NCBI GenBank assembly: GCA_004020875.1
Contig: SAPZ01000010.1
Coordinates: 156,371 to 220,370, forward strand
Reading direction: 5' to 3'
Source: Mesorhizobium sp.
Lineage (GTDB): Bacteria > Pseudomonadota > Alphaproteobacteria > Rhizobiales > Rhizobiaceae
Length of the DNA stretch: 64,000 bases
Shown: piece after piece, positions 1 through 64,000 of the stretch
Layout of the letters: the number at the start of each line of letters is the position of its first letter
Position numbering within the stretch: position 1 is the first letter of the stretch
Program-made: the position numbers and the translations under genes
The notes under the pieces: model-generated
What the model was told of the DNA's origin: nothing
Databases searched by the model: none
The model's input: only the letters and a program-made list of their open reading frames with translations

Positions 1-812
1 ACCTTGTCGAACTCGGCCTTGACCGTCTCGTTCTGGTAGGAGGCGACCAGCGTCTTCACCCAGGGCTCGTTCTCGTTGCCGGCCTTGACCGCGATGAAGT
101 TGCGGTAGGGATTGTCGGCCACCGGCTCCTGCGCGATGCGGATTTCAGGGCCGAGGCCGCTCTTCAGCGCCCAGTCGGTGTTGACGACCGCGGCATCGAG
201 ATCGTCCGCCGAGCGGCCGACGATGCCGGCGTCGAGCTCCTTGATCTCGAGCTTCTTGGGGTTGTCGGCAATGTCGGCGGTGGTGGCCAGGATGCCGGTG
301 CCGTCCTTCAGCTTGATGAGGCCCTCATGCTCCAGCACATGCAGCGCGCGGCCCTCGTTGGACGGATCGTTGGGCAGGCCGATGACAGCGCCTTCCGGCA
401 GGTCGGCGACCTTGGCATGCTTCTTCGAATAGAGACCGATCGGCCAAACGCCCGTATAGCCGACCGGAACGATGTGATAACCTTGCGTCTTGATCTGGTT
501 GTCGAGATAGGGCTTGTGCTGGAAGGCGTTGGCATCGATCTCGCCGCGCTCCAGCGCCTCGTTGGGCTGGGTGTAATCGTTGAAGACTACGGTCTCGATC
601 GTCAGCCCTTTCTTGGCCGCCTCGGCGGTGACGACGCGCCAGACATCCTCATCCTCGCCGCTGATGATGCCGACCTTGATTGCCTTCTTGTCCTCGGCGA
701 AGGACGGCGACGGTCCAGTGAGGCCGATGAAGGCCAATGTTGTGGCGAGAAGTGCCGCCAGTCCGGCGCGCCTGGTGATTGACGTAAGGAGAGAATTTGA
801 AGCGTCGGACAT
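1..812 (-). CDS. metQ: MetQ/NlpA-family methionine-type ABC transporter binding protein, 3' end cut by window
   Basis: Periplasmic solute-binding component of a D/L-methionine-type ABC importer. Translating the minus strand from the ATG at 812 gives about 270 residues that run off the window edge, so only the last few residues are missing. The N-terminus is a hydrophobic Sec signal ending near SFAED at residues 38-42. It has no lipobox Cys, so it is probably soluble rather than a lipoprotein. The mature part begins KVGIISGEDEDVW and contains FNDYTQPNEAL and IDANAFQHKPYL, the typical NlpA/MetQ segments. The ATPase and permease (MetN, MetI) would be expected beyond position 1, but this cannot be seen. 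No SAM riboswitch is recognisable upstream. The family assignment is firm; methionine as substrate is inferred from family. Confidence 0.9.
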   Translation of the reverse strand, partial: MSDASNSLLTSITRRAGLAALLATTLAFIGLTGPSPSFAEDKKAIKVGIISGEDEDVWRVVTAEAAKKGLTIETVVFNDYTQPNEALERGEIDANAFQHKPYLDNQIKTQGYHIVPVGYTGVWPIGLYSKKHAKVADLPEGAVIGLPNDPSNEGRALHVLEHEGLIKLKDGTGILATTADIADNPKKLEIKELDAGIVGRSADDLDAAVVNTDWALKSGLGPEIRIAQEPVADNPYRNFIAVKAGNENEPWVKTLVASYQNETVKAEFDK

Positions 813-1026
813 GATGCGTTCCTTGCGATCCCGAAATCATTGCGGCCTGGCGGAATGCGAAGCCTTGGTATCAAGCATCACCAATGCTGCCCGCTCGGGC
901 AAAGAAGCGCATTTCCTCTCGGATGGGAGGCGGAAAATATTCTCTCAAAGATTTTATGACTTGGAGCACATCGACCGCTGGCGAGCGAATATCGACCGCG
1001 AGGCGATGGAAGCTTGCGCGCCTAAG
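813..1026. other. gene-free leader upstream of metQ
   Basis: No convincing reading frame on either strand. It should contain the metQ promoter on the minus strand. An AT-rich patch at 936-960 is the only promoter-like stretch. I looked for SAM-I and SAM-II riboswitch cores and did not find them. Confidence 0.4.
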
Positions 1027-1125
1027 GCGCGTCGCGCTGAACCGGATTCAGGCGACGCGCTTTAAGTGTTTGTTTGATGCATGTCGTTGTTCCGGAACCG
1101 CTGCACACTTCTGGGCGACATGCAT
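1027..1125. repeat. two-hairpin interspersed repeat of the Rhizobiales type
   Basis: Two adjacent perfect inverted repeats. GCGCGTCGC (1027-1035) pairs with GCGACGCGC (1052-1060), and ATGCATGTCG (1077-1086) pairs with CGACATGCAT (1116-1125). The second stem runs into the stop codon of the racemase gene, so it may also end that transcript. I recognise this arrangement, from memory, as a common extragenic repeat in Mesorhizobium-like genomes. Confidence 0.65.
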
Positions 1126-1922
1126 TAGGAAGCCCGCCGGGTGACACGCAAGGACGGCCGGCCGGCCGCCGGCAGCGATGCGACGGTGGGCAGGCCCCGC
1201 GCTTCCTGGACAGGGTAGCCCAGTCGTTGCAGGCTGGCCCGCGCCAGCGCGGCATTGCTGTCGATGACGACCAGACCGTTCGTGTCGCCGAGGCTGGCCG
1301 CGACGACGGACAGTTCAGTGCAGCCGAGAAGTGCAACATCTGCGCCGGCCATTTGCGCCAGATGAAGCGCGCGCTCGGTCTCGGCAGCGGCTTGCGCGAT
1401 CGACCCGGCCTTAACGAGCATGATCGCGCGGTCGACGCGTTCTTGGAACTCCGCGTCCGCCGGCAAGCAGACCTCGAATCCTGCCGCCGATATCCTGTTC
1501 TGATAGAAGCCGGATACAAGCGTGCCCCGGGTTGCGAGGTTCGCAACCCTGCCCCGGTCCAGGCCGCGGCGGATTTCTGCCGTCACCGCATCGCCGATGT
1601 GGATGATCTTGGCTCGCGAGTCCGCCGCCAGCTTATCGTACCAATGATGGGCGGTGTTGCAAGGCATAGCTATGCAGGCGACGCCGAGATCGTTGAGCGT
1701 TGCGATCGCGGCCTGCAGCGGCGCTAGCGGCCCGTCATGACCGGCCAGGATCGCTTCGGTCCTGTCGGGCAGTTGCGGCACGCTGAGCATGACGGAAGGC
1801 ACATGCTCGTTGTCGCGCAGCGCCTCGGTCATCCGCGTCAGCTTGAAGTAGAAGTCGGCCGACGCCAGCGGCCCGAGACCGCCGATTATGCCGAGCTGGG
1901 GTCGAATGCCGTCGTCGATCAT
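1125..1922 (-). CDS. aspartate/glutamate racemase family protein
   Basis: Cofactor-independent amino-acid racemase of the Asp/Glu racemase superfamily, 265 residues. The two catalytic cysteines are present in their usual contexts: Cys88 in MPCNTAHH and Cys201 in LLGCTEL. The N-terminus IGGLGPLAS is the family's substrate-binding loop. The ATG overlaps the stop of the transporter gene by four bases, so the two are translationally coupled. With the upstream binding protein and carrier it suggests uptake and stereo-inversion of an acidic amino acid, probably aspartate or glutamate. Substrate is inferred; fold and catalytic residues are seen. Confidence 0.85.
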   Translation of the reverse strand: MIDDGIRPQLGIIGGLGPLASADFYFKLTRMTEALRDNEHVPSVMLSVPQLPDRTEAILAGHDGPLAPLQAAIATLNDLGVACIAMPCNTAHHWYDKLAADSRAKIIHIGDAVTAEIRRGLDRGRVANLATRGTLVSGFYQNRISAAGFEVCLPADAEFQERVDRAIMLVKAGSIAQAAAETERALHLAQMAGADVALLGCTELSVVAASLGDTNGLVVIDSNAALARASLQRLGYPVQEARGLPTVASLPAAGRPSLRVTRRAS

Positions 1923-3283
1923 CGGGCGGGCTCGGCTTCGAGCTCTTGCGCGACGGTTTCAGCGCCCTGCGCCGCCTCCCGATGGCTGGGCGCGATCATT
2001 GCCGTGCTTGCGGCCACAGTGGAGACGCTGGACAGCGTCATCAGCGTGTCCACGGCCGCATCCACCGCGACGAACAGGGCAAACGCCGCCTCGAAGGGCA
2101 ACTTGAGGTAGCCGCAGACGATGGACATCTGGGACAGGATGAGCAGGCTGCCCATGCCGCCGGTCGTCAGCGCCAGAAGCGCCGAGACGATGCCGACGAG
2201 CAGCAGATCCGGGATTGCCAGCTGATGGCCGTAGAGCTGGGCGATGAACAGGGTGCCCGAGGTGTAGACCAGTGCCGGCCCGGTCCGCAGCAGGGCCGCC
2301 TGCAGCGGCACGAGCAGCTCGACCACCACCAGATTGAAGCGTAGCCGCTCGCTCAAAAGATTGATGACCCAGGGCAGCGAGGCGACCGTGGAGCGCGTCG
2401 TGATGGCAACCATCAGAAGCGGCTGAAGGGTCTTGATCGTGGCCCAGTAGCTTCGCCGCGACCTGATGGCGATAATTGCGAACGCGCCGGCCAGGAATGT
2501 CAGGCAGGAAAGGCCCATCACCAGCAGATACCAGCCCATCAGCATCAGCGGCTTGGTGCCGGTCGACGCGGTTTGGTCGGCGATCAGGACGAAGGTTGCG
2601 AAGGGCAGTCCCCAGACGAACCAGTTGGTCAGCACCGTGCAGGCCCGGTACACCGCGTTGAGCGCCTGTGAGAGGCTCAGCGACGAGGGCTGGGGGATCT
2701 TGCCCATCGCGAGCCCGAAAAGCAGGCAGAACAAAAGGACCTGAATGGTCTGGCCCGACGCCAGCGCGTTGAAGACGTTGTTTGGCACCAGATCCAGGAA
2801 GATCGAATGTCCGCCGTTCGGGTCACCGGTGGGCGGTGGCGGCTGGAACGGGAAGGCGAGATCGGTGGAGACGCTGCCTTGCGAATTGATGAACTCGCCG
2901 AGCTCGATGCGCGACTGCGGGTTCTCGATCTGGCCGGGCTTGAGGATCAGCGAATAGGTGCCGCTGACCAGCACGGCGAGGAACGACACAACCAGGACGG
3001 CCATGCCGACCTTGCCGAGATAGCGGACCGATTTCGGGTCCTGGACCATCGCGGTGATCGAGAAGATCACGGACGAGACCAGATAGGGCAGGACGACCAT
3101 CTTGAGGAAATTCAGGTAGACCTGCGCGACGGGGCTGATCGCATGGGCGAAGGCCGGGTAATAGAGTCCGCACAGGATCCCGGACAAGATCATGATGATC
3201 GTCGTCAACGGCGAGCGCAGGATGCGCTTTGCCGCCAGGCGCCAATCGAGAGGCATGGGTGCGGCTGCATCCGAGACGGCCAT
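1919..3283 (-). CDS. divergent DAACS-family (GltP/DctA-like) secondary transporter
   Basis: Integral inner-membrane protein of 454 residues resembling dicarboxylate/amino acid:cation symporters, with about eight hydrophobic segments and the typical opening NFLKMVVLPYLVSSV (58-72). Hallmark coupling motifs have changed. The Ser-rich HP1 tip reads TTRSTVASLP (295-304). The segment where NMDGT is expected reads LLRTGPA (331-337). The last helix keeps two Asp (408, 412) but lacks the Arg and Asn of the usual DRxxDxxRTxxNV motif. It lies 2 bp after a family-3 binding protein and overlaps the racemase by 4 bp. A binding protein beside a DAACS carrier is unusual. Substrate and ion coupling may differ from GltP. 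Confidence 0.8.
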   Translation of the reverse strand: MAVSDAAAPMPLDWRLAAKRILRSPLTTIIMILSGILCGLYYPAFAHAISPVAQVYLNFLKMVVLPYLVSSVIFSITAMVQDPKSVRYLGKVGMAVLVVSFLAVLVSGTYSLILKPGQIENPQSRIELGEFINSQGSVSTDLAFPFQPPPPTGDPNGGHSIFLDLVPNNVFNALASGQTIQVLLFCLLFGLAMGKIPQPSSLSLSQALNAVYRACTVLTNWFVWGLPFATFVLIADQTASTGTKPLMLMGWYLLVMGLSCLTFLAGAFAIIAIRSRRSYWATIKTLQPLLMVAITTRSTVASLPWVINLLSERLRFNLVVVELLVPLQAALLRTGPALVYTSGTLFIAQLYGHQLAIPDLLLVGIVSALLALTTGGMGSLLILSQMSIVCGYLKLPFEAAFALFVAVDAAVDTLMTLSSVSTVAASTAMIAPSHREAAQGAETVAQELEAEPAR

Positions 3284-3285
3284 CG

Positions 3286-4128
3286 TCAGGCTTTGCTCCC
3301 CTGGCGATAGCGCGCGATGATCTCGTCGGTGCTGAGGACCTGCTGGCCTCGCGCGAGATCAAGATAGAGATCGACAAAGGCGGCAAGATGCGGATTGGCC
3401 GGACTGACGCCGACCGCGATCGTGTCGACCTTGTCGGTCAGCGTGATCGAGCGCGCGACCACCGTCATCGACGGATCGTCGACCATCAGCTTCTTGATCT
3501 CGAAATCATCGCGATAGGCAAGGTCGATCATGCCGTTGCGGATCGCGTCGATAACCGTGTTCCAGCCCGCGAAGCGCTGGATCGTGGCGTGCGGAAAGGT
3601 CGTCGCCGCATACGTGGCGAAGGACGAGCCTTCGATCACGCCGAGTTCGCCGGAGAAATCGCGGATGATCTGTTCAGGCGGCTTGCCTTGCGTTATGCGC
3701 GCCAGGTTCACGCGGTTGGCAAGCAGACCCTGATGCAGCATTGCGTAAGGCCGGGAATAGAGGATCGAGCGGCCGCGCTGAAGCGTGCGGCTGAGCTTGC
3801 CGATCGCCAGGTCCGCCTGGCCGGACGTCAGCTTTTGCACCATGCCATCGAAGGTCATGGCGGACCGGTCGAATACGGGTTCGACGCCAAGCTCCGCGGC
3901 TATGCCGCGCGCAAGGTCCATGTCGATGCCCTTGTCGCCTGAGCCGTCGGCCGGAAAGAACGGATCGGAGGCGAAAGCCGGCATGGCGATGCGCAGCTTG
4001 TTGTCGCTCACGATGGGTCTTGGAGCATTTTGCGCCTGGGCCGGCGTGGCTACGGCTTGCGCCTGCGCGATCAGTAGCCCTCCGCCTCCGGCTGCAAACA
4101 GCGTGCGACGTGTAAGCGGCATGCCCAT
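3286..4128 (-). CDS. family-3 extracellular solute-binding protein (amino-acid type)
   Basis: Periplasmic binding protein of 280 residues. I chose the ATG at 4128, or 4122, because it opens directly into an export signal (TRRTLFAAGGGGLL, then AQAQ near 30); the upstream extension to 4248 is polar and Cys-rich and does not look like a signal. The twin-Arg RRTLF resembles a Tat motif. The mature protein has SBP_bac_3 features: DNKLRIAMPAF, GIDMDLARGIAAELG and GVIEGSSFATY. No ABC permease or ATPase is nearby; the next gene is a DAACS-type carrier, which suggests a binding-protein-assisted secondary transporter or a sensory role. Confidence 0.82.
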   Translation of the reverse strand: MGMPLTRRTLFAAGGGGLLIAQAQAVATPAQAQNAPRPIVSDNKLRIAMPAFASDPFFPADGSGDKGIDMDLARGIAAELGVEPVFDRSAMTFDGMVQKLTSGQADLAIGKLSRTLQRGRSILYSRPYAMLHQGLLANRVNLARITQGKPPEQIIRDFSGELGVIEGSSFATYAATTFPHATIQRFAGWNTVIDAIRNGMIDLAYRDDFEIKKLMVDDPSMTVVARSITLTDKVDTIAVGVSPANPHLAAFVDLYLDLARGQQVLSTDEIIARYRQGSKA

Positions 4129-4325
4129 TCTCAATTCGCGCAGCAGAGCCGGACAACAATTCTGACCAAACCGCAGTATGCATGCCAAAGTTAAGTAAAG
4201 GTATCTTTTATTTTTCGCTTTCTTACATTGCCAACCGCTAAAAGGCATCCGGAATATGCAGACCTGCTAACATAACGCAGCCGCGGCGGGGCGCCTTATT
4301 GTAAGGTCCATGCAAGTGTGGGCCG

Positions 4326-5015
4326 TCAGAACGTCTCGACCCAGGGCCTCAGTTCGACCTCAAAGCTCCAGGCGCTGCGATGCTGGCGATGGACGGCGAG
4401 GTAGGTCTCGGCGATCGCGACGGGCGAGAGGCGGCGGTCCGGACGTTCGGGCTCGGGCGCCTGACCGGCCGGCTCGATCTGGCCGTCGATGATGAAATGC
4501 GCGACATGGATGTTCTTCGGCGCAAGCTCGCGTGCCATCGATTGCGCCAGCCCGCGCAGGCCGAATTTCGGCATAGCGAAGCCGGCCGAGCCGGAGAAGC
4601 CCTTGAGGCTTGCGGTGGCGCCGGTGAACAGGATCGAGCCGGAGCCGCGCGCAAGAAGCCGGCGCGCCGCCTGCTGGCCGACCAGGAAGCCGCCATAGGC
4701 GCCGACGAGCAGAGCTTGCTTGACCGCGACGGGATCGAGCTCGGCGATCGGCCCGCGCGTGCGGCCGCTGGCATTGAAGACGGCGATTTCGAGCGAGCCC
4801 GCCTTGTCGACCGCCCCGAACAGCCGCTCGACGGAAGCCGCGTCCGACACATCGGTTTCGACGGCCACCGCGCCGGTTTCCTTGACCAGCGCACCCAGCT
4901 TGTCGACATTGCGCGCGGCAAGGACGACGCGGAAACCCTCCCTGGAGAGAAGCCGCGCCAGCGAAGCGCTCAGCCCGGAGCCGGCGCCCGCGATCACTGC
5001 AACATTGGCTGCCAT
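4326..5015 (-). CDS. SDR family oxidoreductase
   Basis: Short-chain dehydrogenase/reductase-like protein of 229 residues. The ATG at 5015 is chosen because AAGGAGA lies just upstream and the protein then opens with AVIAGAGSGLSASLA, a Rossmann dinucleotide-binding loop. VFNASG stands where NNAG is usual. The canonical YxxxK is not clean: the segment is GFAMPKFGLRGLAQSMAREL, with Phe where Tyr is expected and Lys kept. It may therefore be a divergent or non-redox SDR. It stands alone, divergent from anmK with 187 bp between. Substrate unknown. Confidence 0.8.
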   Translation of the reverse strand: MAANVAVIAGAGSGLSASLARLLSREGFRVVLAARNVDKLGALVKETGAVAVETDVSDAASVERLFGAVDKAGSLEIAVFNASGRTRGPIAELDPVAVKQALLVGAYGGFLVGQQAARRLLARGSGSILFTGATASLKGFSGSAGFAMPKFGLRGLAQSMARELAPKNIHVAHFIIDGQIEPAGQAPEPERPDRRLSPVAIAETYLAVHRQHRSAWSFEVELRPWVETF

Positions 5016-5202
5016 GGCATTTTCTCCTTGGGACAGGTCGGTATCGGTCGGCAGGTTCGCGCCTTCAGCGGCAAGAGACAAGAATGTGGTTGCTCGATTT
5101 TCGCCCTTTGGCGCAAAAGGCCGCCTGCTTGGCCGCGGCGAAAGGCTTGCCTGCCGCGCCGATCCGTCCGACACGTGATGAAGGGCGATTCGAGGAAGGA
5201 CC

Positions 5203-6318
5203 ATGGAACCAATCTGGGCCGTCGGCCTGATGACCGGCACGGTGCTCGACGGCAATATCGACGTGGCGCTGATCAAGACGGATGGCGAGCGCATCGCCGA
5301 CACCGGCACCTACACGCTGGCCCCCTACCCGCAGTCGATTCGCGCCCTGCTCGAAGAGACGCTGCGCCAGGCGCGCATCTGGAATTTCGAGGGACCGGAG
5401 CCGGCGATCTTTCGCGAGGCAGAGGAGGCGCTGACTCGCGCGCAGTCGGCGGCGGTCAGGGATCTGGTCGAGAGCCAGGGTATGAGCATGGCCGATATCG
5501 GCGTCGTCGGCTTCCACGGCCAGACCGTGCTGCATCGCGCCCCGCAGCCGGGACGGATTGGCCGCACGCGCCAACTCGGCGATGGCCAGTTGATGGCTTC
5601 GCTGCTTGGAACCAAGGTCGCCTATGATTTCCGCTCGGCCGATGTCGCGGCGGGTGGGCAAGGCGCGCCTCTGGCCGCCGCCTATCATGCGGCGCTGCTG
5701 AAAGAAGCCGATCCGAGCGGCGACACCGCCGTGCTCAATCTCGGCGGCGTCGGCAACATCACATGGTGGGACGGCAAGGACAGCATCATCGCCTTCGACA
5801 CCGGTCCGGCTAACGCGCCGGTTAATGATTTCATCAAGGCGAAGGGCCTCGGCGAGATGGATCGCGGCGGCAGGCTGGCGGCTGCCGGCAAGGTCGATGA
5901 GGAACGGCTCGCCAGGCTCTTGCAGCATCCGTATCTGACGAAGCCCTACCCGAAATCGCTCGACCGCTTCGACTTCACCGCGGCGATGGCCGACGGGCTG
6001 GATGCCGAGGATGGCGCCGCTACGCTGACGGCCTTCACCGTGTCGGCGGTCGGCAAGGCGCTCGACCTGTTGCCACGCCGGCCGAAGCGGCTGGCGGTCA
6101 GCGGCGGCGGCCGCCACAACCCGACGATGATGACGATGCTCGAACGCCGCGCCGGCGTCGAGGTGATGCAGGCCGAGACGCTTGGATGGAAGGGCGACGC
6201 GGTGGAAGCGGAATGTTTTGCTTTCCTCGCCGTGCGCGTGCTGCGCGGCCTGCCGATCAGCTTTCCGAGCACGACCGGCGCGCCCGAGCCGCTGCGCGGC
6301 GGAAGGCTGGCGGGCTAG
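5203..6318 (+). CDS. anmK: anhydro-N-acetylmuramic acid kinase
   Basis: Cytoplasmic peptidoglycan-recycling kinase, 371 residues, the usual length. It opens the 1,6-anhydro ring of anhydroMurNAc and phosphorylates it to MurNAc-6-phosphate. Supporting motifs are [21 protein letters not shown] near 6-26 (the family's ATP-binding start), [21 protein letters not shown] and [14 protein letters not shown] purine-rich ribosome site (AGGAAGGA) precedes the ATG. No MurQ or other recycling gene is adjacent. Confidence 0.95.
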
Positions 6319-6326
6319 TTTGTTTT

Positions 6327-6373
6327 GACGCAATTCCGGACGGAAAACCGCTCCACACTTTTCCTGGATTGCT
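6327..6373. repeat. short imperfect hairpin repeat between convergent genes
   Basis: Shares the sequence pattern gcaat-tcc-gga...ggaaaaccgct...acactt...cctgga-ttgctc with 9155-9200. The ends pair imperfectly (CAATTCCGG with CCTGGATTG). It fills the gap between convergent anmK and the acetyltransferase gene and could act as a bidirectional terminator. Confidence 0.6.
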
Positions 6374-6796
6374 CTAAGGCAGCTTCTTCTGCAGGAAGAC
6401 GCGGCGGCGGCCGATGGGGAAATCCGGCAATTCGCCGAACGGCTTGTAGCCTTGGCGCTCGTAGACCTTCTCAGCGGTTGGACTGAAAGTGTCAATCCAG
6501 GCGCCGTGGCACCCGCGCACGACAGCCTCCCGTTCGGCGGCTTCGAGCATGCTGGCGGCCATGCGCCGTCCGCGCAGCTTCTCGTCGACCCATAGCCACT
6601 GCACATAAAGCCAGCCCCAGGCAGTGTAACCGGAAGTGCCGGCGGCGATCGCGCCGTGCTCGTCGCGTACAAAGACAACGAGAGGCTTCCTGCCTGAGGG
6701 GCCGACGTCGGCATCATTGAAAGCGGTGAGGCTTCCGCCCAGGAAAGCGAGGTCCTGCGGCAAAGGCTCGGCGGTGATCTCGAGCGTCGTCTTCAT
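6374..6796 (-). CDS. GNAT family N-acetyltransferase
   Basis: Acetyl-CoA-dependent N-acetyltransferase of 140 residues, a single GNAT domain. The acetyl-CoA pyrophosphate loop reads KLRGRRMAASML (about 74-85) after the strand WLYVQWLWVDE, and the C-terminal YERQGYKPFGEL segment is typical. The acceptor substrate cannot be deduced. It is convergent with anmK across a hairpin repeat. Confidence 0.85.
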   Translation of the reverse strand: MKTTLEITAEPLPQDLAFLGGSLTAFNDADVGPSGRKPLVVFVRDEHGAIAAGTSGYTAWGWLYVQWLWVDEKLRGRRMAASMLEAAEREAVVRGCHGAWIDTFSPTAEKVYERQGYKPFGELPDFPIGRRRVFLQKKLP

Positions 6797-6854
6797 CGGC
6801 TGCGACTCCGGTTCGCAAGCCAGCCTTAGCGAAGGTGTGACGGCAGATGCAAGC

Positions 6855-8039
6855 CTATTGCCGGGTCGACGACCGCCATGCCGCCGCGCCGGCCGCCACC
6901 AGCATCAGTCCCGCCGCGATCAGGGCGCAATTGGCGAAGCCGAGGCTTGTGTAGAGCGGGCCGAAGCCCGCTGTGCCGACGGTGACGGCGAGATAAGTGA
7001 CCGCGCTGTTCAGGCCCATGATGGTGCCGCGCCGCGACGGGTCGAGCGCGGTGAGACGCATGACCAGCACGTTCAGACCGAAATGATTGGCAAGGCCCCA
7101 GACGGCGATTGTCGCGATCAACGGGCCGAAGCCGCCGCTCGCCAGCGCGATCGCGACATAGACGGCCGCAACGAGCAGATAGGCGAAGGGCATGACGCGA
7201 CGCGCGCCGAGCCGGTCGATGACGCCATCGAGCAAGGCTGCCGCGCCGAAGCCCATGCCGTAGGCGACCGCCGCCAGGCCGTTGGCGCTGACCGGCTCGC
7301 CGAGGGCTTCGTGGAGATGATCGCCGAGATAGCCGTAGACGCCGTAGAAGGCGGTCATGAAGGCGCCGCAGGCAATGAGGAGCGGCAGGATGCCGGGAAC
7401 GGCGAGCGCGCCGAGCGGCGACGGCGCGGGGCCGCCCTTCCTGGTGTCATGCAGCGAACTCATACCCAGGCCGGCAACGGCCGCTCCCGCGAGAAGCGCG
7501 ACGGCCGCGAAGACGGCGCGCCAGTGGACGAGATCGGCGAGCACCGCCGACAGCGAGACGCCGGCGACCATGGAAAGCGTCCAGCCGGTCAGCACGACAC
7601 CGATGGTGCCGCTCTCGCGGCCGGGCGGCGCGATCGCGGCCGAGCTGGCATAGATCGCCGGCATGGCGATGCCTGCGGCAATGCCGGCAACGAACTGGGC
7701 AGCAACCAGCGCCATCACCGTCGGTGCGAGCGCGCTGGCGACCAGCGCCAGGGCCAGCAGCAGCAATGCGCCCTGCAGCATGCGGCGCGCACCGATTCGG
7801 TCGATGTAGCGGGCAAGGAAGAGCGCGCTGGCCGACGTGCCGAGGCCGAAAGCGGCGGCCGCCGTCATCACCCCCGGCACACTGGCGCCGAACGATGCCG
7901 CGACGGCAGGCGCGATGGGTCCCAGAACCAGCGAATTGGAGCCGATGACGGCGATGCAGACCGTCAGCAGATAGGCGGCGGCCGGGATCGGCGCGCGCGG
8001 CGCCTCGGCTGCAATAGCCAATTGATTGCTGTTCGACAT
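6855..8039 (-). CDS. MFS transporter, DHA1-like
   Basis: Inner-membrane major facilitator of 394 residues with about twelve hydrophobic segments. The loop between helices 2 and 3 reads ARYIDRIGARRMLQGALLLL (a degenerate GxxxDRxGRR motif), and LDGVIDRLGARRVMPFAYLL repeats it in the second half. This resembles drug or sugar efflux proteins of the DHA1 type. It is divergent from an Lrp/AsnC regulator with only 48 bp between the starts, so it is the likely target of that regulator and may export an amino acid or related compound. Confidence 0.85.
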   Translation of the reverse strand: MSNSNQLAIAAEAPRAPIPAAAYLLTVCIAVIGSNSLVLGPIAPAVAASFGASVPGVMTAAAAFGLGTSASALFLARYIDRIGARRMLQGALLLLALALVASALAPTVMALVAAQFVAGIAAGIAMPAIYASSAAIAPPGRESGTIGVVLTGWTLSMVAGVSLSAVLADLVHWRAVFAAVALLAGAAVAGLGMSSLHDTRKGGPAPSPLGALAVPGILPLLIACGAFMTAFYGVYGYLGDHLHEALGEPVSANGLAAVAYGMGFGAAALLDGVIDRLGARRVMPFAYLLVAAVYVAIALASGGFGPLIATIAVWGLANHFGLNVLVMRLTALDPSRRGTIMGLNSAVTYLAVTVGTAGFGPLYTSLGFANCALIAAGLMLVAAGAAAWRSSTRQ

Positions 8040-8054
8040 ATATCCATAATGGCC

Positions 8055-8087
8055 GAATTAAATTCCGTAGCAATGGAGAATTTCCAT
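8055..8087. promoter_or_regulatory. dyad symmetries in the MFS/Lrp divergent promoter
   Basis: GAATT-A-AATTC (8055-8065) and ATGGA-N5-TCCAT (8073-8087) are inverted repeats in the 48-bp gap between two divergent genes. They are reasonable candidates for binding by the adjacent Lrp-type regulator. The second dyad also contains the ribosome site of the regulator, so binding there could repress its own gene. Inference only. Confidence 0.35.
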
Positions 8088-8627
8088 ATGGACGCAGAAA
8101 CAGATGACATTCAGCGGAACAAGCAACCAGCCCGCGAGATCGACCCGATCGACCGAAAGATATTAGGCGTTCTGGTCGAGGACGCGACCATCAGCTATGC
8201 CGATCTGGGCGAGCGCGTTGGCCTGTCGCCGCCGGCGGCGCATGAGCGGGTCAAGCGGCTGAAGCGCAGCGGCGCCATCCGCGCCACATCGGCGATCATC
8301 GATCCGAGGGCGGTGAAGAAGCCGCTGCTTGCCTTCGTGCATATCGACACCAGGGGTTGGGGCAAGACGCCGGAGCTGATGGCGGTCTCGAAATATCCCG
8401 AGGTCGAGGAAATCCACACGGTCGCCGGCGACACCTGCGTGCTGCTCAAGGTGCGCACCGAGGACACGCGCGCGCTGGAGGGCCTGCTGGGCCGTCTGTA
8501 CGACACGCCCGGAGTCACCTCGACGCGCAGCTATGTCGTGCTGTCGACCTATCTCGAGCGTCCGGTGCAGCCGGAGATCACGAGCGAATTTCCCGCGCCC
8601 AAGCACATGGCAAACCCCATGTATTAG
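8088..8627 (+). CDS. Lrp/AsnC family transcriptional regulator
   Basis: DNA-binding regulator of 179 residues. The ATG at 8088 is chosen because GGAGA sits 8 bp upstream; in-frame ATGs at 8049 and 8073 are possible. An N-terminal winged HTH (DPIDRKILGVLVEDATISYADLG then LSPPAAHERVKRLKRSG) is followed by a RAM effector domain (FVHIDTRGW, VEEIHTVAGDTCVLLKV). It is divergent from the MFS gene, the classic layout of an Lrp-type regulator controlling an exporter in response to an amino acid. The last 4 bp overlap the end of the convergent membrane-protein gene. Confidence 0.9.
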   Translation: MDAETDDIQRNKQPAREIDPIDRKILGVLVEDATISYADLGERVGLSPPAAHERVKRLKRSGAIRATSAIIDPRAVKKPLLAFVHIDTRGWGKTPELMAVSKYPEVEEIHTVAGDTCVLLKVRTEDTRALEGLLGRLYDTPGVTSTRSYVVLSTYLERPVQPEITSEFPAPKHMANPMY

Positions 8628-9130
8628 GCCGTTGCCGGCTGATGGCGCCTGGACCGCGCCAGCAGATAGAAGGCCGCGACATGCGTGATCATCAACAGCG
8701 GCACGTAGATGACCGGGATCACATAGGTCGCGCCCAACTGGCCGGCATGACCGGGAAGGTCGAGCATGGTGCCGTGATAATAGTCGCCGACAAGGTCGAC
8801 CACGCCGACGAGGTTGAAGGCGACGACCAGCGGCCAGAACATCGCCGGCCTCGCCGCCAAGAGCAGCGCCAGCATGGCGAGGAGCCCGGTCGCGAAGTCG
8901 CCGTAGGCGGCGAAGCTTGCGAAGCCAGAAGCGAGGTCGGGGCCGACCACGCCCGGGATAAGGAAGACGAGCCCGAAGAAGCGAAAGCTGTGCAGCGTGG
9001 CGATGGCGCGCTGCGCCTCGATCGGCTCCATCGACCTCAGCCTTGGCCAGATATAGGCGGCGAAGCAAAGCAGCCACGGCACGTAGCCAAGCGCGAGATG
9101 GATGTTGAAGATCAGGGCCGGTGACATCAT
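8624..9130 (-). CDS. integral membrane protein of unknown function
   Basis: 168-residue protein made mainly of hydrophobic segments, about five membrane spans: FNIHLALGYVPWLLCFAAYIW, FFGLVFLIPGVVG, ATGLLAMLALLLA, MFWPLVVAFNLVGVVDLVGDYY and VIPVIYVPLLMITHVAAFYLLA. The start codon (tandem ATGs at 9130 and 9127) follows a strong GAGGAGAGG ribosome site. Charged residues Asp and His in the fourth span (VVDLVGDYYHG) are notable. I do not recognise a named family. It tail-overlaps the Lrp gene on the other strand. Confidence 0.75.
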   Translation of the reverse strand: MMSPALIFNIHLALGYVPWLLCFAAYIWPRLRSMEPIEAQRAIATLHSFRFFGLVFLIPGVVGPDLASGFASFAAYGDFATGLLAMLALLLAARPAMFWPLVVAFNLVGVVDLVGDYYHGTMLDLPGHAGQLGATYVIPVIYVPLLMITHVAAFYLLARSRRHQPATA

Positions 9131-9154
9131 CGCCTCTCCTCAATATTAGTTTTC

Positions 9155-9200
9155 GCAATCCCCGGAGGGAAAACCGCTGAACACTTGCCTGGAATTGCTC
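9155..9200. repeat. short imperfect hairpin repeat, second copy
   Basis: Second copy of the family at 6327-6373, sharing gcaat...ccgga...gggaaaaccgct...acactt...cctggaattgctc. It sits between the membrane-protein start and the methyltransferase stop, so it lies at the 3' end of the methyltransferase message. Confidence 0.6.
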
Positions 9201-10026
9201 AGTTAACCGGAACGGCTTCGAACACCGCGGTCAGGATGCCCAGCCGTCCCTCCATCAGATTGCGTCCGAGATTGGTGGCGAGTTCCGCGAACCCCTGCCC
9301 CATGACGACGCCGAGATTGAGCGAAGGGGGCGGGCCATAGGCACGGAGCTCGGCGAACCAGGCCTTGGCAATGGCGGTGTCGTCGCGGCGGACGAGCGTG
9401 CCGAAGCCGGCCGCCTCAATCGCCTCGCAGGTCGCCTCGGCGGTCAGCAGGAAGCTTTCGCCTGGCGTCTTCGCCCATGGCACCGGATAAACAGGATCGC
9501 CGCTATTCAGCACGACGTCGAAGGTGGCGAATTTTCCGCCCGGCTTCAGCACGCGCCTGACCTCGCGGTAGAGCAGCGACCGGTCGGCGATGTTCATCGC
9601 CACGTGCTGCAAAAGCGCTGCATCGTACATGCCATCCGGGAGGGGAAGCGCCAGCGCGTTGCCGGTTTCGAACGACACTTTGCCGTCCTGCCCGGTTCGC
9701 GCGGTGAGATAGCGCGCGGCCTCGACGAAGGGTTCGCTGAGATCGACGCCCGTAACTCTGCAGCCATAGGTCGCCTCCAGGAAGCGAGCCGGCCCGCCAA
9801 CACCCGATCCGACGTCCAGCACCGACATGTCGGCGGTGATGACAGCGAGATTGGCGAGCTCCGCCGTCGCGGCCAGACCGCGGGTGTGGAATTGGTCAAG
9901 GGTCGCCAGCTGTTCGGGCTTCAGCCGGTCTTCCTCAGGGCCGAAGATCGCCAGTGCGGTCCTCAATCGATCGGTCAATCCTGTTGCGCGATAGTGATCA
10001 CGCACGCGGTCCAGTTCATCGGTCAT
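9199..10026 (-). CDS. class I SAM-dependent methyltransferase
   Basis: 275-residue methyltransferase with a Rossmann fold. Motif I is SVLDVGSGVGGPARFLE (about 69-85), followed by TGVDLSEPFV (motif II), ALPLPDGMYDAALLQHVAMNI (motif IV) and LKPGGKFATFDVV (motif V). The sequence after motif I resembles small-molecule methyltransferases of the sarcosine/dimethylglycine or ubiquinone-like kind. It is divergent from a LysR regulator 84 bp away, which may control it. Substrate unknown. Confidence 0.87.
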   Translation of the reverse strand: MTDELDRVRDHYRATGLTDRLRTALAIFGPEEDRLKPEQLATLDQFHTRGLAATAELANLAVITADMSVLDVGSGVGGPARFLEATYGCRVTGVDLSEPFVEAARYLTARTGQDGKVSFETGNALALPLPDGMYDAALLQHVAMNIADRSLLYREVRRVLKPGGKFATFDVVLNSGDPVYPVPWAKTPGESFLLTAEATCEAIEAAGFGTLVRRDDTAIAKAWFAELRAYGPPPSLNLGVVMGQGFAELATNLGRNLMEGRLGILTAVFEAVPVN

Positions 10027-10110
10027 TGCCTCTTCCCTTCAGGCTTCCAAGTCGCGAAAGAAATACGTTCGCTTTCTGCCGGCAACTATCCGCGATAATG
10101 TCGATGGGTC

Positions 10111-11064
10111 ATGAAGCAGAACTTCACAGTCCGGCATGGCGCGCTCGACGGCGTCGAGGCCTTCCTGAGCGTGGCAAGGCACCGCAATTTCCGCAAGGCG
10201 GCGGCCGAGCTCGCCGTCACGCCATCAGCGATCAGCCAGGCGATACGAACGCTCGAGGCGCGCATCGGTGCTGTGCTCTTCATCCGCACGACGCGCAGCG
10301 TCGGCCTGACCGAAGCCGGCGAGCGCTTTTTCGCCCGCGCCCGGCCCGCTTTCGATGAGCTGATCGCCGCGAGCGAGGTCGCGCGCGGCATTGGCCAGCG
10401 GCCGGCAGGGCTGTTGCGCCTTTCGGTGCCGCCGGCCGTAGTGCCGGTGCTGCTGGAGCCGATGATCGCCTCCTTCTGCCAGACCTATCCCGAGATCGAG
10501 CTGGAGATCGTCGCCAGCGGCGAGTTGGCCGATCTCGCCGCCGAAGGATTCGACGCCGGCATCCGCATGGGCGATCTGATCGCGCCCGACATGGTCGCGG
10601 TTCGCTTGACGCCCTCCTTCCCGATGGCGGTCGTCGGCAGTCCAGATTATCTGCGCCGGCGCGCGGCGCCCGAGTATATCGAAGATCTGCGCGATCATGC
10701 CTGCCTGCGCCTGCGCCGCTCCAACGGTTCGTTCGCGCCATGGTCCTTCGTCGACGGCAACAAGACGATAGAGGCGATCGTCTCGGGACCGCTGATCGCG
10801 CATGACTACCCCTCGCTGCTCGGCGCGGCGATCCAGGGTGTCGGGCTTGCGCAGGTGCCCGGTCCCATAGCCGAAGCGCCGATCGTCGACGGACGCCTGC
10901 AGGCGCTGCTCGGCCGCTTCGCGGTGACCACGCCGGGTGTGTTCCTTTATTATCCGGAACGGCACCAGGTGCTGCCGAAGCTGCGCGCTTTCATCGACCA
11001 CATCAGGCAGCCGGGCGACGCCGACGCTCCCCCGAAGCGATCGGACCGGCGGCGGCAAAGCTGA
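10111..11064 (+). CDS. LysR family transcriptional regulator
   Basis: 317-residue LysR-type regulator. The N-terminal HTH reads LDGVEAFLSVARHRNFRKAAAELAVTPSAIS then QAIRTLEARIGAVLFIRTTRSVGLTEAG. The C-terminal effector domain contains IRMGDLIAPDMVAVRL and ends in a Pro/Arg-rich tail. It belongs to the subgroup often found beside small enzymes it controls, here the divergent methyltransferase. The gene ends in a hairpin shared with the convergent XRE gene. Confidence 0.92.
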   Translation: MKQNFTVRHGALDGVEAFLSVARHRNFRKAAAELAVTPSAISQAIRTLEARIGAVLFIRTTRSVGLTEAGERFFARARPAFDELIAASEVARGIGQRPAGLLRLSVPPAVVPVLLEPMIASFCQTYPEIELEIVASGELADLAAEGFDAGIRMGDLIAPDMVAVRLTPSFPMAVVGSPDYLRRRAAPEYIEDLRDHACLRLRRSNGSFAPWSFVDGNKTIEAIVSGPLIAHDYPSLLGAAIQGVGLAQVPGPIAEAPIVDGRLQALLGRFAVTTPGVFLYYPERHQVLPKLRAFIDHIRQPGDADAPPKRSDRRRQS

Positions 11065-11083
11065 CGATTGACATTGCGTCAGC
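11060..11083. terminator. hairpin between convergent LysR and XRE genes
   Basis: Perfect 7-bp stem GCTGACG (11060-11066) / CGTCAGC (11077-11083) with a 10-base loop, covering both stop regions of the convergent genes. No long T-run follows, so its strength as a terminator is uncertain. Confidence 0.4.
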
Positions 11084-11912
11084 CGGAGCGAGACCCAATC
11101 AGCGATTGGATGCGCCCGGCGTCAGCAGGCGTCGCGGGGTTGTAGACGATCATGCCGAGCTCTGGCCGGCCGTCAACGGCAAAGACCGAGAACTCCAGCT
11201 CGATCAGTCCGATTTCGGGATGCCGCAGACGCTTCACGCCTTCACCATGCGCGGGGACGACGTCATTGTCCCGCCAGAGCGCGGCAAACTCGGGGCTCAC
11301 CCGCGAAAGCTCCTCGACGAGTTCGGTGACCTCCGCGCCGGCGCCGGCGCGAACAGCATCCGCCCGAAAGGACCCGACCACGAAGCGCGCAACGCTCTGC
11401 CAATCGTCCTGGGCGTCGCGCACGCGCGGGTTGCCGAACATCAGGCGCAGAATGTTGCGCTGCTCGCGCGGCAGCTTGGAATAGTCGGTCAGCATCGCCG
11501 CGGCGGCACGGTTCCAGGCCACCACATCCCACGTCGCGGTCTTGACGATCGCCGGGCTGGGGTCCAAGGCGTCGAGGACGCGCTGCAGACGCGGCGTGAC
11601 GCTGTCGACGCTTTTGTAGCGGACTTCCGGCGGCCGGCCGAGGCCCAGCATGAACAGATGCTCGCGCTCGGGCTCGGTCAGCATCAGACCGGTGGCGATG
11701 CGGTTCAGCACATCGGCGGACGGCGCGCCGCCCCTTCCCTGCTCCAACCAGGTGTACCAGGTCGGGCTGATATTGGCGCGCTGCGCCACCTCTTCGCGGC
11801 GCAGCCCTTGCGTGCGCCGGCGCCCCATGGCGAAGCCGAAGGCGGCGGGATCGAGACGCATGCGGCGATCTCGCAAAAAGGTGCCGAGCCTGTTGCAGGT
11901 GTCGATGGGCAT
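11079..11912 (-). CDS. XRE-family HTH regulator with MmyB-like ligand domain
   Basis: 277-residue regulator. An N-terminal HTH (GLRREEVAQRANISPTWYTWLEQGRG) is followed by an MmyB-like domain from about 100 onward (VLDALDPSPAIVKTATWDVVAWNRAAAAML; FRADAVRAGAG; RHPEIGLIELEFSVFAVDGRPELGMIVYNP). This two-domain layout is common in Proteobacteria and Actinobacteria and usually controls a neighbouring reductase or hydrolase. The gene is divergent from an extended SDR at 12012, which is the likely target. Ligand unknown. Confidence 0.9.
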   Translation of the reverse strand: MPIDTCNRLGTFLRDRRMRLDPAAFGFAMGRRRTQGLRREEVAQRANISPTWYTWLEQGRGGAPSADVLNRIATGLMLTEPEREHLFMLGLGRPPEVRYKSVDSVTPRLQRVLDALDPSPAIVKTATWDVVAWNRAAAAMLTDYSKLPREQRNILRLMFGNPRVRDAQDDWQSVARFVVGSFRADAVRAGAGAEVTELVEELSRVSPEFAALWRDNDVVPAHGEGVKRLRHPEIGLIELEFSVFAVDGRPELGMIVYNPATPADAGRIQSLIGSRSG

Positions 11913-11928
11913 TGCGATCCTATTGGCT

Positions 11929-11944
11929 ATTATACCATGATAAT
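11929..11944. promoter_or_regulatory. AT-rich dyad in the XRE/SDR divergent promoter
   Basis: ATTAT-N6-ATAAT within the 99-bp divergent gap. It is a candidate operator for the XRE regulator and overlaps likely -10 sequences. Only the outer five bases of each arm match. Confidence 0.35.
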
Positions 11945-12011
11945 GTCACTACTTTAACAGAATGATTTATAGCGCAAATAAGGCCTCCGAACAATCAAAG
12001 GAGACCATCTC

Positions 12012-12914
12012 ATGCGTGTATTCCTTACCGGCGCAACCGGCTTCATCGGTTCCAGGATCGTGCCTGAGCTTCTTGCCGCGGGGCACCAGGTGCTTGGCCT
12101 GACCCGCTCCGATGCCGGTGCGCGGTCGCTTGTCGCCGCCGGCGCCGAGCCGCATCGCGGCGACCTCGAAGACCTCGACAGCCTGCGCGACGGCGCGGCG
12201 AAATCGGATGCGGTGATCCACACCGCCTTCGACCACGATTTCTCGAATTTCGTCGCGAATTGCGAGAAGGACAAGCGCGTCATCGAAGCGCTGGCCGGCG
12301 CGCTCGCCGGCTCCGACCGGCTGCTCATCATCACGTCGGGTGTCGGCATGGGCTCCGCCGAACACGGACAGCCGGGGAGGGAAGACGTCTTCAACACCGA
12401 CCATCCCAATCCGCGCATCCTATCCGAGCTTACCGGCGCGGCGATGGCCGAAAAGGCCGTCAAAGTATCGGTGGTGCGGCTGCCGCAGGTGCATGACACG
12501 GTGAAGCAGGGCCTGATCACACCGCTGATCGCGCAGACGCGCGCCAAGGGCGTGTCGGCCTATGTTGGCGAAGGCCGCAACCGGTGGTCGTCGGCGCATG
12601 TGCTGGATGTCGCGAAGCTCTACCGCCTGGCGCTGGACAAGCAGGAAGCCGGCGTTCGCTACAACGCCGTCGCGGAAGAAGGCATTCCGATGCGCGAGAT
12701 CGCGGAAGTGATCGGCGCCGGCCTCAACGTGCCGGTTGTCTCGCTCTCGCAGGAAGAGGCCGCCGGCCATTTCGGATGGCTAGCCATGTTCGCCGGTCTC
12801 GACATGCCGGCGTCGAGCGAATGGACGCGTGACCATCTCGGCTGGCAGCCGACCGGACCCGGCCTCATCGCCGATCTGGAGCGGATGGATTACTCGCAGG
12901 CGGCCGCGGCCTAG
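12012..12914 (+). CDS. extended (atypical) SDR, NAD-dependent epimerase-like
   Basis: 300-residue Rossmann oxidoreductase. It starts with the nucleotide-binding motif TGATGFIGS (7-15) and AGHQVLGLTRSD, then the second strand GDLEDLDSL. The substrate region has SSAHVLDVAKLYRLAL, as in many atypical extended SDRs. The catalytic Tyr of YxxxK is not evident: the matching segment reads SELTGAAMAEKA, so a redox role is not certain. The ribosome site CAAAGGAG precedes the ATG. It is divergent from the XRE regulator that probably controls it. Confidence 0.87.
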   Translation: MRVFLTGATGFIGSRIVPELLAAGHQVLGLTRSDAGARSLVAAGAEPHRGDLEDLDSLRDGAAKSDAVIHTAFDHDFSNFVANCEKDKRVIEALAGALAGSDRLLIITSGVGMGSAEHGQPGREDVFNTDHPNPRILSELTGAAMAEKAVKVSVVRLPQVHDTVKQGLITPLIAQTRAKGVSAYVGEGRNRWSSAHVLDVAKLYRLALDKQEAGVRYNAVAEEGIPMREIAEVIGAGLNVPVVSLSQEEAAGHFGWLAMFAGLDMPASSEWTRDHLGWQPTGPGLIADLERMDYSQAAAA

Positions 12915-12924
12915 CGGACTCCAG

Positions 12925-12952
12925 GGCGGTTCGGCAGCCCGACCGAACCGCC
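12925..12952. terminator. bidirectional terminator hairpin
   Basis: Perfect 10-bp stem GGCGGTTCGG (12925-12934) / CCGAACCGCC (12943-12952) with an 8-base loop, placed between the convergent SDR and GntR genes. The plus-strand 3' side reads tcgtctc, only modestly T-rich. Confidence 0.6.
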
Positions 12953-12961
12953 TCGTCTCAC

Positions 12962-13669
12962 CTAAGCGCGCAACAAATCCGCCAGGCTGTCGGATTTTTC
13001 CACCTTGTCGGTCAGGTCGAGACCGGAGAGCAGGTCGACCAGATGGCTGTTCATCAGGGCGGCCGCGTCGGCGCTGCCGCCGGCCTCGATGGCGTCGACC
13101 AGCGCATGATGGGCATGCTTCTCGCAGGTGGCGTCGCGGCGCTTCCAGTAGAGCGCTATGATCAGCGAAGAGTGCGAGACGAGGTCTCGCACGAAGTTGG
13201 TGAACACCGAATGCGCGGCGATCTCGGCGATGCCGACGTGAAAGCGCGCCGACAGCATGATGGCGTCACTGTCGCGGCCGTCATGCAGCGCCTCATGCTC
13301 CTTTTCGAGATGGTGGCGCAATTGCACTATGTCCGATGGCACCGCCGCCCTGGCGGCAAGCGCCGCCACCTTGGGCTCGATCAGCGCCCTCGCCTCGAAC
13401 ACCTCGCGCGCCTCGATCTTCGAGGGCTGCGCGACAAAGGCGCCGCGATTGGGCTCAAGCCGCGCCAGCCGGTCGTGCGCGAGTGCCTGCAAGGCGGCGC
13501 GAACGACGGTGCGGCTCACCGAATAGATCGAGGCCAGTTCGTCCTCCGGAAGCTTGGTGCCCGGGGCGAGGCGATGGCTGACGATCGCATCCCTCAGCCC
13601 ATAATAGATCGGCGACCAGCGCGCAGCCGGCTTGTCGTCGCGATCGTCTTCCCTGAGTACCGTCAACAT
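12962..13669 (-). CDS. GntR family regulator, FCD (FadR) subfamily
   Basis: 235-residue regulator. I chose the ATG at 13669, since the longer frame adds 31 low-complexity residues. The N-terminal winged HTH is WSPIYYGLRDAIVSHRLAPGTKLPEDELASIYSVSRTVVRAALQAL. The C-terminal FCD domain shows FEARALIEPKVAALAARAA, ARFHVGIAEIAAHSVF and HHALVDAIEAGGSADAAALMNSHL, with the metal-binding Asp/His pattern. It lies downstream of the hydantoin-racemase/ABC operon on the same strand and probably represses it, perhaps through the palindrome at 19296-19309. Confidence 0.9.
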   Translation of the reverse strand: MLTVLREDDRDDKPAARWSPIYYGLRDAIVSHRLAPGTKLPEDELASIYSVSRTVVRAALQALAHDRLARLEPNRGAFVAQPSKIEAREVFEARALIEPKVAALAARAAVPSDIVQLRHHLEKEHEALHDGRDSDAIMLSARFHVGIAEIAAHSVFTNFVRDLVSHSSLIIALYWKRRDATCEKHAHHALVDAIEAGGSADAAALMNSHLVDLLSGLDLTDKVEKSDSLADLLRA

Positions 13670-13786
13670 ACTTTCAATGCGCGGGCCCGAATGACCCGAT
13701 CTGCCCCCAAATCGCCGGCAGCCCGTCCAATCTAGTATCGCTCGCGCGGCGGTCAATCCCACCTGCCCGGCGCCGGTCGATCGCCC

Positions 13787-13803
13787 GGCGGCATGAAGCC
13801 GCC
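13787..13803 (-). terminator. short GC hairpin at the end of the ABC/racemase operon
   Basis: GGCGGC (13787-13792) pairs with GCCGCC (13798-13803) around a 5-base loop, just at the stop codon of the racemase gene. It lacks a T-run, so it could be a weak terminator or an mRNA 3' stabiliser. Confidence 0.3.
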
Positions 13804-14543
13804 TAGACGATCTCGGCTTCCGGTGGCGATAGTGGCGCGAACATACCGGCGAACCGCTTGCCGCGCGGCGCCGCGTAGCCGCCGATCTTCGATGTTTTCA
13901 AGCCGACCCTGAACAGGCTCTCTGCCAGCGTGACGGCGCAGACGACACCGTCGAGAACCGGGATGCCATGCTCCTCGGACAGGCTGTGCGCAAGGTCCGC
14001 CATGCCGGCGCAGCCGAGCACGATCGCCTCGGCATGATCCTCGCTAACGGCGCGCGCGATCTCCTGCGAAATCCGGTGTCTTGCATTCGAGCCCGGACGT
14101 TCGAGCTCGAGCACGGCGACGTCCGACGAGCGCACCTTGGCGCAGCGCGAGGCAAGGCCGTATTTCACCAGATTGTGCTCGATCGCGGGAACCGAACGGG
14201 CAAGCGTGGTGACGACGCTGAACTTGCCGGCGACGAGGCTCGCCATATGGAACGCCGCCTCGCCGATGCCGATCACCGGAGCCTCGGTGGCGCAGCGGGC
14301 CGCATCGAGCCCGGTGTCGTCGAAGCAGGCGATGACATAGGCGTCGGCCTGGGCCTTGCCCATCTCGGCGATGATGCCGGGTATGGCGAAGACCTCGTCG
14401 AAATAGCCCTCGATGCTCGGCGGACCGTCGGCCGGATTGACGGCAACGACCTGGGTGGCGTCGGACGCGACGCTTGCCGCCGCCTCGCCGATCTTGGCGG
14501 TCATCGATTGGGTGGTGTTGGGGTTGATGACGAGAATGCGCAT
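13803..14543 (-). CDS. hydantoin racemase-like protein (Asp/Glu/hydantoin racemase superfamily)
   Basis: 246-residue racemase-fold protein. The start MRILVINPNTTQSMT is the family hallmark. The two catalytic Cys are Cys73 (IACFDDTG) and Cys178 (VLGCAGM). Members racemise 5-substituted hydantoins or allantoin, so the neighbouring transporter probably brings in a hydantoin, ureide or related amino-acid derivative. It is the last gene of a six-gene minus-strand operon starting at 19191. No hydantoinase or carbamoylase is in the window, so the rest of the pathway must be elsewhere or the substrate is different. Confidence 0.87.
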   Translation of the reverse strand: MRILVINPNTTQSMTAKIGEAAASVASDATQVVAVNPADGPPSIEGYFDEVFAIPGIIAEMGKAQADAYVIACFDDTGLDAARCATEAPVIGIGEAAFHMASLVAGKFSVVTTLARSVPAIEHNLVKYGLASRCAKVRSSDVAVLELERPGSNARHRISQEIARAVSEDHAEAIVLGCAGMADLAHSLSEEHGIPVLDGVVCAVTLAESLFRVGLKTSKIGGYAAPRGKRFAGMFAPLSPPEAEIV

Positions 14544-14554
14544 TCCAATCAGCC

Positions 14555-15277
14555 TCAGATCTCGCCGCCGAGATAAAGACGCTTGACCCGATCGTCGGTC
14601 AGCAATTCTGCGGAGTTGCCGCTCAGCGCGATGCTGCCGGTGGTCAGCGCATAGGCGCGCTGCGAGATGCGCAGCGCCATGCGCGAATTCTGCTCGACCA
14701 GGAGCACGCTGACCTTCTCGTCGCGGTTGATGGCGACGATCGAGCGGGCGATGTCCTGCACGAGCTTTGGCGCGACGCCGAGCGAGGGCTCATCCAGCAG
14801 CAGCAGCTTCGGCTTCGCCATCAGCGCGCGGCCGATGACCAGCATCTGCTGCTCGCCGCCGCTCATCGTGCCGGCGGCCTGCGAGAAGCGCTCCTTGAGC
14901 CGGGGAAATCGCCCCAGCACCATCTCCATCAACGCGGCGACCTCGGCCTTGCTGGTGCGCGTGAAGGCGCCCATCAGGAGATTGTCCCTGACCGACATAT
15001 AGGGGAAGACGCGGCGGCCCTCCGGCACCATCGCGATGCCCATCTTGACGATCTCGTCGGGGGCGGCGCCGTCGATGCGCTTGCCGCCATAATGAATTTC
15101 GCCGGACCTGATCTTGCGCAGGCCGGTGATGGCCCGAAGGATCGACGATTTGCCGGCGCCGTTGGCGCCGATCAGTGCGACCGTCTCGCCTTCGTTGACC
15201 TCGAGCGAGACGCCTTTCAGCGCGTAGACGTGGTCGTAATAGAGCTGGACATTGGCGAAGTTCAGGATCTGGTTCAT
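14555..15277 (-). CDS. livF: branched-chain-type ABC transporter ATP-binding protein (LivF)
   Basis: 240-residue ABC ATPase of the HAAT family. Walker A is GANGAGKSS, the signature is MSGGEQQML and Walker B is LLLLDEPSLGVAP, the LivF-type sequence with Leu-Gly-Val-Ala. Its ATG overlaps the LivG stop by 4 bp. With LivG it drives the two permeases below. The transported compound is inferred from the racemase neighbour, not from this protein. Confidence 0.92.
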   Translation of the reverse strand: MNQILNFANVQLYYDHVYALKGVSLEVNEGETVALIGANGAGKSSILRAITGLRKIRSGEIHYGGKRIDGAAPDEIVKMGIAMVPEGRRVFPYMSVRDNLLMGAFTRTSKAEVAALMEMVLGRFPRLKERFSQAAGTMSGGEQQMLVIGRALMAKPKLLLLDEPSLGVAPKLVQDIARSIVAINRDEKVSVLLVEQNSRMALRISQRAYALTTGSIALSGNSAELLTDDRVKRLYLGGEI

Positions 15278-16053
15278 AGGCCGATCGCCTCGTCTTCGCT
15301 GCCGAGATAGGCTTCGATCACCTTCTCATTGGCCTGGATTTCCGACGGCGTTCCCTCGGCGATCTTCTGCCCGAAATTGAGCACGACGAGCCGGTCCGAG
15401 ATCTTCATCACGGCCGGCATGTCATGCTCAACGAGCAGGATGGTGAGGCCGCGCTCACGCAAGCGCCGCACCATCTCGACCATGCGCATCGTCTCCTCGT
15501 GATTCATGCCGGCGAAGGGCTCGTCAAGCAGCAGGATCGAAGGGTTGGTGGCGAGGCCGATGGCGATGCCCAGCGCGCGCAAATGGCCGTGCGGCAGGTT
15601 ACGGGCGATCTCATGGGCGAGTGAGGAGAGGCCGAGCAGCGTCAGGATCTCGTCGGCGGATTGCCCGAAGGCCGCCTCGTCCGCCTTCGCAGTGCCTGTG
15701 CCGAGGAAGAAGCCGAACAGGCTCGCTTTCGAGCGCAGATGATGCGCGATGATGACGTTGTCGCGCACGCTCATGTTCTTGAAGATGGTGGTTTCCTGAA
15801 AGGTGCGCACCACGCCTCTGCGGGCGGCAATATGCGGAGCAAGACCGGAGATGCGTTCGCCCTTCAGCCGCACCTCGCCTGTCGTCGGGCGCAGGAAGGA
15901 CGAGATCAGCTTGAACAGAGTCGACTTGCCGGCGCCGTTGGGGCCTATGACCGACAATATCTCCTTCTCGCGCACTGAAAAGGAGACGTTGTTGACCGCA
16001 ACCAGACCGCCAAAGCGCTTGGTGATGCCGGAGACTTCGAGCATTTCGGCCAT
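15274..16053 (-). CDS. livG: branched-chain-type ABC transporter ATP-binding protein (LivG)
   Basis: 259-residue ABC ATPase with Walker A GPNGAGKST, a Q-loop region RTFQETTIFKNMSV, and Walker B SILLLDEPFAGMNHEE, which is LivG-specific. The C-terminus carries LVVLNFGQKIAEGTPSEIQ, typical of the family. The ABC signature is poorly kept, with ARNLPHGHLRALGIAIGL in place of LSGGxxR. It sits 3 bp from the LivM gene. Confidence 0.9.
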   Translation of the reverse strand: MAEMLEVSGITKRFGGLVAVNNVSFSVREKEILSVIGPNGAGKSTLFKLISSFLRPTTGEVRLKGERISGLAPHIAARRGVVRTFQETTIFKNMSVRDNVIIAHHLRSKASLFGFFLGTGTAKADEAAFGQSADEILTLLGLSSLAHEIARNLPHGHLRALGIAIGLATNPSILLLDEPFAGMNHEETMRMVEMVRRLRERGLTILLVEHDMPAVMKISDRLVVLNFGQKIAEGTPSEIQANEKVIEAYLGSEDEAIGL

Positions 16054-16056
16054 GGC

Positions 16057-17037
16057 TCAACCCTTCTTCCGGGTCGTTTCGGCAAGGCTGAGCAGGCCGT
16101 TGGGCAGCACCAGCATCAGCACAATCATCAGGCCGGAATAGATGAGCAACTGGAACTGGCCGGTCTGGAAAAGAAGGTCCCAGCCGAAATAGAGCACCAG
16201 CGTGCCGAGCATCGGACCGAAGACATAGCCGAGGCCGCCGAGGAAGCAGTTCAGCATGAAGTTGACGGAATCGGTGACGGTGAAGCTCGACGGGTAGATC
16301 GACTGCGAGATGGCGGCGAAAATGGCGCCGGAAACACCGCCGAAGAAGGAGGACACGGCATAGGCGATGACGCGCAGATTGGCGATGTTGACGCCGATCG
16401 AGGAGGCGAGCTCCTCATTCTGCTGCAGCGACTGGCAAAGCTTACCGATGCGGGAATTGACCAGCCGGTACATGATGGCGAAGCAGACCACCATCAGCGT
16501 GACCGCCAGCAGGTAGAAGGCGAGCCGCGAATTCTGCAGCGTGGCGAAATCGGGGATCAGCGTGATGCCGAAGACCGACAGAGCGCCGGGCAGCGGGATG
16601 CTGACGATGCCCTTGGCGCCGTTGGTGATCGGCAGCGCGAGCGCGAGCAGCCGCGCCACCTCGGTCAGCACCAGCGTGACCATGGCGAAATAGACGCCCC
16701 GCAGGCGCAGGATCGGCAGGCCGATCAGCACGCTTGCGGCGGCGCAGAACAGGCCGGCCACCGGCAGCGTCAGCCAGAACGACCAGCCATGGTTCATCAC
16801 CAATATGGCCGAGACATAGCCGCCCATCAGCGCATAGGCACCCTGGCCGATGTTGATGCGGCCGATGTAGAAGGTGAGCCAGACGCCGGCGCTGGCGATG
16901 CTGAGCAGCGCCACCGAGGTCAGCGTGTAATAGAGGTCGAAGCGGCCGCTTGCCGAGATGGCGGCCGGCACGGTGATGAAGACGATCGCGAGGAAAGCGA
17001 CGACCGCAGCGATCCTGGTGTTGCGATTGAGTTTCAT
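16057..17037 (-). CDS. livM: branched-chain-type ABC permease (LivM)
   Basis: 326-residue inner-membrane permease with about ten hydrophobic segments. NIGQGAYALMGGYVSAIL and GLPILRLRGVYFAMVTLVLTEV are the standard LivM segments, and the EAA-like cytoplasmic loop is NEELASSIGVNIANLRVIAYAVSSFFGG. The start follows the LivH stop by 7 bp. It forms the transmembrane channel with LivH. Confidence 0.92.
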   Translation of the reverse strand: MKLNRNTRIAAVVAFLAIVFITVPAAISASGRFDLYYTLTSVALLSIASAGVWLTFYIGRINIGQGAYALMGGYVSAILVMNHGWSFWLTLPVAGLFCAAASVLIGLPILRLRGVYFAMVTLVLTEVARLLALALPITNGAKGIVSIPLPGALSVFGITLIPDFATLQNSRLAFYLLAVTLMVVCFAIMYRLVNSRIGKLCQSLQQNEELASSIGVNIANLRVIAYAVSSFFGGVSGAIFAAISQSIYPSSFTVTDSVNFMLNCFLGGLGYVFGPMLGTLVLYFGWDLLFQTGQFQLLIYSGLMIVLMLVLPNGLLSLAETTRKKG

Positions 17038-17044
17038 GTCGCGA

Positions 17045-17911
17045 TCAACCCCACGGCTTGCCCATCAGCCCGTTGGGGCGGACCGACAGGAACACCATCA
17101 GGGCGGCGAAGATGACGAGGTAGGTGACATCGCCATATTCGCGCAGCACGGTGAGGCCGACCGACTCCATCATGCCGAGGATGAAGCCCCCGGCGATCGC
17201 TCCGCCGACGACGCCGGCGCCGCCGATCATCACCATCAGGAAGGCCTTGATCGAGATCGGCCCGCCGATGCCGGAATTGACGCCGGTGATGGTGACCAGC
17301 AGCCCGCCGACGATACCCGCGAGCATGGCGCCCATGGCGAAGCCGATCATGGAATAGCGGTCGACCCTGACACCCATCAGCTGGGCGGCGACGCGGTCCT
17401 GGGCGAGCGCGCGCATGGCGCGGCCGACCCGGCTGTACTGCATGTAGAGCACGAAGGCGGCGATGAAGACGATCGCCAGCGCGCCGACGACGATGCGATC
17501 GTAAGGCATGATGATGCCGACGTCGTTGAAGACGCCCTTGACGATCTTGGGAACGCCGCGCTGCTTTTCGCCGAACAGGAGCAGGATGACGGCGTCGAAG
17601 AAGAAGGCCGTCGCGGCGGCCAGCAGCATGGTGCTTTCCTCGCGGTGGCTGCGCCGGATGACGGTGCGGAAGAGAAATTTCTCCATCAGCGCGCCGATGA
17701 CGGCGAGCGTGATGCCGGAGGCAAGCAGCGCGACTACGAAAGGCAGGCCGAGCTGGCCGTAGACCGTGTAGGTGATGAACCCGCCCAGCACATACATCTG
17801 GCCGTGGGCGAAATTGAGCACGTTCATCAGGGCGAAGATCAAGGTGAGCCCCAGCGCGATCAGCGCATATTGGGCACCGAGATACAATCCGTTGGCGATG
17901 ACCTGTTCCAT
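17045..17911 (-). CDS. livH: branched-chain-type ABC permease (LivH)
   Basis: 288-residue inner-membrane permease. MEQVIANGLYLGAQYALIALGLTLIFALMNVLNFAHGQMYVLGGF is the unmistakable LivH start, and the cytoplasmic loop has GRAMRALAQDRVAAQLMGV. About eight membrane spans are predicted by hydrophobicity. It follows the binding-protein gene after a 77-bp gap, and all of the transporter is co-oriented. Confidence 0.92.
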   Translation of the reverse strand: MEQVIANGLYLGAQYALIALGLTLIFALMNVLNFAHGQMYVLGGFITYTVYGQLGLPFVVALLASGITLAVIGALMEKFLFRTVIRRSHREESTMLLAAATAFFFDAVILLLFGEKQRGVPKIVKGVFNDVGIIMPYDRIVVGALAIVFIAAFVLYMQYSRVGRAMRALAQDRVAAQLMGVRVDRYSMIGFAMGAMLAGIVGGLLVTITGVNSGIGGPISIKAFLMVMIGGAGVVGGAIAGGFILGMMESVGLTVLREYGDVTYLVIFAALMVFLSVRPNGLMGKPWG

Positions 17912-17988
17912 GGATACCTTCGATCTTCCGCAGGGTCCGGCCTATCGGACCCCGCGGCGAGCTGGAGGAAGTGACGCCCGAAGGTACG

Positions 17989-19191
17989 CTAGTCGACGGA
18001 GCCGACGAACAAGGTCTGGAAAGCGCCGTCCTTGTATTCGTTGACCACCATCGGCACCGAAAGCTGGCGCTTCTGGCCGAAGGACGTCGTGCCGACATAG
18101 CTGAGCTTCGCGTCGCCCTTGAGGAAGGGATTGGGCGCGGTGAAGGTGTCCATGGTCTTCTTGAATTCGGCCACGTCGTTGATGGCCGCAGGATTGGCCT
18201 TCAGGGTCTCGATGATGTATTCGAGCGCATAGACCTTGGTGTTGGACTCGTCGTTGTATTCGCCGAACATCTTGGTGTAGCGGGCGACGAATTCCTTCAT
18301 CGCGTCCGAGGCGATCTCCGGCGTTGAGGCGCCGCCGACGGAGATGAAGCCGTTGGCATATTCGCCGGCGCCCTCTTCCAGAACCTTGGCGTCCTGCGCG
18401 GTTTCCGTCGAGATCAGGCCTTCATAACCGAGCTCGCGGGCGGCGCGGATGAGGAGCGGCGCGTTGGCGGGTGCTACGCCCGACAGGACGAGCAGGTCGG
18501 GCTTCAAGGCGACGATCGGCGTCAGCACCGGGGTGAAGTCGCGAGTGTCGTTCTGGTAGGTGTCGTTCTGGGCGACGACTTCCAGCCCGAGCGCCTTTGC
18601 CGCTTCGACACCGCTGTCGCGCTGGCTGAGCGGATCGGATTCATTTGCCGCGACAAAGGCGATCTTCTTCACACCCTTGTTTTCCTTGAGGTATTTGTAG
18701 ATCGCCGGACCGGACTGGTAGTTGGCGATCATGCCGAGCACGGCATTGGAGGCCGGCTTCTGGTAGAGCGCCTTGGGGAAGGCATAGGGAAAATAGATGA
18801 TGCCGTTGGCCTCGGCGACGGGGCGCACCGCGGCGGCACCGTCATCGACATTCGGGCCGACGACATAGTGGACACCTTCCTGCGCCATCTTCTCCATGCC
18901 GGCAATGGCGCGCTTGGGGTCCTTCTGGTCGTCGAAGGTGACGATGTTGATGTTGTAGGTGTCGTTGCCGATCTTGACACCACCGGTCTCGTTGATCCAG
19001 GCGGCGCGGGTCTGCATCGAGCGCACGTTCGAGGTGCCCCAGGCGGCGGCCGGACCGCTGGTGACCCCGACAAAGCCGATTTTCAGTTCCTTGTTTTCAG
19101 CCTGAGCATAGGAAATGCCGACTGCGGCAATTGCCAGGGTCGAGACGGCGCCGAGCGCCATGGATTTCAGAGTGGAGCGACGGTTGATCAT
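17989..19191 (-). CDS. Peripla_BP_6-type substrate-binding protein
   Basis: Periplasmic binding protein of 400 residues. The signal peptide covers about 1-31 (NRRSTLKSMALGAVSTLAIAAVGISYAQAE). The mature part opens LKIGFVGVTSGPAAAWG, the leucine/amide-binding type I fold, and includes KKIAFVAANESD and VVAQNDTYQNDTRDFTPVL. It is the first gene of the operon, so its level is expected to exceed that of the permeases. Binding specificity is not readable. Confidence 0.9.
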   Translation of the reverse strand: MINRRSTLKSMALGAVSTLAIAAVGISYAQAENKELKIGFVGVTSGPAAAWGTSNVRSMQTRAAWINETGGVKIGNDTYNINIVTFDDQKDPKRAIAGMEKMAQEGVHYVVGPNVDDGAAAVRPVAEANGIIYFPYAFPKALYQKPASNAVLGMIANYQSGPAIYKYLKENKGVKKIAFVAANESDPLSQRDSGVEAAKALGLEVVAQNDTYQNDTRDFTPVLTPIVALKPDLLVLSGVAPANAPLLIRAARELGYEGLISTETAQDAKVLEEGAGEYANGFISVGGASTPEIASDAMKEFVARYTKMFGEYNDESNTKVYALEYIIETLKANPAAINDVAEFKKTMDTFTAPNPFLKGDAKLSYVGTTSFGQKRQLSVPMVVNEYKDGAFQTLFVGSVD

Positions 19192-19295
19192 ATTGGCAGT
19201 TCCCCTTGGTTATCGCGCTTTGTGTTTTGCTCATAGGCTGCGCGGATAGCATTAAAGGAAACCGGCTACGGGAGATTGTCAACATCTTTCTAGAT

Positions 19296-19309
19296 TATTG
19301 TATACAATA
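19296..19309. promoter_or_regulatory. palindromic candidate GntR operator
   Basis: TATTGTATACAATA is a perfect 14-bp palindrome 105 bp upstream of the binding-protein ATG. TTGTATACAA-type sites are typical of FCD-subfamily GntR repressors, and the GntR gene at 12962-13669 is the nearest candidate. The rest of 19192-19488 shows no gene. Confidence 0.6.
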
Positions 19310-19488
19310 TCTTGATCAAATGTGTGCGATGGTCCGCCCACCGTCACGGGATCGGCATTCAAAGCAGGCGCGGGCAAGGCCAGGCCAACGACAGCCCTCC
19401 GGCGATTCCGATAGGTTCGCGGGATCATCAACGCAAATGTAGCCGAGGCTTATAGAAACCGAACCTGCCAGGAATGCCCCGAGGAGTC

Positions 19489-19758
19489 CTACTTCCCGCA
19501 ATAGTGATCGCTGATGTCGTTCACCGCATTCGCGTCCGGTCCGACGCGGTGATAAGCGCATGCGCCCGCCGCCGTGTTGGTCATCTGCTGGTCGTAGTAG
19601 CGCGGACCGCCGAATAGCGTCTCGATGATGTCGTCGCTGGCCGGGACATAACGCTCGTGTTCGGTGACGCGGTGGCGGTGTTCGCCGGCGGCTACCGGGC
19701 CGGACATCGCGACCGCCGCGGCAAGCGTGAGCGCAGCGACTGCAAAATGTTTCGTCAT
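19489..19758 (-). CDS. small secreted protein of unknown function
   Basis: 89 residues with a clear Sec signal (MTKHFAVAALTLAAAVAMSGPVAAGE; cleavage near VAAG/E). The mature part of about 64 residues is charged and His-rich at its start (EHRHRVTEHERYVP) and has two Cys (GACAYH, HYCGK) that could form a disulphide in the periplasm. No family is recognised. The gene stands alone, divergent from the HAL-like gene. Confidence 0.65.
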   Translation of the reverse strand: MTKHFAVAALTLAAAVAMSGPVAAGEHRHRVTEHERYVPASDDIIETLFGGPRYYDQQMTNTAAGACAYHRVGPDANAVNDISDHYCGK

Positions 19759-19960
19759 GTCAGCGACCTTCTGGCAATTTGAATCCGCAGCATATCCAAA
19801 ATCGCCAGCAGAGCAAAAGTTCCCATGGCTGCTTTCCTCCCGGCCAATTTAGGAAAGGTAACGGCAATCGCGACGGCGGATTTTCGACAATTGCTGGCGC
19901 CTGTGCCGGATATCCTGCATTCATTCCGCCATCATTCCCGGAGGCCCAAGGAATAGCCCG

Positions 19961-21457
19961 ATGACAGCCAGAGTGATCGTCCTCGACGCCAAGCCGCTCA
20001 GCACGGAAGATGTCGCCGAGATCGCGCGGCGTAGTGCCCGGCTTGTGCTCGGCGAGGAAGCCATGCGCCGCATCCGCGCCAGCCGCGCCCTGATCGAGCA
20101 TCTTACCCAGCTCGGCAAGCCGCTCTATGGCGTCACCACCGGGCTCGGCGCTTGTGTCGACACGCCGCTCGCGGAAGCCGACCTAATCGCCTTCCAGCAC
20201 AGCGTGCCGCTCAGCCACTCCATGGGCGCCGGCCCATCGCTGCCGACCGACGCGGTGCGGGCGCTGATGGTCGCGCGCATCTGCGGCATGGCCGCGGGCG
20301 GCACGGGCACTTCCGAAGGTGTCGTGCTCGGCCTGCTCCTCGCGCTCAACGCAGGCGTCCATCCCGTGATCCCTTCCTGGGGCTCGGTGGGCGCCGCGGA
20401 TCTCGCGCCGCTCGGCCATCTGGCGCGGGCGCTGCGCGGCGACGGCGAGAGCGAGTATCAAGGCAGGATCATGCCGTCGGCCGAGGCGCTCAAGCTCGCT
20501 GGGCTCGAACCGCTCGACCTGCGCGAGAAGGACGGCCACGCCATTATCGTCGCCAACAGCCTTTCGACCGGTACGGCATGCCTGGCGCTGGAAGAGGTCG
20601 CTTGCCTGATCGACTGGTCGCTGGCGGCCATCGCTCTCAACTACGAAGCGTTCCGGGCATCGCTCAAGGCCATCGAAGAGGACGCGCTGGCGGCGCGGCC
20701 GGCCTTCGGCCAGTGCGAGATCGGCGCGCGGCTGCGAGCCGAGCTTTCCGGCAGCGGGCTGTGGCAGGACAACGCCGCGCGGCGGCTGCAGGATCCGCTG
20801 AGCTTCCGCTGCGCGCCGCAGGTTTGGGGCGGCCTGCTCCATGCCTATGAGCGGGCGAAGCTCGCGACCGAGATCGAGCTTGGCCATTCCGGCGACAATC
20901 CGGTCATCCTGCCCGAGGCCGGGCGCGTCGTCTCCAACGGCAATTTCGACCTCACCGCCTTCACGCTGACCTGGGAAAATCTCGGCCAGGCGCTCGCGCA
21001 TTGCGCGGTCGGCACCGCCAACCGCTCGATGAAGCTGATGTCGCCGATCGTGGCGGAGCTGCCGCGCTTCCTTTCGGCCAGGGGCGGCAGCCGCCAGGGC
21101 TATGCGGAGTTGCAGAAGCCGGTCGCCGCGCTCGAAGCCGAGATCCGCCATCTTGCCAATCCGATGTCGCTCAGCCCTTTGGCCATTTCGGACGGCGTCG
21201 AGGACCAGTCGTCGATGGCGCCGCGCGTGGTGGCCAAGACGGCAGGGATCATCGAGCGGTTGCGTTACCTGGTGGCGATGGAACTGATCTTCGCCGCCAC
21301 CGGCGTCGAGTTGCGCGGCGTCCTGGACTCGATGGGCGAAGGCCCGCGGCGCAGTTATCAAGCCGTGCGAGAGCTCGTCGCCCCGCTCGACGACGACCGC
21401 GAGATGAGCGCCGACATGGCCCGCGTCGCGCGCATGGTGGCGGGACCGCGCCTGTGA
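19961..21457 (+). CDS. HAL/PAL-family ammonia-lyase homologue lacking the MIO triad
   Basis: 498 residues, full length for the histidine/phenylalanine ammonia-lyase family. Kept residues in HAL contexts are Tyr56 (LYGVTTGLG), His86 (PLSHSMG), Asn199, Gln277 and Arg283 (LQDPLSFRCAPQ), and Glu414 (GVEDQSSM). The segment that should read GSVGASGDLAPL reads GSVGAADLAPL (141-151). One residue is missing and the Ser is gone, so the MIO electrophile cannot form. The Tyr usually after QDP is Leu280, the His of EDH is Gln416, and SNGNFH has Asp330. It may be an elimination lyase that works without MIO, as I recall for ergothionase. It stands alone. Confidence 0.9.
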   Translation: MTARVIVLDAKPLSTEDVAEIARRSARLVLGEEAMRRIRASRALIEHLTQLGKPLYGVTTGLGACVDTPLAEADLIAFQHSVPLSHSMGAGPSLPTDAVRALMVARICGMAAGGTGTSEGVVLGLLLALNAGVHPVIPSWGSVGAADLAPLGHLARALRGDGESEYQGRIMPSAEALKLAGLEPLDLREKDGHAIIVANSLSTGTACLALEEVACLIDWSLAAIALNYEAFRASLKAIEEDALAARPAFGQCEIGARLRAELSGSGLWQDNAARRLQDPLSFRCAPQVWGGLLHAYERAKLATEIELGHSGDNPVILPEAGRVVSNGNFDLTAFTLTWENLGQALAHCAVGTANRSMKLMSPIVAELPRFLSARGGSRQGYAELQKPVAALEAEIRHLANPMSLSPLAISDGVEDQSSMAPRVVAKTAGIIERLRYLVAMELIFAATGVELRGVLDSMGEGPRRSYQAVRELVAPLDDDREMSADMARVARMVAGPRL

Positions 21458-21510
21458 GGTCCGCTATGACCATTGCATCGGTCGGCGCGGACGCTCTCGT
21501 CGGATGCTCG

Positions 21511-22278
21511 TCAGTGGTAGTAGATGCCGCCGTCGACGTTGAGCGCCTGGCCGGTGACGAAGGCCGAGAGATCCGAGGCGAAGAACAGCACCGGGCCGAC
21601 GATGTCTTCCGGCGCGCCGAGGCGCTTCAGCGCGGCGACGTCCTCCCAATGGCGGATCGCCGCTTCGCTGCCCAGATTGTTCTTGCCCATCTCGGTCAGG
21701 ATGATGCCGGGGCAGATCGCGTTGACGGTGACGCCATCCATGCCGACCTCCTGCGCCAATACGCGGGTGAGCGTGATCACCACCGCCTTGGTGGCGGCGT
21801 AGTGGCCTTGCGTCGGCACACCCTGGCGGCCGGCGATGGAGGCGATGTTGATCACCCGGCCTGACTTCCTGGCGCGCATATGCGGCAGCACCGCCTGGCA
21901 CATCATCAGCACGCCCTTGGCGTTGACGTCGAAATGCGCATCCCAATTGGCCTCGTCCAGATCCTGCAGCAGGCTGGGCCTCAGGATGCCGGCATTGTTA
22001 ACCAGCACGTCGATGCTGCCGGCAGCCTTGAGCAGTGCCTGCGCGGTCGCCTCGATGTCTTTCTTCTTGCTTACGTCCATCGTATAGACATAGGCCTTGC
22101 GGCCGGCCGCCTCGATCTCGCCCTTGGTCACGTCGAGCTCCGCCGCCTGCGACGGCAGATCGGTGACGGCGACATCGAAGCCCGCTTCCGCGAGCCCCTT
22201 CGCGAGCGCCCTGCCGATGCCGCGGCTGGCGCCGGTGACGAGAGCCGTCTTGCCCTTGGCCTCAGGAAGAATGGTCAT
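21511..22278 (-). CDS. SDR family NAD(P)-dependent oxidoreductase
   Basis: 255-residue classical SDR: TGASRGIG (15-22), NNAG (about 93-96), and catalytic Ser and Tyr in NIASIAGRQGVPTQGHYAATKAVV (YxxxK with Tyr and Lys). The C-terminal VTGQALNVDGGIYYH is the usual cofactor/substrate lid. It is the last gene of the sugar operon and overlaps the PfkB kinase by 4 bp. It probably oxidises a polyol or hydroxy-acid intermediate. Redox partner and substrate not identified. Confidence 0.92.
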   Translation of the reverse strand: MTILPEAKGKTALVTGASRGIGRALAKGLAEAGFDVAVTDLPSQAAELDVTKGEIEAAGRKAYVYTMDVSKKKDIEATAQALLKAAGSIDVLVNNAGILRPSLLQDLDEANWDAHFDVNAKGVLMMCQAVLPHMRARKSGRVINIASIAGRQGVPTQGHYAATKAVVITLTRVLAQEVGMDGVTVNAICPGIILTEMGKNNLGSEAAIRHWEDVAALKRLGAPEDIVGPVLFFASDLSAFVTGQALNVDGGIYYH

Positions 22279-23240
22279 GCTGCTTCCACCTTTGATGTCT
22301 TGACCGGAAGCGCGTTCATCGCCGCGACCGTGTCGTCGAATGAAACGAGTTTGCCGTCGGAGCCGAGCCCCATCGCCACCTTGGCGGCGACCGCGCTGGC
22401 AAAGCGCGCGGACTGTTTCAGGTCCCAGCCCTTGATGATGCCGACGATGATGCCGGCGGTGAAGGAATCGCCGCAGCCCGTGGTGTCGAAGACCTCGACC
22501 TCGAAGGCGGGCAGATGGAAATCCTCGCCATGCTCGGGCGAGACGTAGACGCCGCCGGCGCCGAGGGTGATGATGCAGTTCTTCACGCCCCTCGCCTTGA
22601 AGAAGGCGGCGACGCGGGCCGGATCGCGGTCATGCGCCATCTCGCCGGCTTCGTCGATGCTGGGCACGAAATAGTCGATGTAGGGAAGGCATGGTTCGAC
22701 CAGCTTCCAGGTCTCCGGCTTCGCCTGGATGAGGTCGAAGGTGGTGATACGGCCAAGCGCCTTGGCGCGCTTCAGCAGTCTGACCGTCGGCTCGCCGTCG
22801 AAGCGCTTCAGCAGGCCGGTGCCGCCGACATGGACGACGGTCGCGTCGAGCGCGGCGTCGAGATCGGCATCGGCGACGTCGAACAAGGTAGCGGTGCCCG
22901 GCACATGCAAGGCGGGACGTTCGCCGTTCGGCCGCACCGGCAAAATGGTGGACGAGGTCTGGACGCTGCCGTCGCGACGCACGAGGCTCGTCTCCAGACC
23001 GTATCTCTTCAGCTTGGCGAGAAACCAGTCGCCCATGTCGTCGGTGCCGAGGGTGGTGACGGCGCGCGTCTTGAGGCCGAGGATGGCGCAGTCCATGCCG
23101 GTGGCGCCGGCCGTGCCGGCGACGGTCATGCGGATCTCCTCGATATAGTCGGCGCGGCCGCCTTCCGGAATGCGCGAGACCGGCCGTCCGAGGATATCGA
23201 GGACGTAGAAGCCGATCGAGCTGACGTCGAATTGGGGCAT
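22275..23240 (-). CDS. PfkB/ribokinase-family carbohydrate kinase
   Basis: 321-residue sugar kinase. The ATG at 23240 opens MPQFDVSSIGFYVLDILGRP; the upstream frame is discarded as out of the protein family. PfkB signature 1 is TVAGTAGATGMD (39-50). Signature 2 is DTTGCGDSFTAG, with Asp258 as the likely catalytic base. It overlaps the SDR by 4 bp and follows a permease gene. It would phosphorylate the imported sugar or a sugar-acid intermediate before aldol cleavage. Confidence 0.9.
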   Translation of the reverse strand: MPQFDVSSIGFYVLDILGRPVSRIPEGGRADYIEEIRMTVAGTAGATGMDCAILGLKTRAVTTLGTDDMGDWFLAKLKRYGLETSLVRRDGSVQTSSTILPVRPNGERPALHVPGTATLFDVADADLDAALDATVVHVGGTGLLKRFDGEPTVRLLKRAKALGRITTFDLIQAKPETWKLVEPCLPYIDYFVPSIDEAGEMAHDRDPARVAAFFKARGVKNCIITLGAGGVYVSPEHGEDFHLPAFEVEVFDTTGCGDSFTAGIIVGIIKGWDLKQSARFASAVAAKVAMGLGSDGKLVSFDDTVAAMNALPVKTSKVEAA

Positions 23241-23260
23241 GGGTAAGAGACCTTTTGAAC

Positions 23261-24250
23261 TCAATGGGCGGCGCGGCGCAGGCCGAAGCTCGCGGCCAGC
23301 ACCAGGAAGACCAGCACGCCGATGCCGACCTGCTGCCAGTAGAAATTCCAGCCGACGAGCAGCAGCCCGTTCTTGACGATGGCGAGCAGCAGCACGCCGA
23401 GCAGCGTGCCAATGACCGAGGGCTTGCGCTCGCGACTGAGCGTCGTGCCGATGAAGGTGGCGCCGATGGCGTCGAGCAGGAAGGCGTTGCCGGAGAGCGG
23501 CACGTAGGACTTCACCGTCGCCGACAAGAGGATGCCGGTGACGCCGGCGAGCAGCGCGCACAGCACATGCACCATCGACAATTCGCGCGGCACGCGGATG
23601 CCGGAATACCATGCCACCCCCGGCTGCGCGCCCATCGCCTGGACATAGCGGCCGAAGACCGAGCGATGCAGCAGGAGATGGACCGCGAGCGCCAGGACGA
23701 TCAGCATGATGACCGGCGTCGGTATCCCGAACAGAGCGGTGCGGGCGATGGCATTGAACTGGTCTGCCGCGTAACCGCTCGTGAGGTAGATCGGCTGGCC
23801 GCCGCTGGTGGCGAGCTGCTGCGTGCTCTGGCCGATGAAGAGCACGCCGAGCGTCGCCAGGAAGGGGCTGATGTTGAGCCTGGTGATGAGGATCGCGTTG
23901 AGAATGCCGACGATCAGCGCGGCGCCGAGGCCGCCAGCGACGCCGACCACGCCGCTATAGCCGGCGGCCAAAAGCATGACGAAGATCATGCTTGCCATGT
24001 CGACGGAGACGCCGACCGAGAGATCGATGCCGCCCGAGGAGATGACGATGGTGAGACCCAGCGCCACGATCGCCAGCATGACGACATTGTTGACCAGCAC
24101 GTTGAAGAGGTTGGCCGGTGTCAGGAAAGTCGGGCTCGCAATCGCGAAGAAGATGACGATTGCCGCGAACGCGATGAGCACGCTGTATTTGGCGAGGAAG
24201 CCGCGCACACTCACCTTGGCTGAGTTGTTGTCGTTGGCCGAGACGCTCAT
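23261..24250 (-). CDS. ribose-type ABC sugar permease (RbsC-like), second copy
   Basis: 329-residue inner-membrane permease of the CUT2 type. I chose the ATG at 24250, which overlaps the preceding permease stop by 4 bp. SGGIDLSVGVSVDMASMIF is the CUT2 permease signature, and the C-terminal loop has SGIRVPRELSMVHVLCALLAGVTG. The operon carries two CUT2 permeases, as some transporters of this family do, so the channel is probably a heterodimer. Confidence 0.9.
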   Translation of the reverse strand: MSVSANDNNSAKVSVRGFLAKYSVLIAFAAIVIFFAIASPTFLTPANLFNVLVNNVVMLAIVALGLTIVISSGGIDLSVGVSVDMASMIFVMLLAAGYSGVVGVAGGLGAALIVGILNAILITRLNISPFLATLGVLFIGQSTQQLATSGGQPIYLTSGYAADQFNAIARTALFGIPTPVIMLIVLALAVHLLLHRSVFGRYVQAMGAQPGVAWYSGIRVPRELSMVHVLCALLAGVTGILLSATVKSYVPLSGNAFLLDAIGATFIGTTLSRERKPSVIGTLLGVLLLAIVKNGLLLVGWNFYWQQVGIGVLVFLVLAASFGLRRAAH

Positions 24251-25278
24251 CGCGAACCCTCCGAACCGCGGGCAAAGGATGTGATGGCCACCACCAGCAG
24301 GATCAGCGCGCCCTGCACGCCGTTGACCCAGTAGCTGGAGACGTTGAGCAGCTGGAAGCCGTTCGCGAGCAGGCCGATGAACAGCACGCTGAGCAGCGTG
24401 CCGCCCATGGTCGGCACGAAGCGGCGCGAGAACACAGTGCCGAGCAGTGCCGCGGCCAGCACCGACAGAAGCAGTTCGCCGGAGCCCGGCGTGCTGGCCG
24501 ACAGGCGCGAGACGGTCAGTATGCTCGCCACCGCCGCGCAGAAGCCGCTCAGCACATAGGTGAAGGACACATAAAAGGGCACGCTGATGCCAGCCGCGCG
24601 AGCTGCTTCCGGGTGTCCACCAACGGCGTAGAGCCTCAGGCCAAACGACGTGCCGTGAACAACCACGATCATGATGGCGGAGAAGACGATCAGCGCCCAG
24701 GCGAGCGCGGAGATGCCGAGGAAGCTGCCCGACACCAGCAGGCCGAGCAGCGGGGAGGATGCGCCGACGACCGTGTTCTGGGTGAGCGTGAGTTCCATGC
24801 CGGCCGCGACGTTCAGCACGGCAAGCGTCGCGAGCAGCGGCAGGATGCCAAGGCCGACAACGGCAACAGCGTTGAGCGCCCCGACCGCCATGCCGACAGC
24901 GATGGCCGCTATCACCGAGAGGAAATCGCCATAGCCCATCGACAGAAGCGTGGCGTAGACCGCGGCACAGAGCCCCATATTGGCGGCGATCGAAAGGTCG
25001 ATGCCGCCTTCGGTGACGTTGGAGCCGCCGCCGATGATGACGGCCGTCATGCCATAGGCGAGCACGCCCAGGATCGCCGATTGCTCGACGACGTTGATCA
25101 GGTTGAAGGTCGAGGTGAAGCCCGGCGCGAAGATGACGAAATAAGCCATGATGGCGGCAAAGGCGGCGATCGCGCCAAGCCTCACGACCAAGGCGCCAAA
25201 GCGGCGGCGGGCGCTCTTGGCGGCCGCCTGCTTTTCGTCGGACACGCCGACTTCGGCGTGGAAAACAGTCGCGCTCAT
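24247..25278 (-). CDS. ribose-type ABC sugar permease (RbsC-like), first copy
   Basis: 343-residue CUT2 permease. The ATG at 25278 overlaps the ATPase stop by 4 bp, so I set aside the longer upstream frame. The motif TEGGIDLSIAANMGLCAAVYATL stands in the usual place, as do GGHPEAARAAGISVPFYVSFTYVLSGFCAA and the C-terminal YWVNGVQGALILLVVAI. The two permeases differ clearly in sequence from one another. Confidence 0.9.
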   Translation of the reverse strand: MSATVFHAEVGVSDEKQAAAKSARRRFGALVVRLGAIAAFAAIMAYFVIFAPGFTSTFNLINVVEQSAILGVLAYGMTAVIIGGGSNVTEGGIDLSIAANMGLCAAVYATLLSMGYGDFLSVIAAIAVGMAVGALNAVAVVGLGILPLLATLAVLNVAAGMELTLTQNTVVGASSPLLGLLVSGSFLGISALAWALIVFSAIMIVVVHGTSFGLRLYAVGGHPEAARAAGISVPFYVSFTYVLSGFCAAVASILTVSRLSASTPGSGELLLSVLAAALLGTVFSRRFVPTMGGTLLSVLFIGLLANGFQLLNVSSYWVNGVQGALILLVVAITSFARGSEGSR

Positions 25279-26801
25279 GCGGCCACTCCATCGATGTTCG
25301 AGCGCGCGCCGGACGAAGCCGCCAGCAGCGCATCGCTGTTCATCGCAGGACCGGAGAAGCTGCCGGCAAGCCTGCCGCGATAGACCACCAACACGCGGTC
25401 GCAGACGCCGACCAGCTCGAGCAGATCGGAGGACAGAAGCAGGATCGCCGCGCCCTCGCCCGCCAGGCGATTGAGGAGATTGTAGATCTCGACCTTGGCG
25501 CCGACATCGACGGCCACCGTCGGCTCGTCCAGCACATAGACACGCGACTGGCAGCTCAGCCATTTGGCGATCGCCACCTTCTGCTGGTTGCCGCCGGAGA
25601 GCTCGCGCACCAGTGCGTCGCGATGCGGCGTCTTGATCGACAACTCCTTGATCAGGCCGTCCACAGCCTGGTTCTCAGCGCCACGGCTGACCATGCCGCT
25701 GCGCGAATAGCGGCGCAGGCTGGCCAAGGAGATGTTCTCGCGCACGGAAAGGCCAAGCGCCACGCCATGCGCGCGGCGGTCTTCCGGCAGCATCGCGATG
25801 CCGTCGCGCACCGCTTTGACCGGCGTCGACAGCGACAACTCCCTGCCTTCGACCTTGACCTCGCCGCCATCGGCGGTCTTGAGGCCGAACAGGCACTGCA
25901 CGATCTCCTTGGCGCCGGAGCCGAGCAGGCCGGTGAGGCCGACGATCTCGCCGGCGCGGATGTTGAAGCCGATGTTCTCGAAGCTGCCGCCAAGCCGCAG
26001 GTTTGAAACCTCCAGCACCGGTGCGCCGAGCTCGACCGAGCGCTTCGGAAACATCTCGCCGACATCGCGGGCGATCATCATCGCGATGATCTCGTCGATC
26101 GGCGTCTGCCGCGGATCGACCGTGCCGACATCGGTGCCGTTGCGCATCACGGTGACGCGGTCGCAGAGTTTTTCGATCTCCTGCATGTAATGCGAGATGA
26201 AGACCACGGCGATGCCGTCGTCGCGCAGCCGGCGCAGCACGTCGAACAGGCTGTCGACCTCGCGCTTGACCAGCGCCGCCGTCGGCTCGTCCAGCACCAG
26301 CACGGATGCCTTCTGCGCCAGCGCGCGGGTGATCTGCACCACCTTCTGCTGCGCGGTGGTCAGGTCCTTCACCAGCGTTCCGGCCGGCAATTCCATGCCG
26401 AAGAACCGCTTCAGCAAATCGGCAGCGCGGCGCTCCATGACGCGGCGGCTGACGAACGGGCCGAGGCCGATCTCGTGGCCGAGGAAGACGGCTTCGCCGA
26501 CGGTCGCGGTCGGCACCAGCAACCGATCCTGGTGGATGAAGTGCACACCGAGCTTTTCGACCGAGGCCGGTGTCAGCGAAGTGACGGCCTCGCCATTGAT
26601 GACGATCGAGCCGCTGTCCGGCTTGATGATACCGGCCAGCACCTTGATGATGGTCGACTTGCCGGCGCCGTTCTGGCCGACAAGGCCGAGGATCGAGCCG
26701 CGCGCGATCTCGAGGTTCGCGTTTTCCAAGGCGCGCACCGGACCAAACCGCTTCGAAATGCCTGTCATCGATACAGCAATGTCACGCTTTGCTGTCTGCA
26801 T
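25275..26801 (-). CDS. ribose-type ABC ATPase with two nucleotide-binding domains (RbsA-like)
   Basis: 508-residue twin-domain ATPase of the RbsA/XylG/MglA type. The ATG at 26801 is chosen over an upstream TTG. Domain 1 has Walker A GQNGAGKST and Walker B SVLVLDEPTAALVKRE. Domain 2 has GLLGSGAKE, a variant Walker A without the usual GK(S/T), and Walker B VYVLDEPTVAVDVGAK. Such degeneracy in the second domain is standard in this family. It is the energising subunit of the importer in this operon. Confidence 0.92.
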   Translation of the reverse strand: MQTAKRDIAVSMTGISKRFGPVRALENANLEIARGSILGLVGQNGAGKSTIIKVLAGIIKPDSGSIVINGEAVTSLTPASVEKLGVHFIHQDRLLVPTATVGEAVFLGHEIGLGPFVSRRVMERRAADLLKRFFGMELPAGTLVKDLTTAQQKVVQITRALAQKASVLVLDEPTAALVKREVDSLFDVLRRLRDDGIAVVFISHYMQEIEKLCDRVTVMRNGTDVGTVDPRQTPIDEIIAMMIARDVGEMFPKRSVELGAPVLEVSNLRLGGSFENIGFNIRAGEIVGLTGLLGSGAKEIVQCLFGLKTADGGEVKVEGRELSLSTPVKAVRDGIAMLPEDRRAHGVALGLSVRENISLASLRRYSRSGMVSRGAENQAVDGLIKELSIKTPHRDALVRELSGGNQQKVAIAKWLSCQSRVYVLDEPTVAVDVGAKVEIYNLLNRLAGEGAAILLLSSDLLELVGVCDRVLVVYRGRLAGSFSGPAMNSDALLAASSGARSNIDGVAA

Positions 26802-26869
26802 GGCCGTCAATCCTGGTTGGATGTGACGGGCAGCCGCAGAGCCTGAGCTGCCCGTCGTTTCGTTCCGTC

Positions 26870-27871
26870 CTATTTAACGCCAGCCTTCTCGGCGGCGTCG
26901 AGGAACGGCTTTCCTTTTTCGGCGGCGTTTTCCTTGTTGATCAGCACCGAAGGCACGAAAGTGAACGGCGGCACCTTCTGGCCGGCCAGATATTTGGCGG
27001 CGTTGTCGACCGAGGTCTTGCCGATCTCATAGGGCTGCTGCGCCGCGACCGCGCCGGCCGACGACTTCGGATCCATCACCATCTTGATGACTTCCGGGCT
27101 GCCGTCGATGCCGTAAGTCTTGACCTCGTTGCGGCCGGCCGCTTCGACCGCCTGCGTGGCGCCGATCTGCGGCACATCCCAGCAGGCCCAGACCGCGCCG
27201 ATCGACCCCTTCTCGGGCGACTTGGTCAGCATGTCGGTCACATTCGAGTAGGCGCTCTGCACCGTGTTCGGGATGACGTCGCGCAGCTCGGGCTCGACGA
27301 TCTTCACATCCGGAAACGAGGTCAGCACATATTTCAGCTGGTCGTAGCGGATCTTGCAGACCGGCACGCTGTAGAAGCCGTTGAAGACCAGCACATTGCC
27401 CTTGCCGCCCATGTCGGCGACCATCTGCAGCGCGATCTCGGCGCCGATATTGTAGTTGTTCGACGTGGTGTTGTTGATGGCGTGCGGGGTCGCGGTGTCG
27501 ACGGTGAACAGCGGGATGCCGGCGTCGCGGATCTTCTGCAGCCACGGGTTCAGCACTTCGAGATTGCCGAGCTGCTCGATGATGGCGTCGGGCTTCTGGG
27601 CGATCAGCGTCTGCAACTGCGCGATCTGCTGCTGGTCCTTGCGGCCGGCGTCGAGCGCGATGACCTCGCCGCCGAGCTCCTTGACGCGGTCCTGGATGCC
27701 TTTGAACGCCATCAGGTCCCAATAATGGTCCGTGCCGATGGCCGAGACGCCGATGCGCTTGCCCTTGAGCGACAGCTCCTCGGCGGTCGCGCCGGAGACG
27801 GCGGCAAGGCTGCAAGCCGCCGCCAACCCCAAAGCGAGCGCCTTGACGAGGCCTTTCATGGATCTGGTCAT
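26870..27871 (-). CDS. ribose-type sugar-binding protein (Peripla_BP_4)
   Basis: 333-residue periplasmic binding protein. The signal peptide is MKGLVKALALGLAAACSLAAVSGATAEE, and the mature part starts LKGKRIGVSAIGTDHYWDLMAF, the ribose/galactose-binding fold. A GGGAGGAAA ribosome site precedes the ATG at 27871. It lies between the class II aldolase and the ATPase in one minus-strand operon. The ligand is presumably a sugar, polyol or aldonate, but cannot be read from sequence. Confidence 0.9.
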   Translation of the reverse strand: MTRSMKGLVKALALGLAAACSLAAVSGATAEELSLKGKRIGVSAIGTDHYWDLMAFKGIQDRVKELGGEVIALDAGRKDQQQIAQLQTLIAQKPDAIIEQLGNLEVLNPWLQKIRDAGIPLFTVDTATPHAINNTTSNNYNIGAEIALQMVADMGGKGNVLVFNGFYSVPVCKIRYDQLKYVLTSFPDVKIVEPELRDVIPNTVQSAYSNVTDMLTKSPEKGSIGAVWACWDVPQIGATQAVEAAGRNEVKTYGIDGSPEVIKMVMDPKSSAGAVAAQQPYEIGKTSVDNAAKYLAGQKVPPFTFVPSVLINKENAAEKGKPFLDAAEKAGVK

Positions 27872-27951
27872 TTTTCATTTCCTCCCTTGTTGATCGCTCC
27901 GGGCCTTCCCGGAGGATATGCGAAACCATGGTCCTCCGCTTAGGCGGCGGC

Positions 27952-28599
27952 CTACTTGTCGCGCAGGCCGTAGCTCGCCATGCGCTTGATGACGTTCTCG
28001 ATCTCCTCGTCGGACAGGATCGGCGGCTCGCCGATCTGCAGGGCGCCGTGATACTGGCGCGCCAGCGTCTCGACCTCGACCGCAAGCCACATCGCCTGGG
28101 CGAGGCTCGACCCGACTGCGATCATGCCGTGCTGGGCGAGCAGGCAGGCCTTGCGGTCGCGCAGCGCCTCCACCGCATGCGCCGAAAGCTCTGCCGTGCC
28201 GAACGTGGCGTAGGGCGCGCAGCGTATGTCGCTGCCGCCCGCTACCGCGACCATATAATGGATCGCCGGTATCTTCCGGCCCATGATGGCGATCGTCGTG
28301 CAGTAGGTCGGATGCGCGTGGACAACCGCGTTGACCTCGGGCCGCGCCTTCATGATGTCGAGATGGAAGCGCCATTCGCTCGATGGCGGCAGGCGCCCGT
28401 CGACCTCGCCATCCCAGCCCATGAAGACGATGTCTTCCGGCTGCAGCGTGTCATAGGGCGTGCTGGTCGGCGAGATCAGCATGCCTCCGCCGTGACGACA
28501 GCTGATGTTGCCTGATGTGCCCTGGTTGATGCCGAGCTCATTCATCTGGATGCAGGCGTCGATGATTGCCTGGCGCACATCTCGGTCCGAAAGGGGCAT
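27952..28599 (-). CDS. class II aldolase/adducin family protein, fuculose-phosphate aldolase-like
   Basis: 215-residue zinc aldolase. The ATG at 28599 is preferred; an in-frame TTG at 28626 is possible. The catalytic Glu75 (SSEW) and Zn ligands His94 and His96 (VVHAHPTYC) and His157 (AQHGMIAVG) match the FucA set. Class II aldolases of this kind cleave a ketose-1-phosphate to DHAP and an aldehyde. Next to a PfkB kinase and two SDRs it would split the phosphorylated intermediate. Downstream of the SDR at 28627. Confidence 0.9.
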   Translation of the reverse strand: MPLSDRDVRQAIIDACIQMNELGINQGTSGNISCRHGGGMLISPTSTPYDTLQPEDIVFMGWDGEVDGRLPPSSEWRFHLDIMKARPEVNAVVHAHPTYCTTIAIMGRKIPAIHYMVAVAGGSDIRCAPYATFGTAELSAHAVEALRDRKACLLAQHGMIAVGSSLAQAMWLAVEVETLARQYHGALQIGEPPILSDEEIENVIKRMASYGLRDK

Positions 28600-28626
28600 G
28601 CGATATTCCAATCCTTGCGAGGCCAA

Positions 28627-29403
28627 TTACCAGGCCGTGTAGCCGCCATCGATCGACAGGATTGCGCCCGTCACGTAGCTCGAGGCCGATGACGCCAGGA
28701 ACAGGATCGCCGAGGCGATTTCCTGCGGCGTGCCCAGCCGGCCCATCGGCGTCATGTCGATCCAGGTGTCGAAGAGTTCGGGACGCTCGCGCATCTTCAG
28801 TGTCATCTCGGTGCCGACATAGCCCGGCGCCAGCGCGTTGACGCGCACTCCTGACTTTGCCCATTCGACCGCGAGCGCCTTGGTCATCATATGCACGGCG
28901 CCCTTGCTCACCATGTAGGACGGCGCCGTCTGCGGACGGTTGATGATCAGGCCCGACATCGAGCCCAGATTGACGATCGAGCCCTTTTTGCGGGCGACCA
29001 TCGAGCGGCCGAGGGCGCGCGAGGTCCAGTAGACGCCGTTGACGTTGACATCCATCACCAAGCGCCATTCTTCGTCCGGCGTGTCGAGCGCGGTGTTGAG
29101 GCGCGCGATGCCGGCGCTGTTGACCAGGATATCGACCTTGCCGAAATCACTGACGACCTTGGCAGCCATCGCCTCGACGGCTTGCGGATCGGTGACGTCG
29201 AGCACGCGGCCTTCGACGCTCGCCACTCCGGCGGCCTCGAGCGCTTCGGCAGCGGCCTTCAGCCCATCCGTGTTCATGTCGAGCAGGACGATATTCGCAC
29301 CGCAAGTCCCGAGCGCCTTGGCGGCCTCGAGACCGATCCCGCTGGCGCCGCCGGTGACGACGACGACCTCGCCTGTCAGGTCGAATTGCGACCGGTAATC
29401 CAT
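28627..29403 (-). CDS. SDR family oxidoreductase, first gene of the sugar operon
   Basis: 258-residue classical SDR, with TGGASGIG (17-24), NSAG (91-94), and YMVSKGAVHMMTKALAVEWA carrying catalytic Tyr and Lys. It ends TGAILSIDGGYTAW. A strong ribosome site (GGAGG) precedes the ATG at 29403. It lies just downstream of the candidate operator at 29561-29574 and begins the eight-gene operon ending at 21511. It probably oxidises the imported polyol or sugar to a ketose or lactone. Confidence 0.92.
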   Translation of the reverse strand: MDYRSQFDLTGEVVVVTGGASGIGLEAAKALGTCGANIVLLDMNTDGLKAAAEALEAAGVASVEGRVLDVTDPQAVEAMAAKVVSDFGKVDILVNSAGIARLNTALDTPDEEWRLVMDVNVNGVYWTSRALGRSMVARKKGSIVNLGSMSGLIINRPQTAPSYMVSKGAVHMMTKALAVEWAKSGVRVNALAPGYVGTEMTLKMRERPELFDTWIDMTPMGRLGTPQEIASAILFLASSASSYVTGAILSIDGGYTAW

Positions 29404-29530
29404 GCACGTCCTCCATCAGGACAGGCTCGAGCGCAGGCAAAATTCCGCCCTCGCCGCCGAGGCAGCGCCGCAAGCCGACAGGTCCTGATAATGCCTCCGG
29501 GGTCAGGCTCCTCCCGACCCCATGAAAGGG

Positions 29531-29559
29531 ACGTTACAGAAGCTTCCCGGGTCCGTCAA
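29531..29559 (-). promoter_or_regulatory. candidate sigma-70 promoter of the sugar operon
   Basis: On the minus strand a -35 TTGACG (29559-29554) and a -10 TAACGT (29536-29531) are separated by 17 bp, about 128 bp upstream of the SDR start. The -35 abuts the operator palindrome. The -10 is poor, so this is a tentative call. Confidence 0.4.
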
Positions 29560-29560
29560 T

Positions 29561-29574
29561 CTGGTTATAACCAG
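29561..29574. promoter_or_regulatory. HutC/GntR operator palindrome, copy 1
   Basis: CTGGTTATAACCAG is a perfect 14-bp palindrome upstream of the sugar operon start. Its 12-bp core TGGTTATAACCA recurs at 35797-35808, upstream of the divergent acyl-CoA operon and thiolase. The GntR gene at 29605-30474 lies between the two sites and is the likely binder. Confidence 0.7.
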
Positions 29575-29604
29575 AAAACAGAATCTTTTTTGGATGTACG
29601 CAAG

Positions 29605-30474
29605 TCAGGTGCGATCGACGCCGTTCACCGTCGCCGACGGCTGCTCGACCGCCATATGGATGCGCGCGACGGAGGAGTTGTAGAAGGCCTCGTAATATTC
29701 GAGCGCGGCGCCGTCGGCGTCATAGGCGATCGACTCGATCTCGATCAGCGGCGTGTTGGCGGCGACGCCCATCTCATCGGCCTCTTCCTTGGTGGGAAGG
29801 GCCGCGCGCAGCCAGCGGTCGGCGCGCTTCACCGTCAGGCCGAAGACGGCGCGGATGGTGCCGAAGATCGACTGGTTTTCCGACAGGATGTTCTCCAGCC
29901 CCGGCACCCTATGCCCCGGCAGGCTGATGCGCGTCATGGTGATCGGCGTGCCGTCGGTCATATAGACGCGGCTGATGCGGACCACGCTGCCATTGGCGGG
30001 AATGCCGAAGACCTTGGACTCCTTCTCGCTCGGCGGGCAGCGGTAGACCTCCAGCGTGCGGGTCGAGACCTTGTGGCCCTTGGCGGTCAAATCGTCGAAC
30101 ACGCCGAGATTGGCGGTCATGAAGTCGACATGCTCGCGGGGAGCTGCGACGAACATGCCCTTGCGCGGCATCTTGATGATGCGGCCCTCGTTGGAGAGCG
30201 AGCCGATCGCGGCGCGCACGACGGGACGCGAGACGCCAAAGAAATCGCAAAGCGCCTGCTCCGAGGGAATGCGCGAATTGGCAGCCAGCAGGCCGGTGTT
30301 GATCGCCTCCTCGACCTGGTTGCGCAACTGCACCCAGAGGGGTGCGGCCTCGTCGCGGTTGAGCTGGACCTTGGAGCCGATCGAGCGGAAAGCCTCGGCC
30401 GCCTCCGCATCTTCCTGGTCGTAACGAGGACGCCCGCGCATTCTGGTTGCTTGTTCCATCCGGTCCTGCCGCAT
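29605..30474 (-). CDS. GntR family regulator, HutC/UTRA subfamily
   Basis: 289-residue regulator with winged HTH (LWVQLRNQVEEAINTGLLAANSRIPSEQALCDFFGVSRPVVRAAIGSLSNEG) and a UTRA effector domain (GIPANGSVVRISRVYMTDGTPITMTRISLPGHRV; LEYYEAFYNSSVARIHMAVE). The N-terminal ~25 residues are a charged extension. It is the last gene of the acyl-CoA operon (36 bp after the MFS gene) and lies just upstream of the sugar operon. It probably represses both, including its own transcript. The UTRA ligand is likely the pathway substrate or a phosphate ester. Confidence 0.9.
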   Translation of the reverse strand: MRQDRMEQATRMRGRPRYDQEDAEAAEAFRSIGSKVQLNRDEAAPLWVQLRNQVEEAINTGLLAANSRIPSEQALCDFFGVSRPVVRAAIGSLSNEGRIIKMPRKGMFVAAPREHVDFMTANLGVFDDLTAKGHKVSTRTLEVYRCPPSEKESKVFGIPANGSVVRISRVYMTDGTPITMTRISLPGHRVPGLENILSENQSIFGTIRAVFGLTVKRADRWLRAALPTKEEADEMGVAANTPLIEIESIAYDADGAALEYYEAFYNSSVARIHMAVEQPSATVNGVDRT

Positions 30475-30510
30475 TTCAGTTGCCGCGACTCAACAAGCGG
30501 CAGCGCCTCC

Positions 30511-31749
30511 CTAGCGGAGACCACCGGCCATTTTCACGCTCTCCGGCAAGTTTCGCAACCATAGCATGGCGGCCGCCCCCAGAAGCGGTCCGGGAACCAG
30601 GAGCAAGAAGGCCCAGCGCCAGCCGCCGATGAAATCGGCGAAGCGCGGCGTCAGCCAGATGGCGAGCACCGTCAGCGCGAAACCGGCGCCCAGTTGCACC
30701 GAAAGCGCGGTGCCGACGAAGCGGCGGTCGGCAAGCTCGGTGACGGCGGCGGAGAACTGAGCGGAATCGCCGATCACCGAAACGCCCCAGACGATGGCCA
30801 CCAGCATGAATAGCCAGAGCGGGCCGGTGAAGAGAAAGCCCATCAGCAGCGCGCAGCTTCCCGAGACGATCATCATGCCGGCGGTGGTGGCGGTGCGGCC
30901 GATGCGGTCCGACAGATAGCCGCCGAGCAGACAACCGAGGATGCCGGAAGCCACGACAAGGAAGGTCGATAGCGAGGCGATGGCGGCGGTTCCGATCGCC
31001 TGCGCCTCGAATGAGGCGCGCGTGTAGGCGAGCAGCCAGGCCCACATGGCATAGAGCTCCCACATATGGCCCAGGTAACCAAGATTGGCGAGCAGCAGCG
31101 GCTTTTCTCGAAACACCTGGCCGATGCGCGAAGGCTCGAACACTGCCTTGCCGAAGGGATAGGGTCCTTCCTTCGCGAACAATAGGAAGAGCAGCGCGCC
31201 CGCGGCCGTGGCCACGCTGGTGGCGGCAACCACGGGACGCCAGTCGAGCGCGGTCGAGACGGCGCGGAAGAGATGCGGCAACGCCGAGCCGACAGTCAGC
31301 GCGCCGATGACGGCGCCGAGCGCCAGTCCCCTGTCGCGCTCGAACCAGGTGGCGACCAGCTTCAGCGCCGGCGGATAGACGCCTGCGAGCGCAACACCGG
31401 TGACGATGCGCGCGGCGATCACGCCGCCAGGCCCGGGATGGAAGAGCAGCGTCGCGTTGGCCAAAGCGGCGACGAGCGCCGCCGCCGCCATCAGGTGACT
31501 CAGCCGTACGAGGTCGGGAAGATTGACTAGACTCGCCGCCAGCGCGCCTAGAACGAAGCCGACCTGCACGCCATTGGTCAGCCAGGCCTCGGCGCTCGCG
31601 CCCAACGCAAGCTCCTGCCTCAGTTCGGGAAGGATCGCGGTCGCCGAGAACCAGGTGGTCAGCGACAGGACGACTGCGAGGCAAAGCAGCGACAGCACGC
31701 GCCAGCGCTCGCTGTCGGCCGCCATGCCAAGCCCGCCGGCCGTGCTCAT
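30511..31749 (-). CDS. MFS transporter, metabolite:H+ symporter-like
   Basis: 412-residue inner-membrane carrier with about twelve spans. The ATG at 31749 overlaps the MaoC stop by 4 bp, so I used it rather than the longer frame. SDRIGRTATTAGMMIVSGSCALL is the loop between helices, and the N-terminus has SLTTWFSATAILPELRQELALG. It is co-transcribed with acyl-CoA enzymes and may import a short carboxylic acid that the neighbouring CoA ligase then activates. Confidence 0.87.
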   Translation of the reverse strand: MSTAGGLGMAADSERWRVLSLLCLAVVLSLTTWFSATAILPELRQELALGASAEAWLTNGVQVGFVLGALAASLVNLPDLVRLSHLMAAAALVAALANATLLFHPGPGGVIAARIVTGVALAGVYPPALKLVATWFERDRGLALGAVIGALTVGSALPHLFRAVSTALDWRPVVAATSVATAAGALLFLLFAKEGPYPFGKAVFEPSRIGQVFREKPLLLANLGYLGHMWELYAMWAWLLAYTRASFEAQAIGTAAIASLSTFLVVASGILGCLLGGYLSDRIGRTATTAGMMIVSGSCALLMGFLFTGPLWLFMLVAIVWGVSVIGDSAQFSAAVTELADRRFVGTALSVQLGAGFALTVLAIWLTPRFADFIGGWRWAFLLLVPGPLLGAAAMLWLRNLPESVKMAGGLR

Positions 31750-32198
31750 GCGCCTTGCAGCGGTACGGTGAAGACCGTGGCCGTGCCGGTGAGGCAAAGC
31801 TCGCCCTGGCCGTTGCGCACGCTGGTCTCGATCTTGCAGATAGGCTTATCGGGCCGCACTTCCTTGACCTCCACGCGTCCGGTGATCTCCTCGTCAAGGC
31901 CGACCGCCTTGACGAACTTCCACGCCACTTCGAGGAACACTGTTCCGGGGCCGGGCAGATCTTCGGCGACCAACGCGTTGAGGATGCCGGAAGTCACGCC
32001 GCCCTGAACGATCAGCTTGCCGAACACCGACTTCTCGGCCAGCGCGCGGTCGTAATGCAGGGGATTGTGGTCGCCGGTGATGTCGGTGAAGGCCTCGATG
32101 TCGCTCATTCTCGTGCGGCGCGTGCGCTCGGCGAAGGCGCCGACCTGCGGACGGCCTTTTACGACACCCGCCCAACCGTCTTTCATTGCGGTGCTCAT
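31746..32198 (-). CDS. MaoC-family enoyl-CoA hydratase (hot-dog fold)
   Basis: 150-residue single hot-dog domain. The hydratase motif is TGDHNPLHYD with Asp43 and His48 as the catalytic pair, followed by GKLIVQGGVTSGIL. These enzymes reversibly hydrate trans-2-enoyl-CoA to (R)-3-hydroxyacyl-CoA in the cytoplasm. It overlaps the DUF35 gene by 4 bp and the MFS gene by 4 bp, so all are translationally coupled. With DUF35 and the thiolase-fold protein it resembles a hydratase-aldolase cassette. Confidence 0.88.
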   Translation of the reverse strand: MSTAMKDGWAGVVKGRPQVGAFAERTRRTRMSDIEAFTDITGDHNPLHYDRALAEKSVFGKLIVQGGVTSGILNALVAEDLPGPGTVFLEVAWKFVKAVGLDEEITGRVEVKEVRPDKPICKIETSVRNGQGELCLTGTATVFTVPLQGA

Positions 32199-32635
32199 TT
32201 AGGCTTCTCCTCTGCATCGGGTTCCACTGGTTTGAAGGCAGGTAGGACGCGACCGCCGATGGCGGTCGGCGCAAGCTGAAGCATGTCCCCGACCTGTAGC
32301 GGCTGTGTGCCGGGCAGGATGAAGCTCAGCATCGTTGGGCCTTCGGCCAATTCGATCAGGCCCACCACATAGGGTGCCGCCGGCAGCCAGCCGGGATGGC
32401 CTGGCTTATGCACCTTGGAAAAGGATTTGAGCCGCCCCCTGCCCGATGCGTCTTTCCAGAGCAGGCGCCTGCTCCAGCAATGCGGGCAGATCGGGCGCGG
32501 ATAGAAGACGTCCTTGCCGCAATCCTCGCAGTGCTGGATGGTCAGCCGGCCCTCGGCGGCGGCATCCCAGAACGGCCTGGTCAGCGCGGTGATCGTCGGA
32601 CCGGGGGTCTTCAGCGTGTTGAGATCGACGGACAT
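32195..32635 (-). CDS. DUF35 / OB-fold zinc-ribbon protein
   Basis: 146 residues. An N-terminal zinc ribbon with Cys36, Cys39, Cys50 and Cys53 (HCEDCG...PICPHC) is followed by an OB-fold half (SFSKVHKPGHPGWLPAAPYVVGLIEL). DUF35 proteins pair with thiolase-fold partners, for example the ChsH2 DUF35 part with the steroid aldolase Ltp2. Here it overlaps the thiolase-fold gene by 1 bp (TGATG), consistent with a fixed complex. Confidence 0.9.
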   Translation of the reverse strand: MSVDLNTLKTPGPTITALTRPFWDAAAEGRLTIQHCEDCGKDVFYPRPICPHCWSRRLLWKDASGRGRLKSFSKVHKPGHPGWLPAAPYVVGLIELAEGPTMLSFILPGTQPLQVGDMLQLAPTAIGGRVLPAFKPVEPDAEEKPK

Positions 32636-33786
32636 CAGGCGGCTCCCAGCACGAGCGCGGTCGCCTCGCTCATCGTCGCGCCGTTGCCAGTGACCAGTGC
32701 CAGCCCGGCCTTGCCGATCTGGCGTTCGCCCGCCTCCCCGCGCAGCTGACGCACCGCCTCGACGACATGGGTCATCCCGCCAGCAAGGTCGGGCTGGCCG
32801 AAGCCGAGCTGGCCGCCATGCGTATTGAGCGGCCTGTCGCCCTTGTGGGAAAGATCGTGGTCGCCGAGCCACGCGCCGAACTGGCCCGGCGCGCAGAGGC
32901 CGGCATCCTCGATCGTGGTTGCGACCATGATCGTATAGCAGTCGTAGAGCGACAGAAGATCCATCTCATCGGCCCGCGTGCCGGACTGCGCGAAGGCCTG
33001 CGCCATGGCGCTCTTCAGCGGACCGGAGGTGAGGCTTGGCGCGTGGCTGACGGCGCGATGCGTGACCTTCTCGCCGGCGCCGAGCAGATGGACGGGCGGC
33101 TTGCGCAACGACCGCGCGCGTTCGGCGGAGGTGACGACAACCGCTTCGCCGCCGGCGACCGGCATGACGATTTCGAGGAGACGCAGCGGCGAGGCGATCA
33201 TCGGCGAGGCAAGCACCGTTTCGACATCGGCCGGCTTGCCGAAGAAGATCGCATCCGGATTGAGCTGCGCGTTGGCGCGCGCCGCCGCGGCGATCCTGGC
33301 GAAATCCCGCGCAGTCGAACCGTATTCCGCCATATGCGCCTTCATCAGCAGCGCGTAGGAGATATTGGCGCCCGAGGCGCCGAACGGCACGTCGAACTCG
33401 CGGATCGGATTGCGGTTGGGCGAGCGCGGCGCTGTCTCCTCGCGATTGTTGGCGAGCACGCACAGCACCGCCTCGCACATGCCGGCCTCGATCGCGGCGG
33501 CCGCGCGCCAGACCATGCCGGCGCCGGACGCGCCGCCGAGGTCGACGACGTTGGCCATGGTCGGCGCGAGCCCCAGATATTCGGCAATCGTTGCCGGAAC
33601 ATGCTGCGGCGTCTCGCCGACCTGCGGTCCTACCAGCAGCCCGTCGATCGCCGCCGGATCCAGCCCGGCGTCGAGCACCGCCAGGCGCGAGACGTCGGCG
33701 ATCATCTCCAGCGTCGTCACGCCGCTGGTCAAACGTTGCGGCTTCAGCTCGCCGATGCCGACGATCGCTCCCTTCGACCGGCTCAT
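32635..33786 (-). CDS. thiolase-fold protein without catalytic Cys (Ltp2/SCP-x-like)
   Basis: 383 residues using the ATG at 33786, which overlaps the CoA-ligase stop by 4 bp. The fold is the lipid-transfer/SCP-x type of thiolase (NTHGGQLGFG, 321-330). The usual xCASG nucleophile segment reads GGASG (84-88), with Gly85 in place of Cys, and the C-terminal CxGGG motif is VTGNGA. A Tyr-rich LYDCYT segment (280-285) lies where Ltp2-type retro-aldolases have catalytic Tyr. It is therefore more likely an acyl-CoA aldolase than a thiolase. Residue roles are inferred from Ltp2. Confidence 0.87.
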   Translation of the reverse strand: MSRSKGAIVGIGELKPQRLTSGVTTLEMIADVSRLAVLDAGLDPAAIDGLLVGPQVGETPQHVPATIAEYLGLAPTMANVVDLGGASGAGMVWRAAAAIEAGMCEAVLCVLANNREETAPRSPNRNPIREFDVPFGASGANISYALLMKAHMAEYGSTARDFARIAAAARANAQLNPDAIFFGKPADVETVLASPMIASPLRLLEIVMPVAGGEAVVVTSAERARSLRKPPVHLLGAGEKVTHRAVSHAPSLTSGPLKSAMAQAFAQSGTRADEMDLLSLYDCYTIMVATTIEDAGLCAPGQFGAWLGDHDLSHKGDRPLNTHGGQLGFGQPDLAGGMTHVVEAVRQLRGEAGERQIGKAGLALVTGNGATMSEATALVLGAA

Positions 33787-35729
33787 GCTGCCCTGCCCCG
33801 GTCGAGCGCTCGGTATTCTTCGAGACATGCCGGATTGGCGAGCGAAGCCATGTTCCTGACAGGCTTGCCTTCGAGCGTGGTGCGGGCGGCGCCCTCGACA
33901 CGCTTGCCGTTCAGAGTGTAGGGCACGGCCTGCACCGCGTGGATGCGATGCGGCACGTGGCGCGGCGAAGCGCCTTCACGGATCGCTTTGCGAATTCGCG
34001 CGGCAAGCTCGGCGCTCAGCGCATAACCGTCATTGAGCTTGACGCAGAGCACGATCTCCTCGTCGCCTTCGACGGGCGCGCCAAAGACCAGGCAATCCTC
34101 GATCTCGGCGAAGTTTTCGCAGGCCGCGTAGATCTCGGCGGTGCCGATGCGGACGCCGCCGGGCTTCAGCGTCGTATCGGAGCGACCGTGGATGACGCCA
34201 GAGCCGTAAACCGTCATCTCTGCGACATCGCCATGCGTCCAGATCTCGCGGCGCGCGGCGAAATAGGTGGCGTGGTAGCGCGCATCGCCATCCTTGCCCC
34301 AGAAGGTCAGCGGCATGGAGGGGAACGGCTCGGTGCAGACGAGATCGCCCTGGCGGCCGATCACCGGCGAATTGCGCTCGTCCATTACTGCGACTGCAAG
34401 ACCAAGCCCCTTCACAGTCAGCTCGCCGCGCCGCACGGGATGGAGCGGCGACCCCAGCAGGAAGCAGCCGATGATCTCGGTGCCTCCGGAAATGGAGGCG
34501 AAGATCATGTCGCGTTTCACATGCTCGTAGACCCAGTCGAACTGCCCGGGTGAGACGGGCGCGCCGGCCGACAGCAGCGAACGCAGCGGCGAAAGGTCAT
34601 GCAGGCGTCCCGGCGCGTAGCGTTCGGCCGCAAGTGTCGCCAGATATTTCGGGCTGGTGCCGAAATGCGTGACCTTGGCGTGCTCCGCCACTTTCCAGAG
34701 CGGACTGGGATCGAGACCATCGGCCGATTTCAGGATCGGCGCGCCGTCATAGAGCACCACGCTCGCGCCGCAGGCCAGACCTGAGATCAGCCAGTGATAC
34801 ATCATCCAGGCGGTATTGGTGTACCAACTCATCACGTCGCCGGGACGGACGTCGCCGTGCAACAGGTGCTCCTTCAGATGCTGGAGCAGCACGCCGCCGG
34901 TACGATGGACGATCGCCTTCGGCGCGCCTGTCGTGCCAGAGGTGTAGAGCACATAGGCCGGATGGTCGAAGGGCACGCGCTCGAAGGTGAGAGGACCGGC
35001 GCCGCCGAAATCGTCGAACGAAATACAATCCGCCGCGCCGTTTGGCCGAGTGCCCGGCTCGCCGGTCAGCACCAGCGTCGTCACCGTCGGCATCGCGGCG
35101 ACGATTTCGGCCAGCCTGCCGGAGATGTCGTGCTCCTTGCCCGCATAGCGATAGCGCGGTGATGCGAACAGCACCTTCACGCCGATCTGGCCGAGGCGGT
35201 CGACGATCGCGGCGGCGCCGAAATCGGGCGAGCAGGACGACCAGACGGCGCCGATGGAAAGCGTCGCCAAAAGTGCGATGAGGCCTTCGACGCGATTGGG
35301 CAGGATGCCGCCGACGCAATCGCCTTTGCCGATACCGGCCGCGCGCAGGCCGTCGGCCGTTCTAGCGACGAGCCGGCGCAATTCGCTCCGTGTTATCGCA
35401 CGGAAATGACCGCTCTCGTCGGCCTCGATGACAGCAATCCTCTCCCCATCGCCGCGCAGGAGGTTTTCCGCGAGATTAAGCGAGGCTTCCAGCAAGAAGC
35501 GGCTTCCCGTCATCGGCGCATTGTCGTCGCGCAGGAAGGCGATCGGGCCCGGTTCGCCGATCACTTCCGCGAAATCCCACACCGCGCGCCAGAAGGCGCC
35601 GGGGTCGCCGATCGACCAGCGATGCAGCGTCTCGTAGTCGCGCGGATCGAAGCCGCAGGCCATCGAAAAGCGCGCAAGGTTGGACGATTGGAACGCGGCC
35701 GGCGCCGGCGTCCAAAGCACGGATGACAT
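33783..35729 (-). CDS. acetoacetyl-CoA synthetase-like acyl-CoA ligase
   Basis: 648-residue ANL-superfamily ligase, the length and start (LWTPAPAAFQSSNLARF) of acetoacetyl-CoA synthetase. The ATP loop is YTSGTTGAPK (262-271), the hinge region is GRSDTTLKPGGVRIG, and the adenylation Lys is about residue 609 in LNGKRVEG. It would activate acetoacetate or another 3-oxo or hydroxy acid with ATP and CoA. The ATG at 35729 follows a GGGAGGAAA site. First gene of the acyl-CoA operon, 132 bp from the divergent thiolase. Confidence 0.9.
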   Translation of the reverse strand: MSSVLWTPAPAAFQSSNLARFSMACGFDPRDYETLHRWSIGDPGAFWRAVWDFAEVIGEPGPIAFLRDDNAPMTGSRFLLEASLNLAENLLRGDGERIAVIEADESGHFRAITRSELRRLVARTADGLRAAGIGKGDCVGGILPNRVEGLIALLATLSIGAVWSSCSPDFGAAAIVDRLGQIGVKVLFASPRYRYAGKEHDISGRLAEIVAAMPTVTTLVLTGEPGTRPNGAADCISFDDFGGAGPLTFERVPFDHPAYVLYTSGTTGAPKAIVHRTGGVLLQHLKEHLLHGDVRPGDVMSWYTNTAWMMYHWLISGLACGASVVLYDGAPILKSADGLDPSPLWKVAEHAKVTHFGTSPKYLATLAAERYAPGRLHDLSPLRSLLSAGAPVSPGQFDWVYEHVKRDMIFASISGGTEIIGCFLLGSPLHPVRRGELTVKGLGLAVAVMDERNSPVIGRQGDLVCTEPFPSMPLTFWGKDGDARYHATYFAARREIWTHGDVAEMTVYGSGVIHGRSDTTLKPGGVRIGTAEIYAACENFAEIEDCLVFGAPVEGDEEIVLCVKLNDGYALSAELAARIRKAIREGASPRHVPHRIHAVQAVPYTLNGKRVEGAARTTLEGKPVRNMASLANPACLEEYRALDRGRAA

Positions 35730-35796
35730 GGATTTCCTCCCGCAACGCAGGCCGGCTCGATGGCGCGACCTTGCCCGCCGATGCATTTCAGATTAT

Positions 35797-35808
35797 TGGT
35801 TATAACCA
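35797..35808. promoter_or_regulatory. HutC/GntR operator palindrome, copy 2
   Basis: TGGTTATAACCA is a perfect 12-bp palindrome in the 131-bp divergent gap between the CoA-ligase operon and the thiolase gene. It matches the core of the site at 29561-29574, so one regulator could control both directions here as well as the sugar operon. Confidence 0.7.
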
Positions 35809-35860
35809 GAATGTCAAGCGACGATCGCGGCTCTGCAATAGGCATTTGGGAGGACGAAAA

Positions 35861-37036
35861 ATGGACGCTGTTTATATTGTTGCTGCCAGACGCACGCCTA
35901 TCGGCAAGCTGAACGGCGCGTTCGCCAGCCTGTCGGCGGCAGAGCTTGGCGGGCAGCTTATCCAGGCGATGCTGGCGGAAACGCAGATCGCGCCCGACGC
36001 CGTCAGCGAGGTGATCATGGGCCAGGTGCTGACCGGTGGCGCGGGGCAGAACCCGGCGCGGCAGGCCGCCCTCAGGGCTGGGCTGCCGGTCAGCGTGCCC
36101 GCCATGACCGTCAACAAGGTCTGCGGCGCAGGCCAGAAGTCGATCCATCTCGCAGCGCAGGCCATACGTTGCGGCGACGCGGATTGCGTGATCGCCGGCG
36201 GGCAGGATTCGATGACATCGGCGCCACACTTCATTTATGGCGCCCGCGGCGGCATCCGCATGGGCGACAGGACGATCAAGGATTCGATGATCACCGACGG
36301 GCTATGGGATGCCTTCCATCAGGTGCATATGGGTGTAACCGCCGAAGCGCTGGCGCAGCGCTACCAGATCACCCGCGAGGAGCAGGACCGGTTCGCGCTG
36401 CGCTCGCAGGAGAAGGCGGACGCCGCCATCCGGGCCGGCAGGTTTAATGATGAGATCGCGCCTGTGTCGGTCAAGGCCAGGCAAGGCGATCTCGTCATCG
36501 ACCGCGACGAGCATCCCAATCCCTCCACCACCATGGAGGGCCTCGGCCGGCTCAGGCCGGTCTTCGATACCGCTGGAACGATTACGGCCGGCAACTCATC
36601 GGGTCTCAATGACGGCGCCGCAGCAGTGCTGGTGATGTCGGAAGCGCGGATGAGGGAACTCGGCCTAACGCCCCTCGCCCGTGTCGCGTCCTACGCTTCC
36701 GCCGGTGTCGAGCCGATGGACATGGGCCTGGGACCGGTGGCGGCCTCGCGCCGCGCGCTCGACAAGGCAAGCTGGCGCGCGTCTGACCTCGACGCTATGG
36801 AGATCAACGAAGCCTTCGCCGCGCAGGCTATCGCCGTCAATCGTGAGATGGGCTGGGACGAGGACATCATCAATATGAGCGGCGGCGCCATCGCGCTCGG
36901 GCATCCGCTGGCCGGCTCCGGCTGCCGCATCGTGGTGACGCTGTTGCACGAAATGGTCCGCCGAGATGCGCGGAAGGGCCTTGCCTCGCTCTGCATCGGC
37001 GGCGGCCAGGGCGTCGCGATCTGCCTGGAGCGGTGA
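35861..37036 (+). CDS. acetyl-CoA C-acetyltransferase (thiolase)
   Basis: 391-residue classical thiolase. The catalytic residues are at the family's standard places: Cys88 (VNKVCGAG), His about 348 (GHPLAGSG) and Cys378 (AICLER end). It interconverts acetoacetyl-CoA and two acetyl-CoA. I chose the ATG at 35861, which follows GGGAGG. It is divergent from the acyl-CoA operon and shares the operator at 35797. Unlike the neighbouring thiolase-fold protein, this one keeps its nucleophile. Confidence 0.95.
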   Translation: MDAVYIVAARRTPIGKLNGAFASLSAAELGGQLIQAMLAETQIAPDAVSEVIMGQVLTGGAGQNPARQAALRAGLPVSVPAMTVNKVCGAGQKSIHLAAQAIRCGDADCVIAGGQDSMTSAPHFIYGARGGIRMGDRTIKDSMITDGLWDAFHQVHMGVTAEALAQRYQITREEQDRFALRSQEKADAAIRAGRFNDEIAPVSVKARQGDLVIDRDEHPNPSTTMEGLGRLRPVFDTAGTITAGNSSGLNDGAAAVLVMSEARMRELGLTPLARVASYASAGVEPMDMGLGPVAASRRALDKASWRASDLDAMEINEAFAAQAIAVNREMGWDEDIINMSGGAIALGHPLAGSGCRIVVTLLHEMVRRDARKGLASLCIGGGQGVAICLER

Positions 37037-37393
37037 GCCCGGGCGATCATCGCGGCCGGAGCGCTAGACTAAATGCAGCCCTCCGACCTCGTGTTCATCG
37101 CCAGTCCCGACGCTCACAGCGACCCCCTTCTCCCAGAATTGATGTCGATCAAGGTCGCTGCAACCGGTCTCTGTTTTGGTCGCGCCAGCTTGGCAACCTG
37201 GACGGAGTTCCCCCGACATGGACGGCATTACCTTAAGCGCCCAACAGATCGGCGCCTGCCGGCGGGAGATTGCCCCCGCAAGGTTCCTTCCCTTGTCCGC
37301 TTCGGGGTCGCTGTCTCCGGCGCCGGTCCACGTCGAGGGGGCGCTTTTGGCGTCGGCGGATGCTGACGGGTCGCGCAACACCGGAGGTCGGCC
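37037..37393 (+). other. leader region upstream of the HlyD exporter operon
   Basis: 357 bp without a firm gene. It holds a perfect FNR/FixK-type box at 37139-37152 and a possible small gene at 37218-37397, both listed separately. The GGAGG ribosome site of the HlyD gene is at its end. Confidence 0.5.
37139..37152. promoter_or_regulatory. FNR/FixK-type box
   Basis: TTGAT-GTCG-ATCAA, an exact match to the consensus TTGAT-N4-ATCAA, 242 bp upstream of the HlyD start. Low-oxygen regulators of the FNR/FixK/Anr kind bind this site in Rhizobiales. It suggests the exporter operon is induced at low oxygen. The spacing implies a long leader. Confidence 0.6.
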
Positions 37394-37397
37394 ATGA
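37218..37397 (+). CDS. possible 59-residue small protein upstream of HlyD
   Basis: An ATG at 37218 opens a 59-codon frame (MDGITLSAQQIGACRREIAP...) whose stop overlaps the HlyD ATG as ATGA. The translation is not hydrophobic and resembles no family I know. The overlap and a weak upstream GGACGGAG argue for a coupled leader gene. Codon position bias was not measured, so it may be accidental. Confidence 0.3.
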   Translation: MDGITLSAQQIGACRREIAPARFLPLSASGSLSPAPVHVEGALLASADADGSRNTGGRP

Positions 37398-38461
37398 AGG
37401 TTCCCCCGCGATGGCTGATCCTCGGCGCCCTGATCGCCATCGGAGCAGCCGGCTACTACGCATGGCAGCGCTCCAAGGACGGGCAGTTGCCGGTAGGCAT
37501 CGCCAGCGGTAACGGCCGCATCGAGGCCGTCGAAATCGACGTGTCGACAAAGGCGGCGGGGCGGATCAAGGAAATCCTTGTCGGCGAAGGCGATTTCGTC
37601 AAGGCCGGTCAGGTGCTTGCTCGCATGGATACCGCGCAGCTCGAGGCACAGCGCCGTCAGGCCGAGGCACAGCTTCAGCGCGCCAGCATAGGGGTCGAGA
37701 CCGCGGGCAGCCTGGTGACGCAGCGCGAGGCTGAAAAGACGGCGGCCGCCGCTGTTGTCGCGCAGCGCGAAGCCGAGCTCGACGCCGCCGATCGGACCCT
37801 GGCGCGCTCCCAGCAGCTTGCGGTCAACAACACCGTCTCCCAGCAGGTCCTGGACAACGACCGCGCGGCCGAGCAGAGCGCGAAAGCCGCCGTCGCCGCG
37901 GCGCAGGCCCAGCTCGCCGCCAGCGAGGCGGCCATCAACGCTGCGCAGGCGCAGGTGGTCGATGCCAAGGCCGCGGTCGATGCTGCACAGGCTGCGATCG
38001 AAAGCATCGACGCCGATATTGGCGACGCCACGTTGGCGTCGCCGCGCGACGGGCGCATCCAGTTCCGCGTGGCCGAACCTGGCGAGGTGCTGGCGGGCGG
38101 CGGGCGCGTTCTGAACCTCGTCGATCTGAGCGATGTCTACATGACCTTTTTCCTGTCGACCGCGCAGGCCGGGCGTGTCGCGATCGGCTCCGATGTGCGC
38201 CTCGTGCTCGACGCGGCGCCGCAATACATCATCCCCGCCAAGGTGACCTTCGTCGCGGACGTCGCGCAGTTCACGCCCAAGACGGTCGAAACGGAGGAAG
38301 AGCGCCTGAAACTCATGTTCCGGATCAAGGCGCACATCGCACCGGAGCTGCTCCGCAAATACATCCAGCAGGTGAAGACGGGCCTGCCCGGCGTGGCATA
38401 TGTGCGGCTCGATCCGCAGGCCGAATGGCCGGCGAGCCTCAAGGGAAAGCTCGTGCAATGA
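37394..38461 (+). CDS. HlyD-family membrane-fusion protein (YhiI-like)
   Basis: 355 residues. A single N-terminal membrane anchor ([18 protein letters not shown]), a biotinyl-lipoyl half ([19 protein letters not shown]), a long Ala/Gln-rich coiled-coil hairpin (about 70-200), the second lipoyl half ([26 protein letters not shown]) and a beta-barrel. It is a periplasmic adaptor that links the ABC exporter to an outer-membrane channel. GGAGG precedes the ATG. Four-base overlap with the RbbA gene. Confidence 0.92.
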
Positions 38462-41238
38462 ATGCGCGGCCGGACGCCGGCGCGGCCATTCCGTCAAGCT
38501 ACGTGGCACGGCTGGAGAACCTCGGCCATGTTTACGGAGAGGTCAGGGCTCTCGATGCAATAACGCTCGATTTTCCGACCGGCCGCATGGTCGGCCTGAT
38601 CGGGCCGGACGGCGTCGGCAAATCCAGCCTGCTTTCCCTAGTTGCCGGAGCACGGACGATCCAGCAGGGGCATGTCGAGGTGTTGGGCGGCGACATGGCC
38701 GATCTCCGCCACCGGCAGAGTGCCTACCCCAGGATCGCCTATATGCCGCAAGGCCTAGGCAAGAACCTCTATCCGACGCTGTCGGTCTTCGACAACATCG
38801 ATTTCTTCGGCCGCCTGTTCGGCCATGATCGGAGCGAGCGTGAGCGCCGCATCGGCGAGCTTCTGAAGCGAACCGGGCTGGCGCCTTTCGCCGACCGGCA
38901 GGCCGGCAAGCTTTCGGGCGGCATGAAGCAGAAGCTCGGCCTGTGCTGCGCCCTCATTCACGATCCGGACCTCCTGATCCTGGACGAGCCGACCACCGGC
39001 GTCGACCCGTTGTCGCGCCGCCAGTTCTGGGAACTGATCGGCGAGATCCGCAAGAGTCGCGAGGGCATGAGCGTCATCATCGCCACGGCGTATATGGAAG
39101 AGGCCGCGCGCTTCGACTGGCTGGTGGCCATGGACGCGGGCCGCGTGCTCGCCTGCGGAACCCCAGCCGACCTGCTCGAAAGAACCGGCGCGCCCGATCT
39201 GGACGCCGCCTTCATAGCCCTGCTCCCGCCGGAGCAGCGGGACAGCCACGAAGCTGTGGTGATCCCTCCGCGGCCCATCGGCGCCGACGGCGAACCCGCC
39301 ATCGAGGCCGAACATCTCACCATGCGGTTTGGCGATTTCACCGCCGTCGATGACGTGAGCTTCCGCATCGGCCGCGGCGAGATCTTCGGTTTCCTGGGAT
39401 CGAACGGCTGCGGCAAGACGACCACGATGAAGATGCTGACGGGGCTGCTCGAGCCGTCCGACGGCAAGGCACGGCTGTTCGGGCGCGAGATCGACCCTAG
39501 CGACATCGAGGTGCGACGGCGCGTCGGCTACATGTCGCAAGGATTCTCGCTCTACTCGGAGCTGACGGTCCGGCAGAATCTCGAACTTCATGCCCGCCTC
39601 TTCGGCATGGCCGATGCCGCGATCCCGCCCCGGGTCGAGGAGGTCGCGCAGCAATTCGGCCTCGCCGACAATGTCGACACGCTGCCCGAAGCGCTCCCGC
39701 TCGGCATCCGCCAGCGGCTGTCGCTCGCTGTAGCGATGATCCATTCTCCGGAGATACTGATCCTCGACGAGCCGACCTCCGGCGTCGACCCGGTTGCCCG
39801 CGACGGCTTCTGGCGGATTCTTGCCAACCTCTCCCGCGAGCAGGACGTGACGATCTTCGTGTCCACGCACTTCATGAACGAGGCGGAACGCTGTGATCGC
39901 ATCTCGCTCATGCATGCCGGCAGGGTCCTGGTCAGCGAGACCCCTGCCGCGATCGTCAAAAGCCGGTCGGCGGCAACGCTGGAGGAGGCCTTCGTCGGAT
40001 ATCTCGAGGAGGCGACAGGCACTCAGGCCGAAACGCCGAGCGCGACGGCCGGGACAATTCCGGTCCCGGAAGCGCCGGCCAGTCGCCCCGGAAGGAGTGG
40101 CACAGGGCGTTCCTTCGATTTGCGCCGTATGTTTGCCTACACGCGGCGGGAGGCGCTTGAACTCTTGCGCGATCCGATCCGGGCCACGCTGGCGACCGTC
40201 GGCAGCCTCATCTTGATGTTCGTCGTCGGCTACGGCATCAATATGGACGTCGAAAACCTCTCCTTCGCCGTCCTCGATCACGACGACACGACGATCAGCC
40301 GGGACTATGTGCTGCAGATCGCCGGCTCGCGCTACTTCACCGAGAAGGCGCCGATCACCGACTATGCAGATCTCGACCGGCGCATGGAGGACGGGGAACT
40401 CAGCCTCGCGATCGAAATCCCTCCCGGCTTCGGGCACGACCTTGCGCGCAGCCGCCATGTCACGATCGGCGCCTGGATCGACGGCGCCATGCCGACACGG
40501 GCTGAAACCGTGCAAGGCTATGTTTCGGGAATGCACGCCGGCTGGCTGACGCAGAAGGCGCGTGAACTCTATGGCGACGCGGCCATCGCCAACGCCTTTC
40601 AGCTCGACATCCGCTACCGCTACAATCCCGACGTCCGCAGTCTCGATGCCATCGTTCCGGCGGTTATCCCGATGCTTCTGCTGCTGATCCCGGCGATGCT
40701 GGCCGTGCTTAGCGTGGTGCGGGAGAAGGAGCTTGGCTCCATCATCAATTTCTACGTCACGCCCGTGACCCGGCTGGAGTTCCTGATCGGCAAGCAGATT
40801 CCCTATGTCGCCCTCGCGGTGCTCAACTTCGTGCTGCTGACGGGCTTCGCCGTCTTCCTCTTCGGCGTGCCGCTGACCGGCAGCCTTCCGGCTTTCGCCG
40901 CCGCCGCCCTTGTCTATGTCACGGCCACGACGGCCATGGGGCTTTTCCTGTCGACCTTCATGAGCAGCCAGATCGCGGCAATCTTTGGAACCGCGCTGAT
41001 CACCATGATCCCCGCCACCCAATATTCGGGCATGATCGACCCGGTGTCGTCGCTCCAGGGCGTGGGCGCATTCATAGGCCGAATCTATCCGACCACCTAT
41101 TTCGTGACGATCTCGCGCGGCGTCTTCTCCAAGGCGCTCAGCTTTGCCGACTTGTCCGGCGCGTTCGTGCCGATGCTCATTGCCATTCCGGTGCTGCTCG
41201 GACTTGGAGCGGCATTCTTGAAAAAACAGGCCCGCTGA
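38458..41238 (+). CDS. rbbA: RbbA/YhiH-type ABC exporter: two ATPase domains fused to an ABC-2 permease
   Basis: 926 residues from the ATG at 38458, which overlaps HlyD as ATGA. ATPase domain 1 has GPDGVGKS (49-56), signature LSGGMKQKL and [13 protein letters not shown]. Domain 2 has GSNGCGKTT and [13 protein letters not shown], but its signature reads LPLGIRQRL, so LSGGQ is degenerate. An ABC-2 permease domain with six hydrophobic segments follows ([40 protein letters not shown]). The fusion type is like E. coli RbbA. With HlyD and YhhJ it forms an exporter for an unknown substrate. Confidence 0.93.
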
Positions 41239-42350
41239 TGCGCATCGCCAACATATACAACCTCGGCATAAAGGAACTGCGCGGTCTCATGCGGGACCTG
41301 ATGATGCTCGTGCTGATCGTCTATGCCTTCACCGCCGCCATCTACACCGCCTCGAAGGCGATGCCTGAGACGCTCAATCACGCTCCGATCGCCATCGTCG
41401 ACGAGGATCAGTCGCCGGTCTCCTCGCGTATCGTCACGGCATTCTATCCGCCTTACTTCACCGCGCCGTTGCTCATCTCCCAGCCCGAGATGGACAGCCG
41501 CATGGATTCAGGCATGGATACTTTCGCGCTGGATATTCCGCCGAACTTCCAGCGCGACCTCCTGGCCGGCCGGTCGCCAACGGTTCAGCTCAACATCGAC
41601 GCCACCCGCATGTCGCAGGCCTTCACCGGGGGCGGTTACGTCCAGTCGATCGTGTCCGGAGAAGTCAATGAGTTTCTCAGCCGCTATCGCTCCGACACCT
41701 CGCTCCCCGTCGATCTCGACCTCAGGGCACGATTCAATCCCGAGCTCAACAAGGGCTGGTTCGGCGCCATCACCAATGCCATCTCCTCGATCACGATGCT
41801 GTCGATCGTGCTCACCGGCGCCGCGCTGATCCGCGAGCGCGAGCACGGGACGATCGAGCATCTCCTGGTGATGCCGGTCACCCCGTTCGAGATCATGACG
41901 AGCAAGATCTGGTCGATGGGCATTGTCGTGCTCGTCGCGGCCGGCCTCGCGCTCGTCGTCGTCATTCAGGGGCTGCTGTCAGTCCCCATCAATGGATCGA
42001 TCACGCTATTCATGGTGGGCGCGGCCCTCGACATCATCGCCATGACCTGCCTCGGGATCTTCCTCGCCACGGTCGCCGGCTCCATGCCGCAATTCGGTCT
42101 GCTGCTGATGATGGTGCTCCTGCCCCTGCAGGTGCTGTCTGGCGGCGTCACGCCGCGCGAGAGCATGCCCATGGCCATCCAGGCCATCATGTTCACCGCG
42201 CCCAACACGCATTTCGTCATGCTGGCACAGGCGGTGCTGTTCCGCGGCGCGGGCCTTGGCGTCGTGTGGCCGCAGCTCGCGGCGCTCCTGGTCATCAGCG
42301 CGCTCCTGTTTGCGTTCTCGCTCCGCCGCTTCCGCCAGTTCCTGAAATAG
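41238..42350 (+). CDS. yhhJ: ABC-2 type permease (YhhJ-like)
   Basis: 370-residue membrane protein. The N-terminal helix LRGLMRDLMMLVLIVYAFTAAIYTASKA is followed by a large periplasmic domain (APIAIVDEDQSPVSSRI...) and five C-terminal helices with EREHGTIEHLLVMPVTPFEIMTSKI, the ABC-2 signature. The start overlaps RbbA by 1 bp (TGATG). It is the partner permease of the HlyD/RbbA exporter. Confidence 0.92.
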   Translation: MRIANIYNLGIKELRGLMRDLMMLVLIVYAFTAAIYTASKAMPETLNHAPIAIVDEDQSPVSSRIVTAFYPPYFTAPLLISQPEMDSRMDSGMDTFALDIPPNFQRDLLAGRSPTVQLNIDATRMSQAFTGGGYVQSIVSGEVNEFLSRYRSDTSLPVDLDLRARFNPELNKGWFGAITNAISSITMLSIVLTGAALIREREHGTIEHLLVMPVTPFEIMTSKIWSMGIVVLVAAGLALVVVIQGLLSVPINGSITLFMVGAALDIIAMTCLGIFLATVAGSMPQFGLLLMMVLLPLQVLSGGVTPRESMPMAIQAIMFTAPNTHFVMLAQAVLFRGAGLGVVWPQLAALLVISALLFAFSLRRFRQFLK

Positions 42351-42420
42351 GACCATCGCTGCCCGGCAGGAACAACTGGTCGCCTGGGATCCAGCCGAGC
42401 GCACCCATTCACAAGCCTTA

Positions 42421-42450
42421 GCCCGCTTTAACGCGAGCTCCATGGCGGGC
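42421..42450. terminator. weak hairpin between convergent operons
   Basis: GCCCGC (42421-42426) pairs with GCGGGC (42445-42450) around an 18-base loop, between the exporter operon and the convergent CUT1 operon. No T-run follows. Low support. Confidence 0.25.
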
Positions 42451-42458
42451 AGTTCCGC

Positions 42459-43535
42459 CTACCCTCCAACGAGCTCGTCCTGATTTATCCTCATGCCACT
42501 TTGCACGTCGAATAGGTGGACCTTCGAAACCATTACCTCCAACCCAACTTCTTGATCGGGCTTGAACGGCGGCTGATCCCGAACTTCGCTCACGAGTTCG
42601 ACCCCGCCTGTCCTTAACGTAAGTTCCTGAGCCTCTCCTGTCGGTTCCACCACCTGGACGGTTGCCCTCGCATGATCGCCGCCGACGGCGATGTGCTGGG
42701 GACGGATCCCGTAAACCACCTCTTGTGCACCGTGGAACTCCAAACCTTTGGGCAGGGGCAGGCGAAGCCCTGAACCGGCTTCGAACGCACCGTTGTCGAC
42801 GCGACCTTCGATGAGATTCATTTCCGGGGAGCCGATAAAGCCGGCGACAAACAGATTGGCGGGTCTTTCGTAGAGTTCGGAGGGGGTGCCGATCTGTTCG
42901 ATGCGGCCTTTGTTCAGAACCACGATGCGGTCGGCGAGCGTCATCGCCTCGGTCTGGTCATGCGTGACGTAGATGCTGGTGCGACCGAGCCGTTGGTGCA
43001 GCTTCTTGATCTCGGCACGCATCTTCACGCGCAGCTTCGCGTCGAGATTGCTGAGCGGCTCGTCGAACAGGAAGGCCGAGGGTGCGCGGACGATCGCGCG
43101 GCCCATGGCGACACGCTGGCGCTGGCCGCCGGACAGCTGACGGGGCATGCGGCCGAGCAGGTCCTGCAGACCCAGGATTTCGGCAGCCGCCCTTACCCTG
43201 GAGACGATTTCCTCCCTGGGAACCTTTGCCAGCCGAAGTGCGAAGCTCATATTGTCGGCCACGCTCATATGCGGATAGAGGGCGTAGCTCTGGAACACCA
43301 TGGCTATGTCGCGCGACTTGGCCGGCATCTCGTCGACGACGCGCCCGCCGATGCGGATCTCGCCAGTCGTATGCTCCTCGAGCCCCGCGATGATGCGCAG
43401 TAGCGTTGACTTGCCGCAGCCCGACGGACCGACCAGGACCACAAACTCGCCGCTGACGATTTCGATGTTGACGTCGCGCAGAACCTCGACCGCGCCGAAG
43501 CTCTTCCCGAGCTGTTCTATCTCGATTGCGGACAC
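42459..43535 (-). CDS. CUT1 sugar ABC ATPase (MalK/UgpC family)
   Basis: 358-residue ATPase with Walker [10 protein letters not shown], signature [14 protein letters not shown], Walker [16 protein letters not shown], and a C-terminal TOBE domain (about 240-358, with [14 protein letters not shown]). This ATPase energises the CUT1 importer of the operon. It is the last gene of the minus-strand operon 42459-47477. RraA lies directly upstream with a 26-bp gap. Confidence 0.93.
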
Positions 43536-43561
43536 TTATTCTTCTCCCGTCCCGGCAAGGC

Positions 43562-44317
43562 TCATTTTCTTTGCGCCTGCCGCCATGCGTGGTATTCGGC
43601 CTCGCCCTCGGGGCTCAACGGATAGTATTTCCGCAGGTCTCCTCCTTGCGCGAGCCGCAAGCGCGAAAACTCCTCCCACTCGATGTGCGCGCCGGCGAGT
43701 TCGACCAGTCTGGGGGCAAGGGCGACCGGCACGACGACCACGCCATCGTCGTCGGCGACAATGATGTCGCCGGGGATGACCAGCACGTTCGAGCAGGCGA
43801 TCGGAACGTTGACGGCGAAGGGAACGATGTTGGTCTGGGCATGGAAATTCGGCGTGACTCCTCGCACCCAGATGCCGATGTCGAGCGCAGCCGCCTGGGC
43901 GGAATCGCGAATACAGCCGTCGATAACGACGCCGGCGCCGCCACGCCCGGCGAAATAGGTCAGCATCATCTCGCCGAAGATGCCGCTGCCCAGATCGCCG
44001 CGGGCATCGACCACCACCATGTCGCCAGGCTGGGTGGGATAGAGCACGTGCCGGTGCAGTTGCCGCTCCGGCTCCTCATACTCCGTCTCGTTGTACAGAT
44101 CCTCGCGTTTGGGCATGCATTGGAGCGTGAGGGCCGGGCCTGCCGCCGTGCTGCCAGAACGCAATGGACGCGGGCCGCGAATCTGCGGATCGCGAATGCC
44201 CATCTTGTGGTAGAGCTCGCTGGCCAGTGTCGCCGAACCGATCGCCGCAAGCGCGTCGACAAGTTCTCGTGGCGGCCGGGAAATGTCCGATATCGCCGGT
44301 ATCTGGTCAGCTTGCAT
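43562..44317 (-). CDS. RraA-family protein (HMG/CHA aldolase-like), copy 1
   Basis: 251 residues, start at the ATG 44317 after GGAGG. RraA-fold aldolases of the 4-hydroxy-4-methyl-2-oxoglutarate (HMG) type use an Arg-Asp pair in a GCxRD loop. Here it reads IDGCIRD, with Arg137 and Asp138. Other blocks are VVVDARGD and VIPGDIIVADDDG. The RNase E inhibitor RraA is shorter and differs; the enzyme type fits better. It sits inside a CUT1 sugar ABC operon, suggesting retro-aldol cleavage of a 2-oxo acid derived from the imported sugar acid. A close paralogue is at 63025. Confidence 0.87.
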   Translation of the reverse strand: MQADQIPAISDISRPPRELVDALAAIGSATLASELYHKMGIRDPQIRGPRPLRSGSTAAGPALTLQCMPKREDLYNETEYEEPERQLHRHVLYPTQPGDMVVVDARGDLGSGIFGEMMLTYFAGRGGAGVVIDGCIRDSAQAAALDIGIWVRGVTPNFHAQTNIVPFAVNVPIACSNVLVIPGDIIVADDDGVVVVPVALAPRLVELAGAHIEWEEFSRLRLAQGGDLRKYYPLSPEGEAEYHAWRQAQRK

Positions 44318-44395
44318 TCCGTTCCTCCAATCTGCGCCGAGGCGCAAAACCTTATCGATCGTCATTTAGTTGCGTTCATCCGTCGTCGAAGCCGT

Positions 44396-45274
44396 TCAGC
44401 CGCGAACCGCGCCGGTGGTAAGACCTTTGACGAGCAGCCCCTGGGCGAACCAGACGAACACCAAAGTCGGGATGACCATGAGCACGCCGGCGGCGGACAT
44501 GGCGCCCCAGTCGATGCCGAACTGCGAGACGAAATTGGTGAGTCCGACGGGCAGCGTCTGCGCGGCCTTGCTTGAGGTCAGGGTCAAGGCGAGCAAGAGA
44601 TCGTTCCAGGTGAAGAGGAAGGTGATGACGGCGCTGGCGCCGATGCCCGGCGCAATCAGCGGCGCCACGATCTGGACCAGCGTGCGCACGGTGCCGGCGC
44701 CGTCCGACTGAGCGGCCTCCTCGATCTCTTTCGGCACGTCCTGAATGAAGCCGAGAAGCAGCCATATGGCGACGGGGAGCTTGGCTGCCGTATGGCTGAG
44801 GATCAGCGCCCAGACGGTGTCAAGCAGCCCCATGGCGGCAAACACGGCGAAGAGCGGAATCGCGAGCGCGATGACCGGGATCATGCGCATGATCAAAAGC
44901 AGCCCGAAGATCAGCATGGCGCCGGGCATCCTGAAGCGCGACAGCGCATATGCGCAGGGGATGGCCAGCAGATGGACGAGGATGACCGTCGCCACCGAGA
45001 CGATGACGGTGTTCCAGACGTAGCCCATCGTGTCGTACTGGGCGAAGACCGCGACATACTGCGTCAGCGTCGCGGTCTCGGGGATGATGTGCACTGGAAC
45101 CGAGAAGATGTCGGCCGAGCTGCGGATCGAGGTCAGGAACAGCCACACCAACGGAAAGACGGTGAGCGCGACGGTCAGAGCCAGCGCCATATACTGGCCA
45201 GCGATCGCCGCCGTGAGCCGGCGGCGCCGGCGCTTTGGCATGGAACGTGCGCCGACGATGACGGCTTCGGTCAT
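44396..45274 (-). CDS. CUT1 sugar ABC permease (MalG-like)
   Basis: 292-residue inner-membrane permease with six spans, starting at the ATG 45274 that overlaps the MalF-like stop by 4 bp. The EAA loop reads EIEEAAQSDGAGTVRTLVQIVAPLIAPG, typical of the MalG half. It works with the MalF-like permease and the ATPase at 42459. Confidence 0.92.
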   Translation of the reverse strand: MTEAVIVGARSMPKRRRRRLTAAIAGQYMALALTVALTVFPLVWLFLTSIRSSADIFSVPVHIIPETATLTQYVAVFAQYDTMGYVWNTVIVSVATVILVHLLAIPCAYALSRFRMPGAMLIFGLLLIMRMIPVIALAIPLFAVFAAMGLLDTVWALILSHTAAKLPVAIWLLLGFIQDVPKEIEEAAQSDGAGTVRTLVQIVAPLIAPGIGASAVITFLFTWNDLLLALTLTSSKAAQTLPVGLTNFVSQFGIDWGAMSAAGVLMVIPTLVFVWFAQGLLVKGLTTGAVRG

Positions 45275-46194
45275 ATCGCCCTCCGTTTCGCAAGAAGCCA
45301 CGGCACTCCGTAGAGGAGGCCGAGCACGAGCAGCGACATGCCCAGCGCGATGTAGGAGACCGCAGCCGCATGTCCAAAATCCACCGCCTGGAACGCCAGC
45401 AGATAGGAATAGACGGTCAGCAGGTTGGTGGCGCCGCCCGGTCCGCCCTGAGTCATCAGCCAGACGACGTCGAAGGTGCGGAACGTGTCGATGATGCGCA
45501 GCATCAGCGCGATCATGATGACCGGGCGCATCAGCGGCAGCACGATGTGCCAGAAGCACTGCCATGGCGTGGCGCCGTCCACGGTGGCTGCCTCGAGCGG
45601 TTCCTGCGGCAAGGATTGCAGGCCTGCAAGGAACAAAAGCACCATCAGCGGCGTGTTCTGCCAAACATCGGCGGCGATCACCGAGACGAGCGCCCAGGCC
45701 GGATGGGTGAGCCACGGGATGTCAGGCATGTTGAACATGCGCAGCAGCGCGTCGACCAGGCCGTATTGGGTGTTGAACAGCCAGCGGAAGTTCAGGCCGA
45801 CGACGGCGGGCGCGATCATCGGCGGGACCAAAAGCAAGGTGCGCGCAAGGCGCATGCCGCGCAATTTGCCGTTGACCAGAACAGCGATCGCCATGCCGGC
45901 CACCACTTCGATCGTGATGGAAACGACACTGAATATGGTCTGGTTTCGCAGCGCCTGGTTGAACTGGCGGCCGAAGAGCTCGTCGGTGTAGTTTCCCGTC
46001 CCGATGAATGGCGCCGAGCCGCTCAGGTCCCAGCGAAAGAAGCTCATGATGAAGGAGTATCCGAGCGGATAGACGAGGATGGCCAGCATGACGAGAAGCG
46101 CCGGGCTGGCCAGCAGGTAGCCTCTCTGCCAGGTGTAGGGCAGCGGCGAACGTCGCCGGCGCCCTGACGCCTGGTGCTGCGCGTCGGTCGACAT
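45271..46194 (-). CDS. CUT1 sugar ABC permease (MalF-like)
   Basis: 307-residue permease with six spans. The EAA loop is PLEAATVDGATPWQCFWHIVLPLMRP, the MalF type. I used the ATG at 46194, the first after the binding-protein stop (2-bp gap). An N-terminal Arg-rich cytoplasmic tail precedes the first helix. Confidence 0.92.
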   Translation of the reverse strand: MSTDAQHQASGRRRRSPLPYTWQRGYLLASPALLVMLAILVYPLGYSFIMSFFRWDLSGSAPFIGTGNYTDELFGRQFNQALRNQTIFSVVSITIEVVAGMAIAVLVNGKLRGMRLARTLLLVPPMIAPAVVGLNFRWLFNTQYGLVDALLRMFNMPDIPWLTHPAWALVSVIAADVWQNTPLMVLLFLAGLQSLPQEPLEAATVDGATPWQCFWHIVLPLMRPVIMIALMLRIIDTFRTFDVVWLMTQGGPGGATNLLTVYSYLLAFQAVDFGHAAAVSYIALGMSLLVLGLLYGVPWLLAKRRAI

Positions 46195-46196
46195 TC

Positions 46197-47477
46197 TCAG
46201 TCGTAAGCTCCAGCCCGACGCATGATCTCTTCCGCCTCCGTCGCCGCCTGATTGAGCGAGTCGGCGGGCGAAACCTGGTCGGACAGGGCTTGCTCGATGG
46301 CCGAGAACATCAAGGTGCAGACCTTCGAGAACCCGGCGAGCTTCGGCCATTCCTTGCCGTTGGCGATCGTCGTCTCCAGCTGCTGCAGCCATATGGCCTG
46401 CGGGCCCTTGGCCGCGGCGATCACTTCCTTGGCGACTGTCTGGCTGCTCGGGAAGTTCGTGAACTGATCGAACTGCAGCCGCTGGGCATCCGCGCCTACC
46501 GTGTATTTGATGAACTCGACGGCGGCGTCCTTGCGTCCGGATTGGCCATTCAGCGCCATGGCATGCGAGATGGCGCATGAGATGGGCGCCTTGTCCCGCA
46601 CATAGGGCGCTGTCGACCATTTGCCGACGACGCGCGAGGTTTCGGGATTGGACAGGGTAGCGAAGGCGCCCGGCCAATCGAAAGTGGCGTAAACGGTGCC
46701 GGACGAGAATTCGGTCGAGTTCTCGTTCCATTGATAGCCAACGGCGTCGGGCGGCACGATTTTGTGCTTCTGGATCAGGTCGCGATAGAAGGTGAGAGCC
46801 TTGATGCCGGCTTCGGAATTGAAGGCCGGCTTGTTGGCCTGGTCGACCCAGTCGCCGCCGGCCTGCCAGAGCAGGTCGCTGAAAGTGCGCTGGGCCGGAT
46901 CGCCCTGCCCCGGCACGACAAGGCCATAGTGACCGTTGCCGGTGAGTTTCAGGCCGACATCGACGAGTTCTTCCCAGGTTTCGGCCGGCTTCAGGCCTTT
47001 TTCCTGGTAGATATCGCTGCGGTAGTACTGAACGCGCGCATCCATGTTGCGCGGAATCGCCGCCAGATTTCCGGTCTTGGGATCGCGCAGGTATTTGACC
47101 GCGACCGGATAGAAATCTGCCAGCTCGGAGTCGCTGAAATAGCTGTTCAGCGGCGCGAAATGGTTGAAATAGGAATCGATCTGCGCCGTGTGGGTGCTGT
47201 AGACATCGTACTGGCTCGACCGTGCTGCGCTCAGCGTGACCACCTTCGCCGTCAGGGGCGTGAATTCCAGGAGGTCGTAACGAACCTTGATGCCGGTCTT
47301 GGCGGTGAAGTCCTGAACGATCTTCTCCCAATATTTGGGGTAGAGCGGGCCGCCCGTGATCAACAATGCGGTGATCTCTCTGGCGTCCGCCCTGGCAACC
47401 CACGGCGCGGCGAGCGAGCCGGCCGTCACTGCCGCGCTCGCGGCAAGGAATTTCCGTCTCGATAAGGTTCCGGACAT
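46197..47477 (-). CDS. CUT1 sugar-binding protein (extracellular family 1)
   Basis: 426-residue periplasmic binding protein. A twin-Arg export signal SRRKFLAASAAVTAGSLAAP (5-26) suggests Tat export. The ATG at 47477 follows AGGAGGAG; an adjacent GTG at 47480 is possible. The mature fold is the family-1 type (YWEKIVQDFTAKTGIKVRYDLLEF). First gene of the operon; the divergent GntR at 47816 is its likely regulator. Ligand unknown, probably a sugar acid or oligosaccharide. Confidence 0.92.
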   Translation of the reverse strand: MSGTLSRRKFLAASAAVTAGSLAAPWVARADAREITALLITGGPLYPKYWEKIVQDFTAKTGIKVRYDLLEFTPLTAKVVTLSAARSSQYDVYSTHTAQIDSYFNHFAPLNSYFSDSELADFYPVAVKYLRDPKTGNLAAIPRNMDARVQYYRSDIYQEKGLKPAETWEELVDVGLKLTGNGHYGLVVPGQGDPAQRTFSDLLWQAGGDWVDQANKPAFNSEAGIKALTFYRDLIQKHKIVPPDAVGYQWNENSTEFSSGTVYATFDWPGAFATLSNPETSRVVGKWSTAPYVRDKAPISCAISHAMALNGQSGRKDAAVEFIKYTVGADAQRLQFDQFTNFPSSQTVAKEVIAAAKGPQAIWLQQLETTIANGKEWPKLAGFSKVCTLMFSAIEQALSDQVSPADSLNQAATEAEEIMRRAGAYD

Positions 47478-47815
47478 CACAATCTCCTCCTGGTTTGATT
47501 GATCGGTCCGTCCAGGGACGGCCGACGACTTTCAGCCTCGGCAGTCCACCGGCGTGCTCCTCCCGCCGCGAGACTGCCTGGATAGGTTCCCGGACGGCGC
47601 TTGAGAGCCTCCGGGTGATGGGCACTTGCACTCCAACACGCATCGCTCGGTTGCGAAGGCGTATCGATCGTGACCTCGGACGGCGGCAACAGGGCATGGC
47701 GGCTGGACACCGCTCGATCCCTTCCCGCAGGCCGTGTTATAGGCTAGTGAGCGTTTTTATGAGATAAGTTGACTGCATATCTAGCTATCAGCCTATAAGC
47801 TTATCAGACAAGTGG
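47478..47815. other. divergent promoter region between CUT1 operon and GntR
   Basis: 338 bp without a gene. It contains a 9-bp inverted pair TTATAGGCT (47736-47744) / AGCCTATAA (47790-47798) and the operator-like site 47800-47812. The AT-rich stretch 47750-47790 is the likely promoter area. Confidence 0.5.
47800..47812. promoter_or_regulatory. candidate FCD-GntR operator, site A
   Basis: CTTATC-A-GACAAG: the arms are an inverted repeat with one mismatch (CTTATC versus CTTGTC). Related sites lie at 49657-49669 and 49808-49820. It ends three bases before the first ATG of the GntR gene, so it would repress translation or transcription of its own gene. Confidence 0.5.
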
Positions 47816-48520
47816 ATGTTAATGATGGATACCGTTGAGGTCAAGCTTCAAACTTTGCCGAAGCAGGTGGCTGGCGTGCTGGCGCGGCGTATCGCCAGCA
47901 GCGGTGTCGCGGGCGGCCAGGGACCGTCGGAGCAGCAGATCCTTCAGGAGTTCGGGGTCTCGCGCGCGGTCGCGCGAGAGGCGCTGAAGATCCTGGCTTC
48001 GCTCGATATGATCGAGATCGCGCAGGGCCGGCGCGTGGTGCTGCGTCCAGCCGAGGAGTGGGACTATCTCAGCCCATTGCTCATCGACTGGCTACCGAAC
48101 GAGCAGATGCGCGAGATCCTGGCCGAAGCGCATGCGACGCGGATCATCATCGAACCGGCCATCGCCGCCATCGCGGCCAAGCATATGACCAAGGAAAATC
48201 TCGCACGCCTTGGCACTTTGCTGGCGGCGATGTCGGCCAGCGAGACCAACCCTGACGCCTATCTGAAGCTCGACCTGGATTTCCACATGGAGATCTGCCG
48301 GGCAGCGCAGAACAGGATCCTCGACCGCTTCATGTATTCGTCCCGGTGGTGGCAGATGGCAAGCAGGCGCATCAGCAACCAGATGCCCCATGCGCTGCCC
48401 TCCGCAACGGAAATGCACAGGGCGATTTACGAGGCGCTCGTCGCGCGCGACGAAAAACGGGCGGAAGAAGCGATGCGCCGGCACCTCAAGAAAACCACCG
48501 CGGTCGGCCTGCCTCGCTGA
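47816..48520 (+). CDS. GntR family regulator, FCD subfamily
   Basis: 234 residues. In-frame ATGs occur at 47816, 47822 and 47825; the last has a GTGGA-like site at best spacing. The winged HTH is LPKQVAGVLARRI...GPSEQQILQEFGVSRAVAREALKILASLDMIEIAQGRRVVL. The FCD domain starts HATRIIIEPAIAAIAAKHM and includes LDLDFHMEICRAAQN with the metal-binding Asp/His. It is flanked by sugar-acid genes and probably controls the CUT1 operon, the aldo/keto reductase and the enolase-fold enzyme. Confidence 0.92.
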   Translation: MLMMDTVEVKLQTLPKQVAGVLARRIASSGVAGGQGPSEQQILQEFGVSRAVAREALKILASLDMIEIAQGRRVVLRPAEEWDYLSPLLIDWLPNEQMREILAEAHATRIIIEPAIAAIAAKHMTKENLARLGTLLAAMSASETNPDAYLKLDLDFHMEICRAAQNRILDRFMYSSRWWQMASRRISNQMPHALPSATEMHRAIYEALVARDEKRAEEAMRRHLKKTTAVGLPR

Positions 48521-48532
48521 AGGAGCGGCGCA

Positions 48533-48550
48533 GCCAGCATTTGCGCTGGC
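48533..48550. terminator. hairpin after GntR gene
   Basis: GCCAGC (48533-48538) pairs with GCTGGC (48545-48550) around a 6-base loop, just after the GntR stop and before the convergent reductase. No T-run. Confidence 0.3.
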
Positions 48551-48600
48551 CGGGCCGCAGCGTGCCGGGAGGACAGGGCTTTGAATTGAAAGGGGCCCCT

Positions 48601-49587
48601 CTAGGCCCTCTTCGCTTGTTGTTCCTGGCGCTGGCGTGCGCGGAAACCGAACATGTCGCCCTTGTCCTTGATTTCCGCCCAGATGGGCGCGGTGACCCTG
48701 TCGATGGCGGCGACGTCCGCGTCGGAAATCGTCCAGCCGGCGCTCTCGACATTTTCCTCCAGCTCCTTGACGGTGCGGGCGCCCACCAGCGGTGAACTGA
48801 CGCCTGGCCGGCTGGCGAGCCACTGTATCGCAAGCTGCGGAACCGTCTTGCCGTAGCGCGCCGCGATCGGCTTGAGCATGTCGACGGCGTTCACAGCCCG
48901 CTCATAGGTGCCTGGCTGGAACAGCACCGTCGTGCGCCGCTCATCGCCCTCGACGAACTTGGTGTCCGGCGACAGCGTTCCGGTGAGCAGTCCTTGGGCG
49001 AGACCACTGTATGGCATGACTCCAATATTGTGCTTGCGGCAATAGGGCAGCGTCCCGGCCTCGACCTCGCGCCACAGCATGTTGTAGGGCGGCTGCAGCA
49101 CGTCGATGACGCCGTGCTGACGGGCGCTGTCCATGTCGGCGATGCTGAAGTTCGAGACGCCGACTGCCTTGATCCGCCCCGACGCGCGCAGCCGTTCCAT
49201 CATCTCCATGGTCGGGCCGATCGGAAAATCAGAGTTCGGCCAGTGGACGAAATAGACGTCGACATGGTCGGTCTGCATGCGCCTCAACGAACCGTCGAGC
49301 GCCGCCTCGATCGCGGCGGGTTCGAGATGATTTGGGGCAACCTTTGTCGCGATGACGGCCTTGTCGCGGCGGCCTGCCAAAGCTTTCCCCACGACCTCCT
49401 CGGCATGGCCGTGTCCGTAGGCTTCGGCCGTGTCGATCAGCGTAACGCCGAGCTCTAGCGCACGCCTGATCACCCGGATCGACTCCTCGTCATCGGCGGC
49501 GCCCCAAAACGCGCCGGACATCCCCCAAGTCCCAAGGCCGATCTCCGATACATTGACCGGCGACGATCCGAGCTGTCGCTGTTGCAT
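48601..49587 (-). CDS. aldo/keto reductase
   Basis: 328-residue TIM-barrel oxidoreductase. The catalytic tetrad is visible: Asp and Tyr in DTAEAYGHG, Lys in IATKVAPN and His in YFVHWPN. The C-terminal SPLVGARTVKELEENVES is the NAD(P)-binding region. The ATG at 49587 follows GGGAGGAAC. It has a candidate GntR operator in its promoter (49657-49669). It may reduce an aldehyde or oxidise a sugar in this catabolic cluster. Confidence 0.93.
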   Translation of the reverse strand: MQQRQLGSSPVNVSEIGLGTWGMSGAFWGAADDEESIRVIRRALELGVTLIDTAEAYGHGHAEEVVGKALAGRRDKAVIATKVAPNHLEPAAIEAALDGSLRRMQTDHVDVYFVHWPNSDFPIGPTMEMMERLRASGRIKAVGVSNFSIADMDSARQHGVIDVLQPPYNMLWREVEAGTLPYCRKHNIGVMPYSGLAQGLLTGTLSPDTKFVEGDERRTTVLFQPGTYERAVNAVDMLKPIAARYGKTVPQLAIQWLASRPGVSSPLVGARTVKELEENVESAGWTISDADVAAIDRVTAPIWAEIKDKGDMFGFRARQRQEQQAKRA

Positions 49588-49656
49588 CCTGTTCCTCCCG
49601 AATGGCGGCACGCATGAGCCATGGCTTTGCGGTCACCTAATTTATACGCTTATATA

Positions 49657-49669
49657 CTCGTCTAACAAG
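49657..49669. promoter_or_regulatory. candidate FCD-GntR operator, site B
   Basis: CTCGTC-T-AACAAG lies in a longer dyad TACT...AGTA (49655-49671). It is in the reductase promoter and related to sites at 47800 and 49808. Confidence 0.4.
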
Positions 49670-49807
49670 TATGTAATTTGGGATTCGGAACGCTTGATCG
49701 ATGACTTCGAATTTCTCAAATAATTCAAAGATGGCGACACTTTATGGCCGGCCACATCGCAAAATTGCTCGACAGGGGGTTTACGTCTCATTGAGGCATC
49801 TTGTATG

Positions 49808-49820
49808 CTTATTGGACAAG
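49808..49820. promoter_or_regulatory. candidate FCD-GntR operator, site C
   Basis: CTTATT-G-GACAAG, 45 bp upstream of the enolase-fold gene at 49866. The right arm GACAAG is identical to that in site A. It suggests the same GntR acts here. Confidence 0.45.
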
Positions 49821-49865
49821 TTATCATGCTTGTAAGCGTGGCGCCATCAGGGGGAGAAGGATCCT

Positions 49866-51023
49866 ATGAAGATCGTGGACATCAAGACAGCGGTCGTCGC
49901 CTATCACGGCAAGGCGACCCTGATCCGGATCGATACGGACGCCGGCATCTCCGGCTATGGCGAAGCCAACCCCGACGCGGGCGCAGCCGCAATCGTCGGA
50001 CTGATCTCGGAGCTAAAGTCGGAGCTGATCGGCCAGGACCCGCGCAACGTCGAATATTGCTGGGATAAGATCCGCCGCGATCACGTCTTCTCCGGCGCGC
50101 AGGCCGGAATCTTTCTCATCGCCCTCACCGGGCTCGAAATGGCGCTGTGGGACGTGGCGGCGAAAGCTGCAGGCCAGCCGCTCTACCGTATGTTCGGCGG
50201 CAAGTTCCGCGACCGGATCAGGCTCTACGCGGATTGCGGCGACGGCGACGACCAATCCGGATCGCCGCAGGGATGCGCGGCCCGCGCGCGCCGCATGGTG
50301 GCGGAAGGTTTCACCGCACTTAAGTTCGACATCGACAATCTGCGCCACCCCGGGAAATTCGACGCGGTGAATCACACCATAAACGGCGCCGAGCTGCGTT
50401 CCATGATCGAGCGCGTCGCGGCAGTACGCGAAGCGGTCGGCCCCGATATCGATCTCTGCATCGACCTGCATGCGCGCTACGACGCGCTCAGCGCCAGCCG
50501 CATCGCGGCCGAAATGGAGCGTTTCAATCTTCTCTGGCTCGAAGAGCCGATCCCCGCGGAGAATGTCGAGGCCCTGAAGCAGATCCGCATGCGGACCAAG
50601 ACGCCAATCTGCGTCGGCGAAAACCTCTATCTGCGCTGGGGCTTCCGCGAGCTGTTCCAGAATTACGGCGCCGACGTCATCATGCCCGACGTGCCGAAAT
50701 GCGGTGGCCTTGCCGAGAGCCGCAAGATCGCCAATCTCGCCGAGATGTATTACGTTCCTTTCGCGCCGCATCTTGTGTCGACGCCGCTGGGCACGATGGC
50801 GACATGCCATGTCTGCGCCAGCGTGCCGAACTTCCTGGTGCTGGAATGGCACGCACTGGAAGAACGCGACGCCTGGGACAGCTATGTCCGCCTGCCGAAC
50901 GGCGCCAGGTCCATCGTCGAGGACGGCCATATCACGGTGTCCGACATGCCCGGCATCGGCGTCGAGCTCAACATGGATGGTGTCCACAAACACGCGGTGC
51001 CCGGCTTCGGCATGTTTGAATAG
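49866..51023 (+). CDS. enolase-superfamily dehydratase (mandelate racemase/GalD-like), copy 1
   Basis: 385-residue enolase-superfamily enzyme. Metal ligands are Asp200, Glu226 (LEEP) and Glu252 (GEN), with Lys153 in KFD. The DxH pattern Asp200/His202 plus His302 (APHL) is that of the D-galactonate/gluconate dehydratase subgroup, which dehydrates aldonates to 2-keto-3-deoxyaldonates. An optimal GGAGAAGGA site precedes the ATG. It is followed by an epimerase/dehydrogenase. Precise substrate not readable. Confidence 0.93.
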   Translation: MKIVDIKTAVVAYHGKATLIRIDTDAGISGYGEANPDAGAAAIVGLISELKSELIGQDPRNVEYCWDKIRRDHVFSGAQAGIFLIALTGLEMALWDVAAKAAGQPLYRMFGGKFRDRIRLYADCGDGDDQSGSPQGCAARARRMVAEGFTALKFDIDNLRHPGKFDAVNHTINGAELRSMIERVAAVREAVGPDIDLCIDLHARYDALSASRIAAEMERFNLLWLEEPIPAENVEALKQIRMRTKTPICVGENLYLRWGFRELFQNYGADVIMPDVPKCGGLAESRKIANLAEMYYVPFAPHLVSTPLGTMATCHVCASVPNFLVLEWHALEERDAWDSYVRLPNGARSIVEDGHITVSDMPGIGVELNMDGVHKHAVPGFGMFE

Positions 51024-51081
51024 CGAATGACCGGCCGGCGGGATTCGTTGCTCGATCAAACAAATTCGTTCGGAGGAAGCC

Positions 51082-51966
51082 ATGGGCAAGCGGATTGTCT
51101 TCACCGGCGGCAGCGGCAAGATCGGCCGCCACGTCATACCTTACCTGCTCAAGCGAGGGCATCAGGTCCTGAACCTCGACCTGACGCCGCTGGATGTGCC
51201 AGGGGTGGATACTGTCATCACCAACCTTGCGGATGCCGGCGAGGCCTACAATGCGCTGACGCTGCATTTCGGGTTCAGCGAGTATTTCGGCGGCAAGGGC
51301 CGCGCGCCGGTCGATGCCGTCGTCCATTTCGCGGCGCTCCCGCGGATATTCCTGCGGCCGGACAATGCCATGTTCGCCGCCAATGTGCAGTCGACCTACA
51401 ATGTGATCGAGGCCGCCACCAAGCTCGGCATCCGCAAGATCGTCACGGCCTCCAGCGAAACGGTCTACGGCGTCTGCTTTGCCGAAGGCGAACGCGATTT
51501 CACGTCGTTCCCGGTGGATGAGGAGTACGACGTCGATCCGACCGACAGCTACGGCCTTTCCAAATTGCTGGGCGAGAAGATCGCGCGCTCTTTCGCCTCT
51601 CGCACGGGAGCCGACATTTACGCGCTGCGGATAGGCGGCGTCGTGGAACCGAAGGACTATGCGCGCTTTCCGGATTTCCTGGCCGATCCGTCGAAGCGGC
51701 GGCGCGACGCCTGGACCTATATGGACGCGCGCGATCTTGGCCAGATTGTCGACCTGTGCGTCGAGAAGGACGGCTTGGGGTTCCAGATATTCAACGCCGT
51801 CAACGACAACATCGTGTCTGAATTGCCGACGACGGAGTTTCTCAGGAAGCACGCGCCCGACATACCGGTCACCCGCGCCATGGACGCATTCGAGGGACCG
51901 ATCTCAAATCGGAAGCTGCGCGACGTGCTCGGATTCCGGCAAGAGCACGACTGGCGGATAAAGTGA
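51082..51966 (+). CDS. NAD(P)-dependent epimerase/dehydratase (extended SDR)
   Basis: 294-residue extended SDR. It starts FTGGSGKIGRHVIPYLLKRGH with the GxxGxxG loop, and the catalytic motif is Tyr/Lys in SYGLSKLLGEK (YxxxK). GIRKIVTASSETVYG supplies the Ser/Thr. It resembles uronate dehydrogenase or UDP-sugar epimerases. It follows an enolase-fold gene on the same strand, so it may oxidise a hexuronate or act on a sugar acid of this cluster. Confidence 0.9.
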   Translation: MGKRIVFTGGSGKIGRHVIPYLLKRGHQVLNLDLTPLDVPGVDTVITNLADAGEAYNALTLHFGFSEYFGGKGRAPVDAVVHFAALPRIFLRPDNAMFAANVQSTYNVIEAATKLGIRKIVTASSETVYGVCFAEGERDFTSFPVDEEYDVDPTDSYGLSKLLGEKIARSFASRTGADIYALRIGGVVEPKDYARFPDFLADPSKRRRDAWTYMDARDLGQIVDLCVEKDGLGFQIFNAVNDNIVSELPTTEFLRKHAPDIPVTRAMDAFEGPISNRKLRDVLGFRQEHDWRIK

Positions 51967-52035
51967 GCTGATTGGCGACCTCACAGTCGCCATAGTGCCC
52001 GGCGCGCCCAAACACGGGTGGCTAGACTAGGAAGC

Positions 52036-53235
52036 TCAGTCGAAGAAGCCGGCGTCCTCCTCCAGCAGATACTTTCGGGCAGCCTCGGCATCGACATCGA
52101 GGCCGAGTCCCGGCGCCTCGAGCAGATCCACCATGCTGTCCTTTACGATCTGTTTCGGCAGGCCGATCACCAGGTCCTCCCACCAAGGATCGGAGGCGCT
52201 CGGATATTCGAAGGCGATGTAGTTGGCGGGCAAGGTGGCGCAGACATTGATCAGCGCACCAAGGCCGAGCAGGCCGTTGGCGGTGCCGTGCGGCGCCATC
52301 AGGATCGAGTGCATATAGGCGTGCTCGGCGACCCACTTCAGCTCGGCTATGCCGCCTATATCGGCTGGATCAGGGCCGATGACGCGCACCGCCTGCGTCT
52401 CGATCAGCTCCTTGAAATTGTGCCGCAGATAGATCTGCTCGCCGGTGTGGATCGGCGTCGAGGTGGAGGTGGTCAGCTCGCGATAGGCCTGTGGATTGAC
52501 CCAGGGCACATAGTCGCCGGTGAGCATGTCCTCGAGCCACATCAAATTGTACTTCTCGACGGCGCGGGCGAACTTGATCGCATCAGGCAGCATCCAGCCC
52601 GGGCCGCAGTCGAGCGCCAGGCTGACCTTGTCGCCCAGCACTTCCTTCATCGCGATGACGCAGTCGAGCATGTGATTGAAACCGCGCTCGCTGATCACGC
52701 CCTGATCCATGGCGCCATGATAGCCGGCCTTCTTCTGCGTCACGCCGTAATGGAAGCCCTCGATGGAGTCCTTCATGTTGGAGTGGAACGAGATGCCCTG
52801 CTTGACCATGAAGAAGTTCTGCGGCTGCTCCATCATCCATTTGACGTCGGCGGCATAGTCCTCCGGCCGGTCGCCCGTACGCTTGCGGCGGATCGAGCCG
52901 TTATAGACGCGCACCTTGTCGCGAACCTTGCCGCCGAGCAGCTTGTAGACCGGCACGCCCGCGGCCTTGCCGGCAATGTCCCACAGCGCATGCTCGATGG
53001 CGCTCACCGCCGCGCCATAGGGCTTGAACGAGCCGCGCTGGCGGATCTTCAGCATCACACGCTCGACATCGGTCGGGTCCTCGCCGATCAGCGCCTCGCG
53101 GAAATGCAGCACGAAGGGTTTCAGATAGGTCTTTGTGTATTCGACCTCGCCCAGGCCATGGAGGCCCTCGTCGGTGACAATGCGGACAATCGGGTGCTTG
53201 CCGATGACGGCGCAGCGCAGGTCGGTGATCTTCAT
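52036..53235 (-). CDS. enolase-superfamily enzyme (mandelate racemase-like), copy 2
   Basis: 399 residues. Metal ligands: Asp209 (LALDCG), Glu235 (LED) and Glu266 (TGE); Lys145 (VKQG) and His316 (APHG) are likely bases. It lacks the DxH of copy 1 (it has Asp-Cys-Gly), so its chemistry differs within the mandelate racemase subgroup. A long insertion near 150-185 is rich in His/Lys. It is the last gene of the minus-strand set starting with GntR at 57014. Confidence 0.9.
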   Translation of the reverse strand: MKITDLRCAVIGKHPIVRIVTDEGLHGLGEVEYTKTYLKPFVLHFREALIGEDPTDVERVMLKIRQRGSFKPYGAAVSAIEHALWDIAGKAAGVPVYKLLGGKVRDKVRVYNGSIRRKRTGDRPEDYAADVKWMMEQPQNFFMVKQGISFHSNMKDSIEGFHYGVTQKKAGYHGAMDQGVISERGFNHMLDCVIAMKEVLGDKVSLALDCGPGWMLPDAIKFARAVEKYNLMWLEDMLTGDYVPWVNPQAYRELTTSTSTPIHTGEQIYLRHNFKELIETQAVRVIGPDPADIGGIAELKWVAEHAYMHSILMAPHGTANGLLGLGALINVCATLPANYIAFEYPSASDPWWEDLVIGLPKQIVKDSMVDLLEAPGLGLDVDAEAARKYLLEEDAGFFD

Positions 53236-53244
53236 GGCGCAGTC

Positions 53245-53571
53245 CTATTTCACAGACGAGAAAGCTGTCGGCGTGAGCAGCTGGCTGCTGATATTGGCAA
53301 TGATCTGCCCGTCGCGCTGAGACTCGTCGACGGCCCTGTGCCATGCCGGATCGGTGACGAAAGCCGCCCATTTTACCTCACGCTCGGCCAGCGATTCCCA
53401 GGCGAGTAAATAGGTGAGGCGATTGCTGTTTTCGCCGATCACCGTGGTGAAAAACCCGGCTTGGCGGATGCCATGCCTCTCCCAGATGGCCAGCGTTTGC
53501 TCGGAAAAGCGCTTGAGCAAAGCCGGCAACCGGCCCGGCAGGCAGTCATATATACGCAGTTCGTAGATCAT
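53245..53571 (-). CDS. NIPSNAP family protein
   Basis: 108 residues, with MIYELRIYDCLPGRLPALLKRF at the start and a second half with SNRLTYLLAWESLAEREVKWAAFVTDPAW, the ferredoxin-like NIPSNAP fold. These small proteins are common in sugar-acid and aromatic catabolic clusters but have no agreed role. The ATG at 53571 is chosen because it starts the fold. It sits 9 bp from the enolase-fold gene at 53235. Confidence 0.88.
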   Translation of the reverse strand: MIYELRIYDCLPGRLPALLKRFSEQTLAIWERHGIRQAGFFTTVIGENSNRLTYLLAWESLAEREVKWAAFVTDPAWHRAVDESQRDGQIIANISSQLLTPTAFSSVK

Positions 53572-53674
53572 GGTTTCGTCCGTTTCTTTCTTCGCCTCTC
53601 CCTTGGGAGAGGTCGACACGAATGGTCGGTCGGTGGCCCTGCGAGCCTGAGGGAATGAGGGCAAGGGGTCTGGG

Positions 53675-55033
53675 CTAACTCCAGGTGCGGTCCCAGCTGT
53701 ATTCGTTGTCCCAATGCTCGGTGGATTGCCATATTCCCGTGACACCGGGCTGCAGATGCTGACTGATCACCTCGTCGACGACATCGTCAATCCCGAGACC
53801 CGGCTTGTCCGGAACGGTGATTAACCCGTCCTTGACGAGCGGCCTGGGAAGGCCCGTGACGACATCGTCCCACCAGTCGACATCGGCGGAATGGTATTCG
53901 AGCGCCATGAAGTTTTCAGTCGCGGTCGCGACATGCGCCGCGGCCATCGCTGCGATCGGGCTTTCGGCCATGTGGATCGCCATGGCGACGCCGTGGTCCT
54001 GCGCCATGTCGCCGATTTTCTTGGTCTCAAGGATACCGCCGCTGGTGAGAAGGTCCGGATGGACAATGGAGAGACCGCCGCTCCTCAGCAGCGGCTCGAA
54101 ACCCTCCTTGAGATAGATGTCCTCGCCGGTGCAGATCGGCACCGAGGTCGCCTGCTGCAATTGCCGGTACTGCTCGGTGTATTGCCAGGGGATCACATCC
54201 TCGAGCCAGGCAGGGACATATTTCTCGATACGGCGCGACAGGCGAATGCCGTCCTGCAGCGAGATGTGGCCGACATGATCGATGGCTAACGGAATCTCGT
54301 AGCCGATGACCTCGCGGACCTCGTGGATATACTGCTCCAGCAGGTCTATGCCCTTTTCGGTGAAATGCAGGCCCGTGAACGGGTGCTGCACGTTCTGCGC
54401 ATCGTAGGCGAGATTGCGGGCCTTGCGTTCCTCGAGTGTGCCGCCGCGGCCGCGAGGATTGGCGTGAAACCCTCGGAGCGCGCCGGCGGGCGCTGTGACA
54501 GCGCCCGGAATGTGGGCGATCTGCATCAGGCCCAGATCCATCTTGAGGAAGGTGAAGCCGCGCTCCATGCGCGCCTTGAGGCGCTTGCCGGTCTCGGTGC
54601 CGCTCGGCTTCTCGGCGTCCGTATCGCAATAGACGCGCACCTGGTCGCGAAACTTGCCGCCGAGCATCTGGTAGATCGGCACGCCATAGGCCTTGCCGGC
54701 GAGATCCCAAAGCGCAATCTCGACTGCCGAGACGCCGCCGCCCTGCCGCCCGTGGCCGCCGAACTGCTTGATGCGCCGGAACAGGCGGTCGACATCGCAG
54801 GGGTTCTCGCCGAGCAGCCGGCTTTTCAGCATCAGCGCAAAGGTGGCGCTGGCGCCGTCGCGCACCTCGCCGAGCCCGACAATGCCCTGGTTGGTGTAGA
54901 TCTTGAGCAGCGCGGACGTGAAGGGCGCGCCGACGATCTCGGCCACCCGCATGTCGGTGATGCGCAAGTCGGACGGCTTGGAATTCGTGTTGGTGCGATT
55001 GAGAGCCTCGTCGGCTCCATCCGTCTTTGGCAT
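53675..55033 (-). CDS. enolase-superfamily enzyme (mandelate racemase-like), copy 3
   Basis: 452 residues, longer than the other copies because of an insertion (about 172-225) before the metal-binding barrel. Metal ligands: Asp252 (AIDHVGH), Glu278 (LED), Glu304 (TGED); Lys164 (KMD) and His354 (IHM) are likely bases. His256 is a candidate base too. It resembles mannonate or related dehydratases. Upstream is copy 4; downstream the NIPSNAP gene. Confidence 0.9.
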
Positions 55034-55088
55034 GAGTGTCCTCGTTACGCTCGGAATGGCCCCGCCCGCCGGGCCTGCTTAAGCAGTG

Positions 55089-56255
55089 CTAGCCCAGCTC
55101 GATCTCGTGGGCCTGCAGGTAGTCGCGGTTCATCTCGACACCGAGACCGGGCTTCGACGTCAGCTTGAGGTTGCCGTTGGAAACGTCGAGCGGCTTGTCG
55201 ATGAGGTGATCGTATTTGGAGAGGTCCCACTCCGAGGTTTCGAGCTTGTAGAAGTTGGGAACGGTCATCATCACCTGCGCTCCCGCGACCACGTTGATCG
55301 GACCCGCGGCGTCGTGCGGCGACACCGGGACGTAATAGGCTTCGCAAAGGGCGGAGATCTTCTTCAGTTCGGTGATGCCGCCGGTCCAGGTCACGTCGGG
55401 CATGATGTAGTCGGCGAGCTTGTTTTCGAGCACCGGCACGAAATCCCACTTCGTGTGGCCACGCTCGCCCCAGGAGATGGGGGCGCTGACCTTGTCGCGC
55501 ACCTGCTTGAGCGCATTGAGGCTCTCAGGCGGACAGGGCTCCTCGAACCAGTCGATCTGGCCGGCTTCCTCAAGGCTCCGGCAGAGGCGGATAGCGGTGG
55601 GGACATCAAAGCGGCCATGCGCGTCGATGAGAATGTCGACATCAGGCCCCGCCGTCTCGCGGATCAGCGCCGTGAGCTCGGCGGCCTCGCGCTCGTCCTT
55701 GCGGGTCATGCTGCCGTCGAGATAGCCGTCCCGCCTTTCGCGGGCCACGCCATCGACGCTGGGACCCTGGTGCGGGAACGGGTCGAACTTGAGCCCGGTG
55801 TGGCCGGACTCCACGATGTCGCGAATTTCGCGCACCACCGCTTCCTTGCTGGTGAATTTAGCCTGGTTGGGATGAGTGTAAAGCGCGATTTCCTCGCGCA
55901 CCGGTCCGCCCAGCAGCTCATAGATCGGCTTGCCGAGAACTTTGCCGCGGATATCCCAGAGCGCGATGTCGATGGCGCTCACGCATTCGACGGCGGCGCC
56001 GCGGCTGCCCACATAGGTGAAGCTGCGGAAGATCTTGTGCCACAGATGCTCGATGCGCGCCGGATCCTCGCCTGCCACGGCGGCGCCGATCTGCCGCAGG
56101 ATCGTGCACAGCGCGCGGTTGGCGAGCTTCGTCGTGGTGGTGATCTCGCCCCAGCCGCTGACCCCTTCGTCGGTCGTCACTTCGACGAACAGATACTCTC
56201 CCCAGTAGGAAGCGTCGGATTTGACCAGCCATGGCCGAATGCTCGTGATTTTCAT
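55089..56255 (-). CDS. enolase-superfamily enzyme (GalD-like), copy 4
   Basis: 388 residues. Lys156 (KFD), Asp211 and His213 (IDAHGRFD), Glu238 (FEEP), Glu264 (GER) and His314/Asp315 (SPHD) give the DxH aldonate-dehydratase pattern of D-galactonate dehydratase. The ribosome site AGGGAGGA precedes the ATG. It lies 48 bp after the GntR gene in the same orientation, so the GntR and four following genes are probably one transcript. Confidence 0.92.
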   Translation of the reverse strand: MKITSIRPWLVKSDASYWGEYLFVEVTTDEGVSGWGEITTTTKLANRALCTILRQIGAAVAGEDPARIEHLWHKIFRSFTYVGSRGAAVECVSAIDIALWDIRGKVLGKPIYELLGGPVREEIALYTHPNQAKFTSKEAVVREIRDIVESGHTGLKFDPFPHQGPSVDGVARERRDGYLDGSMTRKDEREAAELTALIRETAGPDVDILIDAHGRFDVPTAIRLCRSLEEAGQIDWFEEPCPPESLNALKQVRDKVSAPISWGERGHTKWDFVPVLENKLADYIMPDVTWTGGITELKKISALCEAYYVPVSPHDAAGPINVVAGAQVMMTVPNFYKLETSEWDLSKYDHLIDKPLDVSNGNLKLTSKPGLGVEMNRDYLQAHEIELG

Positions 56256-56303
56256 CTGGACTATCCTCCCTGAAATGGCCAGGCCGACGATGTTGCGGAT
56301 CCG

Positions 56304-57014
56304 CTACCCTGCCCGGGCGGCGCTGCGCGCGCGCATGTGTTCGAGGACATGCCGGCCGGAGCCCTCGACATGGCGAGCAATGAGTTCGGCCGCCTTGTCG
56401 GCCTCTCCCGATTTCACGAGCGCGATGAGCTCGCGGTGCTCGCGGATGATCGCGGCGCGCCGGGCAAGCGTGAAATTGAAACGCCGGCTGACCGCCCGCA
56501 GCACCTCGCGGTGCTTCCACCAAAGCTCGGCGGCATGGCGGTTGTAGTGCCGCTGGTACATCACGGTGTGGAAGGCGGTATCCAACTCGCTGTGCCTGAA
56601 CGTGTCGGCGAAGTTGTTGTCTTCGATCAGGCCCTGGAGACGTTCGAGCTCGGCGATGTCCTCCTCGGTCGCCATTCCCACGAACCAGCGCGTCAGGGCG
56701 GGCTCGATGAGAACGCCGATCTCGTAGATATCGCGCACGAAATCCTGATCGATGGGCCGGACGCGCGCGCCCCGGTTGGGAACGAAGGTGACGAAGCCCT
56801 CGCCGCGCAACAGCTGCAGCGCCTCCCGCACGGGATTGGTCGAGGTGCCGTGACGGCGGGCGAGATCGGTGACCACGAGCCGCTCGTTGGCCGCCAGCCG
56901 CCCCTCGATGATGTCTTCCCTTATCTGCTCGTAAAGCGAGGCGCCCTCGCTTGATGCCCCGAGAGCGTCAATCCCCTCGGGTGGCTCTGCTTTGAAATCG
57001 CTTGTTTCCGCCAA
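56304..57014 (-). CDS. GntR family regulator, FCD subfamily, probable TTG start
   Basis: 236 residues from a TTG at 57014, chosen because GAGGGGGA lies directly upstream and the HTH then follows closely; no suitable ATG lies nearby. Winged HTH: LYEQIREDIIEGRLAANERLVVTDLARRHGTSTNPVREALQLLRGEGFVTF. The FCD domain has EIGVLIEPALTRWFVG, FRHSELDTAFHTVMYQRHYNRH and REHRELIALVKSGEADKAAELIARHVEGS. It is divergent from the CUT1 operon at 57231 and probably controls both directions. Confidence 0.9.
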   Translation of the reverse strand: MAETSDFKAEPPEGIDALGASSEGASLYEQIREDIIEGRLAANERLVVTDLARRHGTSTNPVREALQLLRGEGFVTFVPNRGARVRPIDQDFVRDIYEIGVLIEPALTRWFVGMATEEDIAELERLQGLIEDNNFADTFRHSELDTAFHTVMYQRHYNRHAAELWWKHREVLRAVSRRFNFTLARRAAIIREHRELIALVKSGEADKAAELIARHVEGSGRHVLEHMRARSAARAG

Positions 57015-57070
57015 GGCCGTCCCCCTCAGTCCAATACACGATCTGACCGATATCACGCACATCTTCGGCA

Positions 57071-57088
57071 AACAATGTACGATTTGTT
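57071..57088. promoter_or_regulatory. dyad in the GntR/CUT1 divergent promoter
   Basis: AACAA-N8-TTGTT inverted repeat in the 216-bp divergent gap. It is a candidate site for the adjacent GntR. A TTGACA at 57092-57097 lies next to it on the plus strand. Confidence 0.35.
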
Positions 57089-57230
57089 GCGTTGACAGCC
57101 ATTCTGCGATCTGAAAACGTATAAAGTGATCGAAAGGATACATTAGGGCGGAGGAATATCCCGGCGATCGAAACGACCAAGGACCGCTTGCCTCGACGCA
57201 GAGCGGCATGGGAGAACCTGGAGGAGACCT

Positions 57231-58712
57231 ATGAGGAGGATCACAGTCGGCGGTGCCGCCCTGCGCGGCGCTGTTTCCACTGCTTTGACGATATCGCTAA
57301 TGTCTGCTTCGGCGCTTGCCGCGCCCCCGGTCGACCTGAGCAAGTGGTCGCCGGAATATGTCCGCTCGATTGCCGGCACGCAGGATTTCGACACGGCCGG
57401 GGATTGCGCCAAGGTCACCCCGCTCGACTACAAGGGGCGACTGACATTCTGGTACCAGGGTGTGTTCGAGGGCGACCCCGACCTTCTGCGCCAATATTAC
57501 AAGGATTTCTTCGCAACCTTCCGCAAGACCTACCCGAACATTCAGCTCGAGGAACAGGCTCTCACCTACAACGATCTGCTCGACAAGTTCCGCACCGCGC
57601 TCCTTGGCAATGCCGCGCCGATGGCGGTCCGCCTGCAAATCCTGGGTGGCACCGAGTTCGCCTCGAAGGGCTATCTTCAGCCGCTAAAACCCGAGGACGT
57701 CGGCTATTCGACCGAGGATTTCTGGCCCGGCGCCATGAAGGCCGTGACCTGGGACGGTGTGACCTACGGCATTCCGACCAACAACGAGACGATGGCCTTC
57801 ATCTGGAATGCCGACATCTTCAAGCGCGCCGGTCTCGACCCGAACAAGCCTCCGGCAACCTGGGACGACGTCGTCAAATATTCCAAGCAGATCCACGACA
57901 GGCTCGGCATAGCCGGCTACGGCCTCGTGGCGCGCAAGAATGCCGGCAACACCCCTTACCGCTTCATGCCGCAGCTATGGGCCTATGGCGGCGGCGTTTT
58001 TGACGAAGCTACTGCGAACCCGACCTACAAGGACATTGAGCTCAACAGCCCGCAGAGCAAGGCGGCGCTGCAAGCTTCCTACGACATGTATGTCCGCGAC
58101 AAATCGGTTCCGGTTTCGGCGCTCACCAACCAGCAGGCCGACAACCAGCCGCTGTTCCTGGCCGGCCAGCTCGGCATGATGATCTCGCATCCGTCCGACT
58201 ACAACGTCATGCTCGACCTGCAGAAGAAGGCGACGGGCACCGACAAGGAGAAGGCGCAGACCGTTATCGACAACATGCGCTACGGCCTCATTCCGACCGG
58301 TCCCGACGGCAAGCGCGCCGTCGTGTTCGGCGGCTCGAACATTCACATCCTGAAGCCCGAATATGTCGAGGGGGGCAAGGTGGACGAGCCGGCGGCAAAG
58401 GCCATCATCTGCATGTGGACGAGCCCCGAATGGTCGTTGAAGATGGCTTACGCCGGCTCGAACCCCGGCAACCTCAACGGCTTCAAGACCAAATGGATGA
58501 AGGAGCGTCTGGACAGCATCAAGTTCCTCGATGTCACGACGTCGATGCTGCCATACGGCATCCCCTTCCCGGCCCTGCCGCAATCGCCCGAGATCATGAA
58601 CATCATCGTCCCGGACATGCTGCAGAATGCCCTCACCGGAGCGATGACCGTCGACCAGGCGGCGGACGACGCGGCCAAGAAGGTGAAAGACCTGATGGGC
58701 GGCGGACTCTAG
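57231..58712 (+). CDS. CUT1 sugar-binding protein (extracellular family 1)
   Basis: 493-residue periplasmic binding protein. A Sec signal (GAVSTALTISLMSASALAAP) is followed by the family-1 fold (GRLTFWYQGVFEGDPDLLRQYYKDFFATFRKTYPNIQLEEQ). GGAGGAG precedes the ATG. It is the first gene of the plus-strand CUT1 operon ending at 63759. A hairpin repeat follows its stop. Ligand likely a sugar or sugar acid. Confidence 0.92.
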   Translation: MRRITVGGAALRGAVSTALTISLMSASALAAPPVDLSKWSPEYVRSIAGTQDFDTAGDCAKVTPLDYKGRLTFWYQGVFEGDPDLLRQYYKDFFATFRKTYPNIQLEEQALTYNDLLDKFRTALLGNAAPMAVRLQILGGTEFASKGYLQPLKPEDVGYSTEDFWPGAMKAVTWDGVTYGIPTNNETMAFIWNADIFKRAGLDPNKPPATWDDVVKYSKQIHDRLGIAGYGLVARKNAGNTPYRFMPQLWAYGGGVFDEATANPTYKDIELNSPQSKAALQASYDMYVRDKSVPVSALTNQQADNQPLFLAGQLGMMISHPSDYNVMLDLQKKATGTDKEKAQTVIDNMRYGLIPTGPDGKRAVVFGGSNIHILKPEYVEGGKVDEPAAKAIICMWTSPEWSLKMAYAGSNPGNLNGFKTKWMKERLDSIKFLDVTTSMLPYGIPFPALPQSPEIMNIIVPDMLQNALTGAMTVDQAADDAAKKVKDLMGGGL

Positions 58713-58760
58713 AGCATGATGCCGAAAAGTGTGAAGCGGTTTTCGGACGACATCATGCTC
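58712..58760. repeat. REP-like hairpin after the binding-protein gene
   Basis: GAGCATGATG (58712-58721) pairs perfectly with CATCATGCTC (58751-58760), and inside it CCGAAAA (58722-58728) pairs with TTTTCGG (58740-58746). It begins at the last base of the binding-protein stop codon and lies between that gene and the permeases. Such hairpins often reduce permease relative to binding-protein expression by stabilising or terminating the upstream message. Confidence 0.65.
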
Positions 58761-58796
58761 TGCTTCTTTGACCTAGAAGCCTGACCTGCGATCTCG

Positions 58797-58821
58797 CCGG
58801 CTGCGCCGACAACGCAGCCGG
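58797..58821 (+). terminator. second stem-loop before the permease
   Basis: CCGGCTGCG (58797-58805) and CGCAGCCGG (58813-58821) form a perfect 9-bp stem with a 7-base loop. It lies 30 bp before the GTG start of the permease and could attenuate readthrough. Confidence 0.45.
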
Positions 58822-58850
58822 TTCGTTCCGATGAACAAGGGCACGCCAAA

Positions 58851-59810
58851 GTGACGATCGTGAGCGGCAAGGCCGAGCCCCGCCGAAGACTGCAATCCGC
58901 CAGGTCCGATGTGCTCCGCAAGATGTGGGGGCATCGCGCCGACTATGCCTATGTGCTTCCGGCGATCGCCGTGATGCTCATCGTCATCGCCTATCCGATC
59001 TACTACACGATCGAGCTGTCGTTCTTCAACACGCCGCCCGGCCTGCAGCTTCGCGACAAGATCTTCGTCGGTTTCAGCAACTACACGGCCATCCTCACCA
59101 GCGGGGTGTTCTGGCAGGTCACCTTCAACACCCTGATCTGGACGGTTGCCTCCACTTTCGTCTCCTTCGTGCTCGGCTTTGCCGCCGCGCTGGCGCTGCA
59201 TCGCGACTTTGTCGGCCGCGGCGTCCTGCGCGCCATCCTTATCATTCCCTGGGTCATCAGCGCCGTTGCCGCCTCCTATATCTGGAAGTGGATCTACCAT
59301 TCGGATTTCGGCATCATCGGAGCGGTGCTGGTCGAGCTCGGATGGGCCAGCCGACCGCCGAATTTCATCGACAGCGTCTCAACGGTGCTGCCCTCGCTGA
59401 TCGTCGTCAATATCTGGCGCGAGTTCCCTTTCGCCATGATCATGATGACGGCCGGCCTGCAGACCGTCCCTGAGCAGTTGCTGCGCGCCGCCAAAGTCGA
59501 TGGCGCCAATGCATGGCAACGCTTCTGGCACGTCACCTTCCCGCATTTGCGAAATGTCTCGACGGTGACGATCCTGCTGCTCGCAGTCGCCAACTTCAAC
59601 TCCTTCATCATCCCGTGGATCATGACCGGCGGCGGCCCGTCGAACGCGTCGCATATCTGGATCACCCATATCTATGAGCTTGCCTTCGGCCGTCAGCGCT
59701 GGGGCGTGGCATCGGCTTATTCGGTGCTTCTGTTCATCATCCTGATGACGCTCGGCTACTTCTATGTCCGCGCGCTGAGCGGCAACGAGCGGAAGGACGG
59801 CAGCGCATGA
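58851..59810 (+). CDS. CUT1 sugar ABC permease (MalF-like), GTG start
   Basis: 319 residues from GTG at 58851; an upstream ATG at 58831 runs into a stop, so GTG is preferred. Six spans, with EAA loop LLRAAKVDGANAWQRFWHVTFPHLRN, the MalF type. It overlaps the MalG-like gene by 4 bp. The N-terminal tail is Arg-rich. Confidence 0.9.
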   Translation: MTIVSGKAEPRRRLQSARSDVLRKMWGHRADYAYVLPAIAVMLIVIAYPIYYTIELSFFNTPPGLQLRDKIFVGFSNYTAILTSGVFWQVTFNTLIWTVASTFVSFVLGFAAALALHRDFVGRGVLRAILIIPWVISAVAASYIWKWIYHSDFGIIGAVLVELGWASRPPNFIDSVSTVLPSLIVVNIWREFPFAMIMMTAGLQTVPEQLLRAAKVDGANAWQRFWHVTFPHLRNVSTVTILLLAVANFNSFIIPWIMTGGGPSNASHIWITHIYELAFGRQRWGVASAYSVLLFIILMTLGYFYVRALSGNERKDGSA

Positions 59811-60697
59811 GCACGGTTTCCGAGACAATCTCGCGGGGCCGGTCCGCCCGCCGCGTGCGGATCGACGGATGGCGATGGGGCGGGCGCGCCTTCCTGGTGT
59901 TCATGCTGCTCTATACAGCGCTGCCAATGATCTGGATGCTGCTCACCTCGATCAAGTCCGGCTTCGCGGCGATGCAGTTTCCACCCCAATGGTGGCCCGA
60001 CCAGCCTACCCTTGCCAGCTACCAGAAGCTGCTCGATCCGCAGAACAGCGTCGGCCAGGATTTCCTGCGCTTCTTCTGGAACAGTCTCATCGTCTCGACC
60101 GCCACGACCATCCTTTCGGTGATCGTGGCGGTCCCCGCGGCCTATGCGTTCTCGCGCTTCACCTTCCCGGGACGGAACTTCCTGTTCTTCGCGGTCCTGC
60201 TGCGCAACATGTTCCCGGCGGTGATCTTCCTCGTGCCGCTCTTCATCCTGATGCGCGCGATCGGACTGGTGAACACGCATGGTTCGCTTGTGCTGACCTA
60301 CCTCACCTTCGGCCTGCCGCTGGCGATCTGGCTGCTCAAGGGCTTTTACGACAACATTCCCGTGCAGTTGGAGCAGGCGGCGCGCATCGACGGCGCAACG
60401 CGGTTCCAGGCCTTCGTCCTGATCGTGATGCCGCTCTCCACGCCAGGTGTCATCGCCACCGCGATCTATTCCTTCATCGGCGCCTGGAACGAATACATCT
60501 ACGCCTACACCTTCCTTTCCAAGAACGAACAGCTGACGCTGCCCGTCGGCATCCAGCGCTTCTTTTCGGAGAACACGACGGACTTTCCTGGCCTGATGGC
60601 GGCCAGCTTCATGATGAGCGTGCCCGTCGTGGTGCTGTTCCTCCTCCTGCAACGATACTTCGTGCGCGCCCTTACTGAGGGCGCGGTCAAGCACTAG
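59807..60697 (+). CDS. CUT1 sugar ABC permease (MalG-like)
   Basis: 296-residue permease with six spans. The EAA loop is LEQAARIDGATRFQAFVLIVMPLSTPG, and the segment TSIKSGFAAMQFPPQWWPDQPTLASYQKL in the first periplasmic loop is typical of MalG. It is paired with the MalF-like permease and the ATPase at 60710. Confidence 0.92.
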   Translation: MSTVSETISRGRSARRVRIDGWRWGGRAFLVFMLLYTALPMIWMLLTSIKSGFAAMQFPPQWWPDQPTLASYQKLLDPQNSVGQDFLRFFWNSLIVSTATTILSVIVAVPAAYAFSRFTFPGRNFLFFAVLLRNMFPAVIFLVPLFILMRAIGLVNTHGSLVLTYLTFGLPLAIWLLKGFYDNIPVQLEQAARIDGATRFQAFVLIVMPLSTPGVIATAIYSFIGAWNEYIYAYTFLSKNEQLTLPVGIQRFFSENTTDFPGLMAASFMMSVPVVVLFLLLQRYFVRALTEGAVKH

Positions 60698-60709
60698 GGA
60701 GCTGCCTGC

Positions 60710-61807
60710 ATGGCCCATGTGGTCCTCAAAGATCTCGTCAAGACCTATGGCAGCTTCAAAGCCGTCAATGACGTTTCGCTGACGGTCAATGACGGCGAGT
60801 TCGTTGCGCTGGTTGGGCCCTCCGGCTGCGGCAAGACGACCACGCTCAATCTCGTCGCGGGCCTGATCTCGGTCACATCGGGCGACATCGTCATCGGCGA
60901 CCGGGTGGTCAACGACCTCGACCCCAAGGACCGGGACATCGCCATGGTGTTCCAGAACTACGCGCTCTATCCGCAGAAGTCGGTCTATATGAACCTCGCC
61001 TTCCCGCTGCAGATGCGGAAGTTGCCCAAGGACCAGATCGACAGGAAGGTCAGGGAAGCGGCGCGCGTCCTCGACATGACGCAGCTGCTCGAACGCAAGC
61101 CGCGCGAGCTTTCGGGCGGGCAACAGCAACGCGTGGCGCTCGGCCGGGCCCTCGTGCGCGATCCGGCGGTGTTCCTGATGGACGAGCCGCTCTCCAATCT
61201 CGACGCCAAGCTGCGCGTGCAGATGCGGTCCGAGATCAAGCGGTTCCACCAGGACCTCAAGGCAACGATCATCTATGTAACGCACGACCAGCTCGAGGCC
61301 GTGACCATGGCTGACAGGATGGCGGTGATGAATGGCGGCTATCTGCAGCAATATGATTCACCGGCGCAGGTTTTCGCCCATCCCGCCAACATGTTCGTCG
61401 CGAGCTTCGTCGGCAGTCCGGCGATGAGCCTTATTCCGCTGGAGGCATCGACGGCAAACGGCGGCGCCGTTCTGACGAGCGCGGAAGGCTGGAGTCTCGC
61501 GCTGTCGCAACGCAATGCGCGCAAGGTCCAGAAATCGACCACCAGGAAAGTCGTGCTCGGTGCTCGGCATTCGACGATCAAGCTGCACAAGAGCGCGGTT
61601 CCCGGCGCCATTCCGGCCAAGGCCTATACGGTGGAGCCGACCGGAGACGTCACCTTCGTGCAGGCGTTCCTCTCCGGCGCCATCGTCAACATCAGCGTGT
61701 CCCCCAACGTCGCCGTCGCACCCGACGAGCAGATCTGGCTCGAGTTCGACCAGGAGCGCATGCACCTGTTCGACAGTGAGACGGAAATGGCGCTCGAGGC
61801 CAGTTGA
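60710..61807 (+). CDS. CUT1 sugar ABC ATPase (MalK/UgpC family)
   Basis: 365-residue ATPase with Walker [10 protein letters not shown], signature [14 protein letters not shown], Walker [16 protein letters not shown] and a C-terminal regulatory domain from about 240. It follows the MalG-like gene by 12 bp. It energises the importer of this operon. Confidence 0.93.
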
Positions 61808-61836
61808 GACAGCGAACGCATGGGACATGAGGGGGA

Positions 61837-63000
61837 ATGACGACGAAGATGAAGATCACCGCTATCAAGCCCTACCCGGTGTGGGTGGGGACCCGTAACC
61901 AGATGCTCGTCAAGGTCGAGACCGACCAGGGCATCTTCGGCTGGGGCGAGAGCGGCTTGAGCGGTCGCGAGAAGGCCGTGGCTGGCGCGGTCGAGCACTA
62001 TCGCGAATTTCTCATCGGCCGCGATGCCATGCAGATCGGTCGGATCTGGCAAGAACTCTATCGCAGCCAATATTTCGAAGGCGGGCGGGTTCTGCAGGCA
62101 GCGATCTCCGCCATTGACATCGCCCTTCACGACATCAAGGGCAAGGCGCTGGGGGTGCCGGTCTACGAGTTGCTTGGCGGCAAGCAGCGCGACCGCGTTC
62201 CCACCTTCGCCTCTACCGGAGACGAGGCCGAGGGCGACGCGGCCATCGAACGGGCGAGCGAACTGCTCGCCGAAGGATGGCAGGCGATCCGCTTCTTCCC
62301 CGCCGGGCAGAGCAGCAAGGACATTTTCGAGCCGCGCGGGTCGATCGGTCCTACCGCGGGCATGCTGAACAAGGCCCGCGAGGCGCTGGGGGACGAGGTC
62401 GTGCTTGGCATCGATTATCATCATCGGCTGTCCGTGGCCGAGGCGGCGAGCTTCTGCGGCAAGCTTGGCCGCGGCGTGCTCGATTTCCTCGAGGAGCCGA
62501 TCCGCGACGAGACGCCGGAGGCCTATGAGAGCCTGCGCAGGATGACCGACATCCCCTTCGCCATCGGCGAGGAGTTTGCCAGCAAGTGGCAGTTCCTGCC
62601 CTACATCGAGCGCGGCATCCACCAGTTCAACCGGCTCGATGTGTGCAATGTCGGCGGCCTCACCGAGGCTATGAAGGTCGCCGGCTGGAGCGAGGCGCAT
62701 TATGTGGACCTGATGCCGCACAATCCACTTGGTCCGGTGTGCACGGCCGCGACCATCCATCTGGGCGCCGCGGTGCCGAACTTCGCCTGGCTCGAAACCA
62801 GGGTGCCCGAGAAGAAGCTGGGCTTCGACAACTCCGAGTTCTTCCCCGTGCAACCACGGCTGGACGGCACCCATTACCCGGTCGGCGACCAGCCCGGGCT
62901 CGGCGTCGAGGTCAACGAGGCCGAGATCGAAGCGCAGAGCTTTCGCTTCTGGGAAGCGCCGCATCTCAAGCGCCGCGACGGTTCCGTCACCAACTGGTAA
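61837..63000 (+). CDS. enolase-superfamily dehydratase (GalD-like), copy 5
   Basis: 387 residues; an alternative ATG at 61849 would start directly at MKITAIKPYP. Metal ligands Asp193, Glu219 (LEEP), Glu245 (GEE), with His195 (DYHH) and His295 (MPHN) as likely bases, the DxH aldonate-dehydratase pattern. The usual KxK/KxD Lys is replaced: the strand reads IRFFPAG. It is co-transcribed with a CUT1 ABC importer and an RraA-type aldolase, which supports import, dehydration, cleavage of one sugar acid. Confidence 0.92.
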   Translation: MTTKMKITAIKPYPVWVGTRNQMLVKVETDQGIFGWGESGLSGREKAVAGAVEHYREFLIGRDAMQIGRIWQELYRSQYFEGGRVLQAAISAIDIALHDIKGKALGVPVYELLGGKQRDRVPTFASTGDEAEGDAAIERASELLAEGWQAIRFFPAGQSSKDIFEPRGSIGPTAGMLNKAREALGDEVVLGIDYHHRLSVAEAASFCGKLGRGVLDFLEEPIRDETPEAYESLRRMTDIPFAIGEEFASKWQFLPYIERGIHQFNRLDVCNVGGLTEAMKVAGWSEAHYVDLMPHNPLGPVCTAATIHLGAAVPNFAWLETRVPEKKLGFDNSEFFPVQPRLDGTHYPVGDQPGLGVEVNEAEIEAQSFRFWEAPHLKRRDGSVTNW

Positions 63001-63024
63001 TTCCATCTCATCCGGAGTCCGACA

Positions 63025-63759
63025 ATGACGCATACAACCGACATCAAACGACCGTCCAAGGACCTGATCGAAGCACTAAAGGAGATCGGCGCCGCGACAG
63101 TTGCCGGCACGCTCGGCCATATGGGTTTTCGCAGCCCGCACATGGTCGGCCCGGTCGCGCAGAACCATGGCAAATCGATCGTCGGACCGGCGCTGACGCT
63201 GCAGTTTCTACCGCAGCGGCCGGACCTCTTCAACGAAGGCGAATATGCCGATCCGGAAACGCAGTTGCACCGGCATGTGCTCTATCACGCGCAGGAGGGC
63301 GACGTGGTCGTTGTGGACGCGCGCGGCGACATGAGGTCAGGCGTCTTCGGCGATATGATGTCGACCTATTTCAAGGGCCGGGGCGGCGCGGGCATCATCA
63401 TCGATGGATGCATGCGCGACCGGCCCAACGTCGAGAAGCTCGATCTGCCGCTATGGCTGCGCGGCTGGACGCCCAACTATCATGTGCAGACCAGCATTTA
63501 TCCCAATGCCGTCAACGTGCCGATCGCCTGCGGCGGTGTCACGGTGATCCCCGGCGACATCATCGTCGCCGACGATGACGGGGCGGTGGTGGTTCCCGTC
63601 TCGATGGCGCCCATGGTGATCGAGGAGGCCCAGAAGCACCACGATTGGGAAGAGTTCTCCCGGGAGAAGCTCATGCAGGGCGCGCCCTTGCAGCGCTATT
63701 ATCCGCTGCACGATGATGCCCGCGGTGAGTATGAAGCGTGGCGCCAAACAAGGCGTTAG
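63025..63759 (+). CDS. RraA-family protein (HMG/CHA aldolase-like), copy 2
   Basis: 244 residues. The aldolase pair is Arg131-Asp132 in IDGCMRD, and VVVDARGD and VIPGDIIVADDDG are present. It is close in sequence to the copy at 43562 over most of its length. It follows the enolase-fold gene by 24 bp in the CUT1 operon. RraA-fold aldolases cleave 4-hydroxy-2-oxo acids to pyruvate plus an aldehyde or ketone, so this enzyme could split the 2-keto-3-deoxyaldonate made by copy 5. Confidence 0.88.
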   Translation: MTHTTDIKRPSKDLIEALKEIGAATVAGTLGHMGFRSPHMVGPVAQNHGKSIVGPALTLQFLPQRPDLFNEGEYADPETQLHRHVLYHAQEGDVVVVDARGDMRSGVFGDMMSTYFKGRGGAGIIIDGCMRDRPNVEKLDLPLWLRGWTPNYHVQTSIYPNAVNVPIACGGVTVIPGDIIVADDDGAVVVPVSMAPMVIEEAQKHHDWEEFSREKLMQGAPLQRYYPLHDDARGEYEAWRQTRR

Positions 63760-63896
63760 CGGAGCCGAGCCAACGAAGGAACACAACCATCGTCACTTGG
63801 AGCGATGCAGCAAGCTAGTCTAGACGGAACGAGATAGCGCCATTTGGTATGACGCGACGCGCGCTCGTGCCTGTTGGATCGGCGGCGATCGAAGCC
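63760..63896. other. intergenic stretch after RraA
   Basis: No reading frame or clear terminator seen. It separates the CUT1 operon from the element that begins at about 63897. Confidence 0.4.
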
Positions 63897-64000
63897 TAGC
63901 AGGCTGCGGAAAAACTCTTTCGTCTGGGGCCAGTCCGTGATTCGATCCGCCGGAGAGATTGGAGGATGAGATGCGCGGTGGAGATGATGGGACGGAAGGT
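63897..64000 (+). mobile_element. left end of an IS1182-like insertion sequence, cut by window
   Basis: The sequence from about 63897 begins CTAGCAGGCTGCGGAAAAAC, the kind of terminal sequence I recall for IS1182-family elements. It is followed after some 70 bp by a ribosome site and tandem ATGs (63984, 63987) opening MMGRKV, the start I recall for IS1182 transposases. Only the first few codons are in the window. Exact end and target duplication cannot be fixed. Family name rests on memory of these two features. Confidence 0.45.

Follow-up and report, generated by a model that had tools for sequence, protein, structure and literature searches.

A regulator of the HutC type and a single operator very probably control, as one regulon, a sugar-import operon, an acyl-CoA operon and a thiolase gene in a Mesorhizobium-type soil bacterium (genome of 6,661,811 bases in 103 contigs). 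We analysed a stretch of 64,000 nucleotides from this genome, hereafter the window. The proposed regulon has 15 genes: eight of the sugar operon, six of the acyl-CoA operon, the last of which encodes the GntR/HutC regulator, and the divergent thiolase gene. This layout was found as the initial annotation had described it. The features, in window coordinates, are:

21511-22278, minus strand: SDR2, short-chain dehydrogenase, last gene of the sugar operon
22275-23240, minus strand: PfkB-family sugar kinase
23261-24250, minus strand: CUT2 permease 2
24247-25278, minus strand: CUT2 permease 1
25275-26810, minus strand: CUT2 ATPase with two ABC stretches
26870-27871, minus strand: CUT2 solute-binding protein (SBP), related to 3L49 and allitol-bound 4WT7
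27952-28626, minus strand: class II aldolase of the L-fuculose-1-phosphate aldolase (FucA) type
28627-29403, minus strand: SDR1, short-chain dehydrogenase, first gene of the sugar operon
29531-29559, minus strand: putative sugar-operon promoter (-35 TTGACG at 29554-29559, 17-bp spacer, -10 TAACGT at 29531-29536)
29562-29576, minus strand: operator site 1, upstream of the sugar operon (12-bp palindrome at 29562-29573; all 15 bp identical to site 2)
29605-30474, minus strand: GntR/HutC regulator, 289 aa, with Pfam GntR and UTRA domains
30511-31797, minus strand: MFS transporter
31746-32198, minus strand: MaoC-type (enoyl-CoA hydratase-like) protein
32195-32635, minus strand: DUF35 (ChsH2 zinc ribbon and OB-fold) partner protein
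32635-33786, minus strand: thiolase-fold protein with a Sal-type retro-aldolase active site (start set to match relatives)
33783-35729, minus strand: AACS, acetoacetate--CoA ligase family (TIGR01217)
35790-35817, minus strand: putative AACS-operon promoter (-35 TTGACA at 35812-35817, 16-bp spacer, -10 TAATCT at 35790-35795)
35797-35811, minus strand: operator site 2, between the AACS operon and the divergent thiolase gene (12-bp palindrome at 35797-35808)
35861-37036, plus strand: divergent thiolase of the acetyl-CoA C-acetyltransferase type

An aromatic ammonia-lyase gene at 19961-21457 was dropped as a member of the regulon; it is convergent, and at up to two mismatches the window has no copy of the palindrome besides the two sites. 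This gene was not seen in several relatives' loci, and some loci stop soon after SDR2. An Rfam scan gave no match.

The operator, its conservation and the regulator family

We observed both palindromes reported in the initial annotation, CTGGTTATAACCAG at 29561-29574 and TGGTTATAACCA at 35797-35808. Their identity exceeds what had been claimed: the 15-bp TGGTTATAACCAGAA occurs at 29562-29576 and 35797-35811 on the plus strand, in one orientation, and reads TTCTGGTTATAACCA on the minus strand, the strand of both operons. At either site the palindrome is laid out as TG-GT-TATA-AC-CA. A genome scan for further copies, a check proposed together with the palindrome, identified exactly two exact copies of TGGTTATAACCA in 6.66 Mb, both at this locus, and none of a reversed control pattern; the expected number is 0.077 per genome by an independent-base estimate using the window's base composition. 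Imperfect copies elsewhere in the genome are no commoner than those of the control. At up to one mismatch there are three places versus seven for the control (the third lies inside an open frame on contig C25), and the 16-mer TCTGGTTATAACCAGA at up to three mismatches has five places (sites 1 and 2 plus three more) versus seven. Within the window alone, two matches at up to two mismatches were reached in 2 of 100 shuffles, which is modest evidence. The weight is borne by exact uniqueness in the genome and by conservation in relatives, not by window statistics, and these two observations rule out a chance palindrome.

All 40 loci compared, each with both gene sets, have the sugar-operon site, and 32 also have one upstream of either AACS or the thiolase gene (up to two mismatches in each case); these counts are not independent because 25 of the loci come from close Mesorhizobium-type relatives. 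In six of the two-site loci (L071-L076), proteins are just 49-75% identical to those of the window. In alignments of 25 Mesorhizobium-type gaps, 98.7% of core cells match the window base in the sugar gap and 99.3% in the AACS gap; outside the core the corresponding values are 80% and 74%. The regulatory link of the two operons is not universal: each of the eight loci lacking the AACS/thiolase site has a TetR gene beside the acyl-CoA genes, and no TetR match was identified in the fetched stretch of the other 32. Left out of the comparison were L030 (remnants of a decayed cluster), L027 (the genome of L046), L070 (taken as the genome of L014), loci in which both modules are not together (L028, L050, L051, L080-L085) or the acyl-CoA module is alone (L078, L079), and short loci around single matches. 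Plasmid records H1 and H5 and genome G765 lie outside the fetched loci. At L019, where the thiolase matches in two pieces, the site was missed on the thiolase side and found on the AACS side. The tree took 7 of the 25 Mesorhizobium-type rows.

The regulator falls in the HutC group by its domains (PF00392, 51.3 bits, cut-off 27; PF07702 UTRA, 102.5 bits, cut-off 23.8), and NagR/YvoA and DasR are among its closest relatives of solved structure. GT and AC stand 4 nt apart in most HutC operators, according to an excerpt of PMC4494728, and both sites here are even palindromes with this spacing, although their centre is TATA, unlike the HutC consensus MTAK. Another HutC protein, AgaR2 of Streptococcus suis, bound TTGTGGTTATAACCAGTT, which contains the same 12-mer, in gel shifts (excerpt of PMC4694137, the one relevant paper among four in which the 12-mer occurs). 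NagR/YvoA, DasR and AgaR2 thus share with the system described here a winged helix with a UTRA domain, the GT/AC spacing and control of sugar catabolism, and AgaR2 also the 12-mer in its bound site; unlike them, the present system has different sugar genes and an added acyl-CoA operon. The claim of the initial annotation that one HutC/GntR regulator acts through one operator on about 15 genes gains support from the 32 loci with both sites, from the regulator family and from the AgaR2 target.

Enzymes of the two operons

The sugar operon encodes a CUT2 transporter (a Peripla_BP_4 SBP, an ATPase with two ABC_tran stretches and BPD_transp_2 permeases). The SBP resembles a protein solved with allitol (4WT7), and thus a polyol or ketose is a likelier substrate than a sugar yielding acetoacetate. 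A class-wide search for the SBP (E up to 1e-80) found the window's own genome only (1 of 289). The aldolase lies below the fucA equivalog cut-off (TIGR01086, 255.7 bits versus 400.25) and above that of the broader PRK08087 (267.9 versus 264), and is therefore assigned only to the FucA-type class II aldolases; the positions that we take to be the catalytic Glu and zinc His of this type are aligned. FucA-type polyol and sugar pathways with CUT2 import likewise combine a CUT2 transporter, a dehydrogenase, a kinase and a class II aldolase expected to give DHAP and an aldehyde. The operon here differs in its PfkB kinase, two SDRs, absence of an isomerase gene and tie to the CoA module. In several relatives the sugar operon ends with an aldehyde dehydrogenase gene, of which no clear ortholog was identified in this genome (the best 2 of 28 matches are 56-57% identical and lie on other contigs).

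AACS is a predicted acetoacetate--CoA ligase (TIGR01217, 690 bits, cut-off 520.9; PRK03584, 748.3, cut-off 639) and a second paralogue (44% to the genome's other copy, on contig C28). Its chemistry and that of an acetyl-CoA acetyltransferase are shared with the synthetase and thiolase of the rhizobial PHB cycle (the synthetase is presumably represented by AcsA2 of Sinorhizobium meliloti); unlike that system, the AACS here is a second paralogue and usually adjoins a sugar operon.

The 32635-33786 product has Gly at the position of the thiolase nucleophile. An excerpt of PMC12329534 gives the Sal signature (CtSal) as YDCY with catalytic Tyr302 and Cys304, Gln347, Gln352 and a Gly at the nucleophile position. 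Matched by count on an alignment to 9MYR, the product has this active site, with Ala as the Gly391 equivalent, and its Y281-D282-C283-Y284, Q326, Q331 and G85 are invariant in 8 of 8 aligned relatives. Given the Sal-type active site and the lack of a nucleophilic cysteine, we reject a reading of the entire acyl-CoA operon as thiolysis. CoA activation and thiolysis, as initially proposed, would apply to AACS and to the divergent gene at 35861-37036, predicted to be the only canonical-type thiolase, and not for the middle "thiolase". A class-wide search for the retro-aldolase (E up to 1e-100) found the window's own genome only (1 of 385).

The neighbouring gene encodes the putative DUF35 partner (PF12172 and PF01796, both above cut-off). 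Its zinc site, Cys-x2-Cys-x10-Cys-x2-Cys, is the canonical C4 pattern (excerpt of PMC12329534) rather than the Cys3His1 of Shy, and thus we do not assign these genes to the bile-acid Sal/Shy systems. Sal/Shy of Comamonas testosteroni (9MYR) and Ltp2-ChsH2 share with the proteins here the thiolase fold, YDCY, both glutamines, the nucleophile-position Gly, a DUF35 partner and an adjoining MaoC gene. However, DUF35 and MaoC are separate genes here rather than one Shy protein, the operon has a ligase of the AACS family, no steroid gene is recognisable in it, and the substrate is probably small.

From these families and residues we infer substrates and the direction of flux. A polyol or sugar would most likely be imported by the CUT2 transporter and turned into a ketose by SDR1; PfkB would phosphorylate it, and the FucA-type aldolase would split the ketose-1-phosphate to DHAP and an aldehyde. 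The MFS transporter may import a short carboxylic acid for activation by the AACS-family ligase and hydration by MaoC, after which the retro-aldolase with its DUF35 partner would cleave the product and the divergent thiolase would finish acetoacetyl-CoA.

One pathway or two substrates

The sugar and acyl-CoA halves are strongly but not absolutely linked. Of 356 family genomes, 12 carry this AACS type, and nine of these have it no more than 9 kb from the SBP gene (with a 65% SBP limit, set after a gap between 65% and 60% was seen), and all eight plasmid records carrying AACS have it within 7 kb of the SBP gene. In G761 the two genes are 1.86 Mb apart; in G765 (about 770 contigs) and G909, which also carry AACS, the SBP gave no match within the limit of E up to 1e-110. 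We consider the chances about even that both halves form one pathway.

A little short of even is the probability that the operator link is real and the operons serve two co-occurring substrates (e.g., a plant-derived polyol and a short acid), sharing timing only. The regulatory claim is the same as in the explanation that we prefer. Separate substrates would suit the eight loci with a TetR gene and no site at the acyl-CoA genes, G909 (acyl-CoA module but no sugar operon), G761 (the module apart from the operon), a related module without a sugar operon in Rhodococcus, and the sugar operon without the retro-aldolase in Rhizobium Leaf306. The transporters of the acyl-CoA module also suggest import of its own acid (MFS here; in Sulfitobacter a TIGR00366 protein, which we take to be a short-chain fatty acid transporter). 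Against this stand the close linkage in family genomes and plasmid records and its retention through rearrangement, with both gene sets forming one run in Taklimakanibacter.

We propose more tentatively, at roughly one chance in three, that the operons are halves of one undescribed pathway for a polyol or sugar joined to a short acyl compound (an ester, a conjugate or a deoxy sugar). The acyl-CoA cleaved by the Sal-type retro-aldolase would then be small and not a steroid, and the acyl half would have changed at least twice in evolution between control through the shared HutC operator and control by a local TetR. Literature searches (a Mesorhizobium GntR/AACS/sugar-ABC link, allitol catabolism, ribulose-1-phosphate aldolase, acsA2) found no description of this regulon in the titles and abstract openings of the matches listed, an excerpt of PMC10318746 included.

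In one reading offered by the initial annotation, cleavage of a deoxy or branched sugar would produce acetoacetate or a similar 3-oxo acid, for conversion to acetyl-CoA by AACS and the thiolase. The ligase scores, the canonical-type thiolase adjoining the AACS operon and the aldehyde dehydrogenase of several relatives, which could oxidise the aldehyde to an acid, are consistent with this. It is nevertheless unlikely: MaoC and the retro-aldolase would have no role, FucA-type cleavage would by chemical reasoning need an unusual dideoxy heptulose-like substrate, and the SBP points to polyols instead. In the deoxyribonate route, acetoacetate is formed by a beta-keto acid cleavage enzyme; that route is not supported, as this family is absent from the matches of the 15 genes.

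The sense of control

Site 1 ends 2 bp upstream of the putative sugar -35 box, and site 2 occupies the 16-bp spacer of the putative AACS promoter. Both promoters were read by eye from the sequence and its conservation in relatives; consensus promoter scans of the sugar gap and the AACS/thiolase gap reported no promoter. TTGAC boxes stand at a fixed distance from the operators in both gaps of 24 of 24 loci (L003-L026, pattern search). Because the operator fills the AACS spacer and abuts the sugar -35 box, repression is suggested. We infer that the regulator binds the palindrome at the two places and represses the two leftward operons, its own gene included, and the divergent thiolase gene. Repression would be relieved when the UTRA domain binds a small molecule of the sugar pathway, for which a phosphorylated ketose is plausible.

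It is rather improbable that the regulator activates the sugar operon through site 1 (centre at about -44) and represses the AACS operon through site 2. A position immediately ahead of the putative -35 box, as for site 1, would allow this, and the HutC protein NagRBt is reportedly called a dual regulator in the title of a paper. However, Taklimakanibacter has an extra second site inside the spacer of the sugar promoter, which suits repression, and NagR, DasR and AgaR2 are described as repressors in excerpts of the literature.

NagR contacts bases through Arg38, Arg48 and Gly69 (excerpt of PMC4333415), of which the regulator here keeps only the Arg48 equivalent, the other two being Gln/Thr and Arg; these replacements could suit binding of the palindromes by some other regulator with the GntR gene as a bystander, which is very improbable given that it is the sole regulator gene among the 15, that spacing and core match HutC operators, and that a GntR homologue adjoins a site in Rhizobium lusitanum despite different target genes. 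There the homologue (56%) and sites of the same form lie beside genes for nucleoside uptake and aldolase/RpiB/kinase, and thus the motif follows the regulator. A search of 297 genomes in the order identified GntR in three (E up to 1e-60) and the string TCTGGTNATNACCAGATTGAC in two, both GntR carriers.

The proposed HutC regulon can be tested directly and is a candidate for a new pathway of bacteria that live in soil or with plants. It includes a Sal-type retro-aldolase with no steroid gene set visible around it, and the two regulatory designs among relatives offer a natural example of one regulator replacing another at a conserved set of genes.

Operator sites in the genome and across relatives

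The initial annotation proposed that one palindrome, placed before the sugar operon (eight leftward genes, 29403 to 21511) and in the divergent gap between the acyl-CoA operon and the thiolase gene (35861-37036), defines a single regulon of about 15 genes. Both sites were found (29562-29576 and 35797-35811). They are identical over 15 bp and equally oriented relative to the two leftward operons. The exact 12-mer core occurs in the organism's own genome (6,661,811 bases) at these two sites only, with 0.077 copies expected by an independent-base estimate. Relaxed searches of this genome fall to background level: the 12-mer at up to one mismatch has 3 places vs 7 for a reversed control (the third place lies inside an open frame), and a 16-mer at up to three mismatches has 5 vs 7 for the control. 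The window-only statistic is weak, as 2 of 100 shuffles reach two matches when up to two mismatches are tolerated.

Both gene sets occur together in the 40 loci used for comparison. These comprise the window and 24 Mesorhizobium-type loci, a Taklimakanibacter locus and a Rhizobium contig, six plasmid records from Rhizobium, Shinella, Ochrobactrum and Sulfitobacter, and loci of seven genomes belonging to the family. With up to two mismatches allowed, a site is present in the sugar-operon gap of 40/40 loci and upstream of the acetoacetate-CoA ligase family gene (AACS) or the thiolase in 32/40. A chance match is expected about once in 1000 stretches of 200-350 bp, somewhat more often in an AT-rich gap (derived from window shuffles, in which 64 kb yields 0.21 matches when up to two mismatches are allowed). 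Six of the 32 loci (L071-L076) encode proteins of both operons only 49-75% identical to those of the window, so conservation of the site is not mere recency. In an alignment of 25 gaps of Mesorhizobium type, the core agrees with the window base in 98.7% (sugar) and 99.3% (AACS) of cells, vs 80% and 74% for the remainder of the gap.

A TetR match adjoins the acyl-CoA genes in all eight loci that lack the AACS/thiolase site, and in none of the 32 that have it (tblastn of the fetched stretches with the TetR of compared locus L048). In an AACS tree with 14 operator and nine TetR rows, the two control types require three changes, at least two of which are forced by well-supported branches (short search, SH-aLRT support only). 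The predicted regulon of about 15 genes with a shared operator is well supported by this comparison of loci.

The regulator and its putative promoters

Features in compared loci
L046 (Taklimakanibacter), 17011 and 17034: a pair of operators at 23-bp distance, on either side of the sugar-promoter -35 box
L050 (Rhizobium lusitanum p_3), 7926-17533: sites at 7926, in front of genes for nucleoside ABC transport and hydrolase, and at 14845, in front of aldolase/RpiB/kinase genes
L051 (Rhodococcus opacus plasmid), 12052-19863: ligase (30%), retro-aldolase (65%), DUF35, MFS-type, MaoC and thiolase genes, without the sugar operon
L030 (Mesorhizobium sp. M1B.F.Ca.ET.045.04.1.1), 7108-9213: decayed cluster remnant, with pieces of thiolase, AACS, MaoC and GntR genes and an MFS gene

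The sole regulator gene among the 15 (29605-30474) encodes GntR and UTRA domains, and its product is thus a HutC protein. Close relatives are encoded in 28 named loci (23 from records titled Mesorhizobium, two Rhizobium, one Taklimakanibacter and two unclassified), which places the window in a Mesorhizobium-type genome. Of 297 genomes of the order, two contain the longer string TCTGGTNATNACCAGATTGAC, and both are among the three GntR carriers; in the remaining carrier, Taklimakanibacter, the form is diverged. A homologue in R. lusitanum (56%) has same-form sites before nucleoside-uptake genes and an aldolase/RpiB/kinase set; another part of the locus holds a third site, which is weaker. Thus, the motif moves with the regulator rather than with the target genes, and the R. 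lusitanum locus may be a second regulon, serving pentoses derived from nucleosides.

Another HutC protein, AgaR2, is reported to have bound TTGTGGTTATAACCAGTT in gel shifts (PMC4694137), and most HutC operators are described as having GT and AC four bases apart (PMC4494728). Of the NagR residues reported to contact bases (Arg38, Arg48 and Gly69; PMC4333415), only Arg48 has an equivalent here (Arg83, which is Lys in distant copies). The operator G at -5, contacted in NagR by Arg38, is kept in the site, whereas the G at -7, contacted by Gly69, is absent.

Putative promoter boxes were assigned from sequence and conservation; a strict consensus promoter scan of the window reported none in either gap. 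On the AACS side a conserved CTTGACA comes first, then the operator, which occupies the spacer, and then TAATCT or one of its variants. On the sugar side two bases separate the end of the operator from TTGAC; in the window, 17 bases then lie between this box and a less conserved -10, TAACGT. The patterns used to search for the boxes match 24/24 loci (L003-L026) at both gaps. In Taklimakanibacter the second site is inside the spacer of the sugar promoter. There, the thiolase and GntR genes are divergent, and the sugar operon and the AACS set behind it form a single run of genes. The sugar-operon gap of L071-L076 (6/6) has an additional weaker site, 27-28 bases upstream of the main one, which suggests cooperative binding.

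This layout favours repression: the regulator would repress both promoters, with shared derepression, and, because its gene is last in the AACS operon, would be negatively autoregulated. NagR, DasR and AgaR2 have been described as repressors, but another HutC protein is called a dual regulator in a title.

Enzymes of the two operons

The sugar operon encodes a short-chain dehydrogenase (SDR1), a FucA-type class II aldolase, a CUT2 solute-binding protein (SBP), ATPase and two permeases, a PfkB kinase and a second SDR (SDR2). About 205 residues of the aldolase align with FucA, but its score is below the FucA equivalog cut-off. FucA-type stereochemistry would suit ketoses (e.g., D-allulose or D-ribulose), giving DHAP and glyceraldehyde or glycolaldehyde. 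The closest solved relatives of the SBP are 3L49 and 4WT7, the latter reported with bound allitol (PMC10318746). An aldehyde dehydrogenase gene ends the sugar operon in several relatives and is absent from the window's. A FAD-dependent oxidoreductase gene adjoins SDR2 in L047 (26234-27679) and L074-L076. A histidine/aromatic ammonia-lyase-like gene (19961-21457) converges on the sugar operon, a place kept in part of the Mesorhizobium loci; the palindrome search of the window found no operator adjacent to it.

In the acyl-CoA operon, AACS scores above acetoacetate-CoA ligase cut-offs and is a second genome copy (44% identical to the other). The next gene, termed "thiolase" in public records of relatives, has as best solved relative CtSal of Comamonas testosteroni (9MYR), reported as a bile-acid side-chain aldolase for which Tyr302 and Cys304 are important (PMC12329534). 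Equivalents of these residues and of two glutamines are present in 8/8 aligned relatives of this retro-aldolase gene, and the thiolase nucleophile position is Gly in all eight. DUF35 and MaoC, known Sal/Shy partners, come next in the operon, although as separate genes, and the DUF35 zinc site has the canonical four-cysteine pattern rather than the Shy type reported. For this reason the operon was not classed with the bile-acid systems. A thiolase of canonical type is encoded by the divergent gene. An earlier idea, sugar cleavage yielding acetoacetate, is not well supported by the comparison. In L078 and L079 (from genomes G909 and G761) an aldehyde dehydrogenase gene lies within the acyl-CoA module and, by this position, its product may act on the retro-aldolase product.

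Linkage and distribution of the two operons

Whether the two operons serve one shared pathway is about even. Among 356 family genomes, this AACS type (≥60%) is in 12, the SBP (≥65%) in 11 and both in 10 (hypergeometric 9e-17, with the SBP limit chosen after seeing the data and relatedness ignored). Another 28 lack this AACS type and have an SBP of 56-60% identity; in the four of them that were fetched, aldolase, kinase, SDRs and GntR are absent beside it, so these look like a different transporter. The contrary reading, that the halves are not one pathway, has about the same standing. AACS and SBP are 1.86 Mb apart in G761; G765 and G909 have the AACS type but gave no SBP match, and G947 shows the reverse, an SBP and no AACS. 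Rhizobium Leaf306 has the sugar operon without retro-aldolase and AACS at 46% only, and the related Rhodococcus module stands without the sugar operon. Against this reading, the two genes are within 9 kb in nine family genomes and within 7 kb in 8/8 plasmid records carrying this AACS.

Some copies look damaged. In the fetched stretch of the L030 remnant, retro-aldolase, DUF35 and the enzymes of the sugar operon have no match, and no operator was found when up to two mismatches were allowed. The thiolase of M. amorphae CCNWGS0123 (L019, 2421-3592) and SDR2 of M. escarrei (L026, 15969-16683) each match in two pieces that overlap, which looks like a frame shift.

The acyl-CoA module is not confined to one phylum, as the R. 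opacus plasmid (L051) carries it; of its MFS-type genes one was found by match and one by eye. GntR (E ≤1e-60) is present in 3/297 genomes of the order sample and in 2/8 of the genus, own genome included. Thus, the cluster is accessory.
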